Assembly (NCBI GenBank): GCA_004296455.1
Contig: AP018280.1
Coordinates: 620,001 to 684,000 of the forward strand
Direction of reading: 5' to 3'
DNA length: 64,000 bases
Origin: Calothrix sp. NIES-4101
GTDB taxonomy: Bacteria > Cyanobacteriota > Cyanobacteriia > Cyanobacteriales > Nostocaceae
Below, piece by piece: positions 1 through 64,000 of this stretch. A model generated the notes under the pieces. The model saw only the letters and a program-made list of their open reading frames with translations, made no database searches and was not told the DNA's origin. How positions within the stretch are numbered: the first letter of the stretch is position 1; every line of letters begins with the position of its first letter. A program made the position numbers and the translations under genes.

Positions 1-1405
1 CATTTTGAATCAGTAGCTTGAGGTTTTTCAGTACGGCAACGCGACGTTTTGCGACTTCAGTTCCCGAATTGAGGAGATGCCAAAATACCTGGTCACACTC
101 GTCGATGATTACTGTGTCATTGTGCCAATCATTGGGGTTGAATCGAGCTTGACTTTGATGATGTAGAGAATCGATACAGACTCCATAACCGAGCAAATCA
201 CCAGTTCCAGAATCACGAACTTCCGTGACGTAATTCACCCCAAACCGTTTACATAACGCCTCTCCCAGTTGAATTCGATGGGTAATAATTAATACTCTGC
301 GATTGCGCTCGTGGGCTTTGGCAACTTCACCAACTAGCCATTGAGTTTTACCCGTCCCTTTTGCAGATTTGAGGACAATTAGTTTTTCACTGTCTGACAT
401 TTGAATCTGCTCCAAGTATTTTTGAGTGAGTTTTATTGCAATTTGATAAGTCAACAAGGTATGCAGTCGAATCTGCCATAAATCCAGTGTTTCAGCGTAG
501 TAGTAAAGCTCGTAAAAAGCATCCTCTCCTTCTGTTTCAGAGTTTTCTGGGGTGATACTTAGAGCAATTTTGCGCTGGGATACAACAAAATCATCAACTC
601 CCTTCTCCGGACCAGGTAGATCAATAACCCGAACATCTCATCCCTCAACAGCAAGCAATTTCCCCATTCTCTTAATCGCAGTTCTTACCCGTTGAACAGT
701 TTCCGGCTTCTTGTCGTGGTCGAAGCAAATAGTTACCCTTCTATATGGTGTTGCAAAATGCTTCAAATCAGGTACGAGAAAGGGTTTACCGATGATATTT
801 CCATCCTCATCCTTGGGAGTTCGATAACCTGCATTGACTCCGGGAATAGCGATCGCAGCATACCCAGCAGTTAACAAACAAGCTGCTTTTTTCGCACCTT
901 CAACAATGACAATCGGTACATTTTTCCGCCAAACCCAGTACCAAAATCCCCAAGGGTGCTTCCAATCTTCGCTTTTAACTTCAATTCCGCTATAACGAGA
1001 AACCAACGCCCAAGCTGCGTTGGAAACTTGTAAAAAGAATGCCCGCGTTGCTTCTTTATACGGATGTTCGTATTTTATGTACTTATTGATTTTACTAGGG
1101 TCACGTCTGGGTTTATCGGGTTTAAAGCAGCCCCACATCATGGGATTATATTCATCGAGTGGGTCAATTCCACTACACCACCAACCCCCATGTTCAATGT
1201 GGCGATATTTCTTCAAATCGCGATCGCGCAAACGTCCATCATTTCGACGTGAGATTTTAGGACTGTAAATCAGATATTCATAGGGAGTTGTACCTTCGAG
1301 GGATTTAACATTGAGGGTAATAATTTCCCTATCAACCCCACTTGCTATCCATTCTTCCCAGTGATGGTCTTGAAAATTGGTGTAACAAAAATCGATTGCA
1401 TTCAT
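1..1405 (-). pseudogene. Plasmid primase-helicase-like protein, split by an in-frame TGA; 3' end beyond window
   Basis: The 5' part (1405 down to 638) resembles the DUF3854/Toprim-like region of cyanobacterial plasmid replication proteins, with VIVEGAKKAACLL and ICFDHD as candidate Toprim motifs. At 638-640 the codon is TGA, but the same frame stays open to the window edge. It then reads DVRVIDLPGPEKGVDDF, a Walker A (SAKGTGKTQW) and a Walker B-like VIIDECDQVFWH, which indicates an SF2/primase-associated helicase. The likely start is the ATG at 1405, with GGAGGTT just upstream. Either the gene is recently inactivated by one nonsense change, the two parts act as separate polypeptides, or the base is an error. 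A role in plasmid replication is inferred from the family. Confidence 0.75.
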
Positions 1406-1528
1406 AATAACCTCCAAATTTTAACTGATAAAAGTAGAAAGATGAGTAAGCTATGACGCATGAAAAAGGGACGGCGAATTATAGAATTGCCGCAACAAAT
1501 TAGAAAAATGCAAATACTGGTTCGCAAT

Positions 1529-1807
1529 TTAATTAAGAATTACAACTTGCGAATTTTCAGGACGAAATTTTTGATTACTTGCCAAACTTGCATGAAATAA
1601 ATCAATGGCTCGATGGTGTGTGATCGGGTCTTGACGATTGTGCAACCAATCTTGAATAAGCTCCAAATTATAGCGAATACAACGGTTGTTGAGCTTTACC
1701 CAATGGCTTCCCTCGATCCAAGTCCCATCTAAACGATACTTTTTCAAAGTGGAAAAACTCATATTGAGTTTTTCTGATGCTTGTTGTTTTGTGACTAAGT
1801 GAAACAT
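1529..1807 (-). CDS. Small helix-turn-helix (excisionase/MerR-like) DNA-binding protein
   Basis: The protein has 92 residues. The N-terminal stretch (VTKQQASEKLNMSFSTLKKYR) looks like the winged HTH of excisionase or MerR-like small proteins. The conserved-looking W and R residues that follow (EGSHWVKLNNRCIRYN) fit the usual 'W...R.G..RY' tail of that fold. The start was set at 1807 because the possible TTG start at 1834 lies inside an AATTCG repeat block. It sits between the replication gene and the divergent transfer operon, so it may regulate either one; that role is inference. Confidence 0.5.
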   Translation of the reverse strand: MFHLVTKQQASEKLNMSFSTLKKYRLDGTWIEGSHWVKLNNRCIRYNLELIQDWLHNRQDPITHHRAIDLFHASLASNQKFRPENSQVVILN

Positions 1808-1810
1808 ATA

Positions 1811-1844
1811 CAATTCGCAATTCGTAATTCGCAATTCGCAATTA
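1811..1844. repeat. AATTCG short tandem repeats
   Basis: This is a run of near-identical CAATTCG/TAATTCG heptamer-like units immediately upstream of the HTH gene. The same unit family recurs inside the coding region near 18383-18447. It resembles the short tandemly repeated sequences of heterocystous cyanobacteria. Confidence 0.6.
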
Positions 1845-1983
1845 ATGCATATGGAGATATTTATACATAATTATCTCCGCTTAAACAACTAGCATAAATT
1901 GAAATATCCAAAAAATCTCAGCTACAGCATTGACTCAAAACCCTTATCTCACAATGCTTTCAGAGGTAAATATCTATGAGGTC

Positions 1984-2038
1984 TACATCAATAGTGATAG
2001 ATGCTTTTACATCAATGGTTATAAAAGTATTTACATCA
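1984..2038. promoter_or_regulatory. Three direct repeats (TACATCA) with exact 24-bp period
   Basis: TACATCA begins at 1984, 2008 and 2032. The first two units extend to TACATCAATAGT and TACATCAATGGT. They lie in the 370-bp gap between the HTH gene and the transfer-like operon that starts at 2177. They could be an operator for the operon or an iteron-like site. No gene is apparent elsewhere in the gap (1835-2176). Confidence 0.45.
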
Positions 2039-2176
2039 TGAGTCAAGAAATTCGTAGAAGCAAGGAAATTAAAATAACGTTGTAAGAATTTAGTACTCAG
2101 AACTCAAAAGCCAGAATTTTAGGAGGATAAAGCCGAGTGATAAGTACATGTAACTAAGATTACTTATACGGGAACT

Positions 2177-3187
2177 ATGAACAATTTAATTACTAACCCT
2201 GATGATTTAGAGTATATTTCCGATATCGCAAATCAGGTTTTGGAAAATCGACAGAAATTAACTGATATCAAAGATTTACAAGCTGCATTGAAAGAAGTTA
2301 GTTTAGAACACGGTAGAGAAATACAAATAAACCTTGTTTTCACAGAAAATCTATTAACTGGCTTTAATTTTTCGTTTGTACATGACCCGGAAAAAACTAC
2401 TCCCACTATTCCTTTTAAACCACAGGAAATTAATATCGACTCGAATCACAGTGATATTATTCCTTACTCACAAGCAACTACAAAGATTGAGATAGCAACC
2501 ACAAACCGACAAGGAAACCTTACTATTCCGTCATCATCGCCAAGTGGAATAATCATAAATCCCGGCTTGCAAGTTGAAGACCAACGCATTATCAATCCAA
2601 ATGATTCAGAGACTAATCAAATAATTGAAACGCCTACTCCTAGATTAAAGAAAAGAAATCCTGGCTTAATCAACGCAGTTAGTCAGTTAGCAAATCAACA
2701 TGAAATAAATGGGTTAATGCTAACTGGATTGGGGTTAAAAACAGGAATTTCTGTCACCGATACTCTGCAAACTGAAGAGAAACCGGATATACAAAATACT
2801 GGATTAGCAATAATTAAACGCTTTCAACAAGTTCTACCGGAAGAATTTATGACTTTGAAAGCGGGTGATTATCCTCAATCTTTTAAATGGAAAGACCCAG
2901 AATCCAATAAACAATACCATTTTTACTTTGAAGCTGCTCCAAGGAATGAAATTGGAGAGACAATTACAACTGCGTCTTTGAAAGGATTTGAAATTATCTC
3001 AGGCTCTGACATAAAACCTGTATTTATTGCAAATTTAATTGACGCTAAATACAACCGTTGGAGTATTGAACAGTGCGATTTCAACCAAAGGCAAATTCAA
3101 TCTTTAAATCTTGCTTGTAAATCCACAGTTCCACATCAGCCAAAAACAACTGTAAACAATATTACTGAGTCTTATCTGGAGATATAA
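2177..3187 (+). CDS. Hypothetical protein, first gene of the transfer-like operon
   Basis: The protein has 336 residues and no family I recognise. The N-terminal 60 residues are rich in charged helix-forming sequence (NQVLENRQKLTDIKDLQAALKEVS). The middle (about 75-155) is low-complexity, polar and proline-rich. The C-terminal 120 residues look globular (FKWKDPESNKQYHFYFEAAP). There is no signal peptide and no membrane segment. It ends 10 bp before the next gene and shares its strand with the VirB-like genes, so it is probably co-transcribed. Such positions are often held by relaxosome or coupling accessory proteins, but nothing in the sequence proves that. Confidence 0.55.
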   Translation: MNNLITNPDDLEYISDIANQVLENRQKLTDIKDLQAALKEVSLEHGREIQINLVFTENLLTGFNFSFVHDPEKTTPTIPFKPQEINIDSNHSDIIPYSQATTKIEIATTNRQGNLTIPSSSPSGIIINPGLQVEDQRIINPNDSETNQIIETPTPRLKKRNPGLINAVSQLANQHEINGLMLTGLGLKTGISVTDTLQTEEKPDIQNTGLAIIKRFQQVLPEEFMTLKAGDYPQSFKWKDPESNKQYHFYFEAAPRNEIGETITTASLKGFEIISGSDIKPVFIANLIDAKYNRWSIEQCDFNQRQIQSLNLACKSTVPHQPKTTVNNITESYLEI

Positions 3188-3197
3188 ATAATTGATT

Positions 3198-3806
3198 ATG
3201 TCTACAAAATACCCATATCAATATCCTAACAATAACCCAAATACATTCATTATCATGAAGATAATTAGGTGGAATCAGGCTGATAGCATTGCCGGCTTAT
3301 CTATTGGAATTGGATTGATTTATTTAGCTATTCGCGAGCCATTGCTAGTCGTAATCATCCTGTCTTTATCGTTATTTTTCTACTGTTTAAGTAGGTTAAT
3401 TATCCTTATACCTTACTTGAATAATTTAGTTAAAAATAAGATTCACTTTTGGCAAATAACAGGGTTAATTATCGCCATCACAGCAACCTTGACAATCTTT
3501 GAAATGCCAGCCCAGGCAATATTTTTGAGTGGATTAGAACAATATCTCACCAACATCGCTGAACAGAGTTCAACAGGAGGGACAAGTTCTATTGACCCGC
3601 AAGCGATCGCGCTAGTTTTCAATGCGATTCGTGGGGTGTTTCTGTTACTCGTTGGAGTTGCCGCATTATTTGCCTATAACCAAGCACAGCAAGGTAATGA
3701 TTGGAGACCAATAGCCACTCAAGCTGGTCTAGCAATTGGAATAATTTTAACCATCGATGTTATCACATTCCTGTTCATCGGAAACGGAACTACAACAGGA
3801 GGGTGA
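3198..3806 (+). CDS. VirB2/TrbC-like pilin candidate (membrane protein)
   Basis: About 202 residues. There are two hydrophobic segments near the N-terminus (around 28-70), a third hydrophobic stretch ending in FEMPAQA that looks like a cleavable signal, then a short mature part. The mature part has a glycine/serine-rich loop and two membrane segments (VFNAIRGVFLLLVGVAALFA and GLAIGIILTIDVITFLF). Signal plus two membrane helices is the VirB2/TrbC pilin plan, and its place directly before VirB3-like and VirB4-like genes supports this. The long N-terminal membrane extension is unusual. The start at 3198 is preferred over a TTG at 3192; a start at the internal ATG 3255 is possible. Confidence 0.5.
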   Translation: MSTKYPYQYPNNNPNTFIIMKIIRWNQADSIAGLSIGIGLIYLAIREPLLVVIILSLSLFFYCLSRLIILIPYLNNLVKNKIHFWQITGLIIAITATLTIFEMPAQAIFLSGLEQYLTNIAEQSSTGGTSSIDPQAIALVFNAIRGVFLLLVGVAALFAYNQAQQGNDWRPIATQAGLAIGIILTIDVITFLFIGNGTTTGG

Positions 3807-3812
3807 GCAATC

Positions 3813-4148
3813 TTGCAAGAGAGAGAAGTAATCAAGGTAAACAGAATATTAGGAAAACAAGCAGGGTTTGGTCCCGTTCCAGCCAATCAAATTATGCCGT
3901 GGCTGGCAATTATCACAATTTCCTATTTTATCTTTGACGGTTTACTAGGTTGGGGGATTCCTAAAGTCGCAGTTATTAGTTTTTGGTTGATTATTAGTTG
4001 GTGGTTTGTGACGGGAAAAGACCCAGATAAATACGTCAATCGTTTTCGTAAGCCTAAAGGTAAAAATTGGATAATTGGCGGGGCGATTTATGTGTCTCCT
4101 TTAATTTCTAGAAAAGTTAGAAATAAATTCAAAAATGAGAGGAGATAA
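3813..4148 (+). CDS. VirB3-like inner-membrane protein
   Basis: The protein has 111 residues, close to VirB3 length. Two adjacent hydrophobic segments (MPWLAIITISYFIFDGLLGW and AVISFWLIISWWFVTG) are followed by a basic cytosolic tail. It uses a TTG start at 3813, preceded by GGAGGG at a suitable distance. Its stop overlaps the start of the VirB4-like gene (TAATG), which indicates translational coupling. In VirB systems VirB3 binds VirB4 at the membrane, so size, topology and adjacency agree. The assignment rests on context more than on sequence motifs. Confidence 0.55.
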   Translation: MQEREVIKVNRILGKQAGFGPVPANQIMPWLAIITISYFIFDGLLGWGIPKVAVISFWLIISWWFVTGKDPDKYVNRFRKPKGKNWIIGGAIYVSPLISRKVRNKFKNERR

Positions 4149-7015
4149 TGAAAACTCAAATACAAACAATTAACGCGAGCAAATTGAATCAAAAATTACA
4201 ATATATCCCCTTTGAAAACGAACTTGACCTTTGCTGTATGGTTAGGATTGAAAGGGATAATCGCTGTATCGGAGGGTTTTTATTAAATAAAGGTGATATT
4301 TCCGAAGAAAATCAATTTCAAGTAGTTTTTGCATTTCAAATTAAGGGAATACACGACCAACTTTACCCAGAAGAAGTTACCGCAATATCCACTGGTATTT
4401 CCGAAGCTATGAAATTCATCCTTCCAGGAGAGAAATGTACTTTCCTTTTGGGAAGATATTCCGATAATTCAATTAGACAGCAACAACTTGATCGACTTGC
4501 CCAAAATTCCTCTTTACCACTCCCAACTATTTTAATTCGTAATGAACAAGCTCGAATTCAAGAATTAACTCGAAAAGGAACAAGGTCAACTTGGCAACAA
4601 ATTGTGTTCTGTACCTGGACTGCGGATGCATTTGGAGAAAATAGAAGCGACCTTTTATCTAAATTAATTTATCAAGTAGCAAAATCAGGGCGTTTTTTAT
4701 TAGATAACTTTACAGGACGCATTTCCCAACGACAGGAGCAACTCCTTAGTCAAGTTTTGATGAAAGCTTATACAGAAGGTTTTCTACAATGGGAAATGCT
4801 ATTTAACACAAAAGCTGGATTGGAGATACAATCCCTCAATGATATTGAATTATGGTCGTGGTTGTGGAGTCGATTTAATCAATATAGCCCTCCACAGATT
4901 CCTCAACTTCTGGTATTAAAGGAAGATAATAATAGTGGATTGCAACTAATAGAAATTCAAAATTCATTCAAACATTCAACAACAATTTTAATCGCGGGAG
5001 GACGGGGAAAAAGTTCTTGTCCCGAACACCGTCAATGCACAAACCGCATTTACATCAAAGATAAAGTCTGCGGTGTATTAACGATGGCTGATACCGTACC
5101 TGCTTGGATAAGTGCAAAAGAGCAAATTGCATGGATGTGGAAAGTCATGAGCGAAAATCACGTCCGTGATACGGAAGCTTGGGTAGAAATTTCCTCCGCA
5201 AATCGCTACCTCACCGAAGATAATTTACACCGTCAAGCAAAACAAACCAAAGTCGCAAGGGAAAGAGCTTTTCTTAAGGGAAGTGGTAGAGACGTAGGAG
5301 CGGAAATTAAACAGGAGGAAAGTTTTGACGCGCAGAAGAAATTATACAAAGGTGCTGTTCCTCTCAACTGCGCGGTGGTGTTTCTGGTTTATCGGGAAAA
5401 TGCCGAAAGTCTGGATTTAGCCTGTGACTTGCTTTGTAACAGCTTTGGTACAGCCAAAGTTGTGCGGGAAAAACACATCGCATCACAAATCTGGCTAGAA
5501 ACTTTACCCATCACTTGGAGACGTATTTTACACTCCAGTTCGATTCTGAGTGAACGTCGATTGGTGTTGGAAAGTGAAACTGTTGCAGGAGTTTTACCGC
5601 TAACCCTTCCCAAGGAGTTGGATAGTCAGGGTGTGGAATTTTTGACTAACCGAGGAGGAAAACCTGCTTGCATAGACTTATTTACCCATACCCAACATGC
5701 CTTGATTACAGGAAAAACCGGTTCTGGGAAATCAGTATTGCTGTGGCGATTTATGCTCGATGCACTGTCACAGGGAATACCTGTAGTCGGGATGGATATT
5801 CCCGCAGCTGATGGGGAAAGTTCTTTTAAAACAGCGATCGCACTTCTCGGAGATGCGGGTGCATATTTCGATTTGTCTCGTGCTTCCAATAATTTGATGG
5901 AACCTCCAGACTTGAGAAGTTTCGACCCAGAGGAGAGAGCATCCCGAATGAAGTCCTGGCGTTCATTTATACGTAATGCTTTGGGAGTCATCGTCATGGG
6001 ACGATTGGATGCACCCCATTTAGCACAGAGGGTTGACGCAATTTTGCTGCGATCGCTCGAAATCTTTCTCAGCGACCCCGATATCATTGAACGCTACAAC
6101 CTCTCATTTTCTAAGGGTTGGAAATCTCCCGAATGGCAGGATACGCCTACTTTAAAAGATTTTAGCCGTTTCTGTTCGACCGCTCGACTCAATATTTCTA
6201 AACCCGAAGCAATTGACCATCAAGCGATAAATCAAATAACCAGTCAGATTGCAGCGTTGTTAGTAAGTCCATTAGGGAATGCGATCGCAAAACCCAGCAG
6301 CTTCTCTCCCGAACCGATGGTCAAGTTTTATGCACTGACTGGGCTAAGTAATGACCAAGATTCCTACACGATGGCTGTTGCAGCGAAAGCAGCTTGTTTG
6401 CGCGTGGCTCTTTCCTACCCCAAAAGTCTATTTATCGGTGATGAGTTGTCCGTGTTGTTCCGCAAGGATGGATTTAGCGCGATGGTGGGTGAGCTTTGTG
6501 CTACCGCACGTAAGGACGGTTTGAGTATAGTTTTATCCAGCCAAGACCCGGATACGATTTGCCAGTCTTCGGCAGCTGCAATGATTATGCAAAATATCAG
6601 TTACCGCATCACTGGTTGCATTACATCAAATGCAGTTGCATCGTTTCAAAATTATTTGTCTTACCCAGTTGAAATTATCACTCAAAATGCTTCCGAATCC
6701 TTCTTTCCCCGACGTTCGGATTTGTATTCATGTTGGCTAATCGAGAAAGGGGGACGATTTTGGCAAACTCGATTTTATCCTGGAGAAATGTCTCTAGCAG
6801 CAGTTGCAACAAATCAGGAGGAACGGATTACACGTCGAGAAATTTTATCTCAATATCCCAATACTTTGAAAGGTAAATTAAAAGGATTGGCTAATTTTAC
6901 TAAAGTTTACGTTGAAGCGATTAGGTCAAATAAGGAATTAATAAATACACACATAGGAGCCAGTTATGTCTTGGAAGAAAAACAGAGTGAAGAAATTACG
7001 AACGGTCAGATATAA
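4148..7015 (+). CDS. VirB4/TraC-like conjugation ATPase
   Basis: The protein has 955 residues. Walker A is GKTGSGKS (about residues 521-528) and the Walker B region is SLFIGDE (about 758-764). A further conserved-looking stretch follows (ATARKDGLSIVLSSQDPD), typical of VirB4/TraC/TraG-class P-loop ATPases, with a glutamine-containing sensor after it. The N-terminal half is the usual poorly conserved domain. It would power pilus assembly and substrate transfer at the inner membrane. It is coupled to the VirB3-like gene by a TAATG overlap, and the next gene starts inside its 3' end. Motifs make the ATPase class firm; the VirB4 role comes from length and neighbours. Confidence 0.8.
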   Translation: MKTQIQTINASKLNQKLQYIPFENELDLCCMVRIERDNRCIGGFLLNKGDISEENQFQVVFAFQIKGIHDQLYPEEVTAISTGISEAMKFILPGEKCTFLLGRYSDNSIRQQQLDRLAQNSSLPLPTILIRNEQARIQELTRKGTRSTWQQIVFCTWTADAFGENRSDLLSKLIYQVAKSGRFLLDNFTGRISQRQEQLLSQVLMKAYTEGFLQWEMLFNTKAGLEIQSLNDIELWSWLWSRFNQYSPPQIPQLLVLKEDNNSGLQLIEIQNSFKHSTTILIAGGRGKSSCPEHRQCTNRIYIKDKVCGVLTMADTVPAWISAKEQIAWMWKVMSENHVRDTEAWVEISSANRYLTEDNLHRQAKQTKVARERAFLKGSGRDVGAEIKQEESFDAQKKLYKGAVPLNCAVVFLVYRENAESLDLACDLLCNSFGTAKVVREKHIASQIWLETLPITWRRILHSSSILSERRLVLESETVAGVLPLTLPKELDSQGVEFLTNRGGKPACIDLFTHTQHALITGKTGSGKSVLLWRFMLDALSQGIPVVGMDIPAADGESSFKTAIALLGDAGAYFDLSRASNNLMEPPDLRSFDPEERASRMKSWRSFIRNALGVIVMGRLDAPHLAQRVDAILLRSLEIFLSDPDIIERYNLSFSKGWKSPEWQDTPTLKDFSRFCSTARLNISKPEAIDHQAINQITSQIAALLVSPLGNAIAKPSSFSPEPMVKFYALTGLSNDQDSYTMAVAAKAACLRVALSYPKSLFIGDELSVLFRKDGFSAMVGELCATARKDGLSIVLSSQDPDTICQSSAAAMIMQNISYRITGCITSNAVASFQNYLSYPVEIITQNASESFFPRRSDLYSCWLIEKGGRFWQTRFYPGEMSLAAVATNQEERITRREILSQYPNTLKGKLKGLANFTKVYVEAIRSNKELINTHIGASYVLEEKQSEEITNGQI

Positions 7016-7817
7016 AGGAAAAATAAAAAGTATTTCCATTATTGGAATTGCAGTTATAAGCATCAGTTTTACTGCGATCGCTCCTCCAATATTTGCAGCG
7101 ACTTCAGATACCAAAGAAACTCGTGATATTTCTCAAACCGCTACCGACACATTCAACAAAAACTCATCGGGGGAAATTCAAGCATTTATAAATGATGTCC
7201 GCTCGTTTGTTCGTGGTGACTTTTTCGGTAATATTTCCCAAATGATAAAAAACGCGATCGGCTCGGTTGAAGTTCCTGATTTAGGTCAAGTTGTCAGCGA
7301 CATAATGAAAGGCTCTTTACCCCAAGATGGAGCTACAGCAAACAAATTGGAGAATAAAATTCCTAATTCCTACGCAATTCGTCAGGATTTAGCAAACCAA
7401 AGCGAACGAGTTGGAGCAATTGAATTTGCTCAAATAAAAACACTTTCAAAAAATGCTCAACAAGAATCTAAATTAACGCTGGATAAAAGTGCTAATTCTG
7501 AACTTGAATCTAACCAAATGTCGGAGGATTCGCAAAATTCTGATACTTCCCAGCAAATTTTACAAAATATTTCTCGACAATTAAAAAGTAATTCAACTAT
7601 TGCCGATTTGCAATTACAGGAAGCATCCCAAGCCAGACAGGATAGGGCTTTGGGGTTAACTTTAACAGCGCAAGTCGCACAGGAATTGAATGCGGTAAAT
7701 ACAAGAGAAAGACAAAGTGCGATCGCAACTGGTAATAGCGCAATATCTCAAAGTTCGTTATTCGTAATGCCAGGTGATTCCGTATTTAACGAAAATTTTC
7801 CTAATTCAAATAATTAA
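6966..7817 (+). CDS. VirB5/TrbJ-like secreted protein candidate
   Basis: The protein has 283 residues. A basic N-terminus and hydrophobic core (SIIGIAVISISFTAIAPPIFA) form a signal peptide with cleavage near AAT. The mature protein is largely helical and polar, with glutamine- and serine-rich segments and a predicted coiled coil around 190-255. This matches the general look of VirB5/TrbJ pilus-tip proteins. The start at 6966 overlaps the VirB4-like gene by 50 bp and has AGGAG at a proper distance. It ends 2 bp before the VirB6-like gene. Sequence similarity to VirB5 is not evident by eye, so the name is contextual. Confidence 0.45.
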   Translation: MSWKKNRVKKLRTVRYKGKIKSISIIGIAVISISFTAIAPPIFAATSDTKETRDISQTATDTFNKNSSGEIQAFINDVRSFVRGDFFGNISQMIKNAIGSVEVPDLGQVVSDIMKGSLPQDGATANKLENKIPNSYAIRQDLANQSERVGAIEFAQIKTLSKNAQQESKLTLDKSANSELESNQMSEDSQNSDTSQQILQNISRQLKSNSTIADLQLQEASQARQDRALGLTLTAQVAQELNAVNTRERQSAIATGNSAISQSSLFVMPGDSVFNENFPNSNN

Positions 7818-7819
7818 CT

Positions 7820-8700
7820 ATGATTCTCCCTCGCTTCATCGCCCAAGTTACACAACCAGATAATTATTCCGATTCCAGCGTTGGAATTGGATTAGTGAGA
7901 AGTAGCATTGAACTCAGCAAGCAAACTGTTGAGTCTTGGAATAAAGTTTGGGGAGATGTAGTTAATCCATCGGGTGCATTATGGGCTGGATTATGTAATT
8001 TAGGGACAATTTTGGCTGCATTAAGCATCATTTTTCTCGCCATCAAAATGGCTGCTGATTATCAAGAGAAACGATTTTTATGGTCGGAATTGGCAGCTTC
8101 TTTTATTTACCCATTAGTAATCGCCCTGTTCTTAGGCAGTAACGGTTATTTACTTTCACAAACCGTACTTGTTATCCGAAATATTGGTCATAAAGAAGTG
8201 GTTAGTGTTCTTAATATTCAACTTGCCGATACCACGTTTAAAAGTGCGATCGCAAATGTGACTCTCACTCAAAATGTTAAAACTCAGGTATCTACCATCT
8301 ACGCTGAGTGTCAGGGAAAAACAGGTAAACCACTTACGGACTGTCTCCAAGAGAAACGACCGATTGTAGAACAAGTTTTAGCTGAAGCTGAAAAACAAAA
8401 TAATGCCCCGTTAGAACAAGCGCGTAAAGCGGTTGCAGAAGTAACTGATTTTGTCCAAAATCCCAGTGCTGTTTTCAATGCTTCTATTTCCTTGATACTA
8501 ATTACTTTTTTATATGCTTTGCAATGGGCTTTTGTGAATATTTTGGAAGCCGCATTAATTATGACTGCTAGTTTTGCACCAATTGCTTTGGGATTGAGTT
8601 TATTACCTCTGGGTTCCAAACCAATATGGGCTTGGGCTAGTGGCTTTATTTCCTTATTTGGAGTGCAATTAGGCTACAACATTGTGGTGGGTTTAGCCTA
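7820..8700 (+). pseudogene. VirB6/TrbL-like polytopic membrane protein, C-terminus cut by IS-A
   Basis: This is the N-terminal 293 residues of a membrane protein. Hydrophobic segments lie near 50-75, 90-110, 215-250 and 255-290, with a soluble loop containing a CxxxxxKPLTDC pair in between. That plan and the place in the operon fit VirB6/TrbL. The native frame ends at 8697; the TAG stop is supplied by the CTAG end of the insertion sequence. The rest of the gene is not found in the window, so the transfer operon is cut here and the sequence right of the element is unrelated. The truncated protein is probably not functional. Confidence 0.6.
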
Positions 8701-8780
8701 GGCTGTTGACTTTGTTGGTTTTAAGGCACCATTGCTTCATACAATAATAGTGTCGTTAATACTTAGCACATTCAAAGCCC

Positions 8781-9032
8781 ATGCAGGAGTTTAAAAGCCC
8801 AGTTAGTAGATTAGCACGTTTGTTTCAGAAAGGTCGAGATAACTGGAAAGAAAAAGCACTATTAAAACAAAAAAAGATTAGAGCCTTAGAAATCAAGGTT
8901 AGAGATCTATTAGATTCAAGAGAAGAATGGAAAAATCGCGCGTTGATGGCAGAGTCAAAACTAAAAGAGTTAAACATTGAAGGAGATTTAGACGAAAAAA
9001 AGAGGAAATTCAAGTCGAAGCAGAAATCATAG
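8781..9032 (+). CDS. IS-A orfA, basic coiled-coil N-terminal part of transposase
   Basis: The protein has 83 residues, lysine/arginine-rich and strongly helical (KKIRALEIKVRDLLDSREEW), so it could bind DNA or dimerise. Near its 3' end the codons cover an A-AAA-AAG heptamer (8996-9002). A -1 slip there enters the orfB frame, which stays open through 9038, giving a fused protein of roughly 519 residues. This is the orfA/orfAB arrangement known from several IS families. The identical gene occurs at 43002. Confidence 0.7.
   Translation: MQEFKSPVSRLARLFQKGRDNWKEKALLKQKKIRALEIKVRDLLDSREEWKNRALMAESKLKELNIEGDLDEKKRKFKSKQKS
8996..9002 (+). other. Slippery heptamer A-AAA-AAG for -1 frameshifting
   Basis: In the orfA frame the heptamer reads A-AAA-AAG, the classic X-XXY-YYZ signal. 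The -1 frame continues GAG GAA ATT and remains open into orfB with no stop. The signal is identical in copy 2 at 43217-43223. Confidence 0.7.
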
Positions 9033-9037
9033 AAGCT

Positions 9038-10339
9038 ATGGAATTAAATGTGAAGGGTCATCATTATGATGCCAAAATAATTCAGCAAGCACTCTTACTT
9101 TTAATTGAATGTGGTATCAGTTTTAGAGGAGTAGAAAAAGTATTTGAGTTGTTTAATAATTATGAAGAGCAGGCAACTCCAAGTTTCAGTTGTGTGAGAA
9201 AGTGGTTGGCTCGGATTGGAATATATGAATTGACAAAAGAGAAAGAATATCGTGATGATTGGATATTTATTGTCGATTTGACATTAGAATTAGGGAAACA
9301 AAAAGCGTTGGTAATTTTAGGCGTTTCACAGCAGCATATTGAAGAAAATGTGATGAAGCAGAAAAGAGGGTTGGCGCATGAAGACGTGAAAATTTTCGGA
9401 TTAGAAATTATGGATTCTACGAAAGGAGAGATTATAGAATCAAAACTAGAAAAAATCAGTCAAAAAGTCGGCGTACCAGTACAAATAGTAGCGGACAATG
9501 GTAGCGACCTAGCTCGTGGAATCAAGCTATACCAGCAAAATCACCCAGATATTATCTATACCCATGATGTGACTCATGCAATGGCTTTACTTTTAAAATA
9601 CCAGCTAGATTCGGATGAGAGATATCAGTCATTTATTCAAAAATGTAATATCAGCAGACAAAAATTACAACAAACAGATTTATCATTTTTATCTCCTCCA
9701 ACACAACGTTCTCAATGTCGTTTTTTTAATGTAGAAAGGTTGACAAATTGGGGGATTAAATTACTAAATTCTTCTCCAGACACTTTAATTAAATTAATGC
9801 CAGATTCTGACCCTTCGCTGATTACTCAGAAAATAGTAGATAAATTGGGATGGTTAGTTGACTACGAATCAGACCTAATTCAATGGAACCAAATGGTGTC
9901 ACTCACACGAGGTGTTGAAACTCAACTCAAACAATCAGGAATTAGTCATAAAACTCTCGATTTTTTTGAACAAAATAAAGTTATATTTGATGATAATTCT
10001 CTCCAGAAACTTCAACAAAGTATTTTGGGTTATTTGTCTGTTCAATGCCGAAAAATTAAAAACCAATCTACTTTTTTAGCTACTTCTGATGTGATTGAGT
10101 CATTGTTTGGAAAATATAAGCAATTTTCCGCGCGCTGTCCATTTAAAGAAATGGGTCAGATGCTGCTAACCATCTGTTTATCTACTATGAATCTGACGAC
10201 AGCTTTGATTAAAAACGCACTTGAAACAATTAGTTTTTCAGACGTTGAAGCATGGCTATCTGAAGTTTTTGGTCAATCCACACTATCAAAACGAAAAACG
10301 TTGTTTTCAGGGGATTGTGACGACATTAAAAGTGCATGA
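9038..10339 (+). CDS. IS-A orfB, DDE-type transposase catalytic part
   Basis: The protein has 433 residues from the first ATG and is probably made mainly as the C-terminal part of an orfA-orfB frameshift product. Acidic residues in an RNase H-like order are visible: WIFIVDLTL (about 71-79), QIVADNGSDLARG (about 149-161) and SDVIESLFGKYK (about 350-361), compatible with a D, D, E triad. The N-terminal part (ECGISFRGVEKVFELF) looks like an HTH. It catalyses excision and insertion of IS-A and may mobilise the 164-bp element at 55772, which carries the same ends. Confidence 0.8.
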   Translation: MELNVKGHHYDAKIIQQALLLLIECGISFRGVEKVFELFNNYEEQATPSFSCVRKWLARIGIYELTKEKEYRDDWIFIVDLTLELGKQKALVILGVSQQHIEENVMKQKRGLAHEDVKIFGLEIMDSTKGEIIESKLEKISQKVGVPVQIVADNGSDLARGIKLYQQNHPDIIYTHDVTHAMALLLKYQLDSDERYQSFIQKCNISRQKLQQTDLSFLSPPTQRSQCRFFNVERLTNWGIKLLNSSPDTLIKLMPDSDPSLITQKIVDKLGWLVDYESDLIQWNQMVSLTRGVETQLKQSGISHKTLDFFEQNKVIFDDNSLQKLQQSILGYLSVQCRKIKNQSTFLATSDVIESLFGKYKQFSARCPFKEMGQMLLTICLSTMNLTTALIKNALETISFSDVEAWLSEVFGQSTLSKRKTLFSGDCDDIKSA

Positions 10340-10378
10340 ACTTTTACCATGTCAAAAGGCACAGAGTCAACAGCCTAG

Positions 10379-10629
10379 GCTTTATCCCCCAGTTTTCGCC
10401 GAATCTCCAACACCCGTTGATAAGTCTGCAATGCTTTCGGATACTCCCCACGACGAAACAACTGCACCCCATCCTGAAACAACTTATCTGCTTCCGCTTT
10501 CCCATCAGAACTAGCCGCAGTTTGGGCCAAAGTATGCTTGACTACCATATCATTCGCCGCTAACCCAACACCACAAGTCAGTGAAAACACTAAACTAACT
10601 AGGGCGAAACTCTTTAAACTCTTAGACAT
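10379..10629 (-). pseudogene. Secreted TPR protein (possibly TPR-CHAT), N-terminal fragment cut by IS-A
   Basis: The N-terminus is a signal peptide (SFALVSLVFSLTCGVGLA). It is followed by one tetratricopeptide unit (LFQDGVQLFRRGEYPKALQ and the following helix to RRKLGDK), after which the frame enters the IS-A end and stops at its CTAG. In cyanobacteria such secreted TPR arrays often continue into a CHAT caspase-like protease; that part is missing here, so CHAT is inference only. It faces the DUF1822/sigma/S8 genes across a VapBC pair and may once have belonged with them. Confidence 0.65.
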
Positions 10630-10960
10630 TGGTTATTCCTCTTGATATGGCTACAGAAGATTGTTTGTTCAATCTCTTATATTTCTGAGGACAAACCACG
10701 TTATGCCAAAATTTACGCAAAACTTTAAAATCAACCTCAGCATAATTACCATACCCTGAGGTGACATATCGTATAAATACTGGTTCTCATTCGTAAATTA
10801 AAGTTTTGGTGAAGAAACCCCAAAATCTAGGTTTTGCAGCAATAAAAGCCTATTAGCCATTAGCTCACTTTATCAAGTTATTTTTGTACAGTTACAACCA
10901 AACTAGGTTTTTGCTATTCTATATATGTAAACCACTTTTGTGATTTGATGGTTGACACTT
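10630..10960. other. Intergenic region between TPR fragment and small gene
   Basis: No gene is seen. It should carry the promoter of the leftward TPR fragment. Its right end carries ACCACTTTTG (10931-10940), the inverted partner of CAAAAGTGGT at 11178-11187 beyond the next gene. Confidence 0.4.
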
Positions 10961-11167
10961 ATGGCAGGAAGGAAGAAACTCGATCGCACCAATCTCCATG
11001 CACGAGTAGCCCAAGGGACAGGAGAGAAGTTAAAGGAAATCGCCCAAAATTTAGGCTATGTCTACGATGAGGAAGGTTCCACCGGACAATTGTTGGATGC
11101 GATCGCCAACGGAGAAATTATCTTAATCCTCAGCAATAAATCATCTGTAATCTCGAAAAATAGTTAA
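10961..11167 (+). CDS. Small conserved-looking hypothetical protein flanked by an inverted repeat
   Basis: The protein has 68 residues: a basic N-terminus (MAGRKKLDRTNLHARVAQ) followed by two likely helices (GEKLKEIAQNLGYVY and STGQLLDAIANGEI). The plan suggests a ribbon-helix-helix-like or related DNA-binding regulator, but I do not recognise the family firmly. The start at 10961 is preferred over a TTG at 10952. Ten-base inverted repeats ACCACTTTTG and CAAAAGTGGT lie 20 bp upstream and 11 bp downstream, which could be operator sites or the ends of a small mobile cassette. Confidence 0.5.
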   Translation: MAGRKKLDRTNLHARVAQGTGEKLKEIAQNLGYVYDEEGSTGQLLDAIANGEIILILSNKSSVISKNS

Positions 11168-11255
11168 ATTTATTCACCAAAAGTGGTGTAAAAGTAATTT
11201 AAAATAAATTTGGGGAAAATTGTGTCCCCATTTACCGAATTAAGGAGGTGACTTA

Positions 11256-11447
11256 TTGAATCGAAACGGTAACGGTCATCGAGGTTTTTGGAATCCAGTT
11301 AAAATCTTTATCCGCACTCTTCTGAGACTTTGGGAGAAGGAAGATAATCAAGGGATTAGAGGGAAATCAGATATATTCAAGATATTGGGTTTCAATGGAG
11401 ACTATCAATGCACCAAATTAACTTACAAGAAGCAGAAACTCGATTAG
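11256..11447 (+). CDS. Possible 63-residue protein overlapping the antitoxin gene
   Basis: A TTG start is preceded by a perfect AAGGAGGTGA ribosome binding site. The protein is basic (FWNPVKIFIRTLLRLWEKE) and of no known family. It overlaps the antitoxin start by 40 bp. It could be a leader peptide coupling translation to the antitoxin; the strong ribosome binding site is the main reason to list it. Confidence 0.3.
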   Translation: MNRNGNGHRGFWNPVKIFIRTLLRLWEKEDNQGIRGKSDIFKILGFNGDYQCTKLTYKKQKLD

Positions 11448-11635
11448 CACAACTAATTGAAGAAGTTGCATCTGGAGAGGAAGTCATCATCACACGCAGT
11501 GACGGTTCAGCTTTTAAGATTGTACCAATTACTACTAACGTACCACGCCCGAAATTTGGTAGTGCTAAGGGATTAGTAAAAGTTGCCGATGATTTTGACG
11601 CACCATTACCAGAATTTGAGGACTATGCACCATGA
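11408..11635 (+). CDS. vapB: Type II antitoxin (Phd/YefM-like, VapB role)
   Basis: The protein has 75 residues. The N-terminus reads QINLQEAETRLAQLIEEVASGEEVIITR, typical of Phd/YefM antitoxins, followed by a disordered toxin-binding tail rich in acidic residues and proline. Its stop overlaps the toxin start by four bases (ATGA), so the pair is translationally coupled. It should neutralise the PIN toxin and repress the operon. The family assignment is by motif and pairing. Confidence 0.85.
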   Translation: MHQINLQEAETRLAQLIEEVASGEEVIITRSDGSAFKIVPITTNVPRPKFGSAKGLVKVADDFDAPLPEFEDYAP

Positions 11636-12018
11636 GATTGCTGCTTGATACCCACGCATTTCTGTGGTTTATCGAAGGGAATCTCAACTTGAGCGATAGC
11701 GCAAGACAATTGATTGAGGATGAAAATAATCAGCGTTTCTTGAGTATTGCCAGTCTGTGGGAAATATCTATTAAAGTTAGTATTGGGAAATTAGAGCTTG
11801 GAATCTCGTTTACAGAGTTTTTCCAACAACAAGTTTACGGAAATGCGATCGCATTACTTGAAATCCAAGCTGAACACCTGGATATATTAGCCAATTTACC
11901 TTTTTACCACAAAGACCCATTCGACCGCTTGATTATTGCCCAAAGTATAGTCGAAAATATTCCATTAGTTACAAAAGACGGTGCATTTACAAATTACCCT
12001 ATAGTGCTGCTGTGGTGA
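11632..12018 (+). CDS. vapC: PIN-domain toxin (VapC-type ribonuclease)
   Basis: The protein has 128 residues, a full-length PIN domain. The acidic metal-binding residues are in order: D6 (LLLDTHAFLW), E44 (SLWEISIK), D95/D98 (HKDPFDRLIIAQ) and D116 (VTKDGAF). VapC toxins cleave RNA, typically tRNA, when freed from their antitoxin. On a plasmid the pair would act in post-segregational maintenance. It follows its antitoxin with a 4-base overlap. Nothing looks degraded, so it is probably active. Confidence 0.9.
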   Translation: MRLLLDTHAFLWFIEGNLNLSDSARQLIEDENNQRFLSIASLWEISIKVSIGKLELGISFTEFFQQQVYGNAIALLEIQAEHLDILANLPFYHKDPFDRLIIAQSIVENIPLVTKDGAFTNYPIVLLW

Positions 12019-12145
12019 AAAATTTAGATATTATTATTATGAGAGCGATCGCATTTGTACTTCTGCTTTGACTGTTGACATTTTTCATCTCCTGGTAGTT
12101 AACCTACTTAATATTGTAGTTAATCTGTTGAGGCTAATTATTAGC

Positions 12146-13507
12146 TTACCTCCCCAAATCAAAAGCAAACGGAGGTAAAGTCATCTCAACCCCATCCATC
12201 AAACTCACACTTATCAGAAACTTCTCATCCCAATTACCCACTACACGAGTAAAGATATAAGCATCTTCACTTTCTGCATTTAATCCTAACTCGTCTAAAA
12301 TACCCGTTTGGTCGCTCACCCTCAGCTTAATATTAGCAGGTAAACTCGCTAAAGCCGGAGCGCCTAAAATTAACAATAAACTCCACTCCCGTTGCTCAGA
12401 TTCTCCTAGCAAATGCCAAGTTACCGCATACATCCGCAAAGGAATCCCAGCTAATAATATATCTTGATACGCACCCCTCGCTTGGATTGGAATTTCCAAA
12501 CTCCTCTGTCGCAATTGGGTAACAATTACCTCAAATTCTTCCTCTGGACTACGCATTGGACGCATTCCTGAAGCTGGTACAAAACTTGGTAACAGCACCC
12601 AAGAAAGTCCCTGGGCTAACTCATCTAACTCATTCCCTAACCAGCGCCCAGCATTAACTGCTGGTTGGGTAATTAATTTGATTAAATCCTGTAAAAAGGT
12701 ATTTGCAGGAGGATTATTTTCTTGCTGCAAAGTTTCTTTCTGCAAACTATAAATCCAATTCAGTAATTCTGGGTGGGTAAATACAGCAGTTGCTTGTTCC
12801 CAGGTTAAAATATCAGACAATTCCCGTTCCGACAATCGCAATTCAGGTAATAATTCAAGTAATCGATTTTGTACCCTTGCTAAAATCTCTGCACGGTTTG
12901 TAGGAATCGCAGGTAAGGAGATTGCTGATACTTCCAAACAACGTAAATATAACAACAAACGGTCTGGATTCTTATCAAAAGATGATATTGGTAGTTGATA
13001 ATTTCCATCTGATTGTAGAGAAGTTAAATTTTGCCTCTCTAGCAATTCTTGATAGGATAAAAAAGCGTAAACATTTGCACTTTGTTCTTCTTCTAACACC
13101 TCTACTAAAACATAAAAATGGGGAATAAACTCAGGTAAATCAATTATGACTCTTGGTATTCTGACCATTTCATCACTGAGACTACCAGTAGCAATCAAAC
13201 AAACCCTAAATTCCCCAACTTGTAAATTAGCAACAGCATTAATAAAATTTGCTAAAGCAGGCTGTAAAATCGTACATTTATCTAGATTAATATTTAAAGA
13301 TTCAGCCCTTTCATCTAGCCATTTTTCAAAAGCAGATAAAGCCAAACAGTTCAAATAAACTTGCCATTGCTTCAAGCGATTGGGAATGCGATCGCTCATT
13401 TCTGCGGCTCGGTCAATATCATCATCTGATAAAATAATTGCTGATGTTGGTGAATCGTCAAAATCAAGGTAAGACATAAGTAAAATATTACTTGTAAAGT
13501 TATTCAT
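12146..13507 (-). CDS. DUF1822 family protein
   Basis: The protein has 453 residues. It resembles the cyanobacterial DUF1822 family in the N-terminal layout (acidic start, RLKQWQVYLNCLALSAFEKWLDER) and in the central LRLSERELSDILTWEQA segment. No membrane segment or known catalytic motif is visible. It lies 2 bp downstream of the sigma-like gene, so the two form an operon reading leftward. Function is unknown; the consistent pairing with a sigma-like factor suggests that it modulates that factor or its target. The coupling is seen directly; the role is inferred. Confidence 0.7.
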   Translation of the reverse strand: MNNFTSNILLMSYLDFDDSPTSAIILSDDDIDRAAEMSDRIPNRLKQWQVYLNCLALSAFEKWLDERAESLNINLDKCTILQPALANFINAVANLQVGEFRVCLIATGSLSDEMVRIPRVIIDLPEFIPHFYVLVEVLEEEQSANVYAFLSYQELLERQNLTSLQSDGNYQLPISSFDKNPDRLLLYLRCLEVSAISLPAIPTNRAEILARVQNRLLELLPELRLSERELSDILTWEQATAVFTHPELLNWIYSLQKETLQQENNPPANTFLQDLIKLITQPAVNAGRWLGNELDELAQGLSWVLLPSFVPASGMRPMRSPEEEFEVIVTQLRQRSLEIPIQARGAYQDILLAGIPLRMYAVTWHLLGESEQREWSLLLILGAPALASLPANIKLRVSDQTGILDELGLNAESEDAYIFTRVVGNWDEKFLISVSLMDGVEMTLPPFAFDLGR

Positions 13508-13509
13508 AA

Positions 13510-14910
13510 TTAATTATTCGCCTGTTTTCTAATATCCAAGTATTCACATAAACGTTCTGCAAAAATATCAGTTGTTAAATAATTCTTCGCCGTTCGAGAT
13601 TGGGATTCAGCATTTGCAATAATTTTGCTAATTTCTGATGAAAGGAAAATAGTTAGCTGTTCATCTAGTTTATTCAATGTTTCCACATCAGCATACTTTT
13701 TTGCTTGCTCCTTTACCGAATCTTTCAAAATTATCAACATTTCCTGCTGCACATCTGTTCTTAATTCCTTTAATTTCAATAACTTTGTTACCGTATATTG
13801 CGCTCTCATCCCTAATTGCTCAGCAATTTCATTCATTGCTAACTTCTGACATTGGGATAACTCCAAAGCAGTTAAAAATATTCTGGCTTTATCACCTTTT
13901 TTTTGCAATTTTCTCACCCTTGCTTCTGTGACTTGAGCTAAAGCTGATTGCAAACTCAACTGAAAGTGATGGCGATAAAACTCTAGAAATTCAGATTGTT
14001 CATCACTGATTTCGCTATTTCCACTAGCAGGAGCAGGTACATTATCTAATAATGAATTAGACTTATCGGTAAAACTTACATCTAGAGAATCCATCGGTAG
14101 ATAACCACCCCTGGCATAAATTCGATATTCACGTAGTTGATTTGCTAGTTTCTTCAACTTGATTCTTACAGTTTCATTATCAAATAATCTCCCTGTTTGA
14201 TTTTTGATATATATAGCTATATCTTCTAATTGTTGATAAGTCGGCTCCAGACATTTACTCCTAATCTTATTTCTAATATTTTGTAATCTTTGAACGCGGT
14301 AAATAGTATGATAGCCCTGTAAAAGATATTCTGCTGACTGAATTTCCAATTCTCCGAGAGTATGAAAATCCTTGAGAATACGCTGTAATTGTTGAGGTTG
14401 AGTATCATTAAGAATTGCCCAATCGCTAATTAGATAAACACCACGCTCCAAAAGAAATTGGTTTAATTCTGGATGCTGTTTTACCCTGATACTTGCCCAA
14501 GTAGTCAAACTACCTTGAGTTGTATCAAAACTCTGGAGAATTTGTCGAGAGAAACATTGATGTTTACTTCCTGGTGATAACCTCCCATCATCATCCAAGA
14601 CAAAACATAACAACTCACTGCAATGAAAATTGTATTTTTCTCCAAATTTCCTTGTTAATTGCAGACATCCCTGCTCTAAAATCCCCGAGAGAAAGCAAAG
14701 TAAACAACGCTCCGCAAGCAAACTGCTTTCACCAGAACTATTTCGATACAAATCCATCAATTGACGCTGAATATCTCCATCCGGTGCATCATCTGTTAAT
14801 TCACCAAACAATTGCGTGAAAAATGACCTAGCAGCAGGGATTTCCAGAATTTTCCGGTTCCCTCCCCCATCAATCCTCACCAATTGCCAATACCTGGAAG
14901 TATCACCCAT
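13510..14910 (-). CDS. Sigma-70-like regulatory protein (cyanobacterial type)
   Basis: The protein has 466 residues. A region near 190-230 (SAEYLLQGYHTIYRVQRLQNIRNKIRS, quoted in part) resembles sigma region 2. A C-terminal stretch (LSQCQKLAMNEIAEQLG and the following TVTKLLKLKELR, about 355-395) looks like a region-4 helix-turn-helix. The N-terminal 170 residues are unlike standard sigma factors and hold several cysteines (CLLCFLSGILEQGC). It is likely a divergent transcription factor rather than a housekeeping sigma. It heads an operon with DUF1822 and is divergent from the S8 protease, which may be its target. Confidence 0.6.
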   Translation of the reverse strand: MGDTSRYWQLVRIDGGGNRKILEIPAARSFFTQLFGELTDDAPDGDIQRQLMDLYRNSSGESSLLAERCLLCFLSGILEQGCLQLTRKFGEKYNFHCSELLCFVLDDDGRLSPGSKHQCFSRQILQSFDTTQGSLTTWASIRVKQHPELNQFLLERGVYLISDWAILNDTQPQQLQRILKDFHTLGELEIQSAEYLLQGYHTIYRVQRLQNIRNKIRSKCLEPTYQQLEDIAIYIKNQTGRLFDNETVRIKLKKLANQLREYRIYARGGYLPMDSLDVSFTDKSNSLLDNVPAPASGNSEISDEQSEFLEFYRHHFQLSLQSALAQVTEARVRKLQKKGDKARIFLTALELSQCQKLAMNEIAEQLGMRAQYTVTKLLKLKELRTDVQQEMLIILKDSVKEQAKKYADVETLNKLDEQLTIFLSSEISKIIANAESQSRTAKNYLTTDIFAERLCEYLDIRKQANN

Positions 14911-15060
14911 AAGTATTTTTATTTAAATATTATTGTTGATTGTCACATAGTCAATGCTCCCATACGCAATAAGTTCTACTTTGATACATTTCATACTGAG
15001 TACCTGATTTAACAACTATTTTTCATCCTTATCTTTTTATAATTCTGAGGAAATTGACCT

Positions 15061-15084
15061 TATGCAATTTTTGAAAATGGCATA
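15061..15084. promoter_or_regulatory. Imperfect palindrome upstream of the S8 protease
   Basis: The arms TATGCAATTTT and AAAATGGCATA (one mismatch in 11, 2-bp centre) lie 55 bp before the protease start, within the 228-bp region shared with the divergent sigma-like gene. It could be an operator for either gene. Confidence 0.35.
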
Positions 15085-15138
15085 TCCTCCCCAAGTTGAG
15101 AAATACACCTAACCAACAAAATTATTATCAGTGCAATT

Positions 15139-17310
15139 ATGAAACGTCTTCTCTCAAGTTTGGTTTTAGCTGGTTGTTTCCTGACTTCTACTAGTCTTCC
15201 CCTCATCCCTCATCAATACCGGGAACTCGCACAAGCACAAACAGCAGACGAACTATTTTATACATTTTATGGTCAAAAAATCCCTCTGAATCTCAAACGC
15301 GATCGCGTTGCTGTTAGCTTTAAACCAACAACTAATAGCCGCTCCTCTCGCTCTACTCAACCTCTATACTTGCAGTTACAGCAGGATTTAAGACGTGGTG
15401 GTGGTAATTCTCGCAGTGTTAGCAGTGGGAATAGTAACTTTGATATTGATGTCAAACCTTTGGGGGATAACATTGCTCTTGTAAATTTACCTACTGGTTC
15501 TCGTAGTTCCCTAGATTCCATTCAACAAAGGATTCAAAAGCAGTCATACGTCAAAGAAACCCTACCAATTTTAACCCGCAAATCGGGGGAATCATCTAAG
15601 GAGAAAGAATCAGAGCAAGTGATTGTCCTACCCAACGAGATTGCGATCGCTTTTGACCGGGATATGTCTGAAAGTCAAAGGCAAATGGTATTATTACGCC
15701 ATAATTTGGAAGTTGTTCGCCCATTGAGATTTAGTAAAAATCGCTACTTAGTGCGTTCCAAAGCTGTATCCGGGACAGAGATTTTAAGCCTTGCGAATCA
15801 ATTAACGCAGGTGACAGGTGTACAATCTGCTACACCCAATTTCATCCAAGCCACATCCTACCAACAATCACAACTATTGGGGAATTTAGCTAATTTACCA
15901 GCAACCCCGAATGCTACTCAACGTTTGGAACAGCAATTAGCACAGTTGCCTCAACCAAAAGATAGTCCTATATCTGCAAAATTACTACCATTACAGTGGC
16001 ACTTAAATAGCACACCCAAACGCGGTCAACTTTTAGCCCGTACCGATGTTCGCGCTACGGAAGCATGGAAACACAGCAATGGTGGACGGGGAACTGTGGT
16101 AGCGGTGATTGATAGCTTGATTCAATGGGATCACCCAGATTTGGTGAAGAATATCTACAAGTCAGGAAATCATCCCGATAAGTTGCCTGGTGAAGAATAC
16201 GGTTGGGACTTTTCTAGTACTGGGGAAGGAGATGCAGACACACGCTTGAGTTCACGGGAATTATCACTCCTGCAAGCAGAATTTCAAGATACTTTTAAAT
16301 TACCTACTGAGCAATTATTAAAGAAATATCAACAGTTTGCCGATATATTCAAAAAACGTCATCCCAAAGCTTCCCCTGGTGAAATTGCAAACTACATTCG
16401 CAATCAAGTTCGCAATCAAATTAGTGGCGAGTTCCATGGTACTTGGTCTGCGGGGGTGATTGCTGCCAATTCTCCCGATAAAGCTGGTGTTCTGGGGGTT
16501 GCACCCAATACTCAAATTTTACCAGTGCGGGTATTTGCCTTGGGTGGTGCGATTAATTCTGCTTCTTTAGGGGAGGCAATTGGTTATGCTGCGAGTCGAA
16601 ATGTTGATGTTATCAATATGAGTTTGGGTGGTTTGCTTCCCGATGAGGGGTTAACCGAGCAAATTTTCGATGTGCTGGATAGTAACCCGAATTTAGTAAT
16701 TATCGCTTCTGCGGGGAATGAAAATTTAGATGGTGTTGCCTTCCCTGCGGGAATTCCTGGGGTTGTATCGGTTGGTGCCACAAATATGACTGGTAATCGC
16801 ACCTTTTACAGTAGTTATGGTGGGGGATTAGATGTGGTTGCACCTGGGGGAGAAATTCAAAATGGTATGAGTGGGGGGATTTTAACTACGGGTGGCACTT
16901 GGCTAGATGGTTTTTGGCAAGGTATCTCTGTACCCGATAATTCTTGGGGTGTGGCTTTAGACCCTGTTGGTAAGTATGTTCAAGTCCAGGGTACTTCCTT
17001 CTCGGCTCCCATTGTATCGGGAGTGATGGCATTAATGAAGGGGGAAGATACCAAACGGCGCTTGAGTCGGGATGAGATGGTGTCGATTTTGAAGAAGACT
17101 GCTACCTACGATGGCTTAAATCTTTCTTCTTCTGATATAAATCGCTATCGCTTACAGAAGGAAGTGGGTTTTGGAACTGTTGGAGATGCTCCAGTTTCTC
17201 GACCTTCAGGGATTTTTGCCAAGGCAAAACCCGTCTCAGCAGAGGAATATTTCTTTGGACGGGGTTTGGTAAATGCTGATGCTGCTGTGGAGAGTGTCAG
17301 GCAAAAGTAG
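15139..17310 (+). CDS. Secreted subtilisin-like serine protease (S8)
   Basis: The protein has 723 residues. The signal peptide is MKRLLSSLVLAGCFLTSTS, followed by a roughly 290-residue propeptide-like region. Catalytic residues are D325 (VVAVIDSLIQWDHPDL), H433 (GEFHGTWSAGVIAAN) and S620 (VQGTSFSAPIVSG), with the oxyanion asparagine in IIASAGNENLDG. A roughly 70-residue charged insert sits between the Asp and His motifs, larger than usual. The enzyme should act outside the cytoplasm. It is divergent from the sigma-like/DUF1822 operon and near a secreted TPR fragment, suggesting one module in which a protease signals to a regulator; that link is inference. Confidence 0.9.
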   Translation: MKRLLSSLVLAGCFLTSTSLPLIPHQYRELAQAQTADELFYTFYGQKIPLNLKRDRVAVSFKPTTNSRSSRSTQPLYLQLQQDLRRGGGNSRSVSSGNSNFDIDVKPLGDNIALVNLPTGSRSSLDSIQQRIQKQSYVKETLPILTRKSGESSKEKESEQVIVLPNEIAIAFDRDMSESQRQMVLLRHNLEVVRPLRFSKNRYLVRSKAVSGTEILSLANQLTQVTGVQSATPNFIQATSYQQSQLLGNLANLPATPNATQRLEQQLAQLPQPKDSPISAKLLPLQWHLNSTPKRGQLLARTDVRATEAWKHSNGGRGTVVAVIDSLIQWDHPDLVKNIYKSGNHPDKLPGEEYGWDFSSTGEGDADTRLSSRELSLLQAEFQDTFKLPTEQLLKKYQQFADIFKKRHPKASPGEIANYIRNQVRNQISGEFHGTWSAGVIAANSPDKAGVLGVAPNTQILPVRVFALGGAINSASLGEAIGYAASRNVDVINMSLGGLLPDEGLTEQIFDVLDSNPNLVIIASAGNENLDGVAFPAGIPGVVSVGATNMTGNRTFYSSYGGGLDVVAPGGEIQNGMSGGILTTGGTWLDGFWQGISVPDNSWGVALDPVGKYVQVQGTSFSAPIVSGVMALMKGEDTKRRLSRDEMVSILKKTATYDGLNLSSSDINRYRLQKEVGFGTVGDAPVSRPSGIFAKAKPVSAEEYFFGRGLVNADAAVESVRQK

Positions 17311-17514
17311 GGATAGGTGGTAATGTTCCAGGATTCTTGGGTAAAGAACTGGAACTATTGCCAAGTAAGAGTTTGCGCTTGCATCTGTAAAATTTTGGGA
17401 GGCGATCGCATTGGCGTAGCCTCTCCTCTTGGGACTTAGCGCTGACTTATCGCTTGCAGAGCGATCGCTGCCATTTGTAACCAATCAAGCATTTGTTTTT
17501 TGGCAACAATCTTT

Positions 17515-17715
17515 CTACTTCTCATTTTTATCATCAACATCATCTGGTTTATCAAAAAGCCCTGGTGGTGCATTCTCCTCAACCCAGCGTTCGATTAATT
17601 CGTGTGCTACATCGCTCATGTTTATGCCTTTCCAGGTACATACAGTATTGAAACGACGCTTTAATTTTTCTTCCATCGAGAGGGTAAGTCTCTCTGTCCT
17701 GGTTTTTCTAGTCAT
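17515..17715 (-). CDS. Ribbon-helix-helix plasmid protein (CopG/ParG-like)
   Basis: The protein has 66 residues. The pattern TERLTLSMEEKLKRRFNTVC, then KGINMSDVAHELIERWV, is a beta strand followed by two helices, as in CopG/Arc/ParG proteins. An acidic tail (DKPDDVDDKNEK) follows. Such proteins autoregulate partition, copy-control or relaxosome genes. It is divergent from the coiled-coil gene at 17926. The plasmid role is inferred from fold and setting. Confidence 0.65.
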   Translation of the reverse strand: MTRKTRTERLTLSMEEKLKRRFNTVCTWKGINMSDVAHELIERWVEENAPPGLFDKPDDVDDKNEK

Positions 17716-17925
17716 AATTAATATTACAAATATTCATACGATTAGATGAGTGTGTGACTGTGTGATAGAATTTAGGTATAAATGCAAAAATTCTCTCAGC
17801 ATTGCATTAAAGCATCGCAAAGAGAGGGCTTGCAACGAATGTTTTTAGTGACCAAAGCCCCCCGCAAAGACTCGCAATCAAGACGGAGGGGAAGGTTAGT
17901 CCACATAAACAGGGACATCTTTATT

Positions 17926-19368
17926 ATGAACGCAACTGCTCCTTTTTCACTAGCGTATAGCTTCGATTACGATCGCTTTGCCAAGCCCGACCTGCAAACC
18001 AAGGCAAAATCCACCCTTGGCAGTTTCTTTGGTTTCGTTCGTCAAACCTTCGATGGGTTGCTGGAAATTGGGCGATCGCTCCAAGATTTCTACTTCGACT
18101 GCCTTGCATTTTGCCCCAATGGAAAGAAAGTATTTTCTGAATGGCTTGCTTCACCTGATTTTGGTGCATCACGCTATATCGCCTCCTCTGCGATGGAGAT
18201 TTATGCTTGGTTTGAGAAATTACCAGCGCGATCGCAGCGTTTAATCCGCCAAAACGTTCAGAACTGGAGCGTTTCTGCACTTCGACAGTTAACCAAAGTC
18301 AGCCATAATTTGGTCAAAGAATTAGTGCGATCGGGTAAAAAGACTGCTACCCAAATCAAAGAGGAGGGGGAGAGAGGAAACAATTCACAGTTCGCGGTTC
18401 GCGATTCGCAATTAAATAACCGCGAATTACGAATTGGTAATTGCGAATTGTCTTCTCCCCCGCTCCTCTCTGCTCCGGAATTAGCCCCAGGAATGCGGAT
18501 TGTCGTCAAAGAAGATAATACGGGTTGGAATGGACATAGCGGGATAATTATGTCCAAACGAGAGGGGGAATTTTGGGTATTGCTTGACCACACAGTCTCC
18601 CAAGGGATGGAAGTCAAACACTTGCTCAAACCCCACCAAATCGAGCCGGAAGCCCAACAGCCAGCAAGAAAGGCAAATTCCCAGGAATTGTTTACCGCAG
18701 CTGATGTGGAACAGAAAATTGTAGATGCGATCGCTCAAAATAACCGCGAAAAAGCCGAATCTGAGCAAGGGCGGTTTATCGAAATTAGAGATGCAGCACT
18801 GCAAGCGGCAAAACGGGAAATCCAAGCAGCGCAAGAACATGCTCGTGCGATCGCACAGAAGAACCAAGATTTACTCACACAACTTGCAGCGAAAGAGGAT
18901 GAAGTGCGTTGGCGAAGCCTCTCGGAACGAGAATCGCTCCAAGCATTGCAAACCAGAAATCAACAACTCGAACAACGAGTCGCGGAATTAGAAAAAGCCC
19001 TCGAATATTCTAATTCACGAACAGATAATTGGGGAAATACGCTCAACAAGCAAGCTACAAGGGTTGTCAACAAAGAAATTGAGAAAGCGATCGAGCCTTT
19101 GACGCGGGAAGTCGATCGCCTAAACAACGTATTGTCCCAAAAAGAGCAGGAACTGGTTCGGTTGCAAATGACTAACAATCGAGAATCAGATGCTGTTGTG
19201 GCTGAGTTTGGGGAGATTGGAGAAAGATTTGGTTGGAGTGGATGGAGTCATCGCGGGTATCGTGCTGCGAGTGGAATGTTTTGTACTGGAGTGAATGCGA
19301 TCGCTCAATTTATTACCGATTTGAAAGCTTCTTATCCCAGTCATCAACAACAAGAAATAGCATTTTAG
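17926..19368 (+). CDS. Plasmid coiled-coil protein of unknown function
   Basis: About 480 residues from the ATG at 17926; an upstream ATG at 17782 would add 48 basic residues. Residues 1-150 are globular (SLAYSFDYDRFAKPDLQTKA). Residues about 153-174 are encoded by an AATTCG repeat block that acts as a linker. Residues 185-240 form a small domain (PGMRIVVKEDNTGWNGHSG). Residues 255-420 are a long coiled coil rich in Q, E and A. The C-terminus is globular (GERFGWSGWSHRGYRAASGM). A diverged copy lies inverted at 63161-64000, also followed by the 123-residue gene. The family looks plasmid-linked; I do not know its function. Confidence 0.6.
   Translation: MNATAPFSLAYSFDYDRFAKPDLQTKAKSTLGSFFGFVRQTFDGLLEIGRSLQDFYFDCLAFCPNGKKVFSEWLASPDFGASRYIASSAMEIYAWFEKLPARSQRLIRQNVQNWSVSALRQLTKVSHNLVKELVRSGKKTATQIKEEGERGNNSQFAVRDSQLNNRELRIGNCELSSPPLLSAPELAPGMRIVVKEDNTGWNGHSGIIMSKREGEFWVLLDHTVSQGMEVKHLLKPHQIEPEAQQPARKANSQELFTAADVEQKIVDAIAQNNREKAESEQGRFIEIRDAALQAAKREIQAAQEHARAIAQKNQDLLTQLAAKEDEVRWRSLSERESLQALQTRNQQLEQRVAELEKALEYSNSRTDNWGNTLNKQATRVVNKEIEKAIEPLTREVDRLNNVLSQKEQELVRLQMTNNRESDAVVAEFGEIGERFGWSGWSHRGYRAASGMFCTGVNAIAQFITDLKASYPSHQQQEIAF
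18383..18447. repeat. AATTCG short repeats within a coding region
   Basis: Degenerate direct and inverted copies of the AATTCGC unit form a block translated in frame as a polar linker of the coiled-coil protein. The same unit occurs at 1811-1844. Confidence 0.5.
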
Positions 19369-19814
19369 ATTTATGTCGAATATTGCTATCTACAAGGCGA
19401 TAGTGGTCGTTTGGGATGACCGATAGAAATTCCACACAGAAATAAAATGCAATGCCAAGAAAAGCAAATTAACGCGAAGAAAATCCCCCGGTGGTTCGTA
19501 AAATTTATCTCGCGACAAACAGTCAATAATCCAAATACTCAAAAAATATTTTTGGCACTTTTACAGCCAATGACACCACAGGAATGGTGCCTTAGTTGGA
19601 TGCCAATAATTCATCCTGGAGTCGAATTACCGCAAGAGGGGGAGCGAAATCCTACAGGATATAGAAAGCTTGTCTCACCACTTTGTCAGCGTTAACAGGC
19701 TACCACGAGCGTACTGTGGAAGAATGGTTCTATGGAAAACCTTACCATTATTCTGTGGAAATTCTGCTGCGTTGTTTCCATTTGATTTTTACGTTGCAGC
19801 AATATTTAAACTAA
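18540..19814. repeat. Large inverted duplication, left arm (right arm 62662-64000)
   Basis: The 3' half of the coiled-coil gene and the following small gene recur in opposite orientation at the right end of the window, with many scattered substitutions. The coding parts align at high identity while the spacer between the two genes differs. The arms flank about 43 kb including the whole metal island. They could reflect an old duplication or a cointegrate of two related plasmids. Confidence 0.7.
19447..19814 (+). pseudogene. Frameshifted copy of a 123-residue plasmid protein
   Basis: The first 74 codons match the intact gene at 62662-33033 on the right arm (PRWFVKFISRQTVNNPNTQK; PQEWCLSWMPIIHPGVELP). 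Near 19664 the sequence reads GGATATAGAAAG where the other copy has GGATATATGAAAG, a one-base deletion. Beyond it the second frame continues to match (ALTGYHERTVEEWFYGKPY) to a stop at 19812. It is therefore a recent single-base frameshift. Function is unknown. Confidence 0.75.
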
Positions 19815-19953
19815 TAAACCTATAGAACCCATTTGGTATCTTTACATTCTCCGGTATAATCCAAAATGGTGATTACCAAATACACATTCAGTAATGCGAA
19901 CGCTGACCACAGCATAAATAAATTGCAACGCAGCAGTCAGCAATTATACATAC

Positions 19954-20307
19954 TTACACCATAGCTGTAGCCATTTGGCGACAAGACTCGGCGCAGCGAC
20001 GACAAGATGCAGCACAGCGTTTACAATGGTCGCTATCGTGTTTTTCACATTCGCTAGCACAGCGATCGCAAGCTTCCGCACAAATTTCACACATTTGAGC
20101 ATGGAAAGCAGAATTGCGCGACATGAAACGGGCGCAGAGAGCGCAAGTATCAGCACAGTCTCGGCATAGCTTAATACATTGAGCCATCATCTGTACCATG
20201 TTGCTATTTAAGCAGGAATCGGCACAGTTTTCACAATCACGTAAGCAATTAAAGCAAGCTTCTATGCAAGTTTCAAGCAAGGATTGGTGAGATTGAGTTG
20301 TCGTCAT
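19954..20307 (-). CDS. Four-helix-bundle copper-storage protein (Csp-like)
   Basis: The protein has 117 residues with about 21 cysteines spaced CxxxC, CxxC and CxxxxxC along four helices (TCIEACFNCLRDCENCADSC is the first). This is the pattern of the Csp / DUF326 cysteine-rich bundles that bind many Cu(I) ions in the core. There is no signal peptide, so it is cytosolic (Csp3-like). GGAGG lies 7 bp before the ATG. It is divergent from a DUF305 gene across a region with two TTCAT-N6-TTCAT repeats, so both are probably copper-induced together. Confidence 0.9.
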   Translation of the reverse strand: MTTTQSHQSLLETCIEACFNCLRDCENCADSCLNSNMVQMMAQCIKLCRDCADTCALCARFMSRNSAFHAQMCEICAEACDRCASECEKHDSDHCKRCAASCRRCAESCRQMATAMV

Positions 20308-20447
20308 AATTATACCTCCGATTTCAGGTTATCAATTTCACAAAAGGCAGTGTTCATACCTTTTCGCCTTTAAGTTAAAAAATTACTAATATGCTTGCCT
20401 CTGTCTCGTGATATAAAGAATATTTATTACTAATTGACTATAACTAT

Positions 20448-20463
20448 TTCATCCTAATTTCAT
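20448..20463. promoter_or_regulatory. TTCAT-N6-TTCAT direct repeat, site 1
   Basis: TTCATCCTAATTTCAT repeats with an 11-bp period, as expected for an OmpR/PhoB-class response regulator. It lies in the 322-bp gap between the Csp and DUF305 genes, which holds no gene. I recall a similar TTCAT repeat for the cyanobacterial copper regulator CopR; not checked. Confidence 0.6.
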
Positions 20464-20553
20464 TTAAGTATGTATAAGTAGTTTTGTAATTAAAAACTTT
20501 AGTACAAATTTCTAATCTTTTATAACTGATGCGTGCCATAAACAAGATTAGAT

Positions 20554-20569
20554 TTCATCCTGATTTCAT
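20554..20569. promoter_or_regulatory. TTCAT-N6-TTCAT direct repeat, site 2
   Basis: TTCATCCTGATTTCAT lies 61 bp before the DUF305 start, with the same 11-bp period as the sites at 20448, 23179 and 48926. It is probably the promoter-proximal regulator site for this gene. Confidence 0.6.
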
Positions 20570-20629
20570 TTTTGTCTGTCAAACTATATAGTGGCAACAG
20601 TATATTCTAAATAATTAGTTATTTTGCAA

Positions 20630-21346
20630 ATGTTTAATTTAACAAATAGATTTTTGTCATTAGCCTTAGTAGCGATCGCCTCTTTGAGCAGTAGTGTGTT
20701 AACAGCCTGTTCTACAAATAATTCTCAAAACCAAGCATCAAACCCTAATACCACCGCTACTGATACGAGTGACAAGCAACCGATGAATCACGACGGTGGC
20801 ATGATGAATCATAGTGCTGGCACGATGAACCACAACATGACAATGGATTTAGGTTCAGCCGACGCTAATTATGATTTGCGCTTTATTGATGCGATGATTC
20901 CGCACCATCAAGGGGCTGTTGATATGGCAAAACAAGCACTTGAGAAATCAACACGTTCTGAAATCAAAAAGCTGGCTTCGGAAATCATCAAAGCTCAAGA
21001 CCAAGAAATTGCCCAGTTAAGGCAATGGCGGAAAGCGTGGTATCCCTCTGCAAGTAGTACCCCAGTAGCTTATGATGCGAAAACAGATAAAACAGTCCCA
21101 ATGCCTCACGAGCAGATGCAAGGCATGATGATGAATATTGACTTAGGATATGCCGATACTGAGTTTGACTTGCGGTTTATAAGTGCGATGATTCCGCACC
21201 ATGAAAGTGCGATCGCAATGGCTCAAGATGCATTGAGTAAGTCTCAGCGTCCTGAAATCAAGAAATTGGCTCAGAGTATTATTGATTCACAGCAAGCAGA
21301 GATCAACCAAATGAAGCAGTGGCGAAAAACTTGGTACAACAAGTAA
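20630..21346 (+). CDS. DUF305 lipoprotein (copper-associated), two tandem domains
   Basis: About 238 residues. The lipoprotein signal ends in SSSVLTAC. Methionine/histidine-rich linkers (GGMMNHSAGTMNHNM) precede two DUF305-type units, each with FIDAMIPHHQGAVDMA or FISAMIPHHESAIAMA followed by EIKKLA and QEIAQLRQWRKAW-like helices. The paired histidines and methionines suggest periplasmic Cu binding. The start is ATG 20630, not the TTG at 20624. The gene ends exactly at an IS insertion, whose 8-bp target duplication contains the TAA stop. It resembles the protein at 49184. Confidence 0.85.
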   Translation: MFNLTNRFLSLALVAIASLSSSVLTACSTNNSQNQASNPNTTATDTSDKQPMNHDGGMMNHSAGTMNHNMTMDLGSADANYDLRFIDAMIPHHQGAVDMAKQALEKSTRSEIKKLASEIIKAQDQEIAQLRQWRKAWYPSASSTPVAYDAKTDKTVPMPHEQMQGMMMNIDLGYADTEFDLRFISAMIPHHESAIAMAQDALSKSQRPEIKKLAQSIIDSQQAEINQMKQWRKTWYNK

Positions 21347-22809
21347 CAATACCTTCGCCAAAATAAAGAGGGCTTTCCGTAGTAGAGTTATTGTTTACCA
21401 CAACCACAACTCAAGAAACACAGAAAGCCCATGCCAGATATATTAGCACTGTTGGAATGCTTGCAACGATATACGACCAGAACAACTTTGAGACGTTGGA
21501 GCAGAATTATATCAGCAATGCTAGCAATGAGTGGAAGAATAACAATGCTGGGCATATCACGGTGGTGTGGAAAGGGCGGAAGCTATAGAACAATACAGCG
21601 ATTTTTTGCTCATTCATTACCTTGGGCAGGGTTATTTTGGGTATTTTTTAGAGAACATATATTTTGCCAAAAAGAAACATACCTATTAGCAGGAGATGAA
21701 GTAGTAGTAAGCAAAGCAGGAAAAAAAAGTTATGGGGTCGATAAATTTTATTCATCTTTGCATGACAAACCAATACAGGGATTATCATTTTTTGCATTAT
21801 CCTTGGTCAGTATTGAACAAAGGAAAGCATTTCCTATCAGGATTGAACAAGTAATCAAACCAAAAGTTGAGAAGCAAGCAAAATTAACAGAAGAGACAAA
21901 AAAGCCTAAAGAAAAACCAAATCAAGAAGTCCCAAAAAAGAAGGGCGGGCGACCAAAGGGAAGTAAGAATAAAGATAAAACAGAAGTAGTTTTTACCTCA
22001 GAGCTTCTACGTATTCGTATTCTAATTCAGGACTTGCTCAAAAAATTAAGTAAATTTTTACCGCTAACTTACTTGGTATTGGATGGTCATTTTGGAAATA
22101 ATAATGCCGTGGTTATGACTCGGCAAATGGGCTTACAACTAATTTCTAAGATGCGCTACGACTCTGCCTTGTATATCCCCTATGAAAATCCAGACCCTAG
22201 TCGTAAATGCCGTCGTAAATACGGTGATAGAATTGACTATTCATTTATACCAGATAAATTTCTCAAAAAAACTGAGACTGTTGAGAATATTCGTACAGAT
22301 TTTTATCAAACTCAACTTCTCCATAAAGAATTTTCTCAAACATTAAATGTTGTAATTATAGTGCGGACAAATATTGTAACATCACATAGAACTCATGCTG
22401 TTTTATTTTCAACTGAGTTGAGTTTAAGTTATGTGCATGTGATTGATTATTACAGTTTGAGATTTCAAATCGAATTTAATTTTCGCGATGCTAAACAATT
22501 TTTTGGACTCGAAGACTTTATGAATGTTGGGAAAAATGCAGTAACAAACGCTGCAAATTTGGCATTTTTCATGGTTAATATTTCGCAAGTTTTGCTTTCT
22601 CACTTCCGTAAATTTAACCCTGATTTTAGTATTACAGACCTTAAGGCAATCTTCCGAGGTTATAAATATGTTGAGGAAACTATAAAACTCCTTCCGGAAA
22701 AACCTGACCCAGTTTTACTCGCAAATATTTTTCACAGAGTTACCAATTTAGGACGTATCCACCCTGCCGATCCTTGTTCTAGCAGTTCATAATTTTGGCG
22801 AAGGTATTG
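21347..22809 (+). mobile_element. IS4-superfamily element (1,463 bp), 18-bp ends, 8-bp target duplication
   Basis: Perfect inverted ends CAATACCTTCGCCAAAAT and its complement bound the element. ACAAGTAA is duplicated at 21339-21346 and 22810-22817. It sits directly behind the DUF305 stop codon, so the gene stays intact. It would separate that gene from anything formerly downstream. Confidence 0.9.
21431..22792 (+). CDS. IS4-superfamily transposase
   Basis: The protein has 453 residues. DDE motifs are visible: LLAGDEVVVSKAGKKSYG (first D), TYLVLDGHFGNN (second D) and YYSLRFQIEFNFRDAKQ, which fits the IS4 signature Y-2-R-3-E-6-K. A lysine/proline-rich spacer (about 160-190, KKKGGRPKGSKNKDKT) lies between the first and second motifs. 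The frame is intact, and with perfect ends and target duplication the element is probably still active. Confidence 0.9.
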   Translation: MPDILALLECLQRYTTRTTLRRWSRIISAMLAMSGRITMLGISRWCGKGGSYRTIQRFFAHSLPWAGLFWVFFREHIFCQKETYLLAGDEVVVSKAGKKSYGVDKFYSSLHDKPIQGLSFFALSLVSIEQRKAFPIRIEQVIKPKVEKQAKLTEETKKPKEKPNQEVPKKKGGRPKGSKNKDKTEVVFTSELLRIRILIQDLLKKLSKFLPLTYLVLDGHFGNNNAVVMTRQMGLQLISKMRYDSALYIPYENPDPSRKCRRKYGDRIDYSFIPDKFLKKTETVENIRTDFYQTQLLHKEFSQTLNVVIIVRTNIVTSHRTHAVLFSTELSLSYVHVIDYYSLRFQIEFNFRDAKQFFGLEDFMNVGKNAVTNAANLAFFMVNISQVLLSHFRKFNPDFSITDLKAIFRGYKYVEETIKLLPEKPDPVLLANIFHRVTNLGRIHPADPCSSSS

Positions 22810-22817
22810 ACAAGTAA

Positions 22818-23297
22818 ATCCAGTCGTTTATAGGGGAGACTACATCAGTTGCTAATCTGTGACCAACTGCACAAAGCGTGTATAAAAGTTGGCAGATTTG
22901 ATGACACTTACTTCAACGTGGGAAACTCTTGAAACCCAGCGTTTCCCCAACGTAGTGCCTTCCTCTGCAAGCAAGTGGTTTTAAGTCCTACCGACATTGC
23001 TGCTTTAGTCGTTGCATCAGGGATGTAATCTTACAAGTTGCCCATCACCAATTGTCAAAAGCAATATGGCTGTATAAGTTATTTGTTAATTTTGCAAAGT
23101 CCCCTTGTTAGGGTAGGTGAGAGTTGCCTGGCAGATTTTGAGGCAATTTCTCTAAGCATGAAATCCTCAAAACTAGATTTCATCCTAATTTCATCTCTAT
23201 ATGAAACACTAGTGTCAGAGTGCATTTTTCAAACCTAAAAGCACTTTTAACAGCTTGCAATTCCTGATGCTTCGTACTCAAAAACCTAACAAGCGCA
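22818..23297. other. Intergenic region before the RND operon
   Basis: No convincing gene. Its useful content is the TTCAT-N6-TTCAT site at 23179-23194. The left half shows no coding structure or recognisable repeat. Confidence 0.5.
23179..23194. promoter_or_regulatory. TTCAT-N6-TTCAT direct repeat, site 3
   Basis: TTCATCCTAATTTCAT, identical to site 1, lies 104 bp before the membrane-fusion gene at 23298. It probably controls the heavy-metal RND operon. Confidence 0.6.
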
Positions 23298-24980
23298 ATG
23301 TCTAACTCAGAGCGTTCCCAAATACCTACAAAGATTTGTTGTGTTTCTAGCACATTCCTCAGCCTGCTGCTATTAGCAAGTCCTACACTTGTTATGGCTC
23401 ATGCCGGACATGGAAACGAATTTCACCAAGAAAGTGACACCACTCAAACTACTAATTCGATTCAAGTTGATGCTGACACAGCTCAACGACTAGGAATTAA
23501 AGTCGAGTCAGTCCAACGTCAGCAGTTAGCCATCGGCATTAAAACCACTGGGAAAATCGAAACTCTTCCTAGCCAAAAAGTGGAAGTAACTACCCCCATA
23601 TCAGGGGCGAGAGTGGTGGAATTATTGGTAGAACCTGGTGCATCAGTAAAGAAAGGTCAGCCTGTTGCTGTTGTAACTAGTCCAGACCTAGTAACATTGC
23701 GCGTAGAATCTCAGGAAAAATTAGCACAGGGTCAAGCTGATTTACAACAGGCCCAAGCAGACTTAAGACTAGCTCAGCAGAATTACCAAAAATACCAACA
23801 AATAGCTACCTCAGAAGTTGCCCAGGCACAAAGTCAAGTTGAATTTGCTCAAGAAAAGTACAGCAAAGACAAGCAGTTAGCTGATGATGGTGCTTTACCT
23901 CGCCGCAACGCTTTAGAGTCTCAAACGCAGTTAGCACAAGCAAAAGCCGAACTTACTAAAGCCAATAGCCAAAGAGAGGTGATTGAGGCAGAAAATCAAC
24001 TCAAACGCGCTCAAGCAGCAGTTGAGTTAGCAAAATCAAATATTAGTCGTAGCAATAATATTTATCAAACCCGACTGGCTCAAGTGGGAACGATTGCTAA
24101 TGCTAAAGGATTAGTCACAATCACTGCTCCTATCTCCGGCAAAGTGGCAGATCGAGAAGTTACCCTTGGTCAAACCTTTGAAGATGCTGGTGGCAAATTG
24201 ATGACCATTGTCAACGACACTCAGGTATTTGCTACAGCTAATATTTATGAAAAAGATTTAAGTAAGCTAAGAACTGGTCAAAGAATTAATTTACGAGTTG
24301 CTAGTCTACCTGAAAGTACATTTTCAGGACGAATTTCCCGGATTGGGACATCGGTAGAAGGAGAAACACGAGTTGTACCAGTACAAGCCCAGGTGAATAA
24401 CTCTCTTCGTCAACTCAAACCCGGAATGTTTGCTCAACTGGAGGTTTTGACAAACCAAACGTCCTCTGCTGTTTTAGCTATCCCTACCTCAGCAGTGGTT
24501 GAGGCAAATGCTAAAAAATTCGTCTATTTGCAAAATGGTAATGCTTTTCAACCCACTGAAGTAACTTTAGGGCAAACTTCTGGAGATATGGTTGAGGTCA
24601 AAAGTGGTTTGTTTGAGGGAGATATGATTGTGACTCAACGCGCACCACAACTTTATGCCCAATCATTGCGGGGTGGTAGCAAATCTGCAACCAAAGACAA
24701 AAATGAAACGCATACCAACACAGAAGTAACCCAAGCAAAAACAAACTTACCTATACCTTTGTGGCTATTGGGAACAGGAGGAGTAACACTTTTTGGTGTT
24801 GCTGCTTTTACAGCAGGTAGTTTTTGGTCAAGTCGTCGTATACGTCAGCGTTTTGTATCAGTTGGTCATCCCGAATATGATGGCTTTACTTATGAAACTG
24901 AAACTCATATTGATAACCATAAAAAACCAACCACATCAAATTCTGCTGCTGTCTTTGATCAACCAGACAATAACATTTAG
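23298..24980 (+). CDS. RND membrane-fusion protein (CusB/CzcB-like)
   Basis: The protein has 560 residues. The signal peptide is followed by HAGHGNEFHQES, a His-rich metal-binding start. It has a lipoyl-like barrel half (VVELLVEPGASVKKGQPVAVV), a long alpha hairpin coiled coil (about 140-260), the second lipoyl half (TITAPISGKVADREVTLGQTF) and beta-barrel segments. It ends with a C-terminal transmembrane helix (PLWLLGTGGVTLFGVAAFTA) and a cytosolic tail, which is an uncommon addition. It links the inner-membrane pump to an outer-membrane channel. The pump gene follows 23 bp downstream. No TolC-type gene is in the window. Confidence 0.85.
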   Translation: MSNSERSQIPTKICCVSSTFLSLLLLASPTLVMAHAGHGNEFHQESDTTQTTNSIQVDADTAQRLGIKVESVQRQQLAIGIKTTGKIETLPSQKVEVTTPISGARVVELLVEPGASVKKGQPVAVVTSPDLVTLRVESQEKLAQGQADLQQAQADLRLAQQNYQKYQQIATSEVAQAQSQVEFAQEKYSKDKQLADDGALPRRNALESQTQLAQAKAELTKANSQREVIEAENQLKRAQAAVELAKSNISRSNNIYQTRLAQVGTIANAKGLVTITAPISGKVADREVTLGQTFEDAGGKLMTIVNDTQVFATANIYEKDLSKLRTGQRINLRVASLPESTFSGRISRIGTSVEGETRVVPVQAQVNNSLRQLKPGMFAQLEVLTNQTSSAVLAIPTSAVVEANAKKFVYLQNGNAFQPTEVTLGQTSGDMVEVKSGLFEGDMIVTQRAPQLYAQSLRGGSKSATKDKNETHTNTEVTQAKTNLPIPLWLLGTGGVTLFGVAAFTAGSFWSSRRIRQRFVSVGHPEYDGFTYETETHIDNHKKPTTSNSAAVFDQPDNNI

Positions 24981-25003
24981 TAATTTCAAATTTCCAATCT
25001 AAA

Positions 25004-28000
25004 ATGCTCAATAACATCGTCAGGTGGGTGATTGACCGACGTTGGCTCGTTGTTTTAGCTACAGCGATCGCTGCATTGTGGACATTCTACGTCATTCCCC
25101 AAATGCCATTGGATGTGCTACCACCCTTTGCACCGCCCCAAGTAGAAATTCAAACCGAAGCACCGGGACTCGCGCCGGAAGAAGTTGAATCTTTAGTAAC
25201 TTTACCCATCGAGAGTGCAATTAATGGTACACCAGGAGTAACCGCAGTCCGTTCATCTTCGGCAGCAGGAATTTCTGCTGTGAGGGTAATTTTTAATTGG
25301 GGGACAGAAATTTATCAAGCACGTCAGCTAGTTACTGAACGACTGCAACAAGCTGCCAGCAAACTTCCCCCAGGAGTGGAAACGCCGCAAATTTCTCCTA
25401 CTACTTCGCCTGTTGGTTTAGTGGTTCAATACGCTTTTACAGTCGAATCAGAAAATAATAATTCTCAAGCCAAAATAGACTTGATGGGAGCTAGACGAAT
25501 TGTTGATTGGCAAGTCACAAATCGCCTTTTAGCTGTTCCAGGTGTGAGCCAAGTAGTAGTTTTTGGTGGTGATGCTCGTCAATATCAAGTTTTAGTAGAT
25601 CCAGCAAAATTAGCAGCCTTTAATATTTCTTTAGAGCAAGTTACTAATGCCACAAAATCTGCCAATGGTAATGCACCGGGCGGTTATTTAATCACACCAG
25701 ATAAAGAAACATTAATTCGGGGTATCGGACGCATTGAATCAATTGCTGATTTGCAAAAATCAACTATTACTGCACGTAACGGAGTACCTGTTAGACTACA
25801 AGATGTAGCAGAAGTAAAAATTGGTGGCGCAATTAAACGGGGAGATGGTAGTTTTAATGGCAAACCTGCGATTATTTTAATGGTTAATAAACAGCCGCTT
25901 GCAGATACTCCTACTGTTTCCCGTGCAATAGAAGTGGCGATGAAAGAAATTCAAGCTGGTTTACCCCCAGAGATTAAAGTCACAACGACATTTCGCCAAG
26001 ATAGTTATATTGATTCCTCAGTTCAAAATGTTAGTTCATCATTAATTCAAGGTAGCATTATTGCGGCAATAATTCTTATTCCCTTTTTGATGAATTGGCG
26101 GACTCTTGCCGTATGTTTACTAGATTTTTTCTTAACTTTACTGTTTGGATTGCTAGCTCTTTCTTGGCTAGGTATAGGTCTGAATACAATGACATTAGGA
26201 GGTTTAGCAGTAGCGATTGGTACGGCAATCGATGATGCTATTGTTTATGGAGAAAATACTTATAGAAAATTGCGAGAAAATAAAATTTCTGACAATCCAT
26301 TACCGCCATTAGAAATTATTTTTGAAGGTTCAGCAGAAGTACGAGAATCATTGATTGGTGCAACTGTTATTGGCATTATTGTTTTTTCACCAATTTTTAC
26401 TCTGCCGGGTGTAGAAGGAAGAATTTTTACACCAATGGGAATTTCTTATTTAGTCATAGTTGTTATTTCTAGTTTAGAATCACTGTTAGTCTCCCCTGCT
26501 TTATGTGCGATTTTATTACCTAATGTCAAAGTGACAAAAAGAGAACCTTGGTTGGCGAGATTATGTAAGACAATTTATAGTTACTGTCTCAACTTTTCTT
26601 TTCGGAATTCTTTACCAATCATTGGTGTTGCATTAGCTTTAACAGTAACAGCGATCGCTGTTATTCCTTCATTCGGTAGAGCTTTTTTACCAGAGTTCCA
26701 AGAGCAAACGATGGTAAATACTTTAACTTTATATCCTGGTGTGTCTTTAGAAGCGACAACAAAAGCAGGTTACGTAGTGGAAGATGCGCTCAAAAATGAT
26801 AACCGCTTCAAATTTATTCAAACACGAGCCGGACGTGCTGAGGGAGATGCAGATGCGGCGGGTGTAAATATTGCACACGTTGATATCGAACTCAGTGATG
26901 AGGGAATGAAAGACCGCGAAAAAACTTTAGAAAAGCTGCGTCAAGAGTTTGATAAAATACCGGGAGCAGCACCGAATGTAGGCGGATTTATCTCGCACAG
27001 AATGGATGAAGTTTTGTCTGGGGTAAGAAGTGCGATCGCAGTTAAAATTTTTGGTTCAGACTTAACACAACTACGTCAGATTGGGGAACAAGTAGAAGCC
27101 CAGATGAAAACAATTGATGGTGTTGTAGATTTATTGCTAGAACCACAAATTCCCATACCGCAAATTCAAATTAAATTTGATAGAGATGCTGCTAGCCGTT
27201 ACGGTTTATCAGTCGGAGAAATTTCTAGCATTATTGAAACCGCACTCAACGGACAAGTTGTTTCTCAAGTTTTAGAAAATCAGCAATCATTTGACCTTGT
27301 AGTGTGGTTAAAGCCGGAAGCACGACAAGATTTGTCCACAATTCGGGATTTATTAATTGATACCCCCAATGGACAGAAAATTCCTTTAGGAAATGTTGCA
27401 ATAATTGACAACGGTACTGGCCCGAATACAATCAATCGTGAAAATGTTTCCCGTTTAATTGTAGTTTCAGCTAACGCTAAAGGTAGGGATTTACGCTCGA
27501 TTGTCAATGAGATTGAAGCCAAAGTCAAAAGCAATGTTCAAGTGCCTGCGGGTTATTTTATCCAATACGCAGGTCAATTTGAAGCAGAAGAACGTGCTAC
27601 CCAAAATATTCTGGTGTTCAGTGCGATCGCATTTGTGGCAATTACAGTTCTCATGTATATTTCAGTGAAATCTGTACCTTCTACTATCATGATTATGATT
27701 AATTTACCAATTGGTTTGCTAGGAGGTGTAATCGCAGTAGCGTTAACTGGAGGCGTGATTTCTGTTGCGTCTTTGGTTGGATTTGTTTCCTTGTTTGGCG
27801 TAGCAACTCGTAATGGTTTGTTATTAGTGGATAACTACAATAGTAAATTTGCCGAAGGAATGCCGTTAAAAGAAATTATTGTTAAAGGTTCAATGGAACG
27901 ACTTAATGCTATTTTAATGACGGCTTTAACTTCTGCATTAGGTCTGGCACCAATGGTCTTACAAGGTGGGCCAGGACAAGAACTTTTACAACCACTTTCT

Positions 28001-28147
28001 ATTGTTGTTTTTGGTGGATTGTTTACATCGACAGCGATAACTTTGGTTGTTTTACCTGCCTTGTATGCCAAGTTTGGTAAACATTTATTTCCGAAGAAAA
28101 TGGAGGAGGGTAAAGAAAAAGACGAAAAATTTTTTATGCACATGTAG
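25004..28147 (+). CDS. Heavy-metal RND efflux pump (CusA/CzcA family)
   Basis: The protein has 1,047 residues, full length for the HME-RND family. The first membrane helix follows MLNNIVRWVIDRRWLVV. The porter domain begins with MPLDVLPPFAPPQVEI, and TM4 carries AIGTAIDDAIVYGEN, where the acidic pair stands in the proton-relay position. TM10-12 contain SVASLVGFVSLFGVATRNG and MTALTSALGLAPMVL. It exports periplasmic or cytosolic metal ions by proton antiport. It is co-transcribed with the fusion protein upstream and two lipoprotein genes downstream, under the site at 23179. The context suggests copper; the exact metal is not readable. Confidence 0.85.
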   Translation: MLNNIVRWVIDRRWLVVLATAIAALWTFYVIPQMPLDVLPPFAPPQVEIQTEAPGLAPEEVESLVTLPIESAINGTPGVTAVRSSSAAGISAVRVIFNWGTEIYQARQLVTERLQQAASKLPPGVETPQISPTTSPVGLVVQYAFTVESENNNSQAKIDLMGARRIVDWQVTNRLLAVPGVSQVVVFGGDARQYQVLVDPAKLAAFNISLEQVTNATKSANGNAPGGYLITPDKETLIRGIGRIESIADLQKSTITARNGVPVRLQDVAEVKIGGAIKRGDGSFNGKPAIILMVNKQPLADTPTVSRAIEVAMKEIQAGLPPEIKVTTTFRQDSYIDSSVQNVSSSLIQGSIIAAIILIPFLMNWRTLAVCLLDFFLTLLFGLLALSWLGIGLNTMTLGGLAVAIGTAIDDAIVYGENTYRKLRENKISDNPLPPLEIIFEGSAEVRESLIGATVIGIIVFSPIFTLPGVEGRIFTPMGISYLVIVVISSLESLLVSPALCAILLPNVKVTKREPWLARLCKTIYSYCLNFSFRNSLPIIGVALALTVTAIAVIPSFGRAFLPEFQEQTMVNTLTLYPGVSLEATTKAGYVVEDALKNDNRFKFIQTRAGRAEGDADAAGVNIAHVDIELSDEGMKDREKTLEKLRQEFDKIPGAAPNVGGFISHRMDEVLSGVRSAIAVKIFGSDLTQLRQIGEQVEAQMKTIDGVVDLLLEPQIPIPQIQIKFDRDAASRYGLSVGEISSIIETALNGQVVSQVLENQQSFDLVVWLKPEARQDLSTIRDLLIDTPNGQKIPLGNVAIIDNGTGPNTINRENVSRLIVVSANAKGRDLRSIVNEIEAKVKSNVQVPAGYFIQYAGQFEAEERATQNILVFSAIAFVAITVLMYISVKSVPSTIMIMINLPIGLLGGVIAVALTGGVISVASLVGFVSLFGVATRNGLLLVDNYNSKFAEGMPLKEIIVKGSMERLNAILMTALTSALGLAPMVLQGGPGQELLQPLSIVVFGGLFTSTAITLVVLPALYAKFGKHLFPKKMEEGKEKDEKFFMHM

Positions 28148-28190
28148 CTACTGATAACTTTTACACATATCTACAGAGAGGAATAAACCA

Positions 28191-28685
28191 ATGAAATCAC
28201 TTAAATCTGGCTTAATTATTATTGGAAGTGTGGGACTACTATTTTTAGGAGCTTGCAGTAATGATAATCAAGCAGCTAATACAGAAAATAGTCCAGATGC
28301 TTCCAAGGCGACTACTCAAGCACCATCTGTTTCTGCCTCACCAGCAACTAAAACAGATAGCGAACATGGTGCATCTCATGGAGGCCAAGTTGTAGAGACA
28401 GGAAGCTATCATTTAGAATTTGTGCCTGATAAGGAAGCAAATGGAACTCACATGGATTTATATTTGCAAACAGGTGATAACCACGCAGCAGTACCTAATG
28501 CAAAAGTAACGGCCCAAGTTCAGCTACCTGATGGTCAACAAAAGACGATTCCTTTTGCTTATGATGCTAAAGACAAACACTATACTGGTCTACTGAATGA
28601 AAAAGCATCTGGTCAGTATCAAGTGAAAATTACGGCAGATATTAAAGGTGAACAAGCAACCGGGCGTTTCAACTTTAATCGCTAA
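28191..28685 (+). CDS. Periplasmic lipoprotein of the RND operon
   Basis: The protein has 164 residues. The lipobox is LLFLGAC. A serine/threonine/alanine-rich linker is followed by SEHGASHGGQVVETGSYHLEFV and a beta-rich domain (HMDLYLQTGDNHAAVPNAKV; QYQVKITADIKGEQATGRF). Histidines near the linker could bind metal. The fold suggests an Ig-like or YtkA-like domain, similar in plan to the two larger lipoproteins nearby. It sits 43 bp behind the pump gene with AGAGAGG before the ATG. A role as a metal-delivering periplasmic subunit is plausible but inferred. Confidence 0.65.
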   Translation: MKSLKSGLIIIGSVGLLFLGACSNDNQAANTENSPDASKATTQAPSVSASPATKTDSEHGASHGGQVVETGSYHLEFVPDKEANGTHMDLYLQTGDNHAAVPNAKVTAQVQLPDGQQKTIPFAYDAKDKHYTGLLNEKASGQYQVKITADIKGEQATGRFNFNR

Positions 28686-29189
28686 CTAGTGTTTATCATG
28701 CTTTGATTTCGACGCTGATTATTCTAGTTTTCGGGGCAATCTCACTTTTCAACCGTACATTTTTACACACAAATACTATTTTCATCAAAATGAAAAGTTT
28801 TTTGACTGCACTGGCTATCACTTCAACTCTTACATTGACTCAAGGTTGTGCTTCACAAGTTAAATCTGGGGAAATTTTAGACACTAATCCCACCAGCATA
28901 AGTAATGCGAATCCCCATGCTGGTCACAATATGGAGGATTCTAAAAAACCAAAAGAAAAAGATAATCCTCATGACGGACATAATATGGGGGATTCCCATG
29001 ATGAGCATTCTGGTCATTCCCAGTTAGAACCTGCGAACGCTACTGTAAAGCTTACCCTTCCCAGCAAAATAACTCCCAACGCTCCTGTTCCTATGGCGAT
29101 TGAAATAAAAGACAAAAATGGTAAAGCCATTGCTAATTTTGACAAATTTCAAGAAGAACTAATGCACTTAATTGTCGTTAGTGATGATT

Positions 29190-30255
29190 CTAAGTACAGG
29201 ACAAAAGTTGTAGGGATTGCAAAAAGCCGGGTTCGTTGGACGCAGATGGATTTAGTACCAAATGGCGCAAATAATCAAGACCGAGGCGAAATAGACTTTT
29301 AGCGCGGCGACCGTGTTTTTTTATCTCAATGGGATGCCATTGATGCAACCATAATCCAGTTCGCATTGCCCAACATAAAGCTAAAGTCAATAATCCAAAC
29401 AACTTACTCAAACGTTGAGGGTCGGTGAAATGGGTGGATTCGAGGCAGAAACCACGAGTTTTGAAGATGCCAAACAGGGTTTCAATCCCCCAACGCAGGG
29501 CATAATCTTTGACTAAATCTTGAGTTTTTATGGGCGCAATCACAACGAGTAACTCGCCATCGTCGAGTCGCAGCGCTTCTACAGCCACTGGGTAGCCCCA
29601 AACCTGACAGATGCCCGTGAGCCGTTGGGACTGTCCGACTTGCAGATGGGCAAAAATGACCCGCGCGGGCATCAGCTTGCCATCGTGCTCAATCTTGTCA
29701 CTACTGCGAATCCGTAAGCGAAAAGCTAAGGATGGTTCAAGCAAGAGATAGCGCACCCAGGCTTGCCCAACAAATTCCCGATCCGCACACAAATAGCTCA
29801 CAACTGCTGTGGGAAAGCGTTTGTGAAAAGTTTCCATCAACCGTATGCGCTCGTCACTGTTAGAATTCCCTCGCTTGTCCAATAACCACCACAGTACCGG
29901 AAAGGCTACTCCTTCATGCACAATCCCCTCTTGTTAGAATGTTGTACCAGTGGTTGCCAAATTTCCAAGTTGTCCTATCCAGGCTCAACACCCAGCCTGG
30001 TGGTATCTGCATCCAACTCACAATTAGGCTTGCAAGTTGGCTGTAATCCAGTTCAAATTCCCGAAAAAACCTCTGTAATCGCTTGTAACTCGATTGGGAT
30101 AACGCCCTCCCACCAAAGCCTAAACACAGGTCGCTTAGGTTCACTGTTTTTACTTTCAGCAATGCTAACAAAAACAATGCCAGAAACGAAATTCTGGCTC
30201 CATGCCAAGGCAATTGGGCTTGGAGGACTCGCTTTAATTCGCTATATTGGCTCAT
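29190..30255 (-). CDS. IS4-type transposase in two overlapping frames
   Basis: The first frame (30255 to 29914, 113 residues) carries the first catalytic D (SLDRTTWKFG). The second (29921 to 29190, 243 residues) carries the second D (SYLCADREFVG) and YALRWGIETLFGIFKTRG, matching Y-2-R-3-E-6-K of IS4. Joining them needs a +1 shift (one G skipped) at AGAGGGGATT, restoring RGIVHEGVAF. The identical join in the other copy means this is not a random error of one copy. Either the lineage is inactive, or the full enzyme is made by +1 frameshifting. The stop codon TAG lies in the terminal repeat. Confidence 0.75.
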
Positions 30256-30332
30256 AGGGTTTCTGATGATTGTGGTTATTCTGATGAAACCCTACCCTGT
30301 TCCTCTTTTCAAGCTTTTTGTCCCGTACTTAG
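29190..30332 (-). mobile_element. IS4-type element copy 1 (1,143 bp), 9-bp target duplication
   Basis: The ends are CTAAGTACAGGACAAAA and the complement of CTAAGTACGGGACAAAA. GTGATGATT is duplicated at 29181-29189 and 30333-30341. A second copy with the same length plus a 171-bp nested insertion lies inverted at 55538-56851. The transposase frame is split in both copies at the same GGGG run. Confidence 0.9.
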
Positions 30333-30889
30333 GTGATGATTTACAATCTTTCCAACATATTCATCCTGCATATAAAGGAAATGGACGCTTTGAAGTTCAA
30401 GTTTATTTTCCCTATTCTTCTAATTACACTCTTTTCAGTGATTACAAAGTAGCAGGAAAAGCAGAACAAGTGTCAGTACTCAAAGCACCAGTTCCAGGTC
30501 AATCGCCAGCTAAACCAAAAATTGATTTAGCTACTACTAAAACTTTTGATAATACTCAAGTTAATCTCAAATTATCTAAATCTGAAATTCAAGCTGGACA
30601 AGAGGTGCATTTAATTTTCAATTTACAGGATGCTGCAACTAAAAAACCACCTACAGATTTAAAACCTTATTTAGGAGAAAGGGGACATTTAGTTATTCTT
30701 AAGCAATCATCAACGTTAACACAAGCAGACTATATCCATGCTCACGCTATGAAAAATACTCCAAATCATGAGGTTCATTTTATCACCCGGTTTCCAAAAC
30801 CAGGAAAATATAAAATGTGGGGACAATTTAATCGAAACGGGAAAATTATTACTGCTGATTTTTGGGTAACTGTTATTTAAATACATTGA

Positions 30890-30916
30890 TACATCCTAAT
30901 TTCATCTTGATTCCAT
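30890..30916. promoter_or_regulatory. Degenerate TTCAT repeat array (three half-sites, 11-bp period)
   Basis: TACAT, TTCAT and TCCAT are spaced 11 bp apart. The motif matches the other TTCAT-N6 sites, but no intact gene lies downstream on the plus strand, only a fragment at 31140. It may be left over from a lost gene. Confidence 0.4.
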
Positions 30917-31139
30917 CTATACTTTGTATAATCTAAATTAGAAACATGCTCCTCATGTTTCCACCCTACCAAGCTTTTTAGTTGTGCCACTTTCAACCAT
31001 GACTAAAAAGCTTGATTTCTTATTAATTAAAAGATTTGTATATTTTAAAAGTAATTTTATTAAATAGATTATTTTCCTGAGAAATTAAGTTACTTGCTAC
31101 AAAAATTAATTATATTTTTTCACTAAATTAAAACTTAAT

Positions 31140-31340
31140 TATTCAATTTCAAAACTAAATCCAGTAATTTACTTCTTTTAGATCCTGAAACAAAGCTCTC
31201 AGTTTTAATGAGAGGAGTCAATACTCAAGTGTATGAATCAGGCTATGGTGCAACTTGGCAGTACCAAGTTTATGCTAAAAAAGTTGGATTCACGCAAGAA
31301 ATTCCACTTGGTCTAGCTCATATTCAGACTTATCCTTGAT
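31140..31340 (+). pseudogene. C-terminal gene fragment of unknown origin
   Basis: An open frame without a good start encodes LLDPETKLSVLMRGVNTQVY, then ATWQYQVYAKKVGFTQEIPL, to a TGA at 31338. The residue composition looks like real protein. I do not recognise it. The remaining part of 30881-31687 holds the TTCAT array at 30890 and the hairpin at 31579 and is otherwise AT-rich with no gene. Confidence 0.4.
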
Positions 31341-31578
31341 CCAAACAATACAGATTAACCGCTTACTCTTCTGTTAGACTGGAGGTTTAAATCTAGTTTA
31401 AAACTAGCAAATTGATATCAAGCATCAAATAAGAGCAGAAAAAAGCTCAACAGTTTGGAGTAAATGTAGTAAAGAGATCGCATCAATGGATGACTTGTTT
31501 GAACTGAGAAACCGAATTTAACGCAATTGCTAGCTGTTAGCATAGGTCAACTCCTAAATTAGAGATAGCCAGAAACAA

Positions 31579-31608
31579 GAATTCACCACCTATTTAGGCG
31601 GTGAATTC
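31579..31608. repeat. Perfect-looking hairpin GAATTCACC...GGTGAATTC
   Basis: Arms of 12 bp (GAATTCACCACC and GGCGGTGAATTC, one mismatch) enclose a 6-base TATTTA loop. There is no T run after it, so a simple terminator is unlikely. It lies downstream of the minus-strand lipoprotein gene's stop, by 80 bp. Confidence 0.5.
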
Positions 31609-31687
31609 ATATAGGTACTATGTACATCCAAAGTTAGAAGGCAGGAAGTTTTGCCCTTCTTGTTTTATTAAGAAAACATGAGCTAAA

Positions 31688-32569
31688 TTAAACCACATTA
31701 ATCCAAAAATCAGCAGTAATGATTTTACCGTTGCGATTGAATTGTCCCCAAAGTTTATACTTTCCTGCTTGCGGAAAGCTAGTCATAAAATGAACCTGTC
31801 CAGTTGGAGTATTGTTCAGGGCGTGAGCATGAATGTAATCTGCTGCTGTTAATGAGCTTGATTGTCGCAGGATAACTAAATGTCCTTTTTCTCCCAAGTA
31901 AGGCTGCAAGTCTGTAAGCGGTTGATTGTTAGTAGCATCTTGTAATTTAAACATTAAAGTTACTTCTTGACCTGCTTTTACAGTGGGTTCAGAAAGAGCG
32001 AGATTGACTTGAGTATCATTGAAAGTTTTACTACGCTTAATGTCAATTTCTGGAGCAGCAATAGTGATTCCTGGAACTTGTGTTTTTAATACTGAAATTT
32101 GTTCTGACTGACCAGTAGGTTTGTAGTCACTAAAGAATGTGTAACCACCTGCTTTTGGAAAACTAGCTTCTACTTGAAACTGACCATTATCTTTATATGT
32201 GGGATGAAGATGGCTGAAAAACTGAAGATCGTCACTGACAATAATCAAGTGCATGAGTTGTTCTTGGAAAGTGTCAAATTTTGTAATCTTCTTCCCCTCT
32301 AAATCTTGAACATCAATCAATATCGGAATACTTTTATTCGGGGTAATGTTACTAGGAACTTTGAGTTTTGCCTGAGTCAATGCTTTCTTCTCACCGTGAA
32401 CCGTACTACTTGTTGAATGTCCTCCATGATGGCTCTCACTTATTGAACGCTCTTCATGTTGATGTGTGGTATTAGATATTGGTTTTCCTTCAGACTTAGG
32501 TAATAATGAGCAACTTTGAGCTAGTACCAAAGTAGTAGTGATAGCGATCGCATTTAGAAATCTCTTCAT
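31688..32569 (-). CDS. His-rich metal-associated lipoprotein (intact paralogue)
   Basis: The protein has 293 residues. The lipobox is TLVLAQSC. A His-rich linker (HQHEERSISESHHGGHSTSS) leads into two beta-rich domains; the first holds LMHLIIVSDDLQFFSHLHPTY and the second ends NRNGKIITADFWINVV. It is homologous to the interrupted gene at 28790-30880 and transcribed toward it. The FSHLHP and HIHPAY motifs suggest metal ligands. I know this family only as periplasmic proteins near copper systems, so the role is inferred. ATTTTCTCC upstream gives a GGAG ribosome binding site. Confidence 0.75.
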   Translation of the reverse strand: MKRFLNAIAITTTLVLAQSCSLLPKSEGKPISNTTHQHEERSISESHHGGHSTSSTVHGEKKALTQAKLKVPSNITPNKSIPILIDVQDLEGKKITKFDTFQEQLMHLIIVSDDLQFFSHLHPTYKDNGQFQVEASFPKAGGYTFFSDYKPTGQSEQISVLKTQVPGITIAAPEIDIKRSKTFNDTQVNLALSEPTVKAGQEVTLMFKLQDATNNQPLTDLQPYLGEKGHLVILRQSSSLTAADYIHAHALNNTPTGQVHFMTSFPQAGKYKLWGQFNRNGKIITADFWINVV

Positions 32570-32690
32570 TGATTTTCTCCTTTTTGTAACGGATTAAGTT
32601 ATTCAAAAGACTCAAATTGAGTAGTAAGGCTATACGAGAAGCAAGAGTTTTGTTGATTAGAAATATATAATTTCCTAATCCTGTCTTGGA

Positions 32691-32943
32691 CTATGCCTTG
32701 AAGATGATCAGTATTAGAACCAAAATCTTTAGTTGCCAAGGTGTTAAGATTACACTGACAATTAGGCAAGCAATTGTAAATAAACCTGTTAATTCTGCTA
32801 GTTCATCAGTAGAATTTTTAAACAGATAACTAACTCCTACAAGCAATCATTAGTGGAATCAGAAAAAGTAAGCCCATAGAAATTACGTCTTTTACTAAAA
32901 GCAAAAGGGCTTTTCTGAATTGAGTTTTGTCTACTATCAGTAA
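32691..32943 (-). pseudogene. Decayed small membrane protein (frameshifted)
   Basis: One frame reads VDKTQFRKALLLLVKDVISM and a hydrophobic segment (GLLFLIPLMIAC), then stops. A shifted frame continues VSYLFKNSTDELAELTGLF and a second hydrophobic segment to LILIIFKA and TAG. Together they look like a roughly 80-residue two-helix membrane protein with one frameshift. No start codon is obvious. It lies in the 450-bp stretch 32570-33018, which holds nothing else. Confidence 0.4.
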
Positions 32944-33018
32944 TTAGCATTTCGATAATTATTGAGACTAGATAAAAATCAAAAACTAAATAGATAGCCA
33001 ACATCAGCTATTGATTAG

Positions 33019-33180
33019 TTATTTAATCTGTGTCTCAGATGTTTGAATTGCTATACTTACAAGTTTTGTGGTTGGTTTAGCTGGAAATGTGATTATAGAA
33101 TCGATAAATTTAATTGCTGTGGTAACAGTATTCACACAAACAGAACAAACTAGCTCAAGAATAGTGAATTGTATGCTCAT
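33019..33180 (-). CDS. Short HMA-type metallochaperone, C-terminally truncated
   Basis: The protein has 53 residues: MSIQFTILELVCSVCVNTVT to SETQIK. It aligns with the HMA protein at 38737-38931 (MTIQLTVPKLACSACVNTI to SETAIKEAIASVGYPSI), keeping the CxxC metal motif but ending at a stop where the paralogue has its last 11 residues. A 20-bp-spacer MerR-type promoter (33260-33291) lies 80 bp upstream. Loss of the final strand suggests decay, though the CxxC loop is intact. The product would bind Cu(I) or another soft metal if it folds. Confidence 0.6.
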   Translation of the reverse strand: MSIQFTILELVCSVCVNTVTTAIKFIDSIITFPAKPTTKLVSIAIQTSETQIK

Positions 33181-33259
33181 AATGTTGAATCCTCATCGAA
33201 CATGACTAATTTTTGAATATCAGCGAGTGATTTATGAATCATCTACTCAACATAAAGTG

Positions 33260-33291
33260 AGTTTAAATTGTCTAGGTGAGTGGAGAGTCAA
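33260..33291 (-). promoter_or_regulatory. MerR-type promoter 1
   Basis: Minus strand: -35 TTGACT, a 20-bp spacer beginning CTCCACTCACC, -10 TAAACT. The dyad is partly degenerate. It drives the short HMA gene at 33180. Confidence 0.6.
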
Positions 33292-33399
33292 GAGGAAAGA
33301 TCAAGAAATTCTTAGTTTTTTGATTTGAATTAATAAAAAATACATTCATTTTCTAGTGAACGTATTGTTAAAATATATTTTTTAGATTAACCCTAATTT

Positions 33400-33807
33400 T
33401 TAATTAATAATGGGGCAAATTGTTGGATGATATGTTTCGGATTGAATTTCCCAGCCAGAAAGCATCCCTGACAAATCTTGTCTCAAAATAAGTAATTGCT
33501 GAATTTGATCATCAATAGCTTGTACCTTATCCTCAAGCTTGATTTTTATATGTTCACACGGTAATTCTCCCTCATCATGAACATTCAAAAATTCTTTGAT
33601 TTCGGCTAAAGTTAAACCCAGACTTTGGGCGCGTTTAATAAAGTGCAGGCGAGCTAAAACATCAGTGTTAAATAATCTAAAACCACCCTCAGTTCTGCCT
33701 GATGATTTGAGTAGACCAAGCTCCTCATAGTAGCGAATGGTTTTAATCGGTACTCCACTTTCTTTAGCAACTACACCAATCTGTTTTGACTTTTCTTGAA
33801 CTAGCAT
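33400..33807 (-). CDS. MerR-family metal regulator 1
   Basis: The protein has 135 residues. The N-terminal winged HTH is typical (IGVVAKESGVPIKTIRYYEE, LGLLKSSGRTEGGFRLF). A long dimerisation helix follows, and metal-site cysteines are in ELPCEH (about residue 82) and at the C-terminus (TICPII). The early Cys at the start of the helix fits regulators of divalent or soft metals (ZntR/MerR-type). It is about 85% similar to the second MerR gene at 39432. A MerR promoter at 33840 precedes it, so it autoregulates. It probably controls all eight sites listed here. Confidence 0.9.
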   Translation of the reverse strand: MLVQEKSKQIGVVAKESGVPIKTIRYYEELGLLKSSGRTEGGFRLFNTDVLARLHFIKRAQSLGLTLAEIKEFLNVHDEGELPCEHIKIKLEDKVQAIDDQIQQLLILRQDLSGMLSGWEIQSETYHPTICPIIN

Positions 33808-33839
33808 AATTACTTCTCTTAAATTTAATCGTCTACTTT

Positions 33840-33871
33840 ATCCTAGATTCTCCAGTCAGATGGAGAGTCAA
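33840..33871 (-). promoter_or_regulatory. MerR-type promoter 2
   Basis: Minus strand: -35 TTGACT, 20-bp spacer with the dyad CTCCA-TCTGAC-TGGAG, -10 TAGGAT. It lies 33 bp before the first MerR gene. The overlong spacer is the hallmark of MerR activation. Confidence 0.75.
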
Positions 33872-33963
33872 GTATCAATTCGATTAAAAATAATGGGGTA
33901 AAGTGAAAACCCCCTAAGCTCAAGCCAGGGGATGTACGCCAAGTTAAGAATTCTCGCTGATTT

Positions 33964-36900
33964 TCAGGGGAGTACGTCAACTCTTGATTGTTTTGCTAAC
34001 TTACCTGCTTGATTCCTTAACTTTGGTACACCTACAAACAGTGAGCGAATTTGGGTAATCACGATATACAGGATAGGTACTACAAACAAACTCAAGAAAG
34101 TTGCAACGAACATTCCACCAAAGACAGCAGTACCAAGAGATTGGCGACTAGCTGAACCTGCACCTGTAGCCACAGCAAGCGGCCAAATTCCCAGTAGAGT
34201 GGAAATAGCAGTCATGAGAATTGGTCGTAAGCGTTCTCCAGAAGCTTTCACGGCGGCTTTGGTAATTGAAAAACCCTGTTCGCGTAATTGGTTAGCAAAT
34301 TCGACAATTAAAATCGCATTTTTACTAGCTAACCCAATTAACATCACTAAACCGACCTGACAGTAAACATCGTTATACAAGCCACGCCATGATTGAGCTA
34401 ACAATGCTCCTAAAACCGCTAAGGGAACTGATAATAAAATAATTAAAGGGTCAACGAAGTTATTGTATTGAGCAGCTAGAACTAAGAAAACAAAGAAAAT
34501 TCCTAGACCAAAAATAATTGGTGCTTGACCGCCAGACTCTAATTCTTCTAAAGAAATACCCGACCATTCGTAGCCCATATTTTTTGGTAAGACAGTAGCA
34601 GCTAAATTTTTCATCGCTTCTATTGCTTGTCCAGAGCTAAAACCAGGAGCGGCTGCACCATTAATTTCAATTGACCGATACAGATTATAGTGATTAATTG
34701 TTTGCGGCCCGGTGGTTGGTGTAACCTTCACCAAACTACTGAGGGAAATCATCTCACCCCGTCCGGAACGCACATATAGTTGTCCAATATCTTCTGGGTT
34801 AGAGCGAAACTGTTGATCTGCTTGGACATAGACTCGGTACGTGCGACCAAACGCATTAAAGTCGTTGACATAGCGGGAACCGATGAAAGTTTGTAATGTG
34901 GTAAAGATATCTCTGACAGGGACTTGTAAGGCTTCGGCTTTTTCTCGATCTACTTCGATAAGTAACTGGGGTGCGTTAGCGGTGTAGGTACTGAAGACTC
35001 CTTGCAGTCCTGGTGTTTGATTTGCTTTACCGATTAAATCGTGGCTGATTTTGACTAAATTATTGATATCACTATTATTGCGATCACCTCTATCTTGTAG
35101 TTGAAAAACAAAACCACCTACACTTCCTAAACTTTGAATAGTCGGAGGATTTACCGCAAACACGGCTGCATCTTTAATTGCTGACAGTCCACCTCTAGCC
35201 CGATTTACAATTGCTGATGCAGTTTGTTCGGCGGTTTTTCTTACATCCCAAGATTTTAGCGGTGCAAATATCAAGCCTCGGTTGGGAGTGTTACCACTAA
35301 AACCAACACCACCCATTGCAAAAGTACCTTGAATCTCTGGAATTTTCAGCAGTTCTTTTTCTGCTTGCTTCGCAACTTCACGGGTGTAGTTGAGTGAAGT
35401 GCCATCTGGCCCCTGCATTAAGTTAATAAAATAGCCTTGGTCTTCTTCTGGTAAAAATGCTGTGGGGACGCGCAGGTAAAGCCAGCCTGTCCAAACCAAA
35501 GATGCAATAAATAGAACCAAAACAATGATTTTGAAGTTGATCAGCAATCTGAGAACTTGTTGATATCCTTTTTGTATCCAGTTAAGCAACCAATTAATCG
35601 CCCCGAAAATCCAGCCTGGTAAACCGCGCGGTTTTTGGGTTTTCCGCAACAACATAGCCGCCAAAGCAGGAGTGAGGGTAATCGCGTTAAAAGTTGAAAG
35701 TACAATTGAGAATGCGATCGTTAGCGCAAATTGTTTATATAGTTGTCCTGTTGTTCCGGGGAAGAATCCCACAGGAACAAATACAGCCAAAAGTACGAGA
35801 GATGTAGCAATCACCGCCCCAAATAGTTCGTGCATTGATTGGGATGCAGCTTTATGGGGGCTTAAACCTTTTTCTTGAATCAACCGAGTGACATCTTCAA
35901 CAACAACGATCGCATCATCTACAACCATGCCACTTGCTAAGGTTAAACCAAACAAAGTCAAGCTGTTAAGTGAAAAATCGAAAACCTTAACAAAGGCAAA
36001 CGTCCCAATTAAAGAAACCGGAATTGTAATTGCAGGAATGATGGTAGTGCGCCAGTCTTGCAAGAAAATAAAAATTACTATGACAACCAGCACAATTGCT
36101 TCTAATAAAGTCTTGACAACTTCCCGCCGAGATGCTTCAACAAACAGTGAGGAATCATAAGGAAATTCATATTTCAAACCAGGTGGAAAGTCCTCTGCAA
36201 TTCGCGCCATTTCCGCTTTTACCGCTTTGGCAATATTTAAAGCATTGCTTCCAGGAACTTGCAGAATTTGATAGCCGACAGCAACGTGACCACTATAGCG
36301 AGCAAAGGAACTGTAATTTTCTGCTCCAAGTTCAGCACGACCAACATCTTTAAGCTTAACTAGTGTGCCATCTGTACCCGCTTTGATGACCATGTTTTCA
36401 AATTCGTCAGCTTCTTTGAGTCGTCCTTGAGTTTGCAACTCAATTTGATACATTTGCCCATTTGGTGCGGGTGGCTGTCCAATACTCCCAATACCTAACT
36501 GTAAGTTTTGTTGGTGAAGTGCGTTAATTACGTCTTCAGTCGTGAGTTTGCGATTAGCAAGTTGAGTCGGGTCAAGCCACAACCGCATCGCATAGCGGCG
36601 ATCGCCAAAAGTCGCAATGTTCCCGACACCTTTAATGCGTCTGAGGCGGTCTAAAACGTAAAGGTCGGCGTAGTTACTAATAAAAGTATCATCGTACTTA
36701 TCGCCTTCACTATACATAGCCATCGCTAAGACGATACCACTGGATTGTTTTGTGACAGAAACACCTGTTTGTCGGACAACTTCTGGCAGTTTTGGTTCCG
36801 CAAGCAAGACGCGATTTTGCACATCAGCAGCCGCAGTATCAATGTCATAGCCTTGGTCAAAAGTAACGATGATGTTGCTATTACCGTCACTGCTGCTGGT

Positions 36901-37143
36901 TGAGGTGATATATTTCAAACCTTCAACACCATTAATTTGGCGTTCTAGAACTGTTGTGACTGTATCTTCTACAACTTGGGCGCTAGCACCAATATAATTA
37001 GCGGTGACATTGATTTGTACGGGGCTGATATCTGGGTACTGCTCTACTGGTAGTAGCGGAATGCTGATTATGCCTACCATGAGCATGACGAGAGCGCAGG
37101 CGATCGCAAATACAGGTCGCTTAATAAAAAAATTCGCAAACAT
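33964..37143 (-). CDS. RND multidrug-type efflux pump (AcrB/HAE-1 family)
   Basis: The protein has 1,059 residues, full length. The N-terminus MFANFFIKRPVFAIACALVM and the DISPVQINVTANYIGASAQV stretch are characteristic of HAE-1 RND pumps. TM4 carries ASGMVVDDAIVVVED with the Asp pair for proton relay. The C-terminal helices hold GLVMLIGLASKNAILIVEF. It exports hydrophobic compounds through a tripartite complex. It lies downstream of its fusion protein and an HMA chaperone, all leftward behind MerR promoter 3, so it is unusual in being tied to metal control. No outer-membrane factor is present. Confidence 0.9.
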   Translation of the reverse strand: MFANFFIKRPVFAIACALVMLMVGIISIPLLPVEQYPDISPVQINVTANYIGASAQVVEDTVTTVLERQINGVEGLKYITSTSSSDGNSNIIVTFDQGYDIDTAAADVQNRVLLAEPKLPEVVRQTGVSVTKQSSGIVLAMAMYSEGDKYDDTFISNYADLYVLDRLRRIKGVGNIATFGDRRYAMRLWLDPTQLANRKLTTEDVINALHQQNLQLGIGSIGQPPAPNGQMYQIELQTQGRLKEADEFENMVIKAGTDGTLVKLKDVGRAELGAENYSSFARYSGHVAVGYQILQVPGSNALNIAKAVKAEMARIAEDFPPGLKYEFPYDSSLFVEASRREVVKTLLEAIVLVVIVIFIFLQDWRTTIIPAITIPVSLIGTFAFVKVFDFSLNSLTLFGLTLASGMVVDDAIVVVEDVTRLIQEKGLSPHKAASQSMHELFGAVIATSLVLLAVFVPVGFFPGTTGQLYKQFALTIAFSIVLSTFNAITLTPALAAMLLRKTQKPRGLPGWIFGAINWLLNWIQKGYQQVLRLLINFKIIVLVLFIASLVWTGWLYLRVPTAFLPEEDQGYFINLMQGPDGTSLNYTREVAKQAEKELLKIPEIQGTFAMGGVGFSGNTPNRGLIFAPLKSWDVRKTAEQTASAIVNRARGGLSAIKDAAVFAVNPPTIQSLGSVGGFVFQLQDRGDRNNSDINNLVKISHDLIGKANQTPGLQGVFSTYTANAPQLLIEVDREKAEALQVPVRDIFTTLQTFIGSRYVNDFNAFGRTYRVYVQADQQFRSNPEDIGQLYVRSGRGEMISLSSLVKVTPTTGPQTINHYNLYRSIEINGAAAPGFSSGQAIEAMKNLAATVLPKNMGYEWSGISLEELESGGQAPIIFGLGIFFVFLVLAAQYNNFVDPLIILLSVPLAVLGALLAQSWRGLYNDVYCQVGLVMLIGLASKNAILIVEFANQLREQGFSITKAAVKASGERLRPILMTAISTLLGIWPLAVATGAGSASRQSLGTAVFGGMFVATFLSLFVVPILYIVITQIRSLFVGVPKLRNQAGKLAKQSRVDVLP

Positions 37144-37283
37144 AAACTTATTTCTTTGTAGGTAAAAATCTGGTTGTACAGGAATTGTTGGTTAGATTAA
37201 CTACAGTTTTTTGTCTCACGCAGAGACGCAGAGGCGCAGAGAAGAGGCAAGAGTGTAATCGAAACTAAAACCAGTTTAAGTAA

Positions 37284-38630
37284 CTACTGTTCAGGGAGAA
37301 TGGGAGTACCATCTCTTAAGTTGAGTAAGCCGGAAACAACAATTTTCTCGCCTGGGGTTAAACCTTTCAGCACTTGATACTGATTACCCTGAATACTACC
37401 TAGCTCTACGGGTTTGAGGCGTGCTACTAACTGCGATCGCTTGGGTGATGATTCAGCGACATAAATAAAGGTTTCTGCACCCAAACGGATGACAGTTGAA
37501 GTAGGAATTAATACGCCTGGGCGTTTGTCCCAAATCACTTTCGCTCTAACAAATTGGTCGGCTCGCAACTGTCTGCGGGAATTATCAAACAATGATTTGA
37601 CTAAGACTGACTGAGTATCATTGGCTGTATTGGGAGCTATGAAAAATATGCGACTGTTTCCGAGATTTTTACCTCGTTCGTCAATTAACTGCAATGTCAT
37701 TCCGGGACGCAATCGGGTTGCTTGCTGAACTGGTACGGAAATATTGACTTCTAGAGTTTGATTTTCGGTAATAGTTGCCAATTGAGTAGAGGTATCGACA
37801 AAATCACCAATTTTGATGGGTATATCGCCTACTTTGCCAGCAAAAGGAGCGGTAATTTTGTAGTATTTTAACTGGACTTGTTGTTGCTTAGTAGCTGCTT
37901 GAGCTTGTTGTACAGCTTTTTCGGCTTGCGAGATAGCAGCTTTTTGGGCTTGAATTTGGGCATCAATTGCATTCAAACTGGCTTTAGCTGTAGCTAGTTT
38001 GTTAGCGTATTGATCCTGAGTCTGACGAGATATCGCACCTTCAGCAGCTAGATAAGAGTACCTTTGATAGTCCAACTGATTTAACCTGACATCAGCTTGC
38101 TTAGATAAACGTTCAGCCTCTATGGATTTGAGAGTCGCTTTGGCATTTTCGAGTTGCGATCGCGCCGCCATTGCAGCTGCATCCACACCACTAACTGCTG
38201 CTTTTTGTTCTTCCGCATCTATTTGCAGAATGGGTGTACCTGCTTTTACTTCATCCCCTGCTTGTACAAAAATCTGACTGATTTGTCCTTGAATTCTCGG
38301 ACGGAGAGCGACTGAACGACGTGATTGGAGGTTAGCAATAAAATTGGAACTTTGTTCAATTGTGCTTGCTTTTAGGGAGGATAATTTTACTTGTACGCCA
38401 GGAGGTGCAGCAGCTGTAGCTACTGGGGGTTTTGCACTGGGAGTAGAGACACGCCAAACTGCAATACCTCCACTTGCTAATAGTAGAGTGAGCAATAGCC
38501 AAAGCCAAGGTCGCCGCGATCGCGGTGATGGTGATTCAGCCTCTAAATCATCGTCATCTAGAATGGGAGTCTGATTTTCCAAATCATCATCTAAATCTAG
38601 AATAGGAGTTTGGTTTTCCAACGGGTTCAT
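37284..38630 (-). CDS. RND membrane-fusion protein (AcrA-like)
   Basis: About 448 residues from ATG 38630; an earlier start at 38705 would add 25 residues. It has an acidic N-terminal tail with a repeated NQTPILD/DDDLE unit, then one membrane anchor (PWLWLLLTLLLASGGIAVW). Lipoyl halves (GQISQIFVQAGDEVKAGTPI; APFAGKVGDIPIKIGDF) flank a coiled-coil hairpin. The beta barrel and membrane-proximal domain end with GEKIVVSGLLNLRDGTPI. It partners the pump gene, 140 bp downstream. The acidic cytosolic tail is unusual. Confidence 0.85.
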   Translation of the reverse strand: MNPLENQTPILDLDDDLENQTPILDDDDLEAESPSPRSRRPWLWLLLTLLLASGGIAVWRVSTPSAKPPVATAAAPPGVQVKLSSLKASTIEQSSNFIANLQSRRSVALRPRIQGQISQIFVQAGDEVKAGTPILQIDAEEQKAAVSGVDAAAMAARSQLENAKATLKSIEAERLSKQADVRLNQLDYQRYSYLAAEGAISRQTQDQYANKLATAKASLNAIDAQIQAQKAAISQAEKAVQQAQAATKQQQVQLKYYKITAPFAGKVGDIPIKIGDFVDTSTQLATITENQTLEVNISVPVQQATRLRPGMTLQLIDERGKNLGNSRIFFIAPNTANDTQSVLVKSLFDNSRRQLRADQFVRAKVIWDKRPGVLIPTSTVIRLGAETFIYVAESSPKRSQLVARLKPVELGSIQGNQYQVLKGLTPGEKIVVSGLLNLRDGTPILPEQ

Positions 38631-38736
38631 GTTTGAGCAATTTCCTGTAATTTCAATTGAGTCGAAATAATTCCTAATTAATAGATTTTTATCAACAGTT
38701 AGCAAAAGCTAACTGTTGATATTTTTTTGAAAAACC

Positions 38737-38931
38737 CTAGATTGATGGATAACCAACAGAGGCGATCGCTTCTTTAATAGCTGTCTCTGATGCTTGAGTT
38801 TCTACACTGACAGTTTTAGTTTTTGTGTCAGCTTTTACAGTGGCATCAGCATCAATTTTTAGAATTGCAGTATTGATAGTATTTACACAAGCTGAACAAG
38901 CTAATTTAGGGACAGTAAGTTGTATTGTCAT
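38737..38931 (-). CDS. HMA-type copper/heavy-metal chaperone
   Basis: The protein has 64 residues from ATG 38931 (AGGAGT upstream). It is a single HMA domain: MTIQLTVPKLACSACVNTIN with the CxxC metal loop, ending IKEAIASVGYPSI. HMA chaperones hand Cu(I) or other soft ions to P-type ATPases or pumps. It follows MerR promoter 3 and precedes the AcrA-like gene, so a cytosolic chaperone is transcribed with an RND pump. The proline-containing loop and Tyr near the C-terminus match CopZ/Atx1-like proteins. Confidence 0.85.
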   Translation of the reverse strand: MTIQLTVPKLACSACVNTINTAILKIDADATVKADTKTKTVSVETQASETAIKEAIASVGYPSI

Positions 38932-39006
38932 CTCTGAAAACTCCTGATTTTTCCTACTAAATGGTTGTTTGAGTAGTGTTTTAATTGTTTTACTCAACTT
39001 GGAATT

Positions 39007-39038
39007 AGCTTAAATTCTCCATCTGCCTGGAGAGTCAA
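39007..39038 (-). promoter_or_regulatory. MerR-type promoter 3
   Basis: Minus strand: -35 TTGACT, 20-bp spacer with CTCCA-GGCAGA-TGGAG, -10 TAAGCT. It drives the HMA chaperone, AcrA-like and AcrB-like genes. Confidence 0.75.
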
Positions 39039-39114
39039 GAGGAAAATCAAAAAAGAATAAAAAATCAACCACAAATAAATCAAACAAAAAGTTCTGGGCG
39101 GATGCTGACTCCAC

Positions 39115-39414
39115 TCAGAACTTTTCAAGATAGATACATAATGAGACTTGAGGATAAGCACTACATTTCTGTTTGGCGATCGCCAGCATCTTCTCTGAAA
39201 TATCTACCCCAACAATTCGTTGTGATAAATACTCAGCTAGAAGTAAACGTTCAAACTCACCAGTACCACAGGCAACATCAAGTATAGTATCTGTTTGTGA
39301 TATCTCTGCCCAGGCTTTCAGAAAAGATAGTGTATTAGTTATATAACTTTTCCAACGTAGATCGTAAACAGAAGCTAACTGGTCATACTGGTTACGAACT
39401 ATAGTTTCACTCAT
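39115..39414 (-). pseudogene. Class I SAM-methyltransferase, truncated
   Basis: The 99-residue product begins with the usual N-terminal helices and motif I (TDTILDVACGTGEFERLLL) and post-I acidic VGVDISEKMLAIAK, then ends at CIYLEKF. Family members usually have around 200 residues or more, so the substrate-binding half is missing. It lies between the HMA promoter and the second MerR gene. It may be the remnant of a metalloid or quinone methyltransferase; the substrate cannot be read. Confidence 0.65.
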
Positions 39415-39431
39415 ATTGTTTTTTGTAAAAT

Positions 39432-39854
39432 TTATTCATGTTCAATAATCGGACAAATTGTTGAATGGTCATTATCAGGCTTTATTTCCCAACCAGAAAG
39501 CAACCCTGATAATTCTTGTCTCAAAATCAGTAATTGCTGAATTTGTTCATCAATAGCTTTTACCTTATCTTCTAGTTTAATTTTGATATGCTCACAAGGT
39601 AATTCTCCACTATCATGAACATTTAAAAAATCCTTAATCTCTGATAAGCTTAACCCTAAACTTTGAGCGCGTTTAATAAAGTGTAGTCGTTCCAAAACAT
39701 CAGAGTTAAATAATCTAAATCCGCCTTCTGTTCTTCCGGATGATTTGAGTAGACCAAGTTCTTCATAGTAGCGAATAGTTTTAATTGGTACTCCGCTGTC
39801 TTTGGCAACTACACCAATCTGTTTTGCTTCTGCTTGAGCTAACATACTTAGCAA
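39432..39854 (-). CDS. MerR-family metal regulator 2
   Basis: The protein has 140 residues (137 from the second ATG). The HTH (IGVVAKDSGVPIKTIRYYEE) and GGFRLF wing are nearly identical to regulator 1, with the same ELPCEH and TICPII cysteines. It differs mainly in the first and last few residues. Its own MerR promoter lies at 39884-39915. Two near-identical regulators with similar operators imply either redundancy or different metal specificity set by the C-terminal tail (HSTICPIIEHE here). Confidence 0.9.
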   Translation of the reverse strand: MLSMLAQAEAKQIGVVAKDSGVPIKTIRYYEELGLLKSSGRTEGGFRLFNSDVLERLHFIKRAQSLGLSLSEIKDFLNVHDSGELPCEHIKIKLEDKVKAIDEQIQQLLILRQELSGLLSGWEIKPDNDHSTICPIIEHE

Positions 39855-39883
39855 ATCTTTAGTGAAATATGATTACCGATCAT

Positions 39884-39915
39884 ATACTAAACTCTCCAGT
39901 TAGCTGGAGAGTCAA
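39884..39915 (-). promoter_or_regulatory. MerR-type promoter 4
   Basis: Minus strand: -35 TTGACT, 20-bp spacer with CTCCA-GCTAAC-TGGAG, -10 TAGTAT. It precedes regulator 2. Confidence 0.75.
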
Positions 39916-39941
39916 GCATGAGCAGTATCATTCCGTCATTT

Positions 39942-40880
39942 TTATGAGAAATGAATTTGAGTGGACACCTTTTCTTCACTAGCGTCTGCGGCTTGGACGG
40001 AAATTGCACCTCGAAACATCTTCATGCCGCAGGTGAAAGCATATTCACCTGGTTTTTCTGGAGTGAACTCAATTGAGGTTAATTGATTGAGTGGTAAATC
40101 AGCAGCAATACCAAAATCAGGAATTAGCACTTTCGCAAGGCAATTACTGGGATTTTCGCGCAGAAAGTTGAGCTTTACTCTTTGCCCCGCTTGGACAACA
40201 ACATGATTTGGTGCATATCCCTTATCTACATTGATGGTGGTTTTCTGAATTCTTTGCTCTACAGTTGTTTCATGCTCATCGATTGAACTGAAGGATTTGG
40301 GTTGTGGTTCTTTCATCGTTTTTTCTTCCTTTATGACTGTTGATTGAATGTCTGAAGCTTCGGCTTGAATTTCACCACGAAACATATTCATGCCACAGGT
40401 AAAGAGATAAGTTCCGGCTTGTTTGGGTGTAAATTCCACAGTGGTTACTTGATTAAGCGGTAAATCTGCGGCAATGTGAAAGTCTGGAATCACGACTTTT
40501 TCTAAGCAACTGCTGGGATCTTTGCGTTCAAATTTCAGTCTTACTGGTTTCCCTACTTGCACTACAATTCGACTGGGATCGTATCCCCCATCAACAATGA
40601 CACTTACTTCCTGAACGCTTCCACCTGTTGCAACTGCTTTTTGAGACTTAGGTTTACTGAGTAAAAACCACCAAAGTTGTAAGCCGATTAGTCCTAATCC
40701 GCCGAGAGTGACGGCTATTTTGTTCCCTAGTGGCTGATCGATACGTTGAAATTGATTGGTTTGGACTGTTGCCGATGAGTGCGTTTGGTGGGATTTTTGT
40801 GCGACTGCTTCACTAGATGCAATTGAGAATACAATTCCTAAACTGGCTATACTACCGATGAGTGCTGTTTTGTTTACCAT
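39942..40880 (-). CDS. Double cupredoxin-like envelope protein
   Basis: About 312 residues from ATG 40880, with GGAG 8 bp upstream. The signal sequence (ALIGSIASLGIVFSIASSEAVA) and a second hydrophobic segment (VTLGGLGLIGLQLWWFLL) are followed by two cupredoxin-like repeats. Each has GY-P--VVVQ-G, a KL-FLREN/ERKDPSSCL segment, DFHIAADLPLNQ and FTCGMNMFRGEI. The Cys, His and CGM residues are likely copper ligands. It is the last gene of the operon with the Cu ATPase and 26-residue peptide, so a periplasmic copper-binding role is probable. The repeat similarity suggests internal duplication. Confidence 0.8.
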   Translation of the reverse strand: MVNKTALIGSIASLGIVFSIASSEAVAQKSHQTHSSATVQTNQFQRIDQPLGNKIAVTLGGLGLIGLQLWWFLLSKPKSQKAVATGGSVQEVSVIVDGGYDPSRIVVQVGKPVRLKFERKDPSSCLEKVVIPDFHIAADLPLNQVTTVEFTPKQAGTYLFTCGMNMFRGEIQAEASDIQSTVIKEEKTMKEPQPKSFSSIDEHETTVEQRIQKTTINVDKGYAPNHVVVQAGQRVKLNFLRENPSNCLAKVLIPDFGIAADLPLNQLTSIEFTPEKPGEYAFTCGMKMFRGAISVQAADASEEKVSTQIHFS

Positions 40881-40917
40881 TGAAAAATCTCCGAAGTGCA
40901 TGTGGGTAAGTTGTTAG

Positions 40918-40998
40918 CTACACTAAAATTCCTGAAATCACTCCCAGCAGAAATCCAAATCCTGCTAAAGTTCCGAAAAATATGGTTTGATTGAACAT
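40918..40998 (-). CDS. 26-residue membrane peptide
   Basis: MFNQTIFFGTLAGFGFLLGV, then ISGILV and TAG. It is one hydrophobic helix with glycines every few residues. GAGG precedes the ATG by 8 bp. It lies 12 bp behind the Cu ATPase stop and 38 bp before the cupredoxin gene's ribosome binding site, so it is in the operon. Small membrane peptides near P-type ATPases can be regulatory subunits; here that is inference. Confidence 0.6.
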   Translation of the reverse strand: MFNQTIFFGTLAGFGFLLGVISGILV

Positions 40999-43001
40999 TG
41001 TTATTTCCTCTATGCAAGTGTTTTAGGTTGGAAGTTGCGTAAACGCAGTGCATTAGTGACTACAGAAACTGAACTAAAGGCCATTGCTGCACCGGCGATA
41101 ATAGGATTCAGTAACCAGCCGAAGAAGGGGAAGAGAATCCCGGCGGCGATGGGAATACCAGCAACGTTGTAGATGAAGGCGAAGAATAAGTTTTGGCGAA
41201 TGTTGCGAATTGTGGCGCGGCTGAGTTGAATTGCTGTAACTATGCCTTGTAAATCGCCAGAAATTAAGGTGATGTCACTAGCGGCGATCGCTACATCTGT
41301 ACCTGTACCAATTGCAATTCCCACATCGGCTTGAGCTAAAGCTGGTGCATCATTGATACCATCGCCAACCATCGCCACAATTTTACCTTCTGCTTGTATT
41401 GCTTGCACTGTCGCCGCTTTTTGGTCAGGACGGACTTCTGCTAAGACTCTTTTGATACCAACTTCATGGGCAATACTTTCTGCTGTGCGGCGGTTATCAC
41501 CTGTGAGCATGACAACTTCTAAACCGAGTCTTTGCAACGCTCTCACAGCCTGGGTGGAGGTGGGTTTAATGGCATCAGCAATCCCCATCAATCCTTTGAT
41601 TTCACCGTCAACTGCTAACCACACGGCTGTTTTACCCAGGTATTCTAAGCGTTCTTTATCTTGTTGCAAGGCTTGAGTGTTAATGCTCAACTCTTCCATC
41701 CAACGTTGTGTACCAATTTGCACAAGACGGTTAGAAACGATACCTTGGACACCACTACCTGCTACAGCTTCAAAATCTTTGACATCTGCTAATGATACTT
41801 CCTGAGTTTGGGCATATCGAACAACTGCTTCTGCCAAGGGATGTTCTGAATTGCGTTCTAAGGATGCGGCTAGTTGTATCAGCTTCAGTTCGTTGCCGTT
41901 ACGTGTACCGTCAACTGTGAGAAAATCTGTAACTGTGGGTTTACCTTGAGTAATTGTACCTGTTTTGTCCAAGACAATTGTTTGAATCTGGTGTGCTATT
42001 TCTAAGCTTTCAGCTCCTTTAATTAAAATACCGTTTTCTGCACCTTTACCAGTACCGACCATCACAGAGGTTGGTGTAGCTAAACCCAAGGCACAAGGAC
42101 AAGCGATAATTAACACTCCAACGGTGGTAATCAACGCCAGGGTGACATTGCCCATGATGTTGTACCAAATTATAAAAGTGAGGATAGCGATCGCAATTAC
42201 CGCAGGGACAAACCAGCCTGTAACTTGGTCTGCTAGTCTTTGAATTGGGGCTTTTGAGCCTTGAGCCTGCTGCACTAATTGCACAATCTGCGCCAATACA
42301 GTATCTTTGCCTACTCTTGTCGCTCGAAATTTGAAACTACCAGTTTTGTTGATAGTTGCGCCGATGACTTCATCTCCTGGTTGCTTTTTCACAGGTACAC
42401 TTTCACCAGTCACCATCGCTTCATCAACTGTGGATGTCCCGTCAACTACTTCGCCATCAACAGGAATTTTCTCCCCAGGGCGCACCAGCACCACATCACC
42501 AATTTCTACTTGCTCAATGGGTACATCTATTTCTCGTCCGTTACGAATCAACCGTGCAGTTTTCGCCTGTAAACCAATAAGTTTGCGGATAGCTTCTGAG
42601 GTTTGCCCTTTGGCGCGGTTTTCAAATAGTCGCCCTAGTAAAATCAAGGTAATGACGACAGCACAAGTTTCATAATACACATCTGGCATCAATCCCTGAG
42701 CAATAAAAAAGCCGGGAAACAAAGTAGCAAATAGGGAATAAAAATATGCTGCACTTGTACCTAAAGCAATTAAGGTATCCATTGTCGCGGCATGACGCTT
42801 AAAAGCTTTCCAGGTATTAACGTAAAAGGAGTAACCACACCAAAACTGTACAGGAGTTGTGAGGACTAATTGCACCCAAGGATTATGCAACCATGTGGGA
42901 ATAAAAGGTAGGTTTAACCTAGGCTGTTGACTTTGTTGGTTTTAAGGCACCATTGCTTCATACAATAATAGTGTCGTTAATACTTAGCACATTCAAAGCC
43001 C

Positions 43002-43253
43002 ATGCAGGAGTTTAAAAGCCCAGTTAGTAGATTAGCACGTTTGTTTCAGAAAGGTCGAGATAACTGGAAAGAAAAAGCACTATTAAAACAAAAAAAGATT
43101 AGAGCCTTAGAAATCAAGGTTAGAGATCTATTAGATTCAAGAGAAGAATGGAAAAATCGCGCGTTGATGGCAGAGTCAAAACTAAAAGAGTTAAACATTG
43201 AAGGAGATTTAGACGAAAAAAAGAGGAAATTCAAGTCGAAGCAGAAATCATAG
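43002..43253 (+). CDS. IS-A orfA (copy 2)
   Basis: The product is identical to that at 8781-9032: an 83-residue basic helical protein ending in the A-AAA-AAG slippery region (43217-43223). It provides the N-terminal part of the fused transposase. Confidence 0.7.
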   Translation: MQEFKSPVSRLARLFQKGRDNWKEKALLKQKKIRALEIKVRDLLDSREEWKNRALMAESKLKELNIEGDLDEKKRKFKSKQKS

Positions 43254-43258
43254 AAGCT

Positions 43259-44560
43259 ATGGAATTAAATGTGAAGGGTCATCATTATGATGCCAAAATA
43301 ATTCAGCAAGCACTCTTACTTTTAATTGAATGTGGTATCAGTTTTAGAGGAGTAGAAAAAGTATTTGAGTTGTTTAATAATTATGAAGAGCAGGCAACTC
43401 CAAGTTTCAGTTGTGTGAGAAAGTGGTTGGCTCGGATTGGAATATATGAATTGACAAAAGAGAAAGAATATCGTGATGATTGGATATTTATTGTCGATTT
43501 GACATTAGAATTAGGGAAACAAAAAGCGTTGGTAATTTTAGGCGTTTCACAGCAGCATATTGAAGAAAATGTGATGAAGCAGAAAAGAGGGTTGGCGCAT
43601 GAAGACGTGAAAATTTTCGGATTAGAAATTATGGATTCTACGAAAGGAGAGATTATAGAATCAAAACTAGAAAAAATCAGTCAAAAAGTCGGCGTACCAG
43701 TACAAATAGTAGCGGACAATGGTAGCGACCTAGCTCGTGGAATCAAGCTATACCAGCAAAATCACCCAGATATTATCTATACCCATGATGTGACTCATGC
43801 AATGGCTTTACTTTTAAAATACCAGCTAGATTCGGATGAGAGATATCAGTCATTTATTCAAAAATGTAATATCAGCAGACAAAAATTACAACAAACAGAT
43901 TTATCATTTTTATCTCCTCCAACACAACGTTCTCAATGTCGTTTTTTTAATGTAGAAAGGTTGACAAATTGGGGGATTAAATTACTAAATTCTTCTCCAG
44001 ACACTTTAATTAAATTAATGCCAGATTCTGACCCTTCGCTGATTACTCAGAAAATAGTAGATAAATTGGGATGGTTAGTTGACTACGAATCAGACCTAAT
44101 TCAATGGAACCAAATGGTGTCACTCACACGAGGTGTTGAAACTCAACTCAAACAATCAGGAATTAGTCATAAAACTCTCGATTTTTTTGAACAAAATAAA
44201 GTTATATTTGATGATAATTCTCTCCAGAAACTTCAACAAAGTATTTTGGGTTATTTGTCTGTTCAATGCCGAAAAATTAAAAACCAATCTACTTTTTTAG
44301 CTACTTCTGATGTGATTGAGTCATTGTTTGGAAAATATAAGCAATTTTCCGCGCGCTGTCCATTTAAAGAAATGGGTCAGATGCTGCTAACCATCTGTTT
44401 ATCTACTATGAATCTGACGACAGCTTTGATTAAAAACGCACTTGAAACAATTAGTTTTTCAGACGTTGAAGCATGGCTATCTGAAGTTTTTGGTCAATCC
44501 ACACTATCAAAACGAAAAACGTTGTTTTCAGGGGATTGTGACGACATTAAAAGTGCATGA
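43259..44560 (+). CDS. IS-A orfB transposase (copy 2)
   Basis: A 433-residue catalytic part identical to the product at 9038-10339, with the same acidic motifs. With a clean target duplication this copy represents a recent insertion and is probably active. Confidence 0.8.
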   Translation: MELNVKGHHYDAKIIQQALLLLIECGISFRGVEKVFELFNNYEEQATPSFSCVRKWLARIGIYELTKEKEYRDDWIFIVDLTLELGKQKALVILGVSQQHIEENVMKQKRGLAHEDVKIFGLEIMDSTKGEIIESKLEKISQKVGVPVQIVADNGSDLARGIKLYQQNHPDIIYTHDVTHAMALLLKYQLDSDERYQSFIQKCNISRQKLQQTDLSFLSPPTQRSQCRFFNVERLTNWGIKLLNSSPDTLIKLMPDSDPSLITQKIVDKLGWLVDYESDLIQWNQMVSLTRGVETQLKQSGISHKTLDFFEQNKVIFDDNSLQKLQQSILGYLSVQCRKIKNQSTFLATSDVIESLFGKYKQFSARCPFKEMGQMLLTICLSTMNLTTALIKNALETISFSDVEAWLSEVFGQSTLSKRKTLFSGDCDDIKSA

Positions 44561-45000
44561 ACTTTTACCATGTCAAAAGGCACAGAGTCAACAGCCTAGG
44601 TTTAACCCTGTCATCATTGGTAGTGAGCCAATCACCAGCACTATGCTAATGATGCCCCCTACTGTTACTTTTTGTTGTAAATCACGGGATTCTTTCAGGC
44701 GATATCTTTTCTCTTCATCATCTTCTCCCGCCATCAAATTTTGTTCTTGGAGGGGATAGGCAGAATAGCCTGCTGCATCTACTGCCTCTTGTATAGCTTG
44801 TAAATCTGTTTTTCTGGGGTCATAATCAACTCTTGCCTGTTCTGCCCCAAAATTCACACTACATTCATTTACACCAGGAACAGAACTAATCGCATCTTCA
44901 ATACTTCTAGCGCAGGAAGCGCAACTCATACCGCGTAGTTTAAGTATGGCATTCTCCATTTCAAAGCTCCAATTATCAAGTCGTGTTCAAGACTGATTTC

Positions 45001-45032
45001 ATCTTGAATGCTCCAGTGAACTGGAGTGTCAA
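45001..45032 (-). promoter_or_regulatory. MerR-type promoter 5
   Basis: Minus strand: -35 TTGACA, 20-bp spacer with CTCCA-GTTCAC-TGGAG, -10 CAAGAT. It precedes the Cu ATPase gene at 44959. Confidence 0.75.
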
Positions 45033-45141
45033 GGGGGTAGAAGAAAAAAATTGGAACTACGCAAAAAGTCCTTTCTCAACTAGCTTTGCAGCTATTTCCC
45101 ATACATTAACTGAACTGGGGAAAAATTTCTGTTCAAGTCTC

Positions 45142-45173
45142 TTGACTCTCCAGTGAACTAGATATTTGAAGAT
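45142..45173 (+). promoter_or_regulatory. MerR-type promoter 6 (degenerate dyad)
   Basis: Plus strand: -35 TTGACT, 20-bp spacer CTCCA-GTGAAC then TAGAT in place of TGGAG, -10 GAAGAT. It points at the YdcZ/phytochelatin synthase genes from 45319. The rest of the 45033-45318 gap shows no gene with a good start. Confidence 0.5.
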
Positions 45174-45318
45174 AAACTCCAGCAAACAATAACCACCTTG
45201 ATCTAAAGTTCGGAAAGCTTTTGGAATGCGCTATTGGCAAAATTTGCCTATGGTTATACCATTTCAGAGGTTCTGGCATAGTTCAGCGTCGGACTTGTAA
45301 TTCACTGGACTAACAGCT

Positions 45319-45834
45319 ATGAGCATCATCCATTTACCCTCAACAAAAACCACTGTTTCAAAATCTCCCACTGTTTCAACCTTAATTCGTCCCTCTTCAC
45401 CTTCTCTGTTAATTGCTTTCTTTAATGGAGCCGTACTGCCTATTCAAGCAGCAATTAATGCTCAGTTAGCTCGGTCAATAGGTTCTTTCCTTCTAGCTGG
45501 AGATATTTCCTACTTCGTAGGCATTATAGTTCTCCTAAGTCTTCTATTAACTGGCAAATTCGGACGACCAAGTTGGTCTGCGTTACCCAAAGCACCTTGG
45601 TGGGCTTTTTGTGGCGGATTGGTGGGTGCTTGGTACATAACCTCAAGTGCATACTTGACAACTAACTTGGGAACTACACTCACAATTGCGTTGATTGTCA
45701 GTGGTCAATCTTTCATGGGGATGCTGGTAGATCATTTTGGATGGCTCTCAGTGCAGCCTCGTCGTCTCACGCCTAACCGACGCATTGCTGGAGCATTATT
45801 ACTCTTAGCCGTTTTCTTTCTCACTTTGAAATAA
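45319..45834 (+). CDS. YdcZ/DUF606-family DMT permease, subunit 1
   Basis: The protein has 171 residues. After a serine/threonine-rich N-terminus come about five membrane helices. The family motifs FFNGAVLPIQAAINAQLAR, KAPWWAFCGGLVGAWYITSS and GMLVDHFGW are present. YdcZ proteins are half-size drug/metabolite transporters that pair with a second subunit. The neighbour at 45859 is such a partner but is broken. It may be co-transcribed with phytochelatin synthase, so glutathione-, phytochelatin- or metal-complex movement is conceivable; no substrate is known. Confidence 0.8.
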   Translation: MSIIHLPSTKTTVSKSPTVSTLIRPSSPSLLIAFFNGAVLPIQAAINAQLARSIGSFLLAGDISYFVGIIVLLSLLLTGKFGRPSWSALPKAPWWAFCGGLVGAWYITSSAYLTTNLGTTLTIALIVSGQSFMGMLVDHFGWLSVQPRRLTPNRRIAGALLLLAVFFLTLK

Positions 45835-45858
45835 GAGTTTTTAGTTTGGAGTATTAGT

Positions 45859-46510
45859 ATGGAAATTTTGCTAGCGATCGCTGGTGCTGGTTCTGCTGGC
45901 GGACTGCTTGCTTATGGTAGTGCTGCTAATGTTCGATTAATGCAAGTAATTCGTTCTGCGATCGGTGCTGCTACTGTTAATTTCACTATTGGATTTACAG
46001 CTTTAGCACTACTGATGCTGCTGGGAGTCATCGGCCCGCTATCCCTCAACCAATTGTCTCAAGCTCCTTGGTGGGCTTTCTTTGGCGGTGCTTTGGGAGC
46101 AACTTACGTAACGCTCAATACTCTACCCCTGTTAAGGTGTACCAATAATGTACTAGCCAGAAGTCCCATTCTTACGTTCTACCTCTAATCGCAGAACCTA
46201 AATTTTTAACGCAAGCATTATTTTTTGCCTTCAATTTTTAATGGATGCGGTGCTGAAACCCCTATAAATCGTCAGTACAAATGTTCACCTTAACAGGGGT
46301 ACGCTCAATACTCTCAGCATTCCTAAATTAGGTTTGACAAACACAACAATGGCTGTAGCATTTGGACAGATGCTGATGTCACTGATCATTGACCAGTTTG
46401 GTTTATTTGGGGTTATGAGTCATATCGTCAGTGCGCCCAGATTATTAGGAACTGGGCTTTTATTAGCCGCAGTTATACTTACACAATTAGATGCTAAACA
46501 CAACAGATAA
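45859..46510 (+). pseudogene. YdcZ/DUF606-family permease, subunit 2, interrupted by a short element
   Basis: The coding parts are 45859-46124 and 46315-46510. Removing the 176-bp element and one copy of its 14-bp duplication restores a 153-residue frame. The joined product has AGSAGGLLAYGSAANVRLMQ, QAPWWAFFGGALGATYVTL, then SIPKLGLTNTTMAVAFGQML and the VDHFG-like LIIDQFGLFGV motif. It is homologous to the gene just upstream. The insertion stops translation after 109 residues and would break a heterodimeric permease. Confidence 0.8.
46125..46300. mobile_element. 176-bp MITE-like element with 15-bp ends and 14-bp target duplication
   Basis: The ends are ACCCCTGTTAAGGTG and CACCTTAACAGGGGT, perfect. 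ACGCTCAATACTCT is duplicated at 46111-46124 and 46301-46314. There is no coding capacity. The 14-bp duplication is long; IS4-family members give around 10-13 bp, so a relative of these may supply the transposase. Confidence 0.85.
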
Positions 46511-46575
46511 CTGACCAATGATATATCTGATATCTGCAATAATTCAATCCATCATAGTTGAGATTTTCTTTGTTC

Positions 46576-47760
46576 ATGGATACTGAAGGATTTTATCGTC
46601 GTCCCTTACCTCCTCCTAGTATTTCTTTTGCTTCCCCTGATGGACGACAAATCTTTCAAGAAGCGATCGCATTAGGGGGTATGGAGGGTTATTTTCCCCT
46701 TGCCGAACAATTTCATACCCAATCAGAGCCAGCTTTTTGCGGGTTAGGTACTTTAGTCATGGTTCTCAACGCCTTATCAATTGATCCTGGGCGAATTTGG
46801 AAAGGTGTATGGAGATGGTACGGTGAAGAATTTCTCGAATGTTGCCAACCACTGAGTACAGTTAAAAATCAAGGTATTACTTTTGACGAATTTGTCTGTT
46901 TAGCACGTTGTAATGGAGCTAAAGTACAACCCTATCGTTACGACCAAAGCAACCTACAAGAGTTCCGAGAAGCTGTTAAGCAAGCCACCTTTCTACCTCA
47001 AGGTTTACATTTAGTTGTTTGCTATTCACGACAAGTTGTAGGACAAACTGGGGATGGACACTTTTCACCAGTGGGAGGATACCATCCGGAACGTGACCTT
47101 GTGTTGCTTTTAGATGTAGCTCGTTTTAAATACCCACCTCACTGGGTTCCCTTAAATGTTTTATGGAATGCTCTACAACCCATTGATACTGCAACTGGTA
47201 AGTGTCGTGGCTATATCCTTATTTCTAATAAGAATATTTCCAGTCAAAACTTCTTTCATGTAGGAGTTGATATACATCAATGGGCGATAGTTGTGCCTTA
47301 TTTTAAGGATATTGCACCAACTTTACTGGCTCAAGAACAGCCAGATTCATTATTTGCGTTACTAGATACGATATTAATAAATTTGCCACTAGAGTTAACT
47401 TCTGTTCTCTGCATTACTGGAGATAATCTATCAAATGAATTTTTTGAGATATGGTGCTGTTTATTGGAAGAAATTAAATCGCATCCTTTATGGACAGTTG
47501 CTCAAGACGTACTGTTGACTAGAAATTTCCCTGAAACTTCTGTTACAGGAAAGTGGCAACTCCAAGAGAAAAACTTAGCTTATTTGCTAACAATGTTTCT
47601 TTTATCTTGTCCAGAGGAAATTTATCAACCGCTAAATGAGCATTTGCGTTCTCAGATATATCAACTCCGAGAAATTGATAGGCTGCCGCCACTGATGCGT
47701 CAGGAAGTAGTTAGCTTAAAAGAACAAATGTTAGCGTTACAGAATTTATTTCAAACATGA
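46576..47760 (+). CDS. Phytochelatin synthase, full-length plant-like form
   Basis: About 394 residues from ATG 46576 (a TTG at 46558 is less likely). The catalytic domain is plant-like: FYRRPLPPPSISFASPDGRQ, TQSEPAFCGLGTLVMVLNAL, DVARFKYPPHWVPLNVLW. The triad is C55, H162 (QTGDGHFSPVGGY) and D180 (LLLDVARF), nearly the plant numbering. Cysteines at 89/90, 108 and 112 also match. A roughly 170-residue C-terminal domain follows, ending LPPLMRQEVVSLKEQM, as in eukaryotic enzymes. It makes phytochelatins from glutathione, which chelate Cd, Cu or Zn. The short cyanobacterial homologues lack this domain. It lies behind the YdcZ genes, likely under MerR promoter 6. Confidence 0.93.
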   Translation: MDTEGFYRRPLPPPSISFASPDGRQIFQEAIALGGMEGYFPLAEQFHTQSEPAFCGLGTLVMVLNALSIDPGRIWKGVWRWYGEEFLECCQPLSTVKNQGITFDEFVCLARCNGAKVQPYRYDQSNLQEFREAVKQATFLPQGLHLVVCYSRQVVGQTGDGHFSPVGGYHPERDLVLLLDVARFKYPPHWVPLNVLWNALQPIDTATGKCRGYILISNKNISSQNFFHVGVDIHQWAIVVPYFKDIAPTLLAQEQPDSLFALLDTILINLPLELTSVLCITGDNLSNEFFEIWCCLLEEIKSHPLWTVAQDVLLTRNFPETSVTGKWQLQEKNLAYLLTMFLLSCPEEIYQPLNEHLRSQIYQLREIDRLPPLMRQEVVSLKEQMLALQNLFQT

Positions 47761-47924
47761 TCAAATTAAATGTACAACAGTTTGTATATTTGTGTAATAT
47801 GTGTAGAGAGCTTATACGTAAAGTCTCTACATTTCTTCCTGTTTAAGTTTTTTCTCTTTTAGATGAGTGTATCTTCATACAAAATCGGTATTACCTCTGC
47901 CTTTATGTTTCTATTTGTTATAAA

Positions 47925-48284
47925 CTAGATTTTTTTGATAATAAAGTCTACATCACTTGAAATACTCTGTGATGAGTTAGATTTAGCATAGTGATGTTGT
48001 GCAAGCCAAGCACGAACTTCCTCTTCAGATAACGCATGGAAACGATTTCCGATTAGTGAATCATCAATAATCCACCAGATATTTTCCATGCGATCGCTTG
48101 TCTGCCAAATAAAAGCAGTTGAACTATCCATCAAAGCTAGAGCGATCGCTCTAGCCGCATGATTCAAAAGTTGGCTGGCTTCTTGAAATCGAGGTCTAAA
48201 TCCATCAGAAATATCTGAAGGTGTCCATTCTTGTTTTTGGTAAGTTTGAAAATCATCAAAAAATTTACTGGGTATTATTCTCAT
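47925..48284 (-). CDS. Unknown 119-residue protein in the MerR regulon
   Basis: The start at 48284 is chosen because it lies downstream of MerR promoter 7; a longer start at 48374 would place the promoter in the coding region. Visible features: MRIIPSKFFDDFQTYQKQEW, ARAIALALMDSSTAFIWQT, EEEVRAWLAQHHY, and a lysine C-terminus. There is no signal peptide, membrane segment or metal motif, and I do not recognise the family. The promoter ties it to metal response, so a stress-protective or regulatory role is inferred only. Two HIP1-like sites lie in the gene. Confidence 0.6.
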   Translation of the reverse strand: MRIIPSKFFDDFQTYQKQEWTPSDISDGFRPRFQEASQLLNHAARAIALALMDSSTAFIWQTSDRMENIWWIIDDSLIGNRFHALSEEEVRAWLAQHHYAKSNSSQSISSDVDFIIKKI

Positions 48285-48312
48285 AACTAACTTTTCGCAA
48301 CTCAATAATTTA

Positions 48313-48344
48313 ATCTTTAATGCTCCATTTAACTGGAGAGTCAA
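48313..48344 (-). promoter_or_regulatory. MerR-type promoter 7
   Basis: Minus strand: -35 TTGACT, 20-bp spacer with CTCCA-GTTAAA-TGGAG, -10 AAAGAT. It drives the unknown gene at 48284. Confidence 0.75.
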
Positions 48345-48462
48345 GAGATCACGAGAAAAACTTTTATGAAGCAAAACAGAGTTATAAATTTAGATAAAGA
48401 AAGTTAATTTGTAATTAATATCAAAGAAATTCATACAAATTATTAAGATTGTATTCATAAAC

Positions 48463-48494
48463 TTGAATCTCCACCTAACAGGAGAGTTGACAAT
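48463..48494 (+). promoter_or_regulatory. MerR-type promoter 8
   Basis: Plus strand: -35 TTGAAT, 20-bp spacer with CTCCA-CCTAAC-AGGAG, -10 GACAAT. It drives the thioredoxin-like gene at 48523, divergent from promoter 7. Confidence 0.65.
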
Positions 48495-48522
48495 ACTAGT
48501 AAAGTAATTGTTGGTGGAGATT

Positions 48523-48792
48523 ATGACAAAACGTCAAATTGAAATATTTACAGCCAATTGTCCTCTTTGTGACGAAACAGTCCGTACAGTGCAAGAATTA
48601 GCTTGCTCAAATTGTGAAGTATTAGTCTATGACTTGCATTCAAGTCAAGAAAAGCAAACTTATCTAGCGAAAGCTGAACATTATGGAGTTCAGTCAGTGC
48701 CAGCGATCGCTATCAACGGAGTGTTAGTGCTGACAGGTAAACCAACTCGTGACCAATTGCTAGCAGTGGGTGTGGGTCAACCACTGAATTAA
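48523..48792 (+). CDS. Small thioredoxin-fold protein (CPLC motif)
   Basis: About 89 residues from ATG 48523 (GGTGGAG upstream). It has a beta strand then a CxxC redox motif (IEIFTANCPLCDETV), a second Cys pair (ACSNC) and the cis-proline segment (YGVQSVPAIAINGVLVLTG) of a glutaredoxin or thioredoxin-like fold. Similar small proteins occur in metal-resistance clusters, where they may reduce thiols or bind metal. MerR promoter 8 sits just upstream, so it is probably metal-induced. Confidence 0.8.
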   Translation: MTKRQIEIFTANCPLCDETVRTVQELACSNCEVLVYDLHSSQEKQTYLAKAEHYGVQSVPAIAINGVLVLTGKPTRDQLLAVGVGQPLN

Positions 48793-49183
48793 GCATGGAT
48801 GTTAAACGAAGTCCCAACAGCACGATCGCCTTTAGCAATCTCCTTCGGGCGATCGCATCTATCACGACACTAGTAAGGATGCGATCGCCTTGATTATGTA
48901 AAGAAACGTGTACAAGAAGAATATTTCATCCTCTTTTCATCTCTAGATGTAAATCTTAAAGTATAGGTTTTTGTTGAAGATAAAACGATCTAGCTATTTT
49001 ATTGGAAAACAAATTAACTTGATTTTTGCAAGAAAGGTGAAGCCAAAAAAACTTGCATAATACTTGATGTCTGAGCAATTTTATTGAGTTTAATTTAAAA
49101 TTTTTCGTCTCACAAGTTCCTCACAATCTCTCGATAATTTCATAAATATAAGTTGTCTTTAACTCCTAAAATGAGGTGGGGTT
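48793..49183. other. Intergenic region with HIP1 cluster and promoter of DUF305 gene 2
   Basis: The left part holds three closely spaced GCGATCGC-type sites. The TTCAT-N6-TTCAT repeat is at 48926-48941. No gene is seen. Confidence 0.5.
48926..48941. promoter_or_regulatory. TTCAT-N6-TTCAT direct repeat, site 4
   Basis: TTCATCCTCTTTTCAT, 11-bp period, 243 bp before the DUF305 gene at 49184. It belongs to the same set as the sites at 20448, 20554 and 23179. Confidence 0.6.
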
Positions 49184-49885
49184 ATGAAAACAAAAACATT
49201 GTTTTATGGCTTGGCAGGTCTATTAACCAGTAGTATGCTCGCTGGATTAGTAATTTTAAATAACGCACAAGCTCAGGTTTCAAACTCAGAACATAATACT
49301 CATCATCCATCTACAGAAACTACTCCTCCTCCACAAAGAGGGATGATGAATAATATGGATCAACATTTCATTGAAATGATGATTCCTCATCACACTCAAG
49401 CAATGGAAATGGCTGATATCGCATTAAGTCGCGCTCAACGCCCAGAAATTAAAAAGCTAGCAGCAGCTATTAAAAACGACCAAAACCGTGAAATTCAGCA
49501 AATGAAAGCTTGGTATAAGGCGTGGTATGGGAAAGAAGTACCTGCAACAGCCATGAATCGTCAAGAAATGATGGCAATGCACCAAGGCATGAGTCAACAA
49601 ATGAACCCAGACATGATGAAAATGCCGATGAACTGCAACATGATGGGTATGAAGGTAGATTTGGAAGCCTTGAAAAATGCACCAGATTTTGACAAAGAAT
49701 TTATCCGTCAGATGCTTCCTCATCATCGTATGGCTGTAATGATGTCGCAGATGGCGACTAAAAAAGCTACCAAACCAGAAATTCGTAATTTAGCTCAGTC
49801 CATCATTAAAACTCAAACGGCTGAAATTAACCAGATGGAGCAATGGTATCAGGCTTGGTATAAGTCAAAGCCTGAAGCAAGTTGA
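49184..49885 (+). CDS. DUF305 protein 2, secreted, methionine/histidine-rich
   Basis: The protein has 233 residues. The signal peptide (GLAGLLTSSMLAGLVILNNAQA) is followed by two DUF305 units (FIEMMIPHHTQAMEMADIAL; FIRQMLPHHRMAVMMSQMAT) with a methionine-rich linker (MAMHQGMSQQMNPDMMKMPM). The HH pairs and many Met fit periplasmic copper binding. It resembles the gene at 20630 but has no lipobox. It opens a plus-strand cluster with the YHS and P-type ATPase genes, behind TTCAT site 4. Confidence 0.9.
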   Translation: MKTKTLFYGLAGLLTSSMLAGLVILNNAQAQVSNSEHNTHHPSTETTPPPQRGMMNNMDQHFIEMMIPHHTQAMEMADIALSRAQRPEIKKLAAAIKNDQNREIQQMKAWYKAWYGKEVPATAMNRQEMMAMHQGMSQQMNPDMMKMPMNCNMMGMKVDLEALKNAPDFDKEFIRQMLPHHRMAVMMSQMATKKATKPEIRNLAQSIIKTQTAEINQMEQWYQAWYKSKPEAS

Positions 49886-49980
49886 ATTCCAGGCAGCAGT
49901 AGGAAAGAGAATTTGGCTTGTTTCTTTGATTCCTAGCAGGTGGTTTACCGCAAGTGCATCTGTTCTCAAGGAGGTCAATT

Positions 49981-50157
49981 ATGTGGAATTTTTTTAGACG
50001 CAAGCGCCAACAAGATAGTGACAACATTGCTGTAGACCCGATATGTGGCATGGCTGTAGAAAAGGCTACAGCATTGAAGTCCGAGCGAGACGGAGAGACT
50101 TACTATTTTTGCAGCCAGACTTGCCTGCATACCTTTGAATCACAACCAGTAAGATGA
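49981..50157 (+). CDS. Stand-alone YHS-domain protein
   Basis: The protein has 58 residues with a perfect AAGGAGG 6 bp before ATG 49981. It is a basic N-terminus followed by one YHS/TRASH-like domain: [20 protein letters not shown], then [13 protein letters not shown]. The C-x-CxxxC-type cysteines probably bind Cu or Zn. It is almost a duplicate of the N-terminal domain of the ATPase that starts 17 bp later, so it may deliver metal to it. Confidence 0.85.
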
Positions 50158-50173
50158 AGGAGTTCATGGAAAG

Positions 50174-52351
50174 ATGGCAAGAACTCACGAGCATCACGGA
50201 CATAGACACGCAAGCCTTGTACCCGAACCAGGCGGGATGGCGAAAGACCCTATCTGTGGGATGACAGTACCTAAAGCCACATCCTTGAGGACAGAAAGAG
50301 GTGGACGCGCTTACTATTTTTGTAGCCAAACTTGCTTAAACACATTTTTAGATCCTGAGCGGGAACTCAAATCTATGCGTACTCGCGTCGCTGTTGCGAT
50401 GACGGGGGTACTATTTTTAGCAATTCTGCGAGCGGCTGCATTTCTGGGACTGGCAGCAGGCATAAGTCTCTTAAGCTGGGTGCCGATTTCGGCTCTACCC
50501 TGGTTCACCTGGGGAATGTGGCTTTTCATCTTGGCAACACCTGTACAGTTTATTGGCGGCTGGTCATTTTACGTCGGAGCGTGGAATGCCATCAAAAGCC
50601 GCAATGTAAACATGGATTTCCTAATTGCTTTAGGAACTAGTGTTGCCTATTTCTATAGTGTGGCCGTAATTTTCTTTCCTAATTTTCTACCTGTTCAAGT
50701 TGAGCAGCGCGACGTTTATTTTGAAGTTTCTGCCGTCGTCATTGCCTTTGTTTTATTAGGCAAGTATATGGAAGAAATTATCAAAAAGAACTCATCAGCA
50801 GCAGTACGCAAACTTCTAGATTTAAAACCTGCCACCGCCAGAGTTATCCGCGATGGCATGGAGATGGAAATTCCGGCAGAGCAAGTAATGGTAGGCGAAA
50901 CCGTGATTGTCCGTCCGGGGGAAAAAGTACCAACGGATGGAGTTGTGCTGGATGGATCTTCATCTGTGGATGAGTCAATGCTAACAGGGGAGTCACTACC
51001 AGTAGAGAAGCAAGCCGGAGCGGCGGTGATTGGTGGTACTTTGAACCGAACAGGAGCTTTCAGTTTCCAAGCGACTCGTGTCGGCTCTGAAACTGCTCTG
51101 GCTCAAATCATCAAAATTGTGGAGGAAGCCCAGACAAGTACAGCTCAAGTCCAACGGTTGGCGGATAAAGTGACGGGTTATTTTGTGCCTGCGGTTGTGG
51201 GAATTGCCGTGCTTGCTTTTCTTGGGTGGTTACTTGTCGGGAACTTTCCCCAAGCTTTACTCGCATTTATTGCTGTGTTAATTATTTCTTGCCCCTGTGC
51301 TTTGGGTATTGCTACTCCCGCCGCGTTGATGGTTGGTGTGGGTAAGGGCGCAGAAGCCGGGATTTTGATTCGGGGTGGTGAAATTTTAGAACGAGCTGAA
51401 AAGCTTTCCACTGTTATTTTTGACAAAACTGGAACCTTGACTCGTGGTGAGCCTAGTGTGACGGATATTGTAGCCTTGGCAGAACGCCCAAAAGATGAAA
51501 TTCTCCGGTTGGCTGCGGCTGTAGAAGCGGGTTCAGAACATCCTTTGGGTGAAGCAATTGTGCGCGCCGCCAAACACCAAATGCTAGATATTCCGAAAGT
51601 GAATAATTTTGAGGCAATTCCCGGACATGGGATTCGGGGAGAAATCAATCGCGATCGCATTTTACTTGGTAATCGCCGCTTGTTTAGAGAGCAAGGCTAT
51701 CAGATAAATCCGGCAACAGAAGAGATACTAACTCGCCTAGAATCTGATGGTAAAACAGCCATGCTGGTTGGTTGTAATGGTTTGCTGATGGGGATTGTAG
51801 CAGTAGCCGACACCATCAAACCTGAAGCCAAAGAAGCGATCGCTGCTTTGCGACGAGAAAAAGTCAAAGTCGTCATGCTCACTGGAGATAACCAGCGTAC
51901 TGCCGAAGCGATCGCCCGTCAACTAGGAATCGATAAGGTAATTGCTGAGGTATTACCCGGCGATAAAGCCCAAGTCGTCAAAGATATTCAACGACGCGGC
52001 GAAGTTGTGGCAATGGTGGGAGACGGTGTTAATGATGCACCCGCCTTAGCAACTGCTGACATTGGGATTGCGATTGGTTCTGGTGCAGATGTGGCTAAGG
52101 AAACAGGCGGGATCATTTTGGTGAAAAACGATGTGCGGGATGTTGTTACCTCGATTCGCCTATCTCGTGCCACGATGCTCAAAATTAAACAAAACTTATT
52201 CTGGGCATTTATTTACAACTCCATTGGCATTCCTATCGCTGCCTTCGGTTTACTCAACCCAATGATTGCCGCAGCTGCGATGGCTTTGAGTTCCTTGTCA
52301 GTAATTGTTAATTCATCGCTGTTGAAAGGATTTAAGTTATCCAGCACATAG
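50174..52351 (+). CDS. P1B-type heavy-metal ATPase with N-terminal His stretch and YHS domain
   Basis: The protein has 725 residues. A His-rich start ([12 protein letters not shown]) and a YHS domain ([27 protein letters not shown]) replace the HMA domain. Eight membrane helices are expected. The CPC motif ([13 protein letters not shown]), [12 protein letters not shown] phosphorylation site, SEHPLGEAI and [12 protein letters not shown] hinge are complete. The class exports Cu(I) or related soft metals. It is intact and may compensate for the broken ATPase at 41010. The cluster continues with small membrane genes in the same direction. Confidence 0.92.
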
Positions 52352-52372
52352 TCCTAGAAAAGGAGGTTTTTT

Positions 52373-52633
52373 ATGATTCATCAACATAAACATTATTCCC
52401 TCCAGCTTGATAACCTATCTGCAAACCAGGCACTATTTGTTGTCTTCATTGTTAGTGCTTTTTTACTGGTAGCAGTTTCTCGCTCACCTATAGTTTCTAT
52501 CTTTCTTTACACCCTGCCACTGGTCTTTATTTTGATGTCTCTTCCTATCTCAATTAAATTTTTTAGGAAAAAGCCAGTAGCAAATAATCTACCTCTAATG
52601 TTGCCGCCAGCTAAAAAGCTGATTTCGCTGTAA
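52373..52633 (+). CDS. Small two-helix membrane protein, unknown
   Basis: The protein has 86 residues with AAGGAGG 8 bp before the ATG. It starts MIHQHKHYSLQLDN, then has two hydrophobic segments (LFVVFIVSAFLLVAVS and FLYTLPLVFILMSLPI) and a basic tail. I do not recognise the family. It lies 22 bp behind the ATPase and is likely co-transcribed; the histidine-containing start could bind metal. Confidence 0.6.
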   Translation: MIHQHKHYSLQLDNLSANQALFVVFIVSAFLLVAVSRSPIVSIFLYTLPLVFILMSLPISIKFFRKKPVANNLPLMLPPAKKLISL

Positions 52634-52677
52634 AGCTAGACAAGTAAGAAATTTTAATTACTACAACTTAAGAAAAC

Positions 52678-52911
52678 ATGGCTCATCCACACAATCATCA
52701 ATCTAGCACAAGAATATCAGTTGTAAAAATCGCATGGTTTGTCTTTCTCGCTATCATCGCCTTCTTTCTCATAACAGAACATTGGGCGCATATACTTGGT
52801 CTTCCGCCGCTATTCTTAGTTCTGGGAATTTGTATACTTATGCACTTATTCATGATGCATGGACATGGCGGGCATGGGGGAGGCGGTGGAGATAATAACC
52901 AATCTCAATAA
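52678..52911 (+). CDS. DUF2933 small membrane protein
   Basis: The protein has 77 residues. A His-containing N-terminus precedes two membrane segments (IAWFVFLAIIAFFLITEHWA and LFLVLGICILMHLFMMHG). A glycine/histidine tail follows (HGHGGHGGGGG). The plan EHWAHILG then LHLFMH-G-HG is typical of DUF2933, found beside copper ATPases and isoprenylcysteine methyltransferase-like genes. The metal-binding tail suggests a role in envelope metal handling; function is unknown. Confidence 0.8.
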   Translation: MAHPHNHQSSTRISVVKIAWFVFLAIIAFFLITEHWAHILGLPPLFLVLGICILMHLFMMHGHGGHGGGGGDNNQSQ

Positions 52912-52964
52912 AGGCAATTGGCACAAAAGAACTAATACTTCACCACAAGAAAGGAAAATGAATT

Positions 52965-53618
52965 ATGAAAGATATCCCTGCTTATGGTCTTTGGTCTTTA
53001 GTAATTATCAATTCACTGATATTCATCATTTTTGCCTTCAGCTTCACAAAGCCAAAAAGTCCTCGTGATTGGCGTTTATTTGGTGCTTTCTCAGCCTTTA
53101 TTGTCGCTTTATTTACAGAAATGTATGGGTTTCCATTGACCCTTTACTTACTATCAGGTTGGTTGCAAACTCGCTATCCCAAACTGGATATTTTCTCCCA
53201 TGATACTGGACATCTCTGGTGGACATTACTAGGTTGGAAAGGCAACCCCCACTTAAACCCAATTCACATTTTAAGTAACGTGTTAGTTTTTGGTGGACTC
53301 ATCTATCTTAGCTCTGCTTGGGAAGTCCTTTACAAAGCCCAGCGCAGCCACACATTAGCGATCTCTGGACCTTATGCAACGATTCGTCATCCCCAATATG
53401 TTGCTTTTATCCTCATCATGTTCGGATTCCTGCTTCAGTGGCCGACAATTTTAACGCTGTTGATGTTCCCAATTTTGGTGTGGATGTATACCAAGTTGGC
53501 ACACCAGGAAGAACGTGAGGTACGAGCAGAATTTGGCGAAGAGTACGATCGCTATGCCAGCAATACACCAGCTTTTTTCCCTCGTCTGGAAGATACCACC
53601 AAGAGAAGTAATACCTAA
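52965..53618 (+). CDS. Isoprenylcysteine carboxyl-methyltransferase-like membrane protein
   Basis: The protein has 217 residues with several membrane helices. The C-terminal signature is present: GPYATIRHPQYVAFILIMFG, then HQEEREVRAEFGEEYDRY, the SAM-binding pattern of the ICMT/PEMT-like family. It probably methylates a membrane substrate. Such genes often adjoin DUF2933 in copper clusters, and here the two are 53 bp apart. The substrate is not known. Confidence 0.85.
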   Translation: MKDIPAYGLWSLVIINSLIFIIFAFSFTKPKSPRDWRLFGAFSAFIVALFTEMYGFPLTLYLLSGWLQTRYPKLDIFSHDTGHLWWTLLGWKGNPHLNPIHILSNVLVFGGLIYLSSAWEVLYKAQRSHTLAISGPYATIRHPQYVAFILIMFGFLLQWPTILTLLMFPILVWMYTKLAHQEEREVRAEFGEEYDRYASNTPAFFPRLEDTTKRSNT

Positions 53619-53639
53619 AATATTGGGAGAACTAAGTAA

Positions 53640-54335
53640 GTGAAAAGACAGGAAAGAATTAAAATCCTGTTTAATCGTCAAAACGCCTTTGCGTTGGCAA
53701 TTTTGCTCCTATGTTTAGCCGTCTGTTCTTTGCTACTGAATCCCCAGGTGAATTTATTAACACCAGAAGGATTTAGACAAGAGGTTAAAAATTTAGGGTT
53801 ACTTGGCCCATTTGTCTATATTGGTATCTTGGCTTTATCTGTAGTTATTAGTCCTATTCCCAGTGCGCCACTCGCAGTTATAGCTGGCACTATTTGGGGG
53901 ACATTCATGGCAGGAGTCTACAGCATAATAGGAGGTTTTCTGGGTGGTTTAATTGCTTATTTTTTGGGACGAACTTTGGGGCGATCGGCAATAAAAGCTT
54001 TAACTGGTAAAATCATTTATTTCTCGAAAAACAAAGGAGAGACATATCTAAGCTGGTTAATTTTTATTACTCGGATGCTGCCAATACTTTCTTTTGATTT
54101 GATTAGCTACGCTGCGGGAATCGCTGGTATTTCTCTCCCTAAATATGCCCTTGCTACTTTTTTAGGCATGATTCCTTCAACATTTTTACTGACCTATATG
54201 GGAGGATCATTAAGCTTAGGAACACCTTTAGGAATTACTATCTCTATTATTTTTCTCATTGTAATTATAGTGTTGCCTTGGTTGATTCGACGCTATAACT
54301 GGCTAGGAATGAGAGATATTGTGCGTGTGGAATAA
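53640..54335 (+). CDS. TVP38/TMEM64-family membrane protein
   Basis: The protein has 231 residues with a GTG start at 53640. Several membrane helices carry the family pattern: LGPFVYIGILALSVVISPIP, then GGFLGGLIAYFLGRTLGR and ITRMLPILSFDLISYAAGIA. The family relates to DedA proteins and the mercuric-resistance MerT-adjacent proteins; the role is unknown but often membrane lipid or ion related. It is part of the plus-strand cluster and 21 bp behind the methyltransferase. Confidence 0.85.
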   Translation: MKRQERIKILFNRQNAFALAILLLCLAVCSLLLNPQVNLLTPEGFRQEVKNLGLLGPFVYIGILALSVVISPIPSAPLAVIAGTIWGTFMAGVYSIIGGFLGGLIAYFLGRTLGRSAIKALTGKIIYFSKNKGETYLSWLIFITRMLPILSFDLISYAAGIAGISLPKYALATFLGMIPSTFLLTYMGGSLSLGTPLGITISIIFLIVIIVLPWLIRRYNWLGMRDIVRVE

Positions 54336-54592
54336 ATATATATATTTTTGATTTCTTAAAAACTTAAATTTTTTCGATTGCAATTATTCAAGCTTTCCAC
54401 TCAGTTAATCAGAGGTGAATTATGGTATCGCAAAGTCATCATCGAGAAAATCAACATAATGTCAGGCACCCTATTAACAAGCTAAACACGCGATCTCTTT
54501 CCCTGGCTACAGCTATCATTACAGGCTTAGTTTATATACTCTGCATTCTGTTTGTAGCAATAGCACCAAAAGCAGCAATGGCTTTTTTTAGT

Positions 54593-54763
54593 AGACATCT
54601 CCAGAAACAATTTCCCTTTTAGACAAGGGTTTCAGCGATTAGAAATTTCAGCATTGTTCCTTGTTGACATCATTCTCAATAAAATTAATATTTTTACCAG
54701 GGTACTGAGAACAGCAATTTTTGAAACCCTTGTCTTGTATAATTTTTATTTCTGGAGATGTCT
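54593..54763. mobile_element. 171-bp MITE-like element, 15-bp ends, 3-bp duplication AGT
   Basis: The ends are AGACATCTCCAGAAA and its complement. AGT is duplicated at 54590-54592 and 54764-54766. An inner pair (GACAAGGGTTTCA and TGAAACCCTTGTC) makes a longer hairpin. A 3-bp duplication suits an IS5-group transposase (IS427/IS1031-like). Confidence 0.75.
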
Positions 54764-54804
54764 AGTTATGTCCTGCACATAGACTTGAGCAATATTACTA
54801 GAGT

Positions 54805-54912
54805 TACAGCACTTTTCAAGTATATGAGGTACAGTTTGTTTTGTGAAAGCTCTGCTCTGCATTGCTTCCATAAAACTATTTGGGCTTTAATTAAGCGCAA
54901 AGCGCTGTATTA
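54805..54912. mobile_element. About 108-bp MITE-like element within the DUF5676 gene
   Basis: The ends are near TACAGCACTTT and AAAGCGCTGTA, imperfect inverted repeats. Removing the region from GTTA to CTTGGGGAAG restores the coding frame. The exact bounds are uncertain by a few bases. Confidence 0.55.
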
Positions 54913-55159
54913 CTTGGGGAAGCTTTATTGTTGGCCTTCTATTTTGGACTGTAGGCACAGCTTTATATGTTGCCCTGATAGCTCGGCTCTACAACAGTCT
55001 CACAACCAGATAAGAAGTTCAATGTTCAATACAATACCTTTGCCAATTTAAGAGAGTTCAAAATCAAAGAGTGGGCATCACATAGTTTCGGCTTGTGCGA
55101 TCGCCCCATTTGTCAAAATACTCAACCCACCCAGGATAACAATCAGGCTTGCGTCCAAA

Positions 55160-55537
55160 ATATATAGTTTGAGTCGATGGAGGCTATTATGCCTCGCACC
55201 TCTCAGTTAGATCCGGACGTGCCCGTTTCCGTGCATCCGGCTCCCGATATTCTTGAGGCTTTTCGTCTTGATAATTGGGAAAGTGTACATTTATGAGTAT
55301 TACTTTTTACTAAGCATGTCTCCGCGTCTCACATCCTTTTTATCAGTCTGTTGTCCTCTTGCTCATGTGTAAATAATCGTGACAGGATTCATGGATAGCT
55401 TGAAGGTTCTTGTCCTTCCAGTTATTATGCTTCCCGTCTATGTGATGTAAATGTACTCGCTCCTCATCAGTAAATTTAAATCCACAATGACCACATGAAT
55501 GGTGTTGTCTTTTTAGAACTTTAGAGGTTATCCCGTC
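55160..55537 (-). mobile_element. Group II intron 3' fragment (domain V/VI) on the minus strand
   Basis: The complement of 55210-55243 is a 34-nt domain V: it starts GAGCCGGATGCACGG, has a GAAA tetraloop and closes GTCCGGATC, with the AGC triad. A following GAGGC-ATAATA-GCCTC hairpin fits domain VI. The reverse-transcriptase C-terminus lies upstream (55343-55537), cut by the IS4-type element at 55538. The 5' part and exons are missing in the window. The 55014-55160 stretch before it holds nothing recognisable. Confidence 0.8.
55343..55537 (-). pseudogene. Intron-encoded protein, HNH endonuclease C-terminal fragment
   Basis: The translated end reads SCGHCGFKFTDEERVHLHHI, then DGKHNNWKDKNLQAIHESCH and a TGA. 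The CGHC and HHIDGKHNN patterns with NLQAIHESCH are the zinc-finger and HNH nuclease motifs of group II intron proteins. The reverse transcriptase and maturase domains are missing because the IS4-type element truncates it at 55537. Confidence 0.8.
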
Positions 55538-55614
55538 CTAAGTACGGGACAAAAAGCTTGAAAAGAGGAACAGGGTAGGGTTTCATCAGAATAACCACAA
55601 TCATCAGAAACCCT

Positions 55615-56851
55615 ATGAGCCAATATAGCGAATTAAAGCGAGTCCTCCAAGCCCAATTGCCTTGGCATGGAGCCAGAATTTCGTTTCTGGCATTGTTTTT
55701 GTTAGCATTGCTGAAAGTAAAAACAGTGAACCTAAGCGACCTGTGTTTAGGCTTTGGTGGGAGGGCGTTATCTAGGCTGTTGACTTTGTTGAAAATTAGG
55801 CGATTTTTGGTACTTTTGTTCGTAGCATTCAATCCCTCGTTAAAACCCAAGCAAAATAAAGGTTTCAGCCATTGTGACTATCCACGTTTTTTGCATGAAC
55901 GAAATCCCAAAAAGGACACAGAGTCAACAGCCTAGGCGTTATCCCAATCGAGTTACAAGCGATTACAGAGGTTTTTTCGGGAATTTGAACTGGATTACAG
56001 CCAACTTGCAAGCCTAATTGTGAGTTGGATGCAGATACCACCAGGCTGGGTGTTGAGCCTGGATAGGACAACTTGGAAATTTGGCAACCACTGGTACAAC
56101 ATTCTAACAAGAGGGGATTGTGCATGAAGGAGTAGCCTTTCCGGTACTGTGGTGGTTATTGGACAAGCGAGGGAATTCTAACAGTGACGAGCGCATACGG
56201 TTGATGGAAACTTTTCACAAACGCTTTCCCACAGCAGTTGTGAGCTATTTGTGTGCGGATCGGGAATTTGTTGGGCAAGCCTGGGTGCGCTATCTCTTGC
56301 TTGAACCATCCTTAGCTTTTCGCTTACGGATTCGCAGTAGTGACAAGATTGAGCACGATGGCAAGCTGATGCCCGCGCGGGTCATTTTTGCCCATCTGCA
56401 AGTCGGACAGTCCCAACGGCTCACGGGCATCTGTCAGGTTTGGGGCTACCCAGTGGCTGTAGAAGCGCTGCGACTCGACGATGGCGAGTTACTCGTTGTG
56501 ATTGCGCCCATAAAAACTCAAGATTTAGTCAAAGATTATGCCCTGCGTTGGGGGATTGAAACCCTGTTTGGCATCTTCAAAACTCGTGGTTTCTGCCTCG
56601 AATCCACCCATTTCACCGACCCTCAACGTTTGAGTAAGTTGTTTGGATTATTGACTTTAGCTTTATGTTGGGCAATGCGAACTGGATTATGGTTGCATCA
56701 ATGGCATCCCATTGAGATAAAAAAACACGGTCGCCGCGCTAAAAGTCTATTTCGCCTCGGTCTTGATTATTTGCGCCATTTGGTACTAAATCCATCTGCG
56801 TCCAACGAACCCGGCTTTTTGCAATCCCTACAACTTTTGTCCTGTACTTAG
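55615..56851 (+). pseudogene. IS4-type transposase, interrupted by nested element
   Basis: The first frame (MSQYSELKRVLQAQL) is cut at 55771 by the 164-bp element and resumes at 55943 (SYKRLQRFFREF). The second frame (56120-56851) carries SYLCADREFVG and WGIETLFGIFKTRG. The GGGG +1-shift point is the same as in copy 1. Its enzyme cannot be made, though the ends may still be used by the other copy's transposase. Confidence 0.85.
55772..55935. mobile_element. 164-bp non-autonomous element with IS-A ends, 7-bp duplication GCGTTAT
   Basis: The left end CTAGGCTGTTGACTTTGTTG and the right end AGAGTCAACAGCCTAG are those of IS-A. GCGTTAT is duplicated at 55765-55771 and 55936-55942, equal in length to that of IS-A copy 2. 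The inside is unrelated to IS-A and has no gene. It is a MITE-like satellite of IS-A. Confidence 0.9.
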
Positions 56852-57332
56852 CGACAGAATTAATGTTAAAAAATTAACTCTGCTATGACCTTTATCTGGA
56901 AAGATAACGTGGAATTATGCAGATGTGGTGATTAAATTTTTACCTAATTAACATAAACGTGAAATTCTAAATAACCAGCCATAGCGATTCAGCGATCGCG
57001 TTTCCCTTAGCTAGTTGAAAATCAACTTGTATCTTAAAGTACCAAAAAATACAAGTACTGTAGATAAATACCACTAAAATAATCTCAAATATCCAAAGCC
57101 GCGATCGCGAGCGTGCTTGAAATTGAGAAACACCGCCGTAGGCATCGCAGCACGTAAAAAGAATAAACAACTGTAACAATTGCCTTTTTGGTAGCGTTTT
57201 GGAGGACAAAGTAGCAATATGTTCTGTATTGCTCTACCTTTCATTCTCCCACGCATTTTCACAACGACGCGCTAGTATAAGTGTAATTACGGGCTATATA
57301 CAGAATTTATATATCAAAACCCTGTGTGACCA
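56852..57332. other. Intergenic region before the NACHT gene
   Basis: No gene is seen. An 8-bp inverted repeat (ACTTGTAT and ATACAAGT, 57025-57056) and two HIP1-like sites are present. The NACHT promoter is not obvious, and the ATG at 57333 has no clear ribosome binding site. Confidence 0.4.
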
Positions 57333-60300
57333 ATGCCTCTCAACGAAATTATTAGTGCGATCGCTGGTTTTGCGAATCCTATTCTCAAGGACAAAATCCA
57401 ACGCAATGAAACTGTCATCAAGCTATTGCAGCAGTTTAAGCTCGATCCCGAACATCCACCTGGTGATTTTAGCGGGGTTTATGCCTACGCTTTGGTGGAA
57501 TATGGTGTTGGTAAACCCAGACAATTGTTGGAAATTTTTCGTCACGAAGAGGTAAAACAGGCTTTTCGCAGGGCTTTCGACCACAACAACCCGGCAATTT
57601 TGCTTTCCGAAGTTGATACCTTCCTCGATGCTTACGCTTTGGGGGATGAAGTCCGGGATTTAGGGTTGGATGTAAAACGGGAATTAGCCGAATTTGCGAC
57701 GGTTTTTATCGAGGTAGCCAAACGCAGTCGCACTCCTGGGGATGTGTTAATGAGCCATCAACTTGGTTCGTTGCACAAACGCATTGTTAGCATTCAGGAG
57801 CAACTGAGCAGATTGCCAAATTTAGAAGGAATTCGCACCGAAATTGCTCGGTTAGCAGGAGAAAATTATCCAGCATTGCCGGAGGTTTCTACTACCGAGA
57901 ATAATTGTAAGGCTATTGCGATCGCCCAACAAATGCGCGGTTGGTTTGAAACCTTGGGCTATCGGTTTGAAAAGTATGAAGTATGGCAAGATAGCTATTT
58001 TGAGTGGATTATCAATATACCAGTACGGCGAAATCGCTACGATCGCATTCTGGTGCGGGGAATTGCTGGAGAAGCAGGATTGGCTGATGTCATGGCTTTG
58101 GGACAATCGGTGGAGACGCAACGCACCGATGAAGGTTGGTTGATAACATCACGTCGCATTTCCAGAGCAGCACGGAATGAGGTGGAAAAGGAAGAAAATC
58201 GCCACTTGGGTTGCTATACGTTCGATGAACTTTTGGCTCAAGATGCTGACTTTAGTGGCTATCTCGATTGGTTGGAAGCGGAGATAAAACGCCGCAATAT
58301 TGATACCAAGTATGTGCCTCTTGCCTGTAACAAAGAAGAAATCGACCCCGTTAGCAAACGCCAAATCGCTGTCAGTCATTATGATGAGCAGGACGGCTGG
58401 ATTGATGGGTATATCGATCGCTGGCTCGATGACCCGGCAAAGGAGCATATTTCGATACTTGGTGAATTTGGTACGGGGAAAACTTGGTTTGCCTTGCATT
58501 ACGCTTGGGTGACATTGCAGAGATACCGTGATGCCCAAAAACGGGGCACAGAATTGCCGCGTTTACCTTTGGTGATTCCTCTGCGGGATTATGCCAAAGC
58601 GGTAAGTGTGGAATCACTATTTTCCGAGTTTTTCTTTCGCCAATATAAAATTCCCCTACCTCACTACGACGCTTTTATCCAACTCAACCGCATGGGTAAA
58701 TTGCTGTTAATTTTCGATGGTTTCGATGAAATGGCGGCAAAAGTTGATAAACAGGAGATGATAAACAACTTCTGGGAATTGGCGAAGGTTGTAGTTCCTG
58801 GAGCCAAGGTAATTTTAACTTGTCGTACCGAACATTTCCCGGAAGCCCAGGAAGGACGAGCTTTACTCAACGCAGAGTTGCAAGCATCTACCAAGGATTT
58901 GACGGGGGAAACACCACAATTTGAAGTATTGGAATTGGAGAAATTTAACGACGAGCAAATTCAGCAAGTGTTATCCTTCCAAGCTGCACCAGCAACGGTG
59001 GAAATGGTGATGGGGAACCCGCAATTATTAGATTTAGCCCGTCGCCCGGTGATGACGGAGTTGATTTTGGAAGCGTTACCAGATATCGAAGCGGGGAAAC
59101 CTGTGGATATGTCGCGGGTCTATTTGTATGCGGTGCGGCATAAAATGGAGCGGGATATAAAGAGCGATCGCACATTTACTTCTTTGGCAGATAAGTTGTA
59201 TTTTCTGTGCGAATTGTCCTGGGAAATGCTTTCCACCGACCAAATGAGTTTGAATTACAAGTTTTTTCCCGATCGCATTCGGCAGTTATTTGGCATTGAG
59301 GAAAAAGACCTCGATCACTGGCATTATGACATGATGGGGCAAACGATGCTGATTCGTAATGCTGATGGGGATTATACTCCGGCACATAGGTCATTGTTAG
59401 AGTTTTTTGTAGCGTATAAATTTGCGGCTGAGTTGGGTGTGTTGGCTGAGGATTTTACTGAGTTGGCACGGGGGGAAGTTGTTGGTGATGTTGGAGAGGA
59501 CTATACTTGGTCGTCCTATTTTCGGCGTAATGGGCAAAGGTTGCCGTTGCGAGGATTTGTGAGCGAATCGTTGGAGAATTTAAGAGAAACATTTGGGCGA
59601 TCGTTTTTGACAAAAGCACTGATGGATTTGCTTTTGCCGATGATTGATATTGAGAAAAAAGAGACCATTATCAGGGTAATTGAGGGAACAAGGGGGAAAA
59701 GTGAGGATGAGGTTGGTTATGTTGGGGGAAATGCAGCGACTTTGGCTGTAAAGGTTGATAAAGCTTTATTAGAGGGTAGAAATTTTAGTGCTGCGATGAT
59801 TAAAGGCGCAGATTTTAGTAATGTCAGTTTGCGAGATATTAATTTATCTGAGGCAAATTTGACTGACTCTAATTTTACTAAACTCTTGGGCGCTGTCTTT
59901 TCGGTTGCATTTAGCCCGGATGGTAAATTGCTAGTAACAGGTGACAGTAGTAACAAGGTTTACTTGTGGAATGTAGCTAGTGGAAAAGAAATTTTGACTT
60001 GCACAGGGCATACAGAAACAGCAAACTATGTGGCTTTTAGCCCTTTAGGTGAGACATTTGCTTCTGGTGGAGGGGATGCGACAGTAAGATTGTGGCATGT
60101 TAAAAGTCGTAAGTGTCTAAAAATTTTGCAGGGACATACAAGTTGGATACTTTCAATTGCTTTTAGTCCCTCTGGAAGTATACTTGCTACTGCTGGGAAC
60201 GATAACACAATCAGATTGTGGGATGTCAATAGTGGTGAATGTTTAAAGGTTTTACAGGGACATAATGGTAGAGTTTATTCAATTGTCTTCAGTCTATCTG

Positions 60301-61754
60301 GCGAGATGCTTGCTTCTGGAAGTGAGGATAGAACGGTAAAGTTGTGGGATATCCATACTGGGCAATGCTCAAATACCTTACAAGGGCACACAAGCTGGGT
60401 ACGTTCGGTAGCTTTCAGTCAATCTGGTCAAATACTTGCTTCTGGAGGTATGGAGCAAACAATAAAGTTGTGGAATATTAATACAGGAGAATGCTTAAAT
60501 ACTTTACAAGGACACACTAGCGAATTACGCTCAATTGCTTTTAGTCCTACAGGTCAAATAATTGCAAGTGGAAGTGCAGATCGAACAATTAGATTATGGG
60601 AAGCAGATACAGGAAAATGCTTGAATATTTTGGCAGGACACCAACATTGGATTAATTGTATTAATTTTAGTCATGACGGCAAATTACTTGCTAGTGCAAG
60701 TGATGACAAAACAGTAAAGCTGTGGGATATCAATAATGGTGAATGTTTAAAAACCTTACAAGGCGAAAATGACTGGGTTCGGTCTGTTGCTCTTAGCCCT
60801 TGCAACCACATTATTGCAACTGGTAATAATGAGAAGATAATAAAATTATGGAATATTGATACTGGAAAATGTTTGAAAGTTTTAAAAGGACACAGTGGTT
60901 CTATAACTTCAGTTGCTTTTAGCTCAAAAGGTACAATTATTGCGAGTACAAGCGATGCAGAATCAATAGTCAGGCTATGGAATATTGAGACTGAACAATG
61001 TATCCAGAGATTGCAAGGACATAAAGATTACGTACTTTCAACTGCTTTTAACCCAGATGGTGAAATTCTTGCTAGCGGTAGCGGTGACACAACAGTAAAA
61101 TTGTGGAATATTCGTACTGGACAATGCCTCAACACTTTGTATGGTCATGAAAGTATGTTATTGTTTATCGCATTCGCTCCCAATGGAACTTTACTTGCTA
61201 GTGGTAGCTCTGATCATACAATAAGACTTTGGAATATTGAAACAGGACAATGTTTTCAAATTTTACAAGGACATCGTAATTGGATACTTTCACTTGCGTT
61301 TGATTCTACAGGTAAAATTCTTGCTAGCAGTAGCCGCGACCGCACAATAAGACTTTGGAATATTGAAACAGGAGAATGTTTTCAAATATTGCACGGACAT
61401 GAAGATTGGGTTCGTTCAGTTAGCTTTAGCCCTTGTGGTAAGATTCTTGCTAGCGCTGGTGACGATTCTATTATTAGACTTTGGGATGTCCAGAGTTACG
61501 AATGCTTCAAAATATTGCAAGGGCATACAGATTGGGTAGAATCAGTAACTTTTGGAAAAGATGGTAAAAATATTGTAAGTGGTAGCTGGGATGGAACAGC
61601 TAAACTTTGGAACATCGAAACAGGCGGGTGTGTCAAAACATTGAGAAGTGATCGCCCCTACGAAAATATGAACATCACAGGTGTAAAAGGCTTAACCGAT
61701 GCTGAAATTTCTACCCTCAAAGCATTAGGAGCAGTGGAAGATGGGGAAATGTAA
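57333..61754 (+). CDS. NACHT NTPase with nuclease-like N-terminal region, pentapeptide segment and 14 WD40 repeats
   Basis: The protein has 1,473 residues. Residues 1-175 are a helical N-terminal region. Residues about 200-320 resemble a PD-(D/E)XK/Mrr-like fold (WFETLGYRFEKYEVW; ISRAARNEVEKEE; CYTFDELL), but the usual catalytic lysine is not evident. NACHT has Walker A GEFGTGKT (about 377-384), Walker B LLLIFDGFDE (about 457-466) and the arginine sensor VILTCRTEHF. A short pentapeptide segment (about 809-845) is followed by 14 WD40 repeats (about 850-1440), likely two seven-bladed propellers, and the tail MNITGVKGLTDAEI. The plan matches STAND-type sensors in cyanobacteria, plausibly defence or signalling. 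Confidence 0.88.
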   Translation: MPLNEIISAIAGFANPILKDKIQRNETVIKLLQQFKLDPEHPPGDFSGVYAYALVEYGVGKPRQLLEIFRHEEVKQAFRRAFDHNNPAILLSEVDTFLDAYALGDEVRDLGLDVKRELAEFATVFIEVAKRSRTPGDVLMSHQLGSLHKRIVSIQEQLSRLPNLEGIRTEIARLAGENYPALPEVSTTENNCKAIAIAQQMRGWFETLGYRFEKYEVWQDSYFEWIINIPVRRNRYDRILVRGIAGEAGLADVMALGQSVETQRTDEGWLITSRRISRAARNEVEKEENRHLGCYTFDELLAQDADFSGYLDWLEAEIKRRNIDTKYVPLACNKEEIDPVSKRQIAVSHYDEQDGWIDGYIDRWLDDPAKEHISILGEFGTGKTWFALHYAWVTLQRYRDAQKRGTELPRLPLVIPLRDYAKAVSVESLFSEFFFRQYKIPLPHYDAFIQLNRMGKLLLIFDGFDEMAAKVDKQEMINNFWELAKVVVPGAKVILTCRTEHFPEAQEGRALLNAELQASTKDLTGETPQFEVLELEKFNDEQIQQVLSFQAAPATVEMVMGNPQLLDLARRPVMTELILEALPDIEAGKPVDMSRVYLYAVRHKMERDIKSDRTFTSLADKLYFLCELSWEMLSTDQMSLNYKFFPDRIRQLFGIEEKDLDHWHYDMMGQTMLIRNADGDYTPAHRSLLEFFVAYKFAAELGVLAEDFTELARGEVVGDVGEDYTWSSYFRRNGQRLPLRGFVSESLENLRETFGRSFLTKALMDLLLPMIDIEKKETIIRVIEGTRGKSEDEVGYVGGNAATLAVKVDKALLEGRNFSAAMIKGADFSNVSLRDINLSEANLTDSNFTKLLGAVFSVAFSPDGKLLVTGDSSNKVYLWNVASGKEILTCTGHTETANYVAFSPLGETFASGGGDATVRLWHVKSRKCLKILQGHTSWILSIAFSPSGSILATAGNDNTIRLWDVNSGECLKVLQGHNGRVYSIVFSLSGEMLASGSEDRTVKLWDIHTGQCSNTLQGHTSWVRSVAFSQSGQILASGGMEQTIKLWNINTGECLNTLQGHTSELRSIAFSPTGQIIASGSADRTIRLWEADTGKCLNILAGHQHWINCINFSHDGKLLASASDDKTVKLWDINNGECLKTLQGENDWVRSVALSPCNHIIATGNNEKIIKLWNIDTGKCLKVLKGHSGSITSVAFSSKGTIIASTSDAESIVRLWNIETEQCIQRLQGHKDYVLSTAFNPDGEILASGSGDTTVKLWNIRTGQCLNTLYGHESMLLFIAFAPNGTLLASGSSDHTIRLWNIETGQCFQILQGHRNWILSLAFDSTGKILASSSRDRTIRLWNIETGECFQILHGHEDWVRSVSFSPCGKILASAGDDSIIRLWDVQSYECFKILQGHTDWVESVTFGKDGKNIVSGSWDGTAKLWNIETGGCVKTLRSDRPYENMNITGVKGLTDAEISTLKALGAVEDGEM

Positions 61755-62395
61755 AGTAAACAGGAATTCTGATTAGTATATATAGGCGCGATCGCGCTTA
61801 GTCGAATTATGCGATGTATTATGTGCGATCGCGTAAAGTAAAATTATGCGATTGCGTAGCATCTCGAAAAATCGCCCCTACGAAAACATGAATATCACAG
61901 GTGTCAAAGGCTTAACAGACGCTGAAATTTCTACCCTCAAAGCATTAGGTGCGGTGGAAGATGGGAAAATGTAAAGTAAACAGGAATTATGATTAGTGTA
62001 TTAGGTGCGATCTCCTTGATTTGTTGATGATGAAAGATATGGCTCCTGTCGAATAGCTTGTCTCTAGACATCCCGTGTTTAGTTTGTCTTTGGAGTGCGA
62101 TAAGCCGGAGCGGGGCTTTTGCGCTGAGTCCTAGCCCTTTCAAGGCGGCTGAGTCGCAAGCGCACGGCGCGTTTACGCAATAGCGAAGCTAACGCGATAC
62201 GCGAAGCTTTGGTTAGTAAATCGAGTTCATAAGACAAACCCGCATTGTTTAATTTTTTCTACCAGATAAATTGCGATTGCATCAATAATTTTATATTTCT
62301 TAATTAGCAGGATTTTTAACGATTCAAATGTAAAATAATAAACCTGTGTATATTTGCTTCGCGATAATATCTTAGTTTTCCTACCAAACCTAAAT
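61755..62395. other. Intergenic region with duplicated gene tail and HIP1-rich repeats
   Basis: It holds the duplicated NACHT 3' end (61871-62009), several GCGATCGC-type sites, and a palindromic stretch with CGAAGC/GCTTCG units near 62160-62210. No other gene is seen up to 62396. Confidence 0.5.
61871..62009 (+). repeat. Duplicated 3' tail of the NACHT-WD40 gene
   Basis: The sequence from 61651 (ATCGCCCCTACGAAAA) recurs 220 bp later, through the codons for RPYENMNITGVKGLTDAEIS, the stop and about 35 bp after it, with a few substitutions (EDGKM for EDGEM). It is the remnant of a paralogous gene's end, presumably from WD40 cassette recombination. Confidence 0.85.
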
Positions 62396-62650
62396 ATGAC
62401 ATTAATCAAAAAATCCGAACAGCTACTTCTCCTGAAAATTAAAAAGGTAGAAGACGAAGAACAAAATATTAAACCAGAAAACGAAGATTTTTCAGAAGCG
62501 ATTCCGGAGCCAAAACCCACAATCATCGAACACCAATTATCAAACTATATTCCAGCCAGAGAAAACCCTTTAGTCCAGTCCGTGGGTAACTCAGGATGGC
62601 AAGTCTCGGATATCTGGAGGGATATTCGAGTCGATAATTTCTCTAATTAA
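62396..62650 (+). CDS. Small hypothetical acidic protein
   Basis: The protein has 84 residues from the ATG at 62396. It has a basic-hydrophobic start (MTLIKKSEQLLLLKIKKVED), an acidic middle rich in E and P (EEQNIKPENEDFSEAIPEP), and the C-terminus WQVSDIWRDIRVDNFSN. There is no signal peptide, and I recognise no family. It is convergent with the 123-residue gene at 62662. Confidence 0.4.
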   Translation: MTLIKKSEQLLLLKIKKVEDEEQNIKPENEDFSEAIPEPKPTIIEHQLSNYIPARENPLVQSVGNSGWQVSDIWRDIRVDNFSN

Positions 62651-62661
62651 TAAACTCCACT

Positions 62662-63033
62662 TTATGATTTCAAATATTGCTGCAATGTAAAAATCAAATG
62701 GAAGCATCGCAGCAGAATTTCCACAGAATAATGGTAAGGTTTCCCATAGAACCAACCTTCCACAGTACGCTCGTGGTAGCCTGTTAACGCTGACAAAGTG
62801 GTGAGACAAGCTTTCATATATCCCGTAGGATTTCGCTCCCCATTTTGTGGCAATTCGACTCCAGGATGAATTATTGGCATCCAAATAAGGCACCATTCCT
62901 GTGGTGTCATTGGCTGTAAAAGCGCCAAAAATATTTTTTGGGTATTTGGATTATTGGCTGCTTGTCGCAGGATAAATTTTGCGAACCAACGGGGGATTTT
63001 CTTCGTGTTAATTTGCTTTTCTTGGCATTGCAT
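62662..63033 (-). CDS. 123-residue plasmid protein (intact copy)
   Basis: It aligns with the frameshifted gene at 19447 (PRWFAKFILRQAANNPNTQK; PQEWCLIWMPIIHPGVELP; GYHERTVEGWFYGKPYHYS). It follows the coiled-coil gene of the right arm in the same order as on the left. A TGYHERTVEGW segment could be a DNA-binding helix-turn-helix. Linkage to the coiled-coil gene on two arms suggests the pair works together on plasmid maintenance; this is inferred. Confidence 0.6.
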   Translation of the reverse strand: MQCQEKQINTKKIPRWFAKFILRQAANNPNTQKIFLALLQPMTPQEWCLIWMPIIHPGVELPQNGERNPTGYMKACLTTLSALTGYHERTVEGWFYGKPYHYSVEILLRCFHLIFTLQQYLKS

Positions 63034-63160
63034 TTTATTTCTGTCTTGAATTTCTATTTGTCATCCCAAAGCGATTCTCCAAGGAGACGCTTCGCGAACG
63101 CCCAAGGTTACATTTTCAATCAATAGCAATATTCGATATAAATCTAAATTTGATGCAAAT

Positions 63161-64000
63161 CTAAAACGCTATTTCCTGTTGTTGATAACTGGGATAAGAA
63201 GCTTTCAAATCGGTAATAAATTGAGCGATCGCATTAACCCCAGTACAAAGCATTCCACTCGCAGCACGATACCCTCGACGACTCCATCCACTCCAACCAA
63301 ATCTTTCTCCAATCTCCCCAAACTCAGCCACAACAGCATCGGATTCTCGATTGTTACTAATTTGCAGTCGAACCATCTCTTGCTCTTTTTGAGACAGTAC
63401 ACCATTTAAGCGATCGACTTCCCGCGTCAAAGGCTCGATCGCTTTCTCAATTTCTTTGTTGACAACTCTTGCAGCCTGTTTGTTGAGCGTATTTCCCCAA
63501 TTATCCGTCCGCGAATTGGAATATTCGAGAGCTTTTTCTAATTCCGCGACTCGTTGTTGGAGTTGTTGATTTTTGGTTGCCAAGTTTTTGAGCGATTCTC
63601 GTTCCGAGAGGCTTCGCCAACGCACCTCTTCTTCTTTTGCTGCAAGTTGGGTGAGTAAATCTTGGTTTTTCTGTGCGATCGCACGAGCATGTTCTTGCGC
63701 TGCTTGGATTTCCCGTTTTGCCGCTTGCAGTGCTGCATCTCTAATTTCGATAAACCGCCCTTGCTCAGATTCGGCTTTTTCGCGGTTATTTTGAGCGATC
63801 GCATCTGCAATTTTCTGCTCAACTTCGACTGCGGTAAACAATTCCTGGGAATTTGCCTTTCTTGCTGGTTGTTGAGCTTCTGGCTCGATTTGGTGTGGTT
63901 TGAGCAAGTGTTTAACCTCCATTCCCTGGGAAACAGTGTGGTCAAGCAATACCCAAAATTCGTTCTCTCGTTTGGACATGATTATTCCACTGTGCCCAGT
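63161..64000 (-). CDS. Plasmid coiled-coil protein, second copy; 5' end beyond window
   Basis: The C-terminal about 280 residues are visible: HSGIIMSKRENEFWVLLDHT, the Q/E/A-rich coiled coil, and the globular end (GERFGWSGWSRRGYRAASGM). It differs from the left copy at scattered residues. The frame is open to the window edge, so the gene is longer than shown. See the copy at 17926 for the full plan. Confidence 0.7.
   Translation of the reverse strand, partial: TGHSGIIMSKRENEFWVLLDHTVSQGMEVKHLLKPHQIEPEAQQPARKANSQELFTAVEVEQKIADAIAQNNREKAESEQGRFIEIRDAALQAAKREIQAAQEHARAIAQKNQDLLTQLAAKEEEVRWRSLSERESLKNLATKNQQLQQRVAELEKALEYSNSRTDNWGNTLNKQAARVVNKEIEKAIEPLTREVDRLNGVLSQKEQEMVRLQISNNRESDAVVAEFGEIGERFGWSGWSRRGYRAASGMLCTGVNAIAQFITDLKASYPSYQQQEIAF

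What the first reader, a model, noticed from the sequence alone, without database searches (positions are those of the whole stretch)
46576..47760. Plant-like, two-domain phytochelatin synthase on a cyanobacterial mobile replicon
The triad sits at C55/H162/D180, almost the plant numbering, with the same neighbouring motifs and extra cysteines (89/90, 108, 112), plus a C-terminal domain of about 170 residues. Known cyanobacterial homologues are short single-domain proteins. A full-length form in a metal island suggests acquisition from, or common origin with, eukaryotic enzymes, and a plasmid-borne chelation pathway.
Basis: partly seen in the sequence, partly recalled or inferred. Interest (0 to 1): 0.9.

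Follow-up and report, generated by a model that had tools for sequence, protein, structure and literature searches.

The report
Two-domain phytochelatin synthase in metal regulon
A cyanobacterium carries a full-length, plant-like enzyme for making metal-binding peptides inside a transferable metal-resistance island, where a metal-sensing switch appears to turn it on; the enzyme class was already described, but the switch and the island setting seem new.

Summary
ORF 46576-47760 (+) is a 394-residue phytochelatin synthase (PF05023 E 4e-89) with triad C55/H162/D180, Cys 89/90/108/112 and a 174-residue C-terminal domain homologous to the plant PCS C-domain but lacking the plant Cys-rich stretch. 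It groups with other cyanobacterial E-type enzymes, far from the short Nostoc type. Two-domain forms also occur in Myxococcota, so bacterial ancestry is at least as likely as capture from a eukaryote; my trees cannot settle the direction.

Two-domain cyanobacterial PCS is in print (Ferrari 2024), and a strain with a 401-aa PCS makes phytochelatins under Cd (Bellini 2020). The gene lies on a 7.24-Mb chromosome-sized contig, not a mobile replicon, although related islands sit on conjugative plasmids of Aulosira and Scytonema.

New here: the PCS transcription unit starts with a MerR-type promoter box, one of seven in the island; genome-wide, six of seven close matches lie here. Most likely the enzyme makes phytochelatins from glutathione as the chelation arm of a metal-induced regulon. 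In this strain an IS splits the ATPase gene and a MITE-like insert splits the gene upstream of PCS, so expression is uncertain.

The parts
46576..47760 (+). phytochelatin synthase, two-domain, 394 aa
46576..47235 (+). catalytic papain-like domain (residues 1-220), PF05023
47236..47757 (+). C-terminal helical domain (residues 221-394), PF09328-like, no Cys-rich stretch
45142..45162 (+). MerR-type promoter box (TTGACT, 20 bp, GAAGAT) facing ydcZ1-ydcZ2-pcs
45319..45834 (+). YdcZ1, DMT family membrane protein, first gene of the likely PCS transcription unit
45859..46510 (+). YdcZ2, DMT family, interrupted by a 174-bp insert (end inferred from the plasmid copy)
46126..46299 (.). MITE-like insert, 14-bp terminal inverted repeats, 14-bp target duplication
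45012..45032 (-). MerR-type promoter box facing the Cu-type ATPase
44588..44959 (-). N-terminal piece (HMA domain) of a Cu-type P-type ATPase split by an IS
43259..44560 (+). transposase ORF of the IS that splits the ATPase (homology to the plasmid copies stops at 42919 and resumes at 44597)
41010..42890 (-). main piece of the Cu-type P-type ATPase
39942..40901 (-). cupredoxin-domain protein
39895..39915 (-). MerR-type promoter box ahead of the merR gene (near-palindrome, also read at 39888 on +)
39432..39854 (-). MerR family regulator
39018..39038 (-). MerR-type promoter box (3 mismatches), 313 bp upstream of the RND adaptor gene
37284..38705 (-). RND periplasmic adaptor
33964..37143 (-). RND permease (TIGR00915 above cut-off)
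33851..33871 (-). MerR-type promoter box ahead of the second merR gene
33400..33807 (-). second MerR-like regulator (not scanned for domains; similar to the first)
33271..33291 (-). MerR-type promoter box; about 60 bp or less upstream of the lipoprotein gene on the two plasmids, here separated from it by about 640 extra bp
31688..32569 (-). lipoprotein-like protein whose relatives stand next to PCS in L048 and L050
48324..48344 (-). MerR-type promoter box ahead of the likely start of the small ORF 47925-48374
48508..48792 (+). thioredoxin-like small protein
50174..52351 (+). second Cu-type P-type ATPase with YHS domain

Best explanation
This is a true phytochelatin synthase (gamma-glutamylcysteine dipeptidyl transpeptidase) working as the intracellular chelation arm of a metal-inducible resistance regulon. 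Steps: (1) a metal ion binds a MerR protein, which activates promoters with a 20-bp spacer, including the one ahead of ydcZ1-ydcZ2-pcs [sequence shown, regulation inferred]; (2) glutathione from GshA/GshB acylates Cys55 of PCS with gamma-Glu-Cys, releasing glycine [genes shown, chemistry from the family]; (3) the metal-bis-glutathionate second substrate enters the pocket lined by Q49, E51, R152, Q157, F184, K185 and Y186 and takes the acyl unit, giving PC2 and longer chains [residues shown, reaction inferred]; (4) phytochelatins buffer the metal while P-type ATPases and RND pumps remove it [inferred]. The C-terminal domain, homologous to the plant one but without its Cys-rich stretch, probably stabilises the enzyme or tunes its activity; the Cys-based brake of plants is probably replaced by transcriptional control [inferred]. 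The cognate metal is not settled; the two ATPases lean to copper or silver.
For: Triad and family match. The second-substrate residues named by PMC3855540 (abstract and passages read) are kept: Q49, E51, R152, F184, K185, Y186 and Q157; AtPCS1 Y55 is F54 here, as in the recalled wheat and fission yeast rows. E51 and F184 separate it from the short type, which has N and Y in 13 of 13 rows. PF09328 rings in 22 of 40 long bacterial proteins at E 0.01 or better; the profile of 15 cyanobacterial C-domains matches two recalled plant C-domains at 96.9%, E 1.4e-10, decoy 0.1%. gshA and gshB are present. MerR boxes: 8 matches with up to 3 mismatches in the window against 0.01 expected (two of the eight are the two readings of one palindrome, so 7 places); genome-wide 7 matches with up to 2 mismatches, 6 in this island, 0 for the reversed control. 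The box ahead of ydcZ1-pcs has 0-1 mismatch in 8 of 8 other distinct island copies scanned (L034-L039, L112, L089). A PCS-facing box also stands ahead of PCS in the diverged L041 (1 mismatch) and ahead of a lipoprotein-PCS pair in L050 (2 mismatches).
Against: No activity or expression was measured. In this strain ydcZ2 carries an insert between promoter and PCS, so PCS may be poorly transcribed. The in vitro activity reported for Geitlerinema was only about 0.1% of that of Arabidopsis PCS. Of 14 non-island cyanobacterial E-type loci scanned, 10 have no box with up to 4 mismatches upstream of PCS in the sequence held (L002, L004, L040, L042-L047, L049; some hold only 0.4-1.5 kb upstream), and in L048 and L051 the better-matching orientation faces away from PCS. 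The MerR protein falls below every named NCBIfam cut-off, so the metal is unknown.
Confidence: 0.7

Rival explanations
1. The enzyme is mainly a glutathione or glutathione-conjugate peptidase, like the short Nostoc Alr0975, and makes little phytochelatin; its place in the island reflects thiol turnover under stress.
For: Same catalytic fold as Alr0975 (6tho_B, TM-score by target 0.91); low activity reported for Geitlerinema.
Against: E51 instead of N, F184 instead of Y, four plant-type Cys and a C-domain set it apart from the short type; tree branch 100/100 between the two types; PC2-PC4 found in Geitlerinema.
Confidence: 0.15
2. The cyanobacterial two-domain gene was acquired from a eukaryote (alga or plant).
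For: The cyanobacterial E-type rows are sister to the two recalled plant rows in the catalytic tree (98/87); Ferrari 2024 puts cyanobacterial E forms in a branch with most green algae.
Against: The cyanobacterial clade is not inside the plant pair; two-domain relatives are found in Myxococcota, and the bacterial C-domains lack the plant Cys-rich stretch.
Confidence: 0.25
3. In this strain the gene is a passenger of a decaying island and is not expressed in a useful way.
For: IS inside the Cu-type ATPase, insert in ydcZ2, about 640 extra bp between a box and the lipoprotein gene; neither of the two same-genus genomes searched has the gene.
Against: The PCS frame is intact and 94-97% identical to seven distinct full-length copies in other Nostocales; catalytic and pocket residues are kept.
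Confidence: 0.25

Closest known systems
Group 2 ('E') phytochelatin synthases of Nostocales and Oscillatoriales (Ferrari et al. 2024, PMC11314372)
   Same: E four residues before the catalytic Cys, CC and CxxxC cysteines, longer C-terminus; a Scytonema example has the same four Cys numbers (whether it is the NIES-4073 protein, 94% identical to this one, was not checked)
   Different: A sequence study of cyanobacteria and algae; promoter, island, plasmids and myxobacterial relatives are not in the section read
Geitlerinema sp. PCC 7407 PCS, 401 aa (Bellini et al. 2020, PMC7411734)
   Same: Same architecture if L002 is that gene; PC2-PC4 formed under Cd
   Different: L002 is about 48% identical over residues 4-391; no island gene or box seen in its 3.6-kb locus
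Arabidopsis AtPCS1 (sequence recalled)
   Same: Triad numbering offset by one at the Cys only, four Cys, second-substrate residues, C-domain aligns to its end
   Different: Plant C-domain has an extra Cys-rich stretch; MerR control unknown in plants (recalled)
Nostoc Alr0975 (NsPCS; PDB 2btw, 2bu3, 6tho)
   Same: Catalytic fold, triad
   Different: Single domain; short-type relatives have N instead of E and no CC/CxxxC; about 30% identical
MerR-family metal regulons (CueR, ZntR, CadR, MerR; layout recalled)
   Same: Dyad in an overlong 20-bp promoter spacer, box ahead of merR itself, ATPase target
   Different: Regulator below all named cut-offs; a chelator synthase among the targets

Membership tests
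Phytochelatin synthase (EC 2.3.2.15, PF05023) | PF05023 domain with Cys-His-Asp triad | tested here: met
   E 4e-89; C55, H162, D180
Phytochelatin synthase (EC 2.3.2.15, PF05023) | second-substrate pocket residues (AtPCS1 Q50, E52, R152, Q157, F184, K185, Y186) | tested here: met
   all present; AtPCS1 Y55 is F54 here
Phytochelatin synthase (EC 2.3.2.15, PF05023) | metal-activated synthesis of PC2 and longer from GSH | not testable with these tools
   needs an assay; precedent in PMC7411734
Two-domain (group 2, 'E') PCS | E before catalytic Cys, CC and CxxxC cysteines | tested here: met
   E51; C89, C90, C108, C112
Two-domain (group 2, 'E') PCS | C-terminal domain related to the plant C-domain | tested here: met
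   PF09328 E 4.2e-5 but 1.4 bits under its cut-off; profile comparison 96.9%, E 1.4e-10 against two recalled plant C-domains
Land-plant PCS | Cys-rich stretch in the C-domain | tested here: not met
   only C279, C294, C295, C345 after residue 220; the plant stretch falls in alignment gaps
Short Alr0975-type PCS | single domain with N before catalytic Cys | tested here: not met
   394 aa, E51
MerR-type metal regulon | dyad within an overlong -35/-10 spacer | tested here: met
   TTGACW, 20 bp, hexamer with A at position 2 and T at position 6, at 7 of 7 places
MerR-type metal regulon | regulator binds the box in response to metal | not testable with these tools
   inferred only
Plasmid-borne gene in this genome | lies on a plasmid-sized replicon | tested here: not met
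   contig C1 7,235,916 bp with four 16S matches

The most novel reading that the evidence does not exclude
The two-domain phytochelatin synthase is a bacterial invention, shared by Cyanobacteria and Myxococcota, in which (in cyanobacteria) metal control is exerted at transcription by MerR; eukaryotes inherited or captured it from bacteria, lost that switch, and plants added the Cys-rich stretch that now brakes the enzyme after translation. In Nostocales it travels on conjugative plasmids as part of a copper-type resistance regulon, so bacteria exchange a phytochelatin pathway as a resistance trait.
Probability: 0.35. Interest if true: 0.7.

Novelty: new variant of a known kind. Interest (0 to 1): 0.45.

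Why it matters
The statement that all cyanobacterial PCS enzymes lack the C-terminal domain (in PMC7586750, passages read) is already corrected in print (PMC11314372), but what the domain is for remains debated. A bacterial version without the Cys-rich stretch, under a predicted metal switch, is a natural experiment that separates the old part of the domain from the plant add-on. It also offers a tractable, transferable bacterial phytochelatin pathway, and a testable explanation for why one cyanobacterial PCS (Alr0975) behaved as a peptidase and another (Geitlerinema) as a synthase: they appear to belong to two different types.

Tried and rejected
Rejected: plasmid location in this genome (7.24-Mb contig with four 16S matches). 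Rejected: chance C-terminal extension. Not usable as proof of origin: the trees. In the catalytic tree the bootstrap had not settled (correlation 0.933), and the long recalled fission yeast row fell with two myxobacterial rows (91/25) instead of with the plants. Four AU tests gave p 0.39 (eukaryotes as one clade), 0.193 (both cyanobacterial types on one side), 0.113 (plants with the other bacteria) and 0.259 (all eukaryotes with the cyanobacterial clade), so none of these alternatives is excluded. A full-length tree of 40 rows joined the three eukaryotes (76/78) and put them next to the cyanobacterial clade (76/83), which differs from the catalytic tree.

Led nowhere: viral contigs and phage records hold no relative by those searches, so I got no eukaryotic sequence from the databases; the C-domain model (mean pLDDT 89.3) has no PDB match at E 0.001 (best E 2.1); the first dyad patterns missed the boxes, which I then saw by reading the aligned intergenic region. 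Box controls: none with up to 3 mismatches in 38 non-cyanobacterial loci (489,161 bp; G+C-rich as a rule, so a soft control), and none with up to 4 in 26 short-type loci (94,326 bp) and 8 further loci.

Rows dropped: the catalytic tree used 65 rows: 13 of 26 short-type loci, 17 cyanobacterial E-type rows (one, L051, is a 266-aa form), 32 other bacterial E-type rows and 3 recalled eukaryotes; left out were near-duplicates, fragments and open-ended loci (L035, L038, L039, L046, L047, L055, L061, L064, L075, L085, L089, L090 and repeats of L001-L004). Alignment A1 is the window and 39 of 46 long proteins (L035, L036, L038, L039, L046, L047, L060 left out). A3 holds 21 C-domains; L062 and the short C-domains of L054, L055, L057 were left out. 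Of the matches only the best 30 were fetched, so the two-domain count (4 of 386 genomes: G000, G024, G027, G099) is a lower bound. L037 and L113 are the same plasmid; L003, L039 and L114 appear to be the same contig.

Full report
Observation. The ORF at 46576-47760 encodes 394 residues with the triad C55, H162, D180 and Cys at 89, 90, 108, 112. PF05023 covers residues 6-213 (E 4e-89) and PF09328, the plant C-terminal domain, residues 337-385 (E 4.2e-5, 23.6 bits, just under the 25-bit cut-off). It is the only PF05023 match at E 0.001 in the genome. The finding is real.

Place. The window is bases 620001-684000 of a contig of 7,235,916 bp that holds all four 16S rRNA matches, so the gene is on the chromosome-sized contig. 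Of 72,556 plasmid records 7 have a match and 2 match the whole protein: Aulosira laxa NIES-50 (96.4%) and Scytonema sp. NIES-4073 (93.7%), 216 and 235 kb, both typed conjugative by PLSDB. The island from about 19.9 to 55.0 kb of the window matches the Scytonema plasmid over about 80% of its length at 94% DNA identity; the Aulosira plasmid matches 77% of 36-56 kb at 93% but only 24% of 20-36 kb at 92% in its best place. Two of two same-genus genomes searched lack the gene. A DUF3854 protein lies at 638-1417, with a plasmid match annotated as a CyRepA1 replication protein. A transferable island now in a chromosome is the simplest reading.

Family. One scan of genome contigs with patterns from this one sequence gave 57 loci: Nostocales at 94-97%, other cyanobacteria at 52-70%, and many Myxococcota and some Pseudomonadota at 40-60%. 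Twenty-two of 40 aligned long proteins match PF09328 at E 0.01 or better, best 1.8e-10; as only 15 of the 40 are cyanobacterial, at least 7 of the matches are from other bacteria. Among 386 cyanobacterial genomes 43 have PF05023 and 3 have PF09328 at E 0.01; at least 4 carry a two-domain protein. In the tree of the catalytic domain (65 rows) the two types are split by a 100/100 branch; the window sits with 16 other cyanobacterial E-type rows (92/82; one of them, L051, is a 266-aa form), and this clade joins the two recalled plant rows (98/87). The bootstrap had not settled, AU tests reject none of four alternatives, and the full-length tree joins the eukaryotes first, so direction and partner of any transfer stay open.

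C-domain. Profile comparison of 15 cyanobacterial C-domains with two recalled plant C-domains: probability 96.9%, E 1.4e-10 over 161 columns; myxobacterial-rich set against plant 76.2%, E 2.2e-5; cyanobacterial against that set 97.9%, E 4.5e-13; DUF305 decoy 0.1%. The plant Cys-rich stretch falls in the gaps. PMC7586750 (abstract and passages read) reports that twin-Cys motifs in the liverwort C-terminus restrain activation by metals. In the 15 cyanobacterial C-domains one Cys (window C345) is invariant, but no twin Cys is; C294-C295 of the window is kept only in its close island relatives among the aligned rows. The recalled fission yeast protein is not recognised by PF09328 either, so that model is plant-centred. 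The AlphaFold model has mean pLDDT 85.8; its catalytic half matches Alr0975 structures, and the C-domain alone has no solved match at E 0.001.

Active site. Residues around the second-substrate pocket, as named in PMC3855540 (abstract and passages read), are kept: Q49, E51, R152, F184, K185, Y186 and Q157, invariant in 40 of 40 rows. E or D at 51 and F at 184 occur in 17 of 17 cyanobacterial and 32 of 32 other bacterial E-type rows against N and Y in 13 of 13 short-type rows. The T48-x-x-E51 motif that has been read as a casein kinase 2 site is thus kept (T; E or D) in 49 of 49 bacterial E-type rows; bacteria are not known to have that kinase (recalled), so the motif probably has an older, structural meaning.

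Regulation. The intergenic region between the ATPase and ydcZ1 has 96% mean column identity over six loci and holds two divergent boxes. TTGACWCTCCAGTNNACTRGA with up to 3 mismatches occurs 8 times in the window (0.01 expected; 0 of 100 shuffles reach 8); two hits are one palindrome, so seven places. Each has TTGACW, a 20-bp spacer and a hexamer with A at position 2 and T at position 6 (7 of 7); an overlong spacer with a dyad is the hallmark of MerR-family activators (recalled). They stand ahead of ydcZ1-ydcZ2-pcs, the ATPase, two merR genes, the RND genes (313 bp upstream), the ORF 47925-48374 and, on the plasmids, directly ahead of the lipoprotein gene; in the window about 640 extra bp separate that box from the lipoprotein gene 31688-32569. 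In the whole genome 7 sites have up to 2 mismatches, 6 of them here, one at 3254805, and the reversed pattern has none. Outside the island, PCS-facing boxes stand ahead of PCS in L041 and ahead of a lipoprotein-PCS pair in L050 (27-36 bp apart, by the start chosen); in L048 and L051 a box lies within about 120 bp of PCS but faces the other way better; ten other cyanobacterial E-type loci have none upstream in the sequence held. The lipoprotein next to PCS in L048 and L050 is 55-58% identical to the window's lipoprotein, which links the two genes independently.

Which metal. Both ATPases score above the copper family cut-off (TIGR01511), but both also pass the cadmium-family one (414.6 and 432 against 313.5); the best solved matches of the first are copper ATPases, 3rfu ahead. 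The MerR protein aligns best with 4ua1, 5gpe, CadR, a mercuric MerR and CueR; it has the Cys shared by those sensors other than CueR, and the Cys of the CPIIE end, but not the Cys between them (my reading; that the first Cys marks divalent-metal sensors is recalled). It passes no named cut-off. The RND pump nearest PCS is of the TIGR00915 type, whereas the one at 25004-28147 is a CusA/CzcA heavy-metal type (TIGR00914). Copper or silver is my best guess, not a result.

State in this strain. The ATPase reading frame is split by a 1.7-kb IS (further copies at 8686-10388 and in the left flank) and ydcZ2 by a 174-bp insert with 14-bp inverted ends and a 14-bp target duplication; uninterrupted copies exist in relatives. 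PCS itself is intact and ends three residues earlier than its island relatives.

Prior art. Two-domain cyanobacterial PCS is in print (PMC11314372, its section 2 read), echoed in PMC12899622 (passages). Searches for PCS with cyanobacteria and C-terminal domain, horizontal transfer and Nostoc, Myxococcota, MerR, conjugative plasmids, phylogeny, and Geitlerinema (listings and abstract starts only, except the papers named) listed no paper whose title or abstract start concerns the regulon, the island or myxobacterial two-domain forms. One search listed 15 of 81 (many hits are the soybean author name Merr.), 15 of 18 and 10 of 12, and the library holds only open-licence papers, so this is not proof of novelty.

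Noticed in passing
window 43259-44560, 9038-10339, and L116 848-2541: Three nearly identical copies (99.8%) of a 1.7-kb IS within about 65 kb; its transposase has no Pfam match at E 0.001.
   Followed up: partly
window 46126-46299: 174-bp MITE-like insert with 14-bp inverted ends and a long 14-bp target duplication; one copy in the window, rest of the genome not searched.
   Followed up: partly
window 31688-32569; L048 6946-7833; L050 7041-7952: His-rich lipoprotein-like family that stands beside PCS in two diverged cyanobacteria and under the same kind of promoter box on the island plasmids; no Pfam family at E 0.001.
   Followed up: partly
window 57333-61754: 1473-residue protein with NACHT-associated N-terminal domains and 14 WD40 stretches.
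   Followed up: no
L116 9191-9263 (contig 609191-609263): tRNA-Phe gene to the left of the island region; possible integration site, not tested for repeats.
   Followed up: no
L089 (Nostoc sp. FACHB-152) near 8001-8093: Island copy in which PCS similarity stops after 31 residues: a natural truncation.
   Followed up: no
window 47925-48374: Small ORF of no known family with its own promoter box; relatives stand beside PCS in the other full island copies and are duplicated in most of them, not seen in L089.
   Followed up: no
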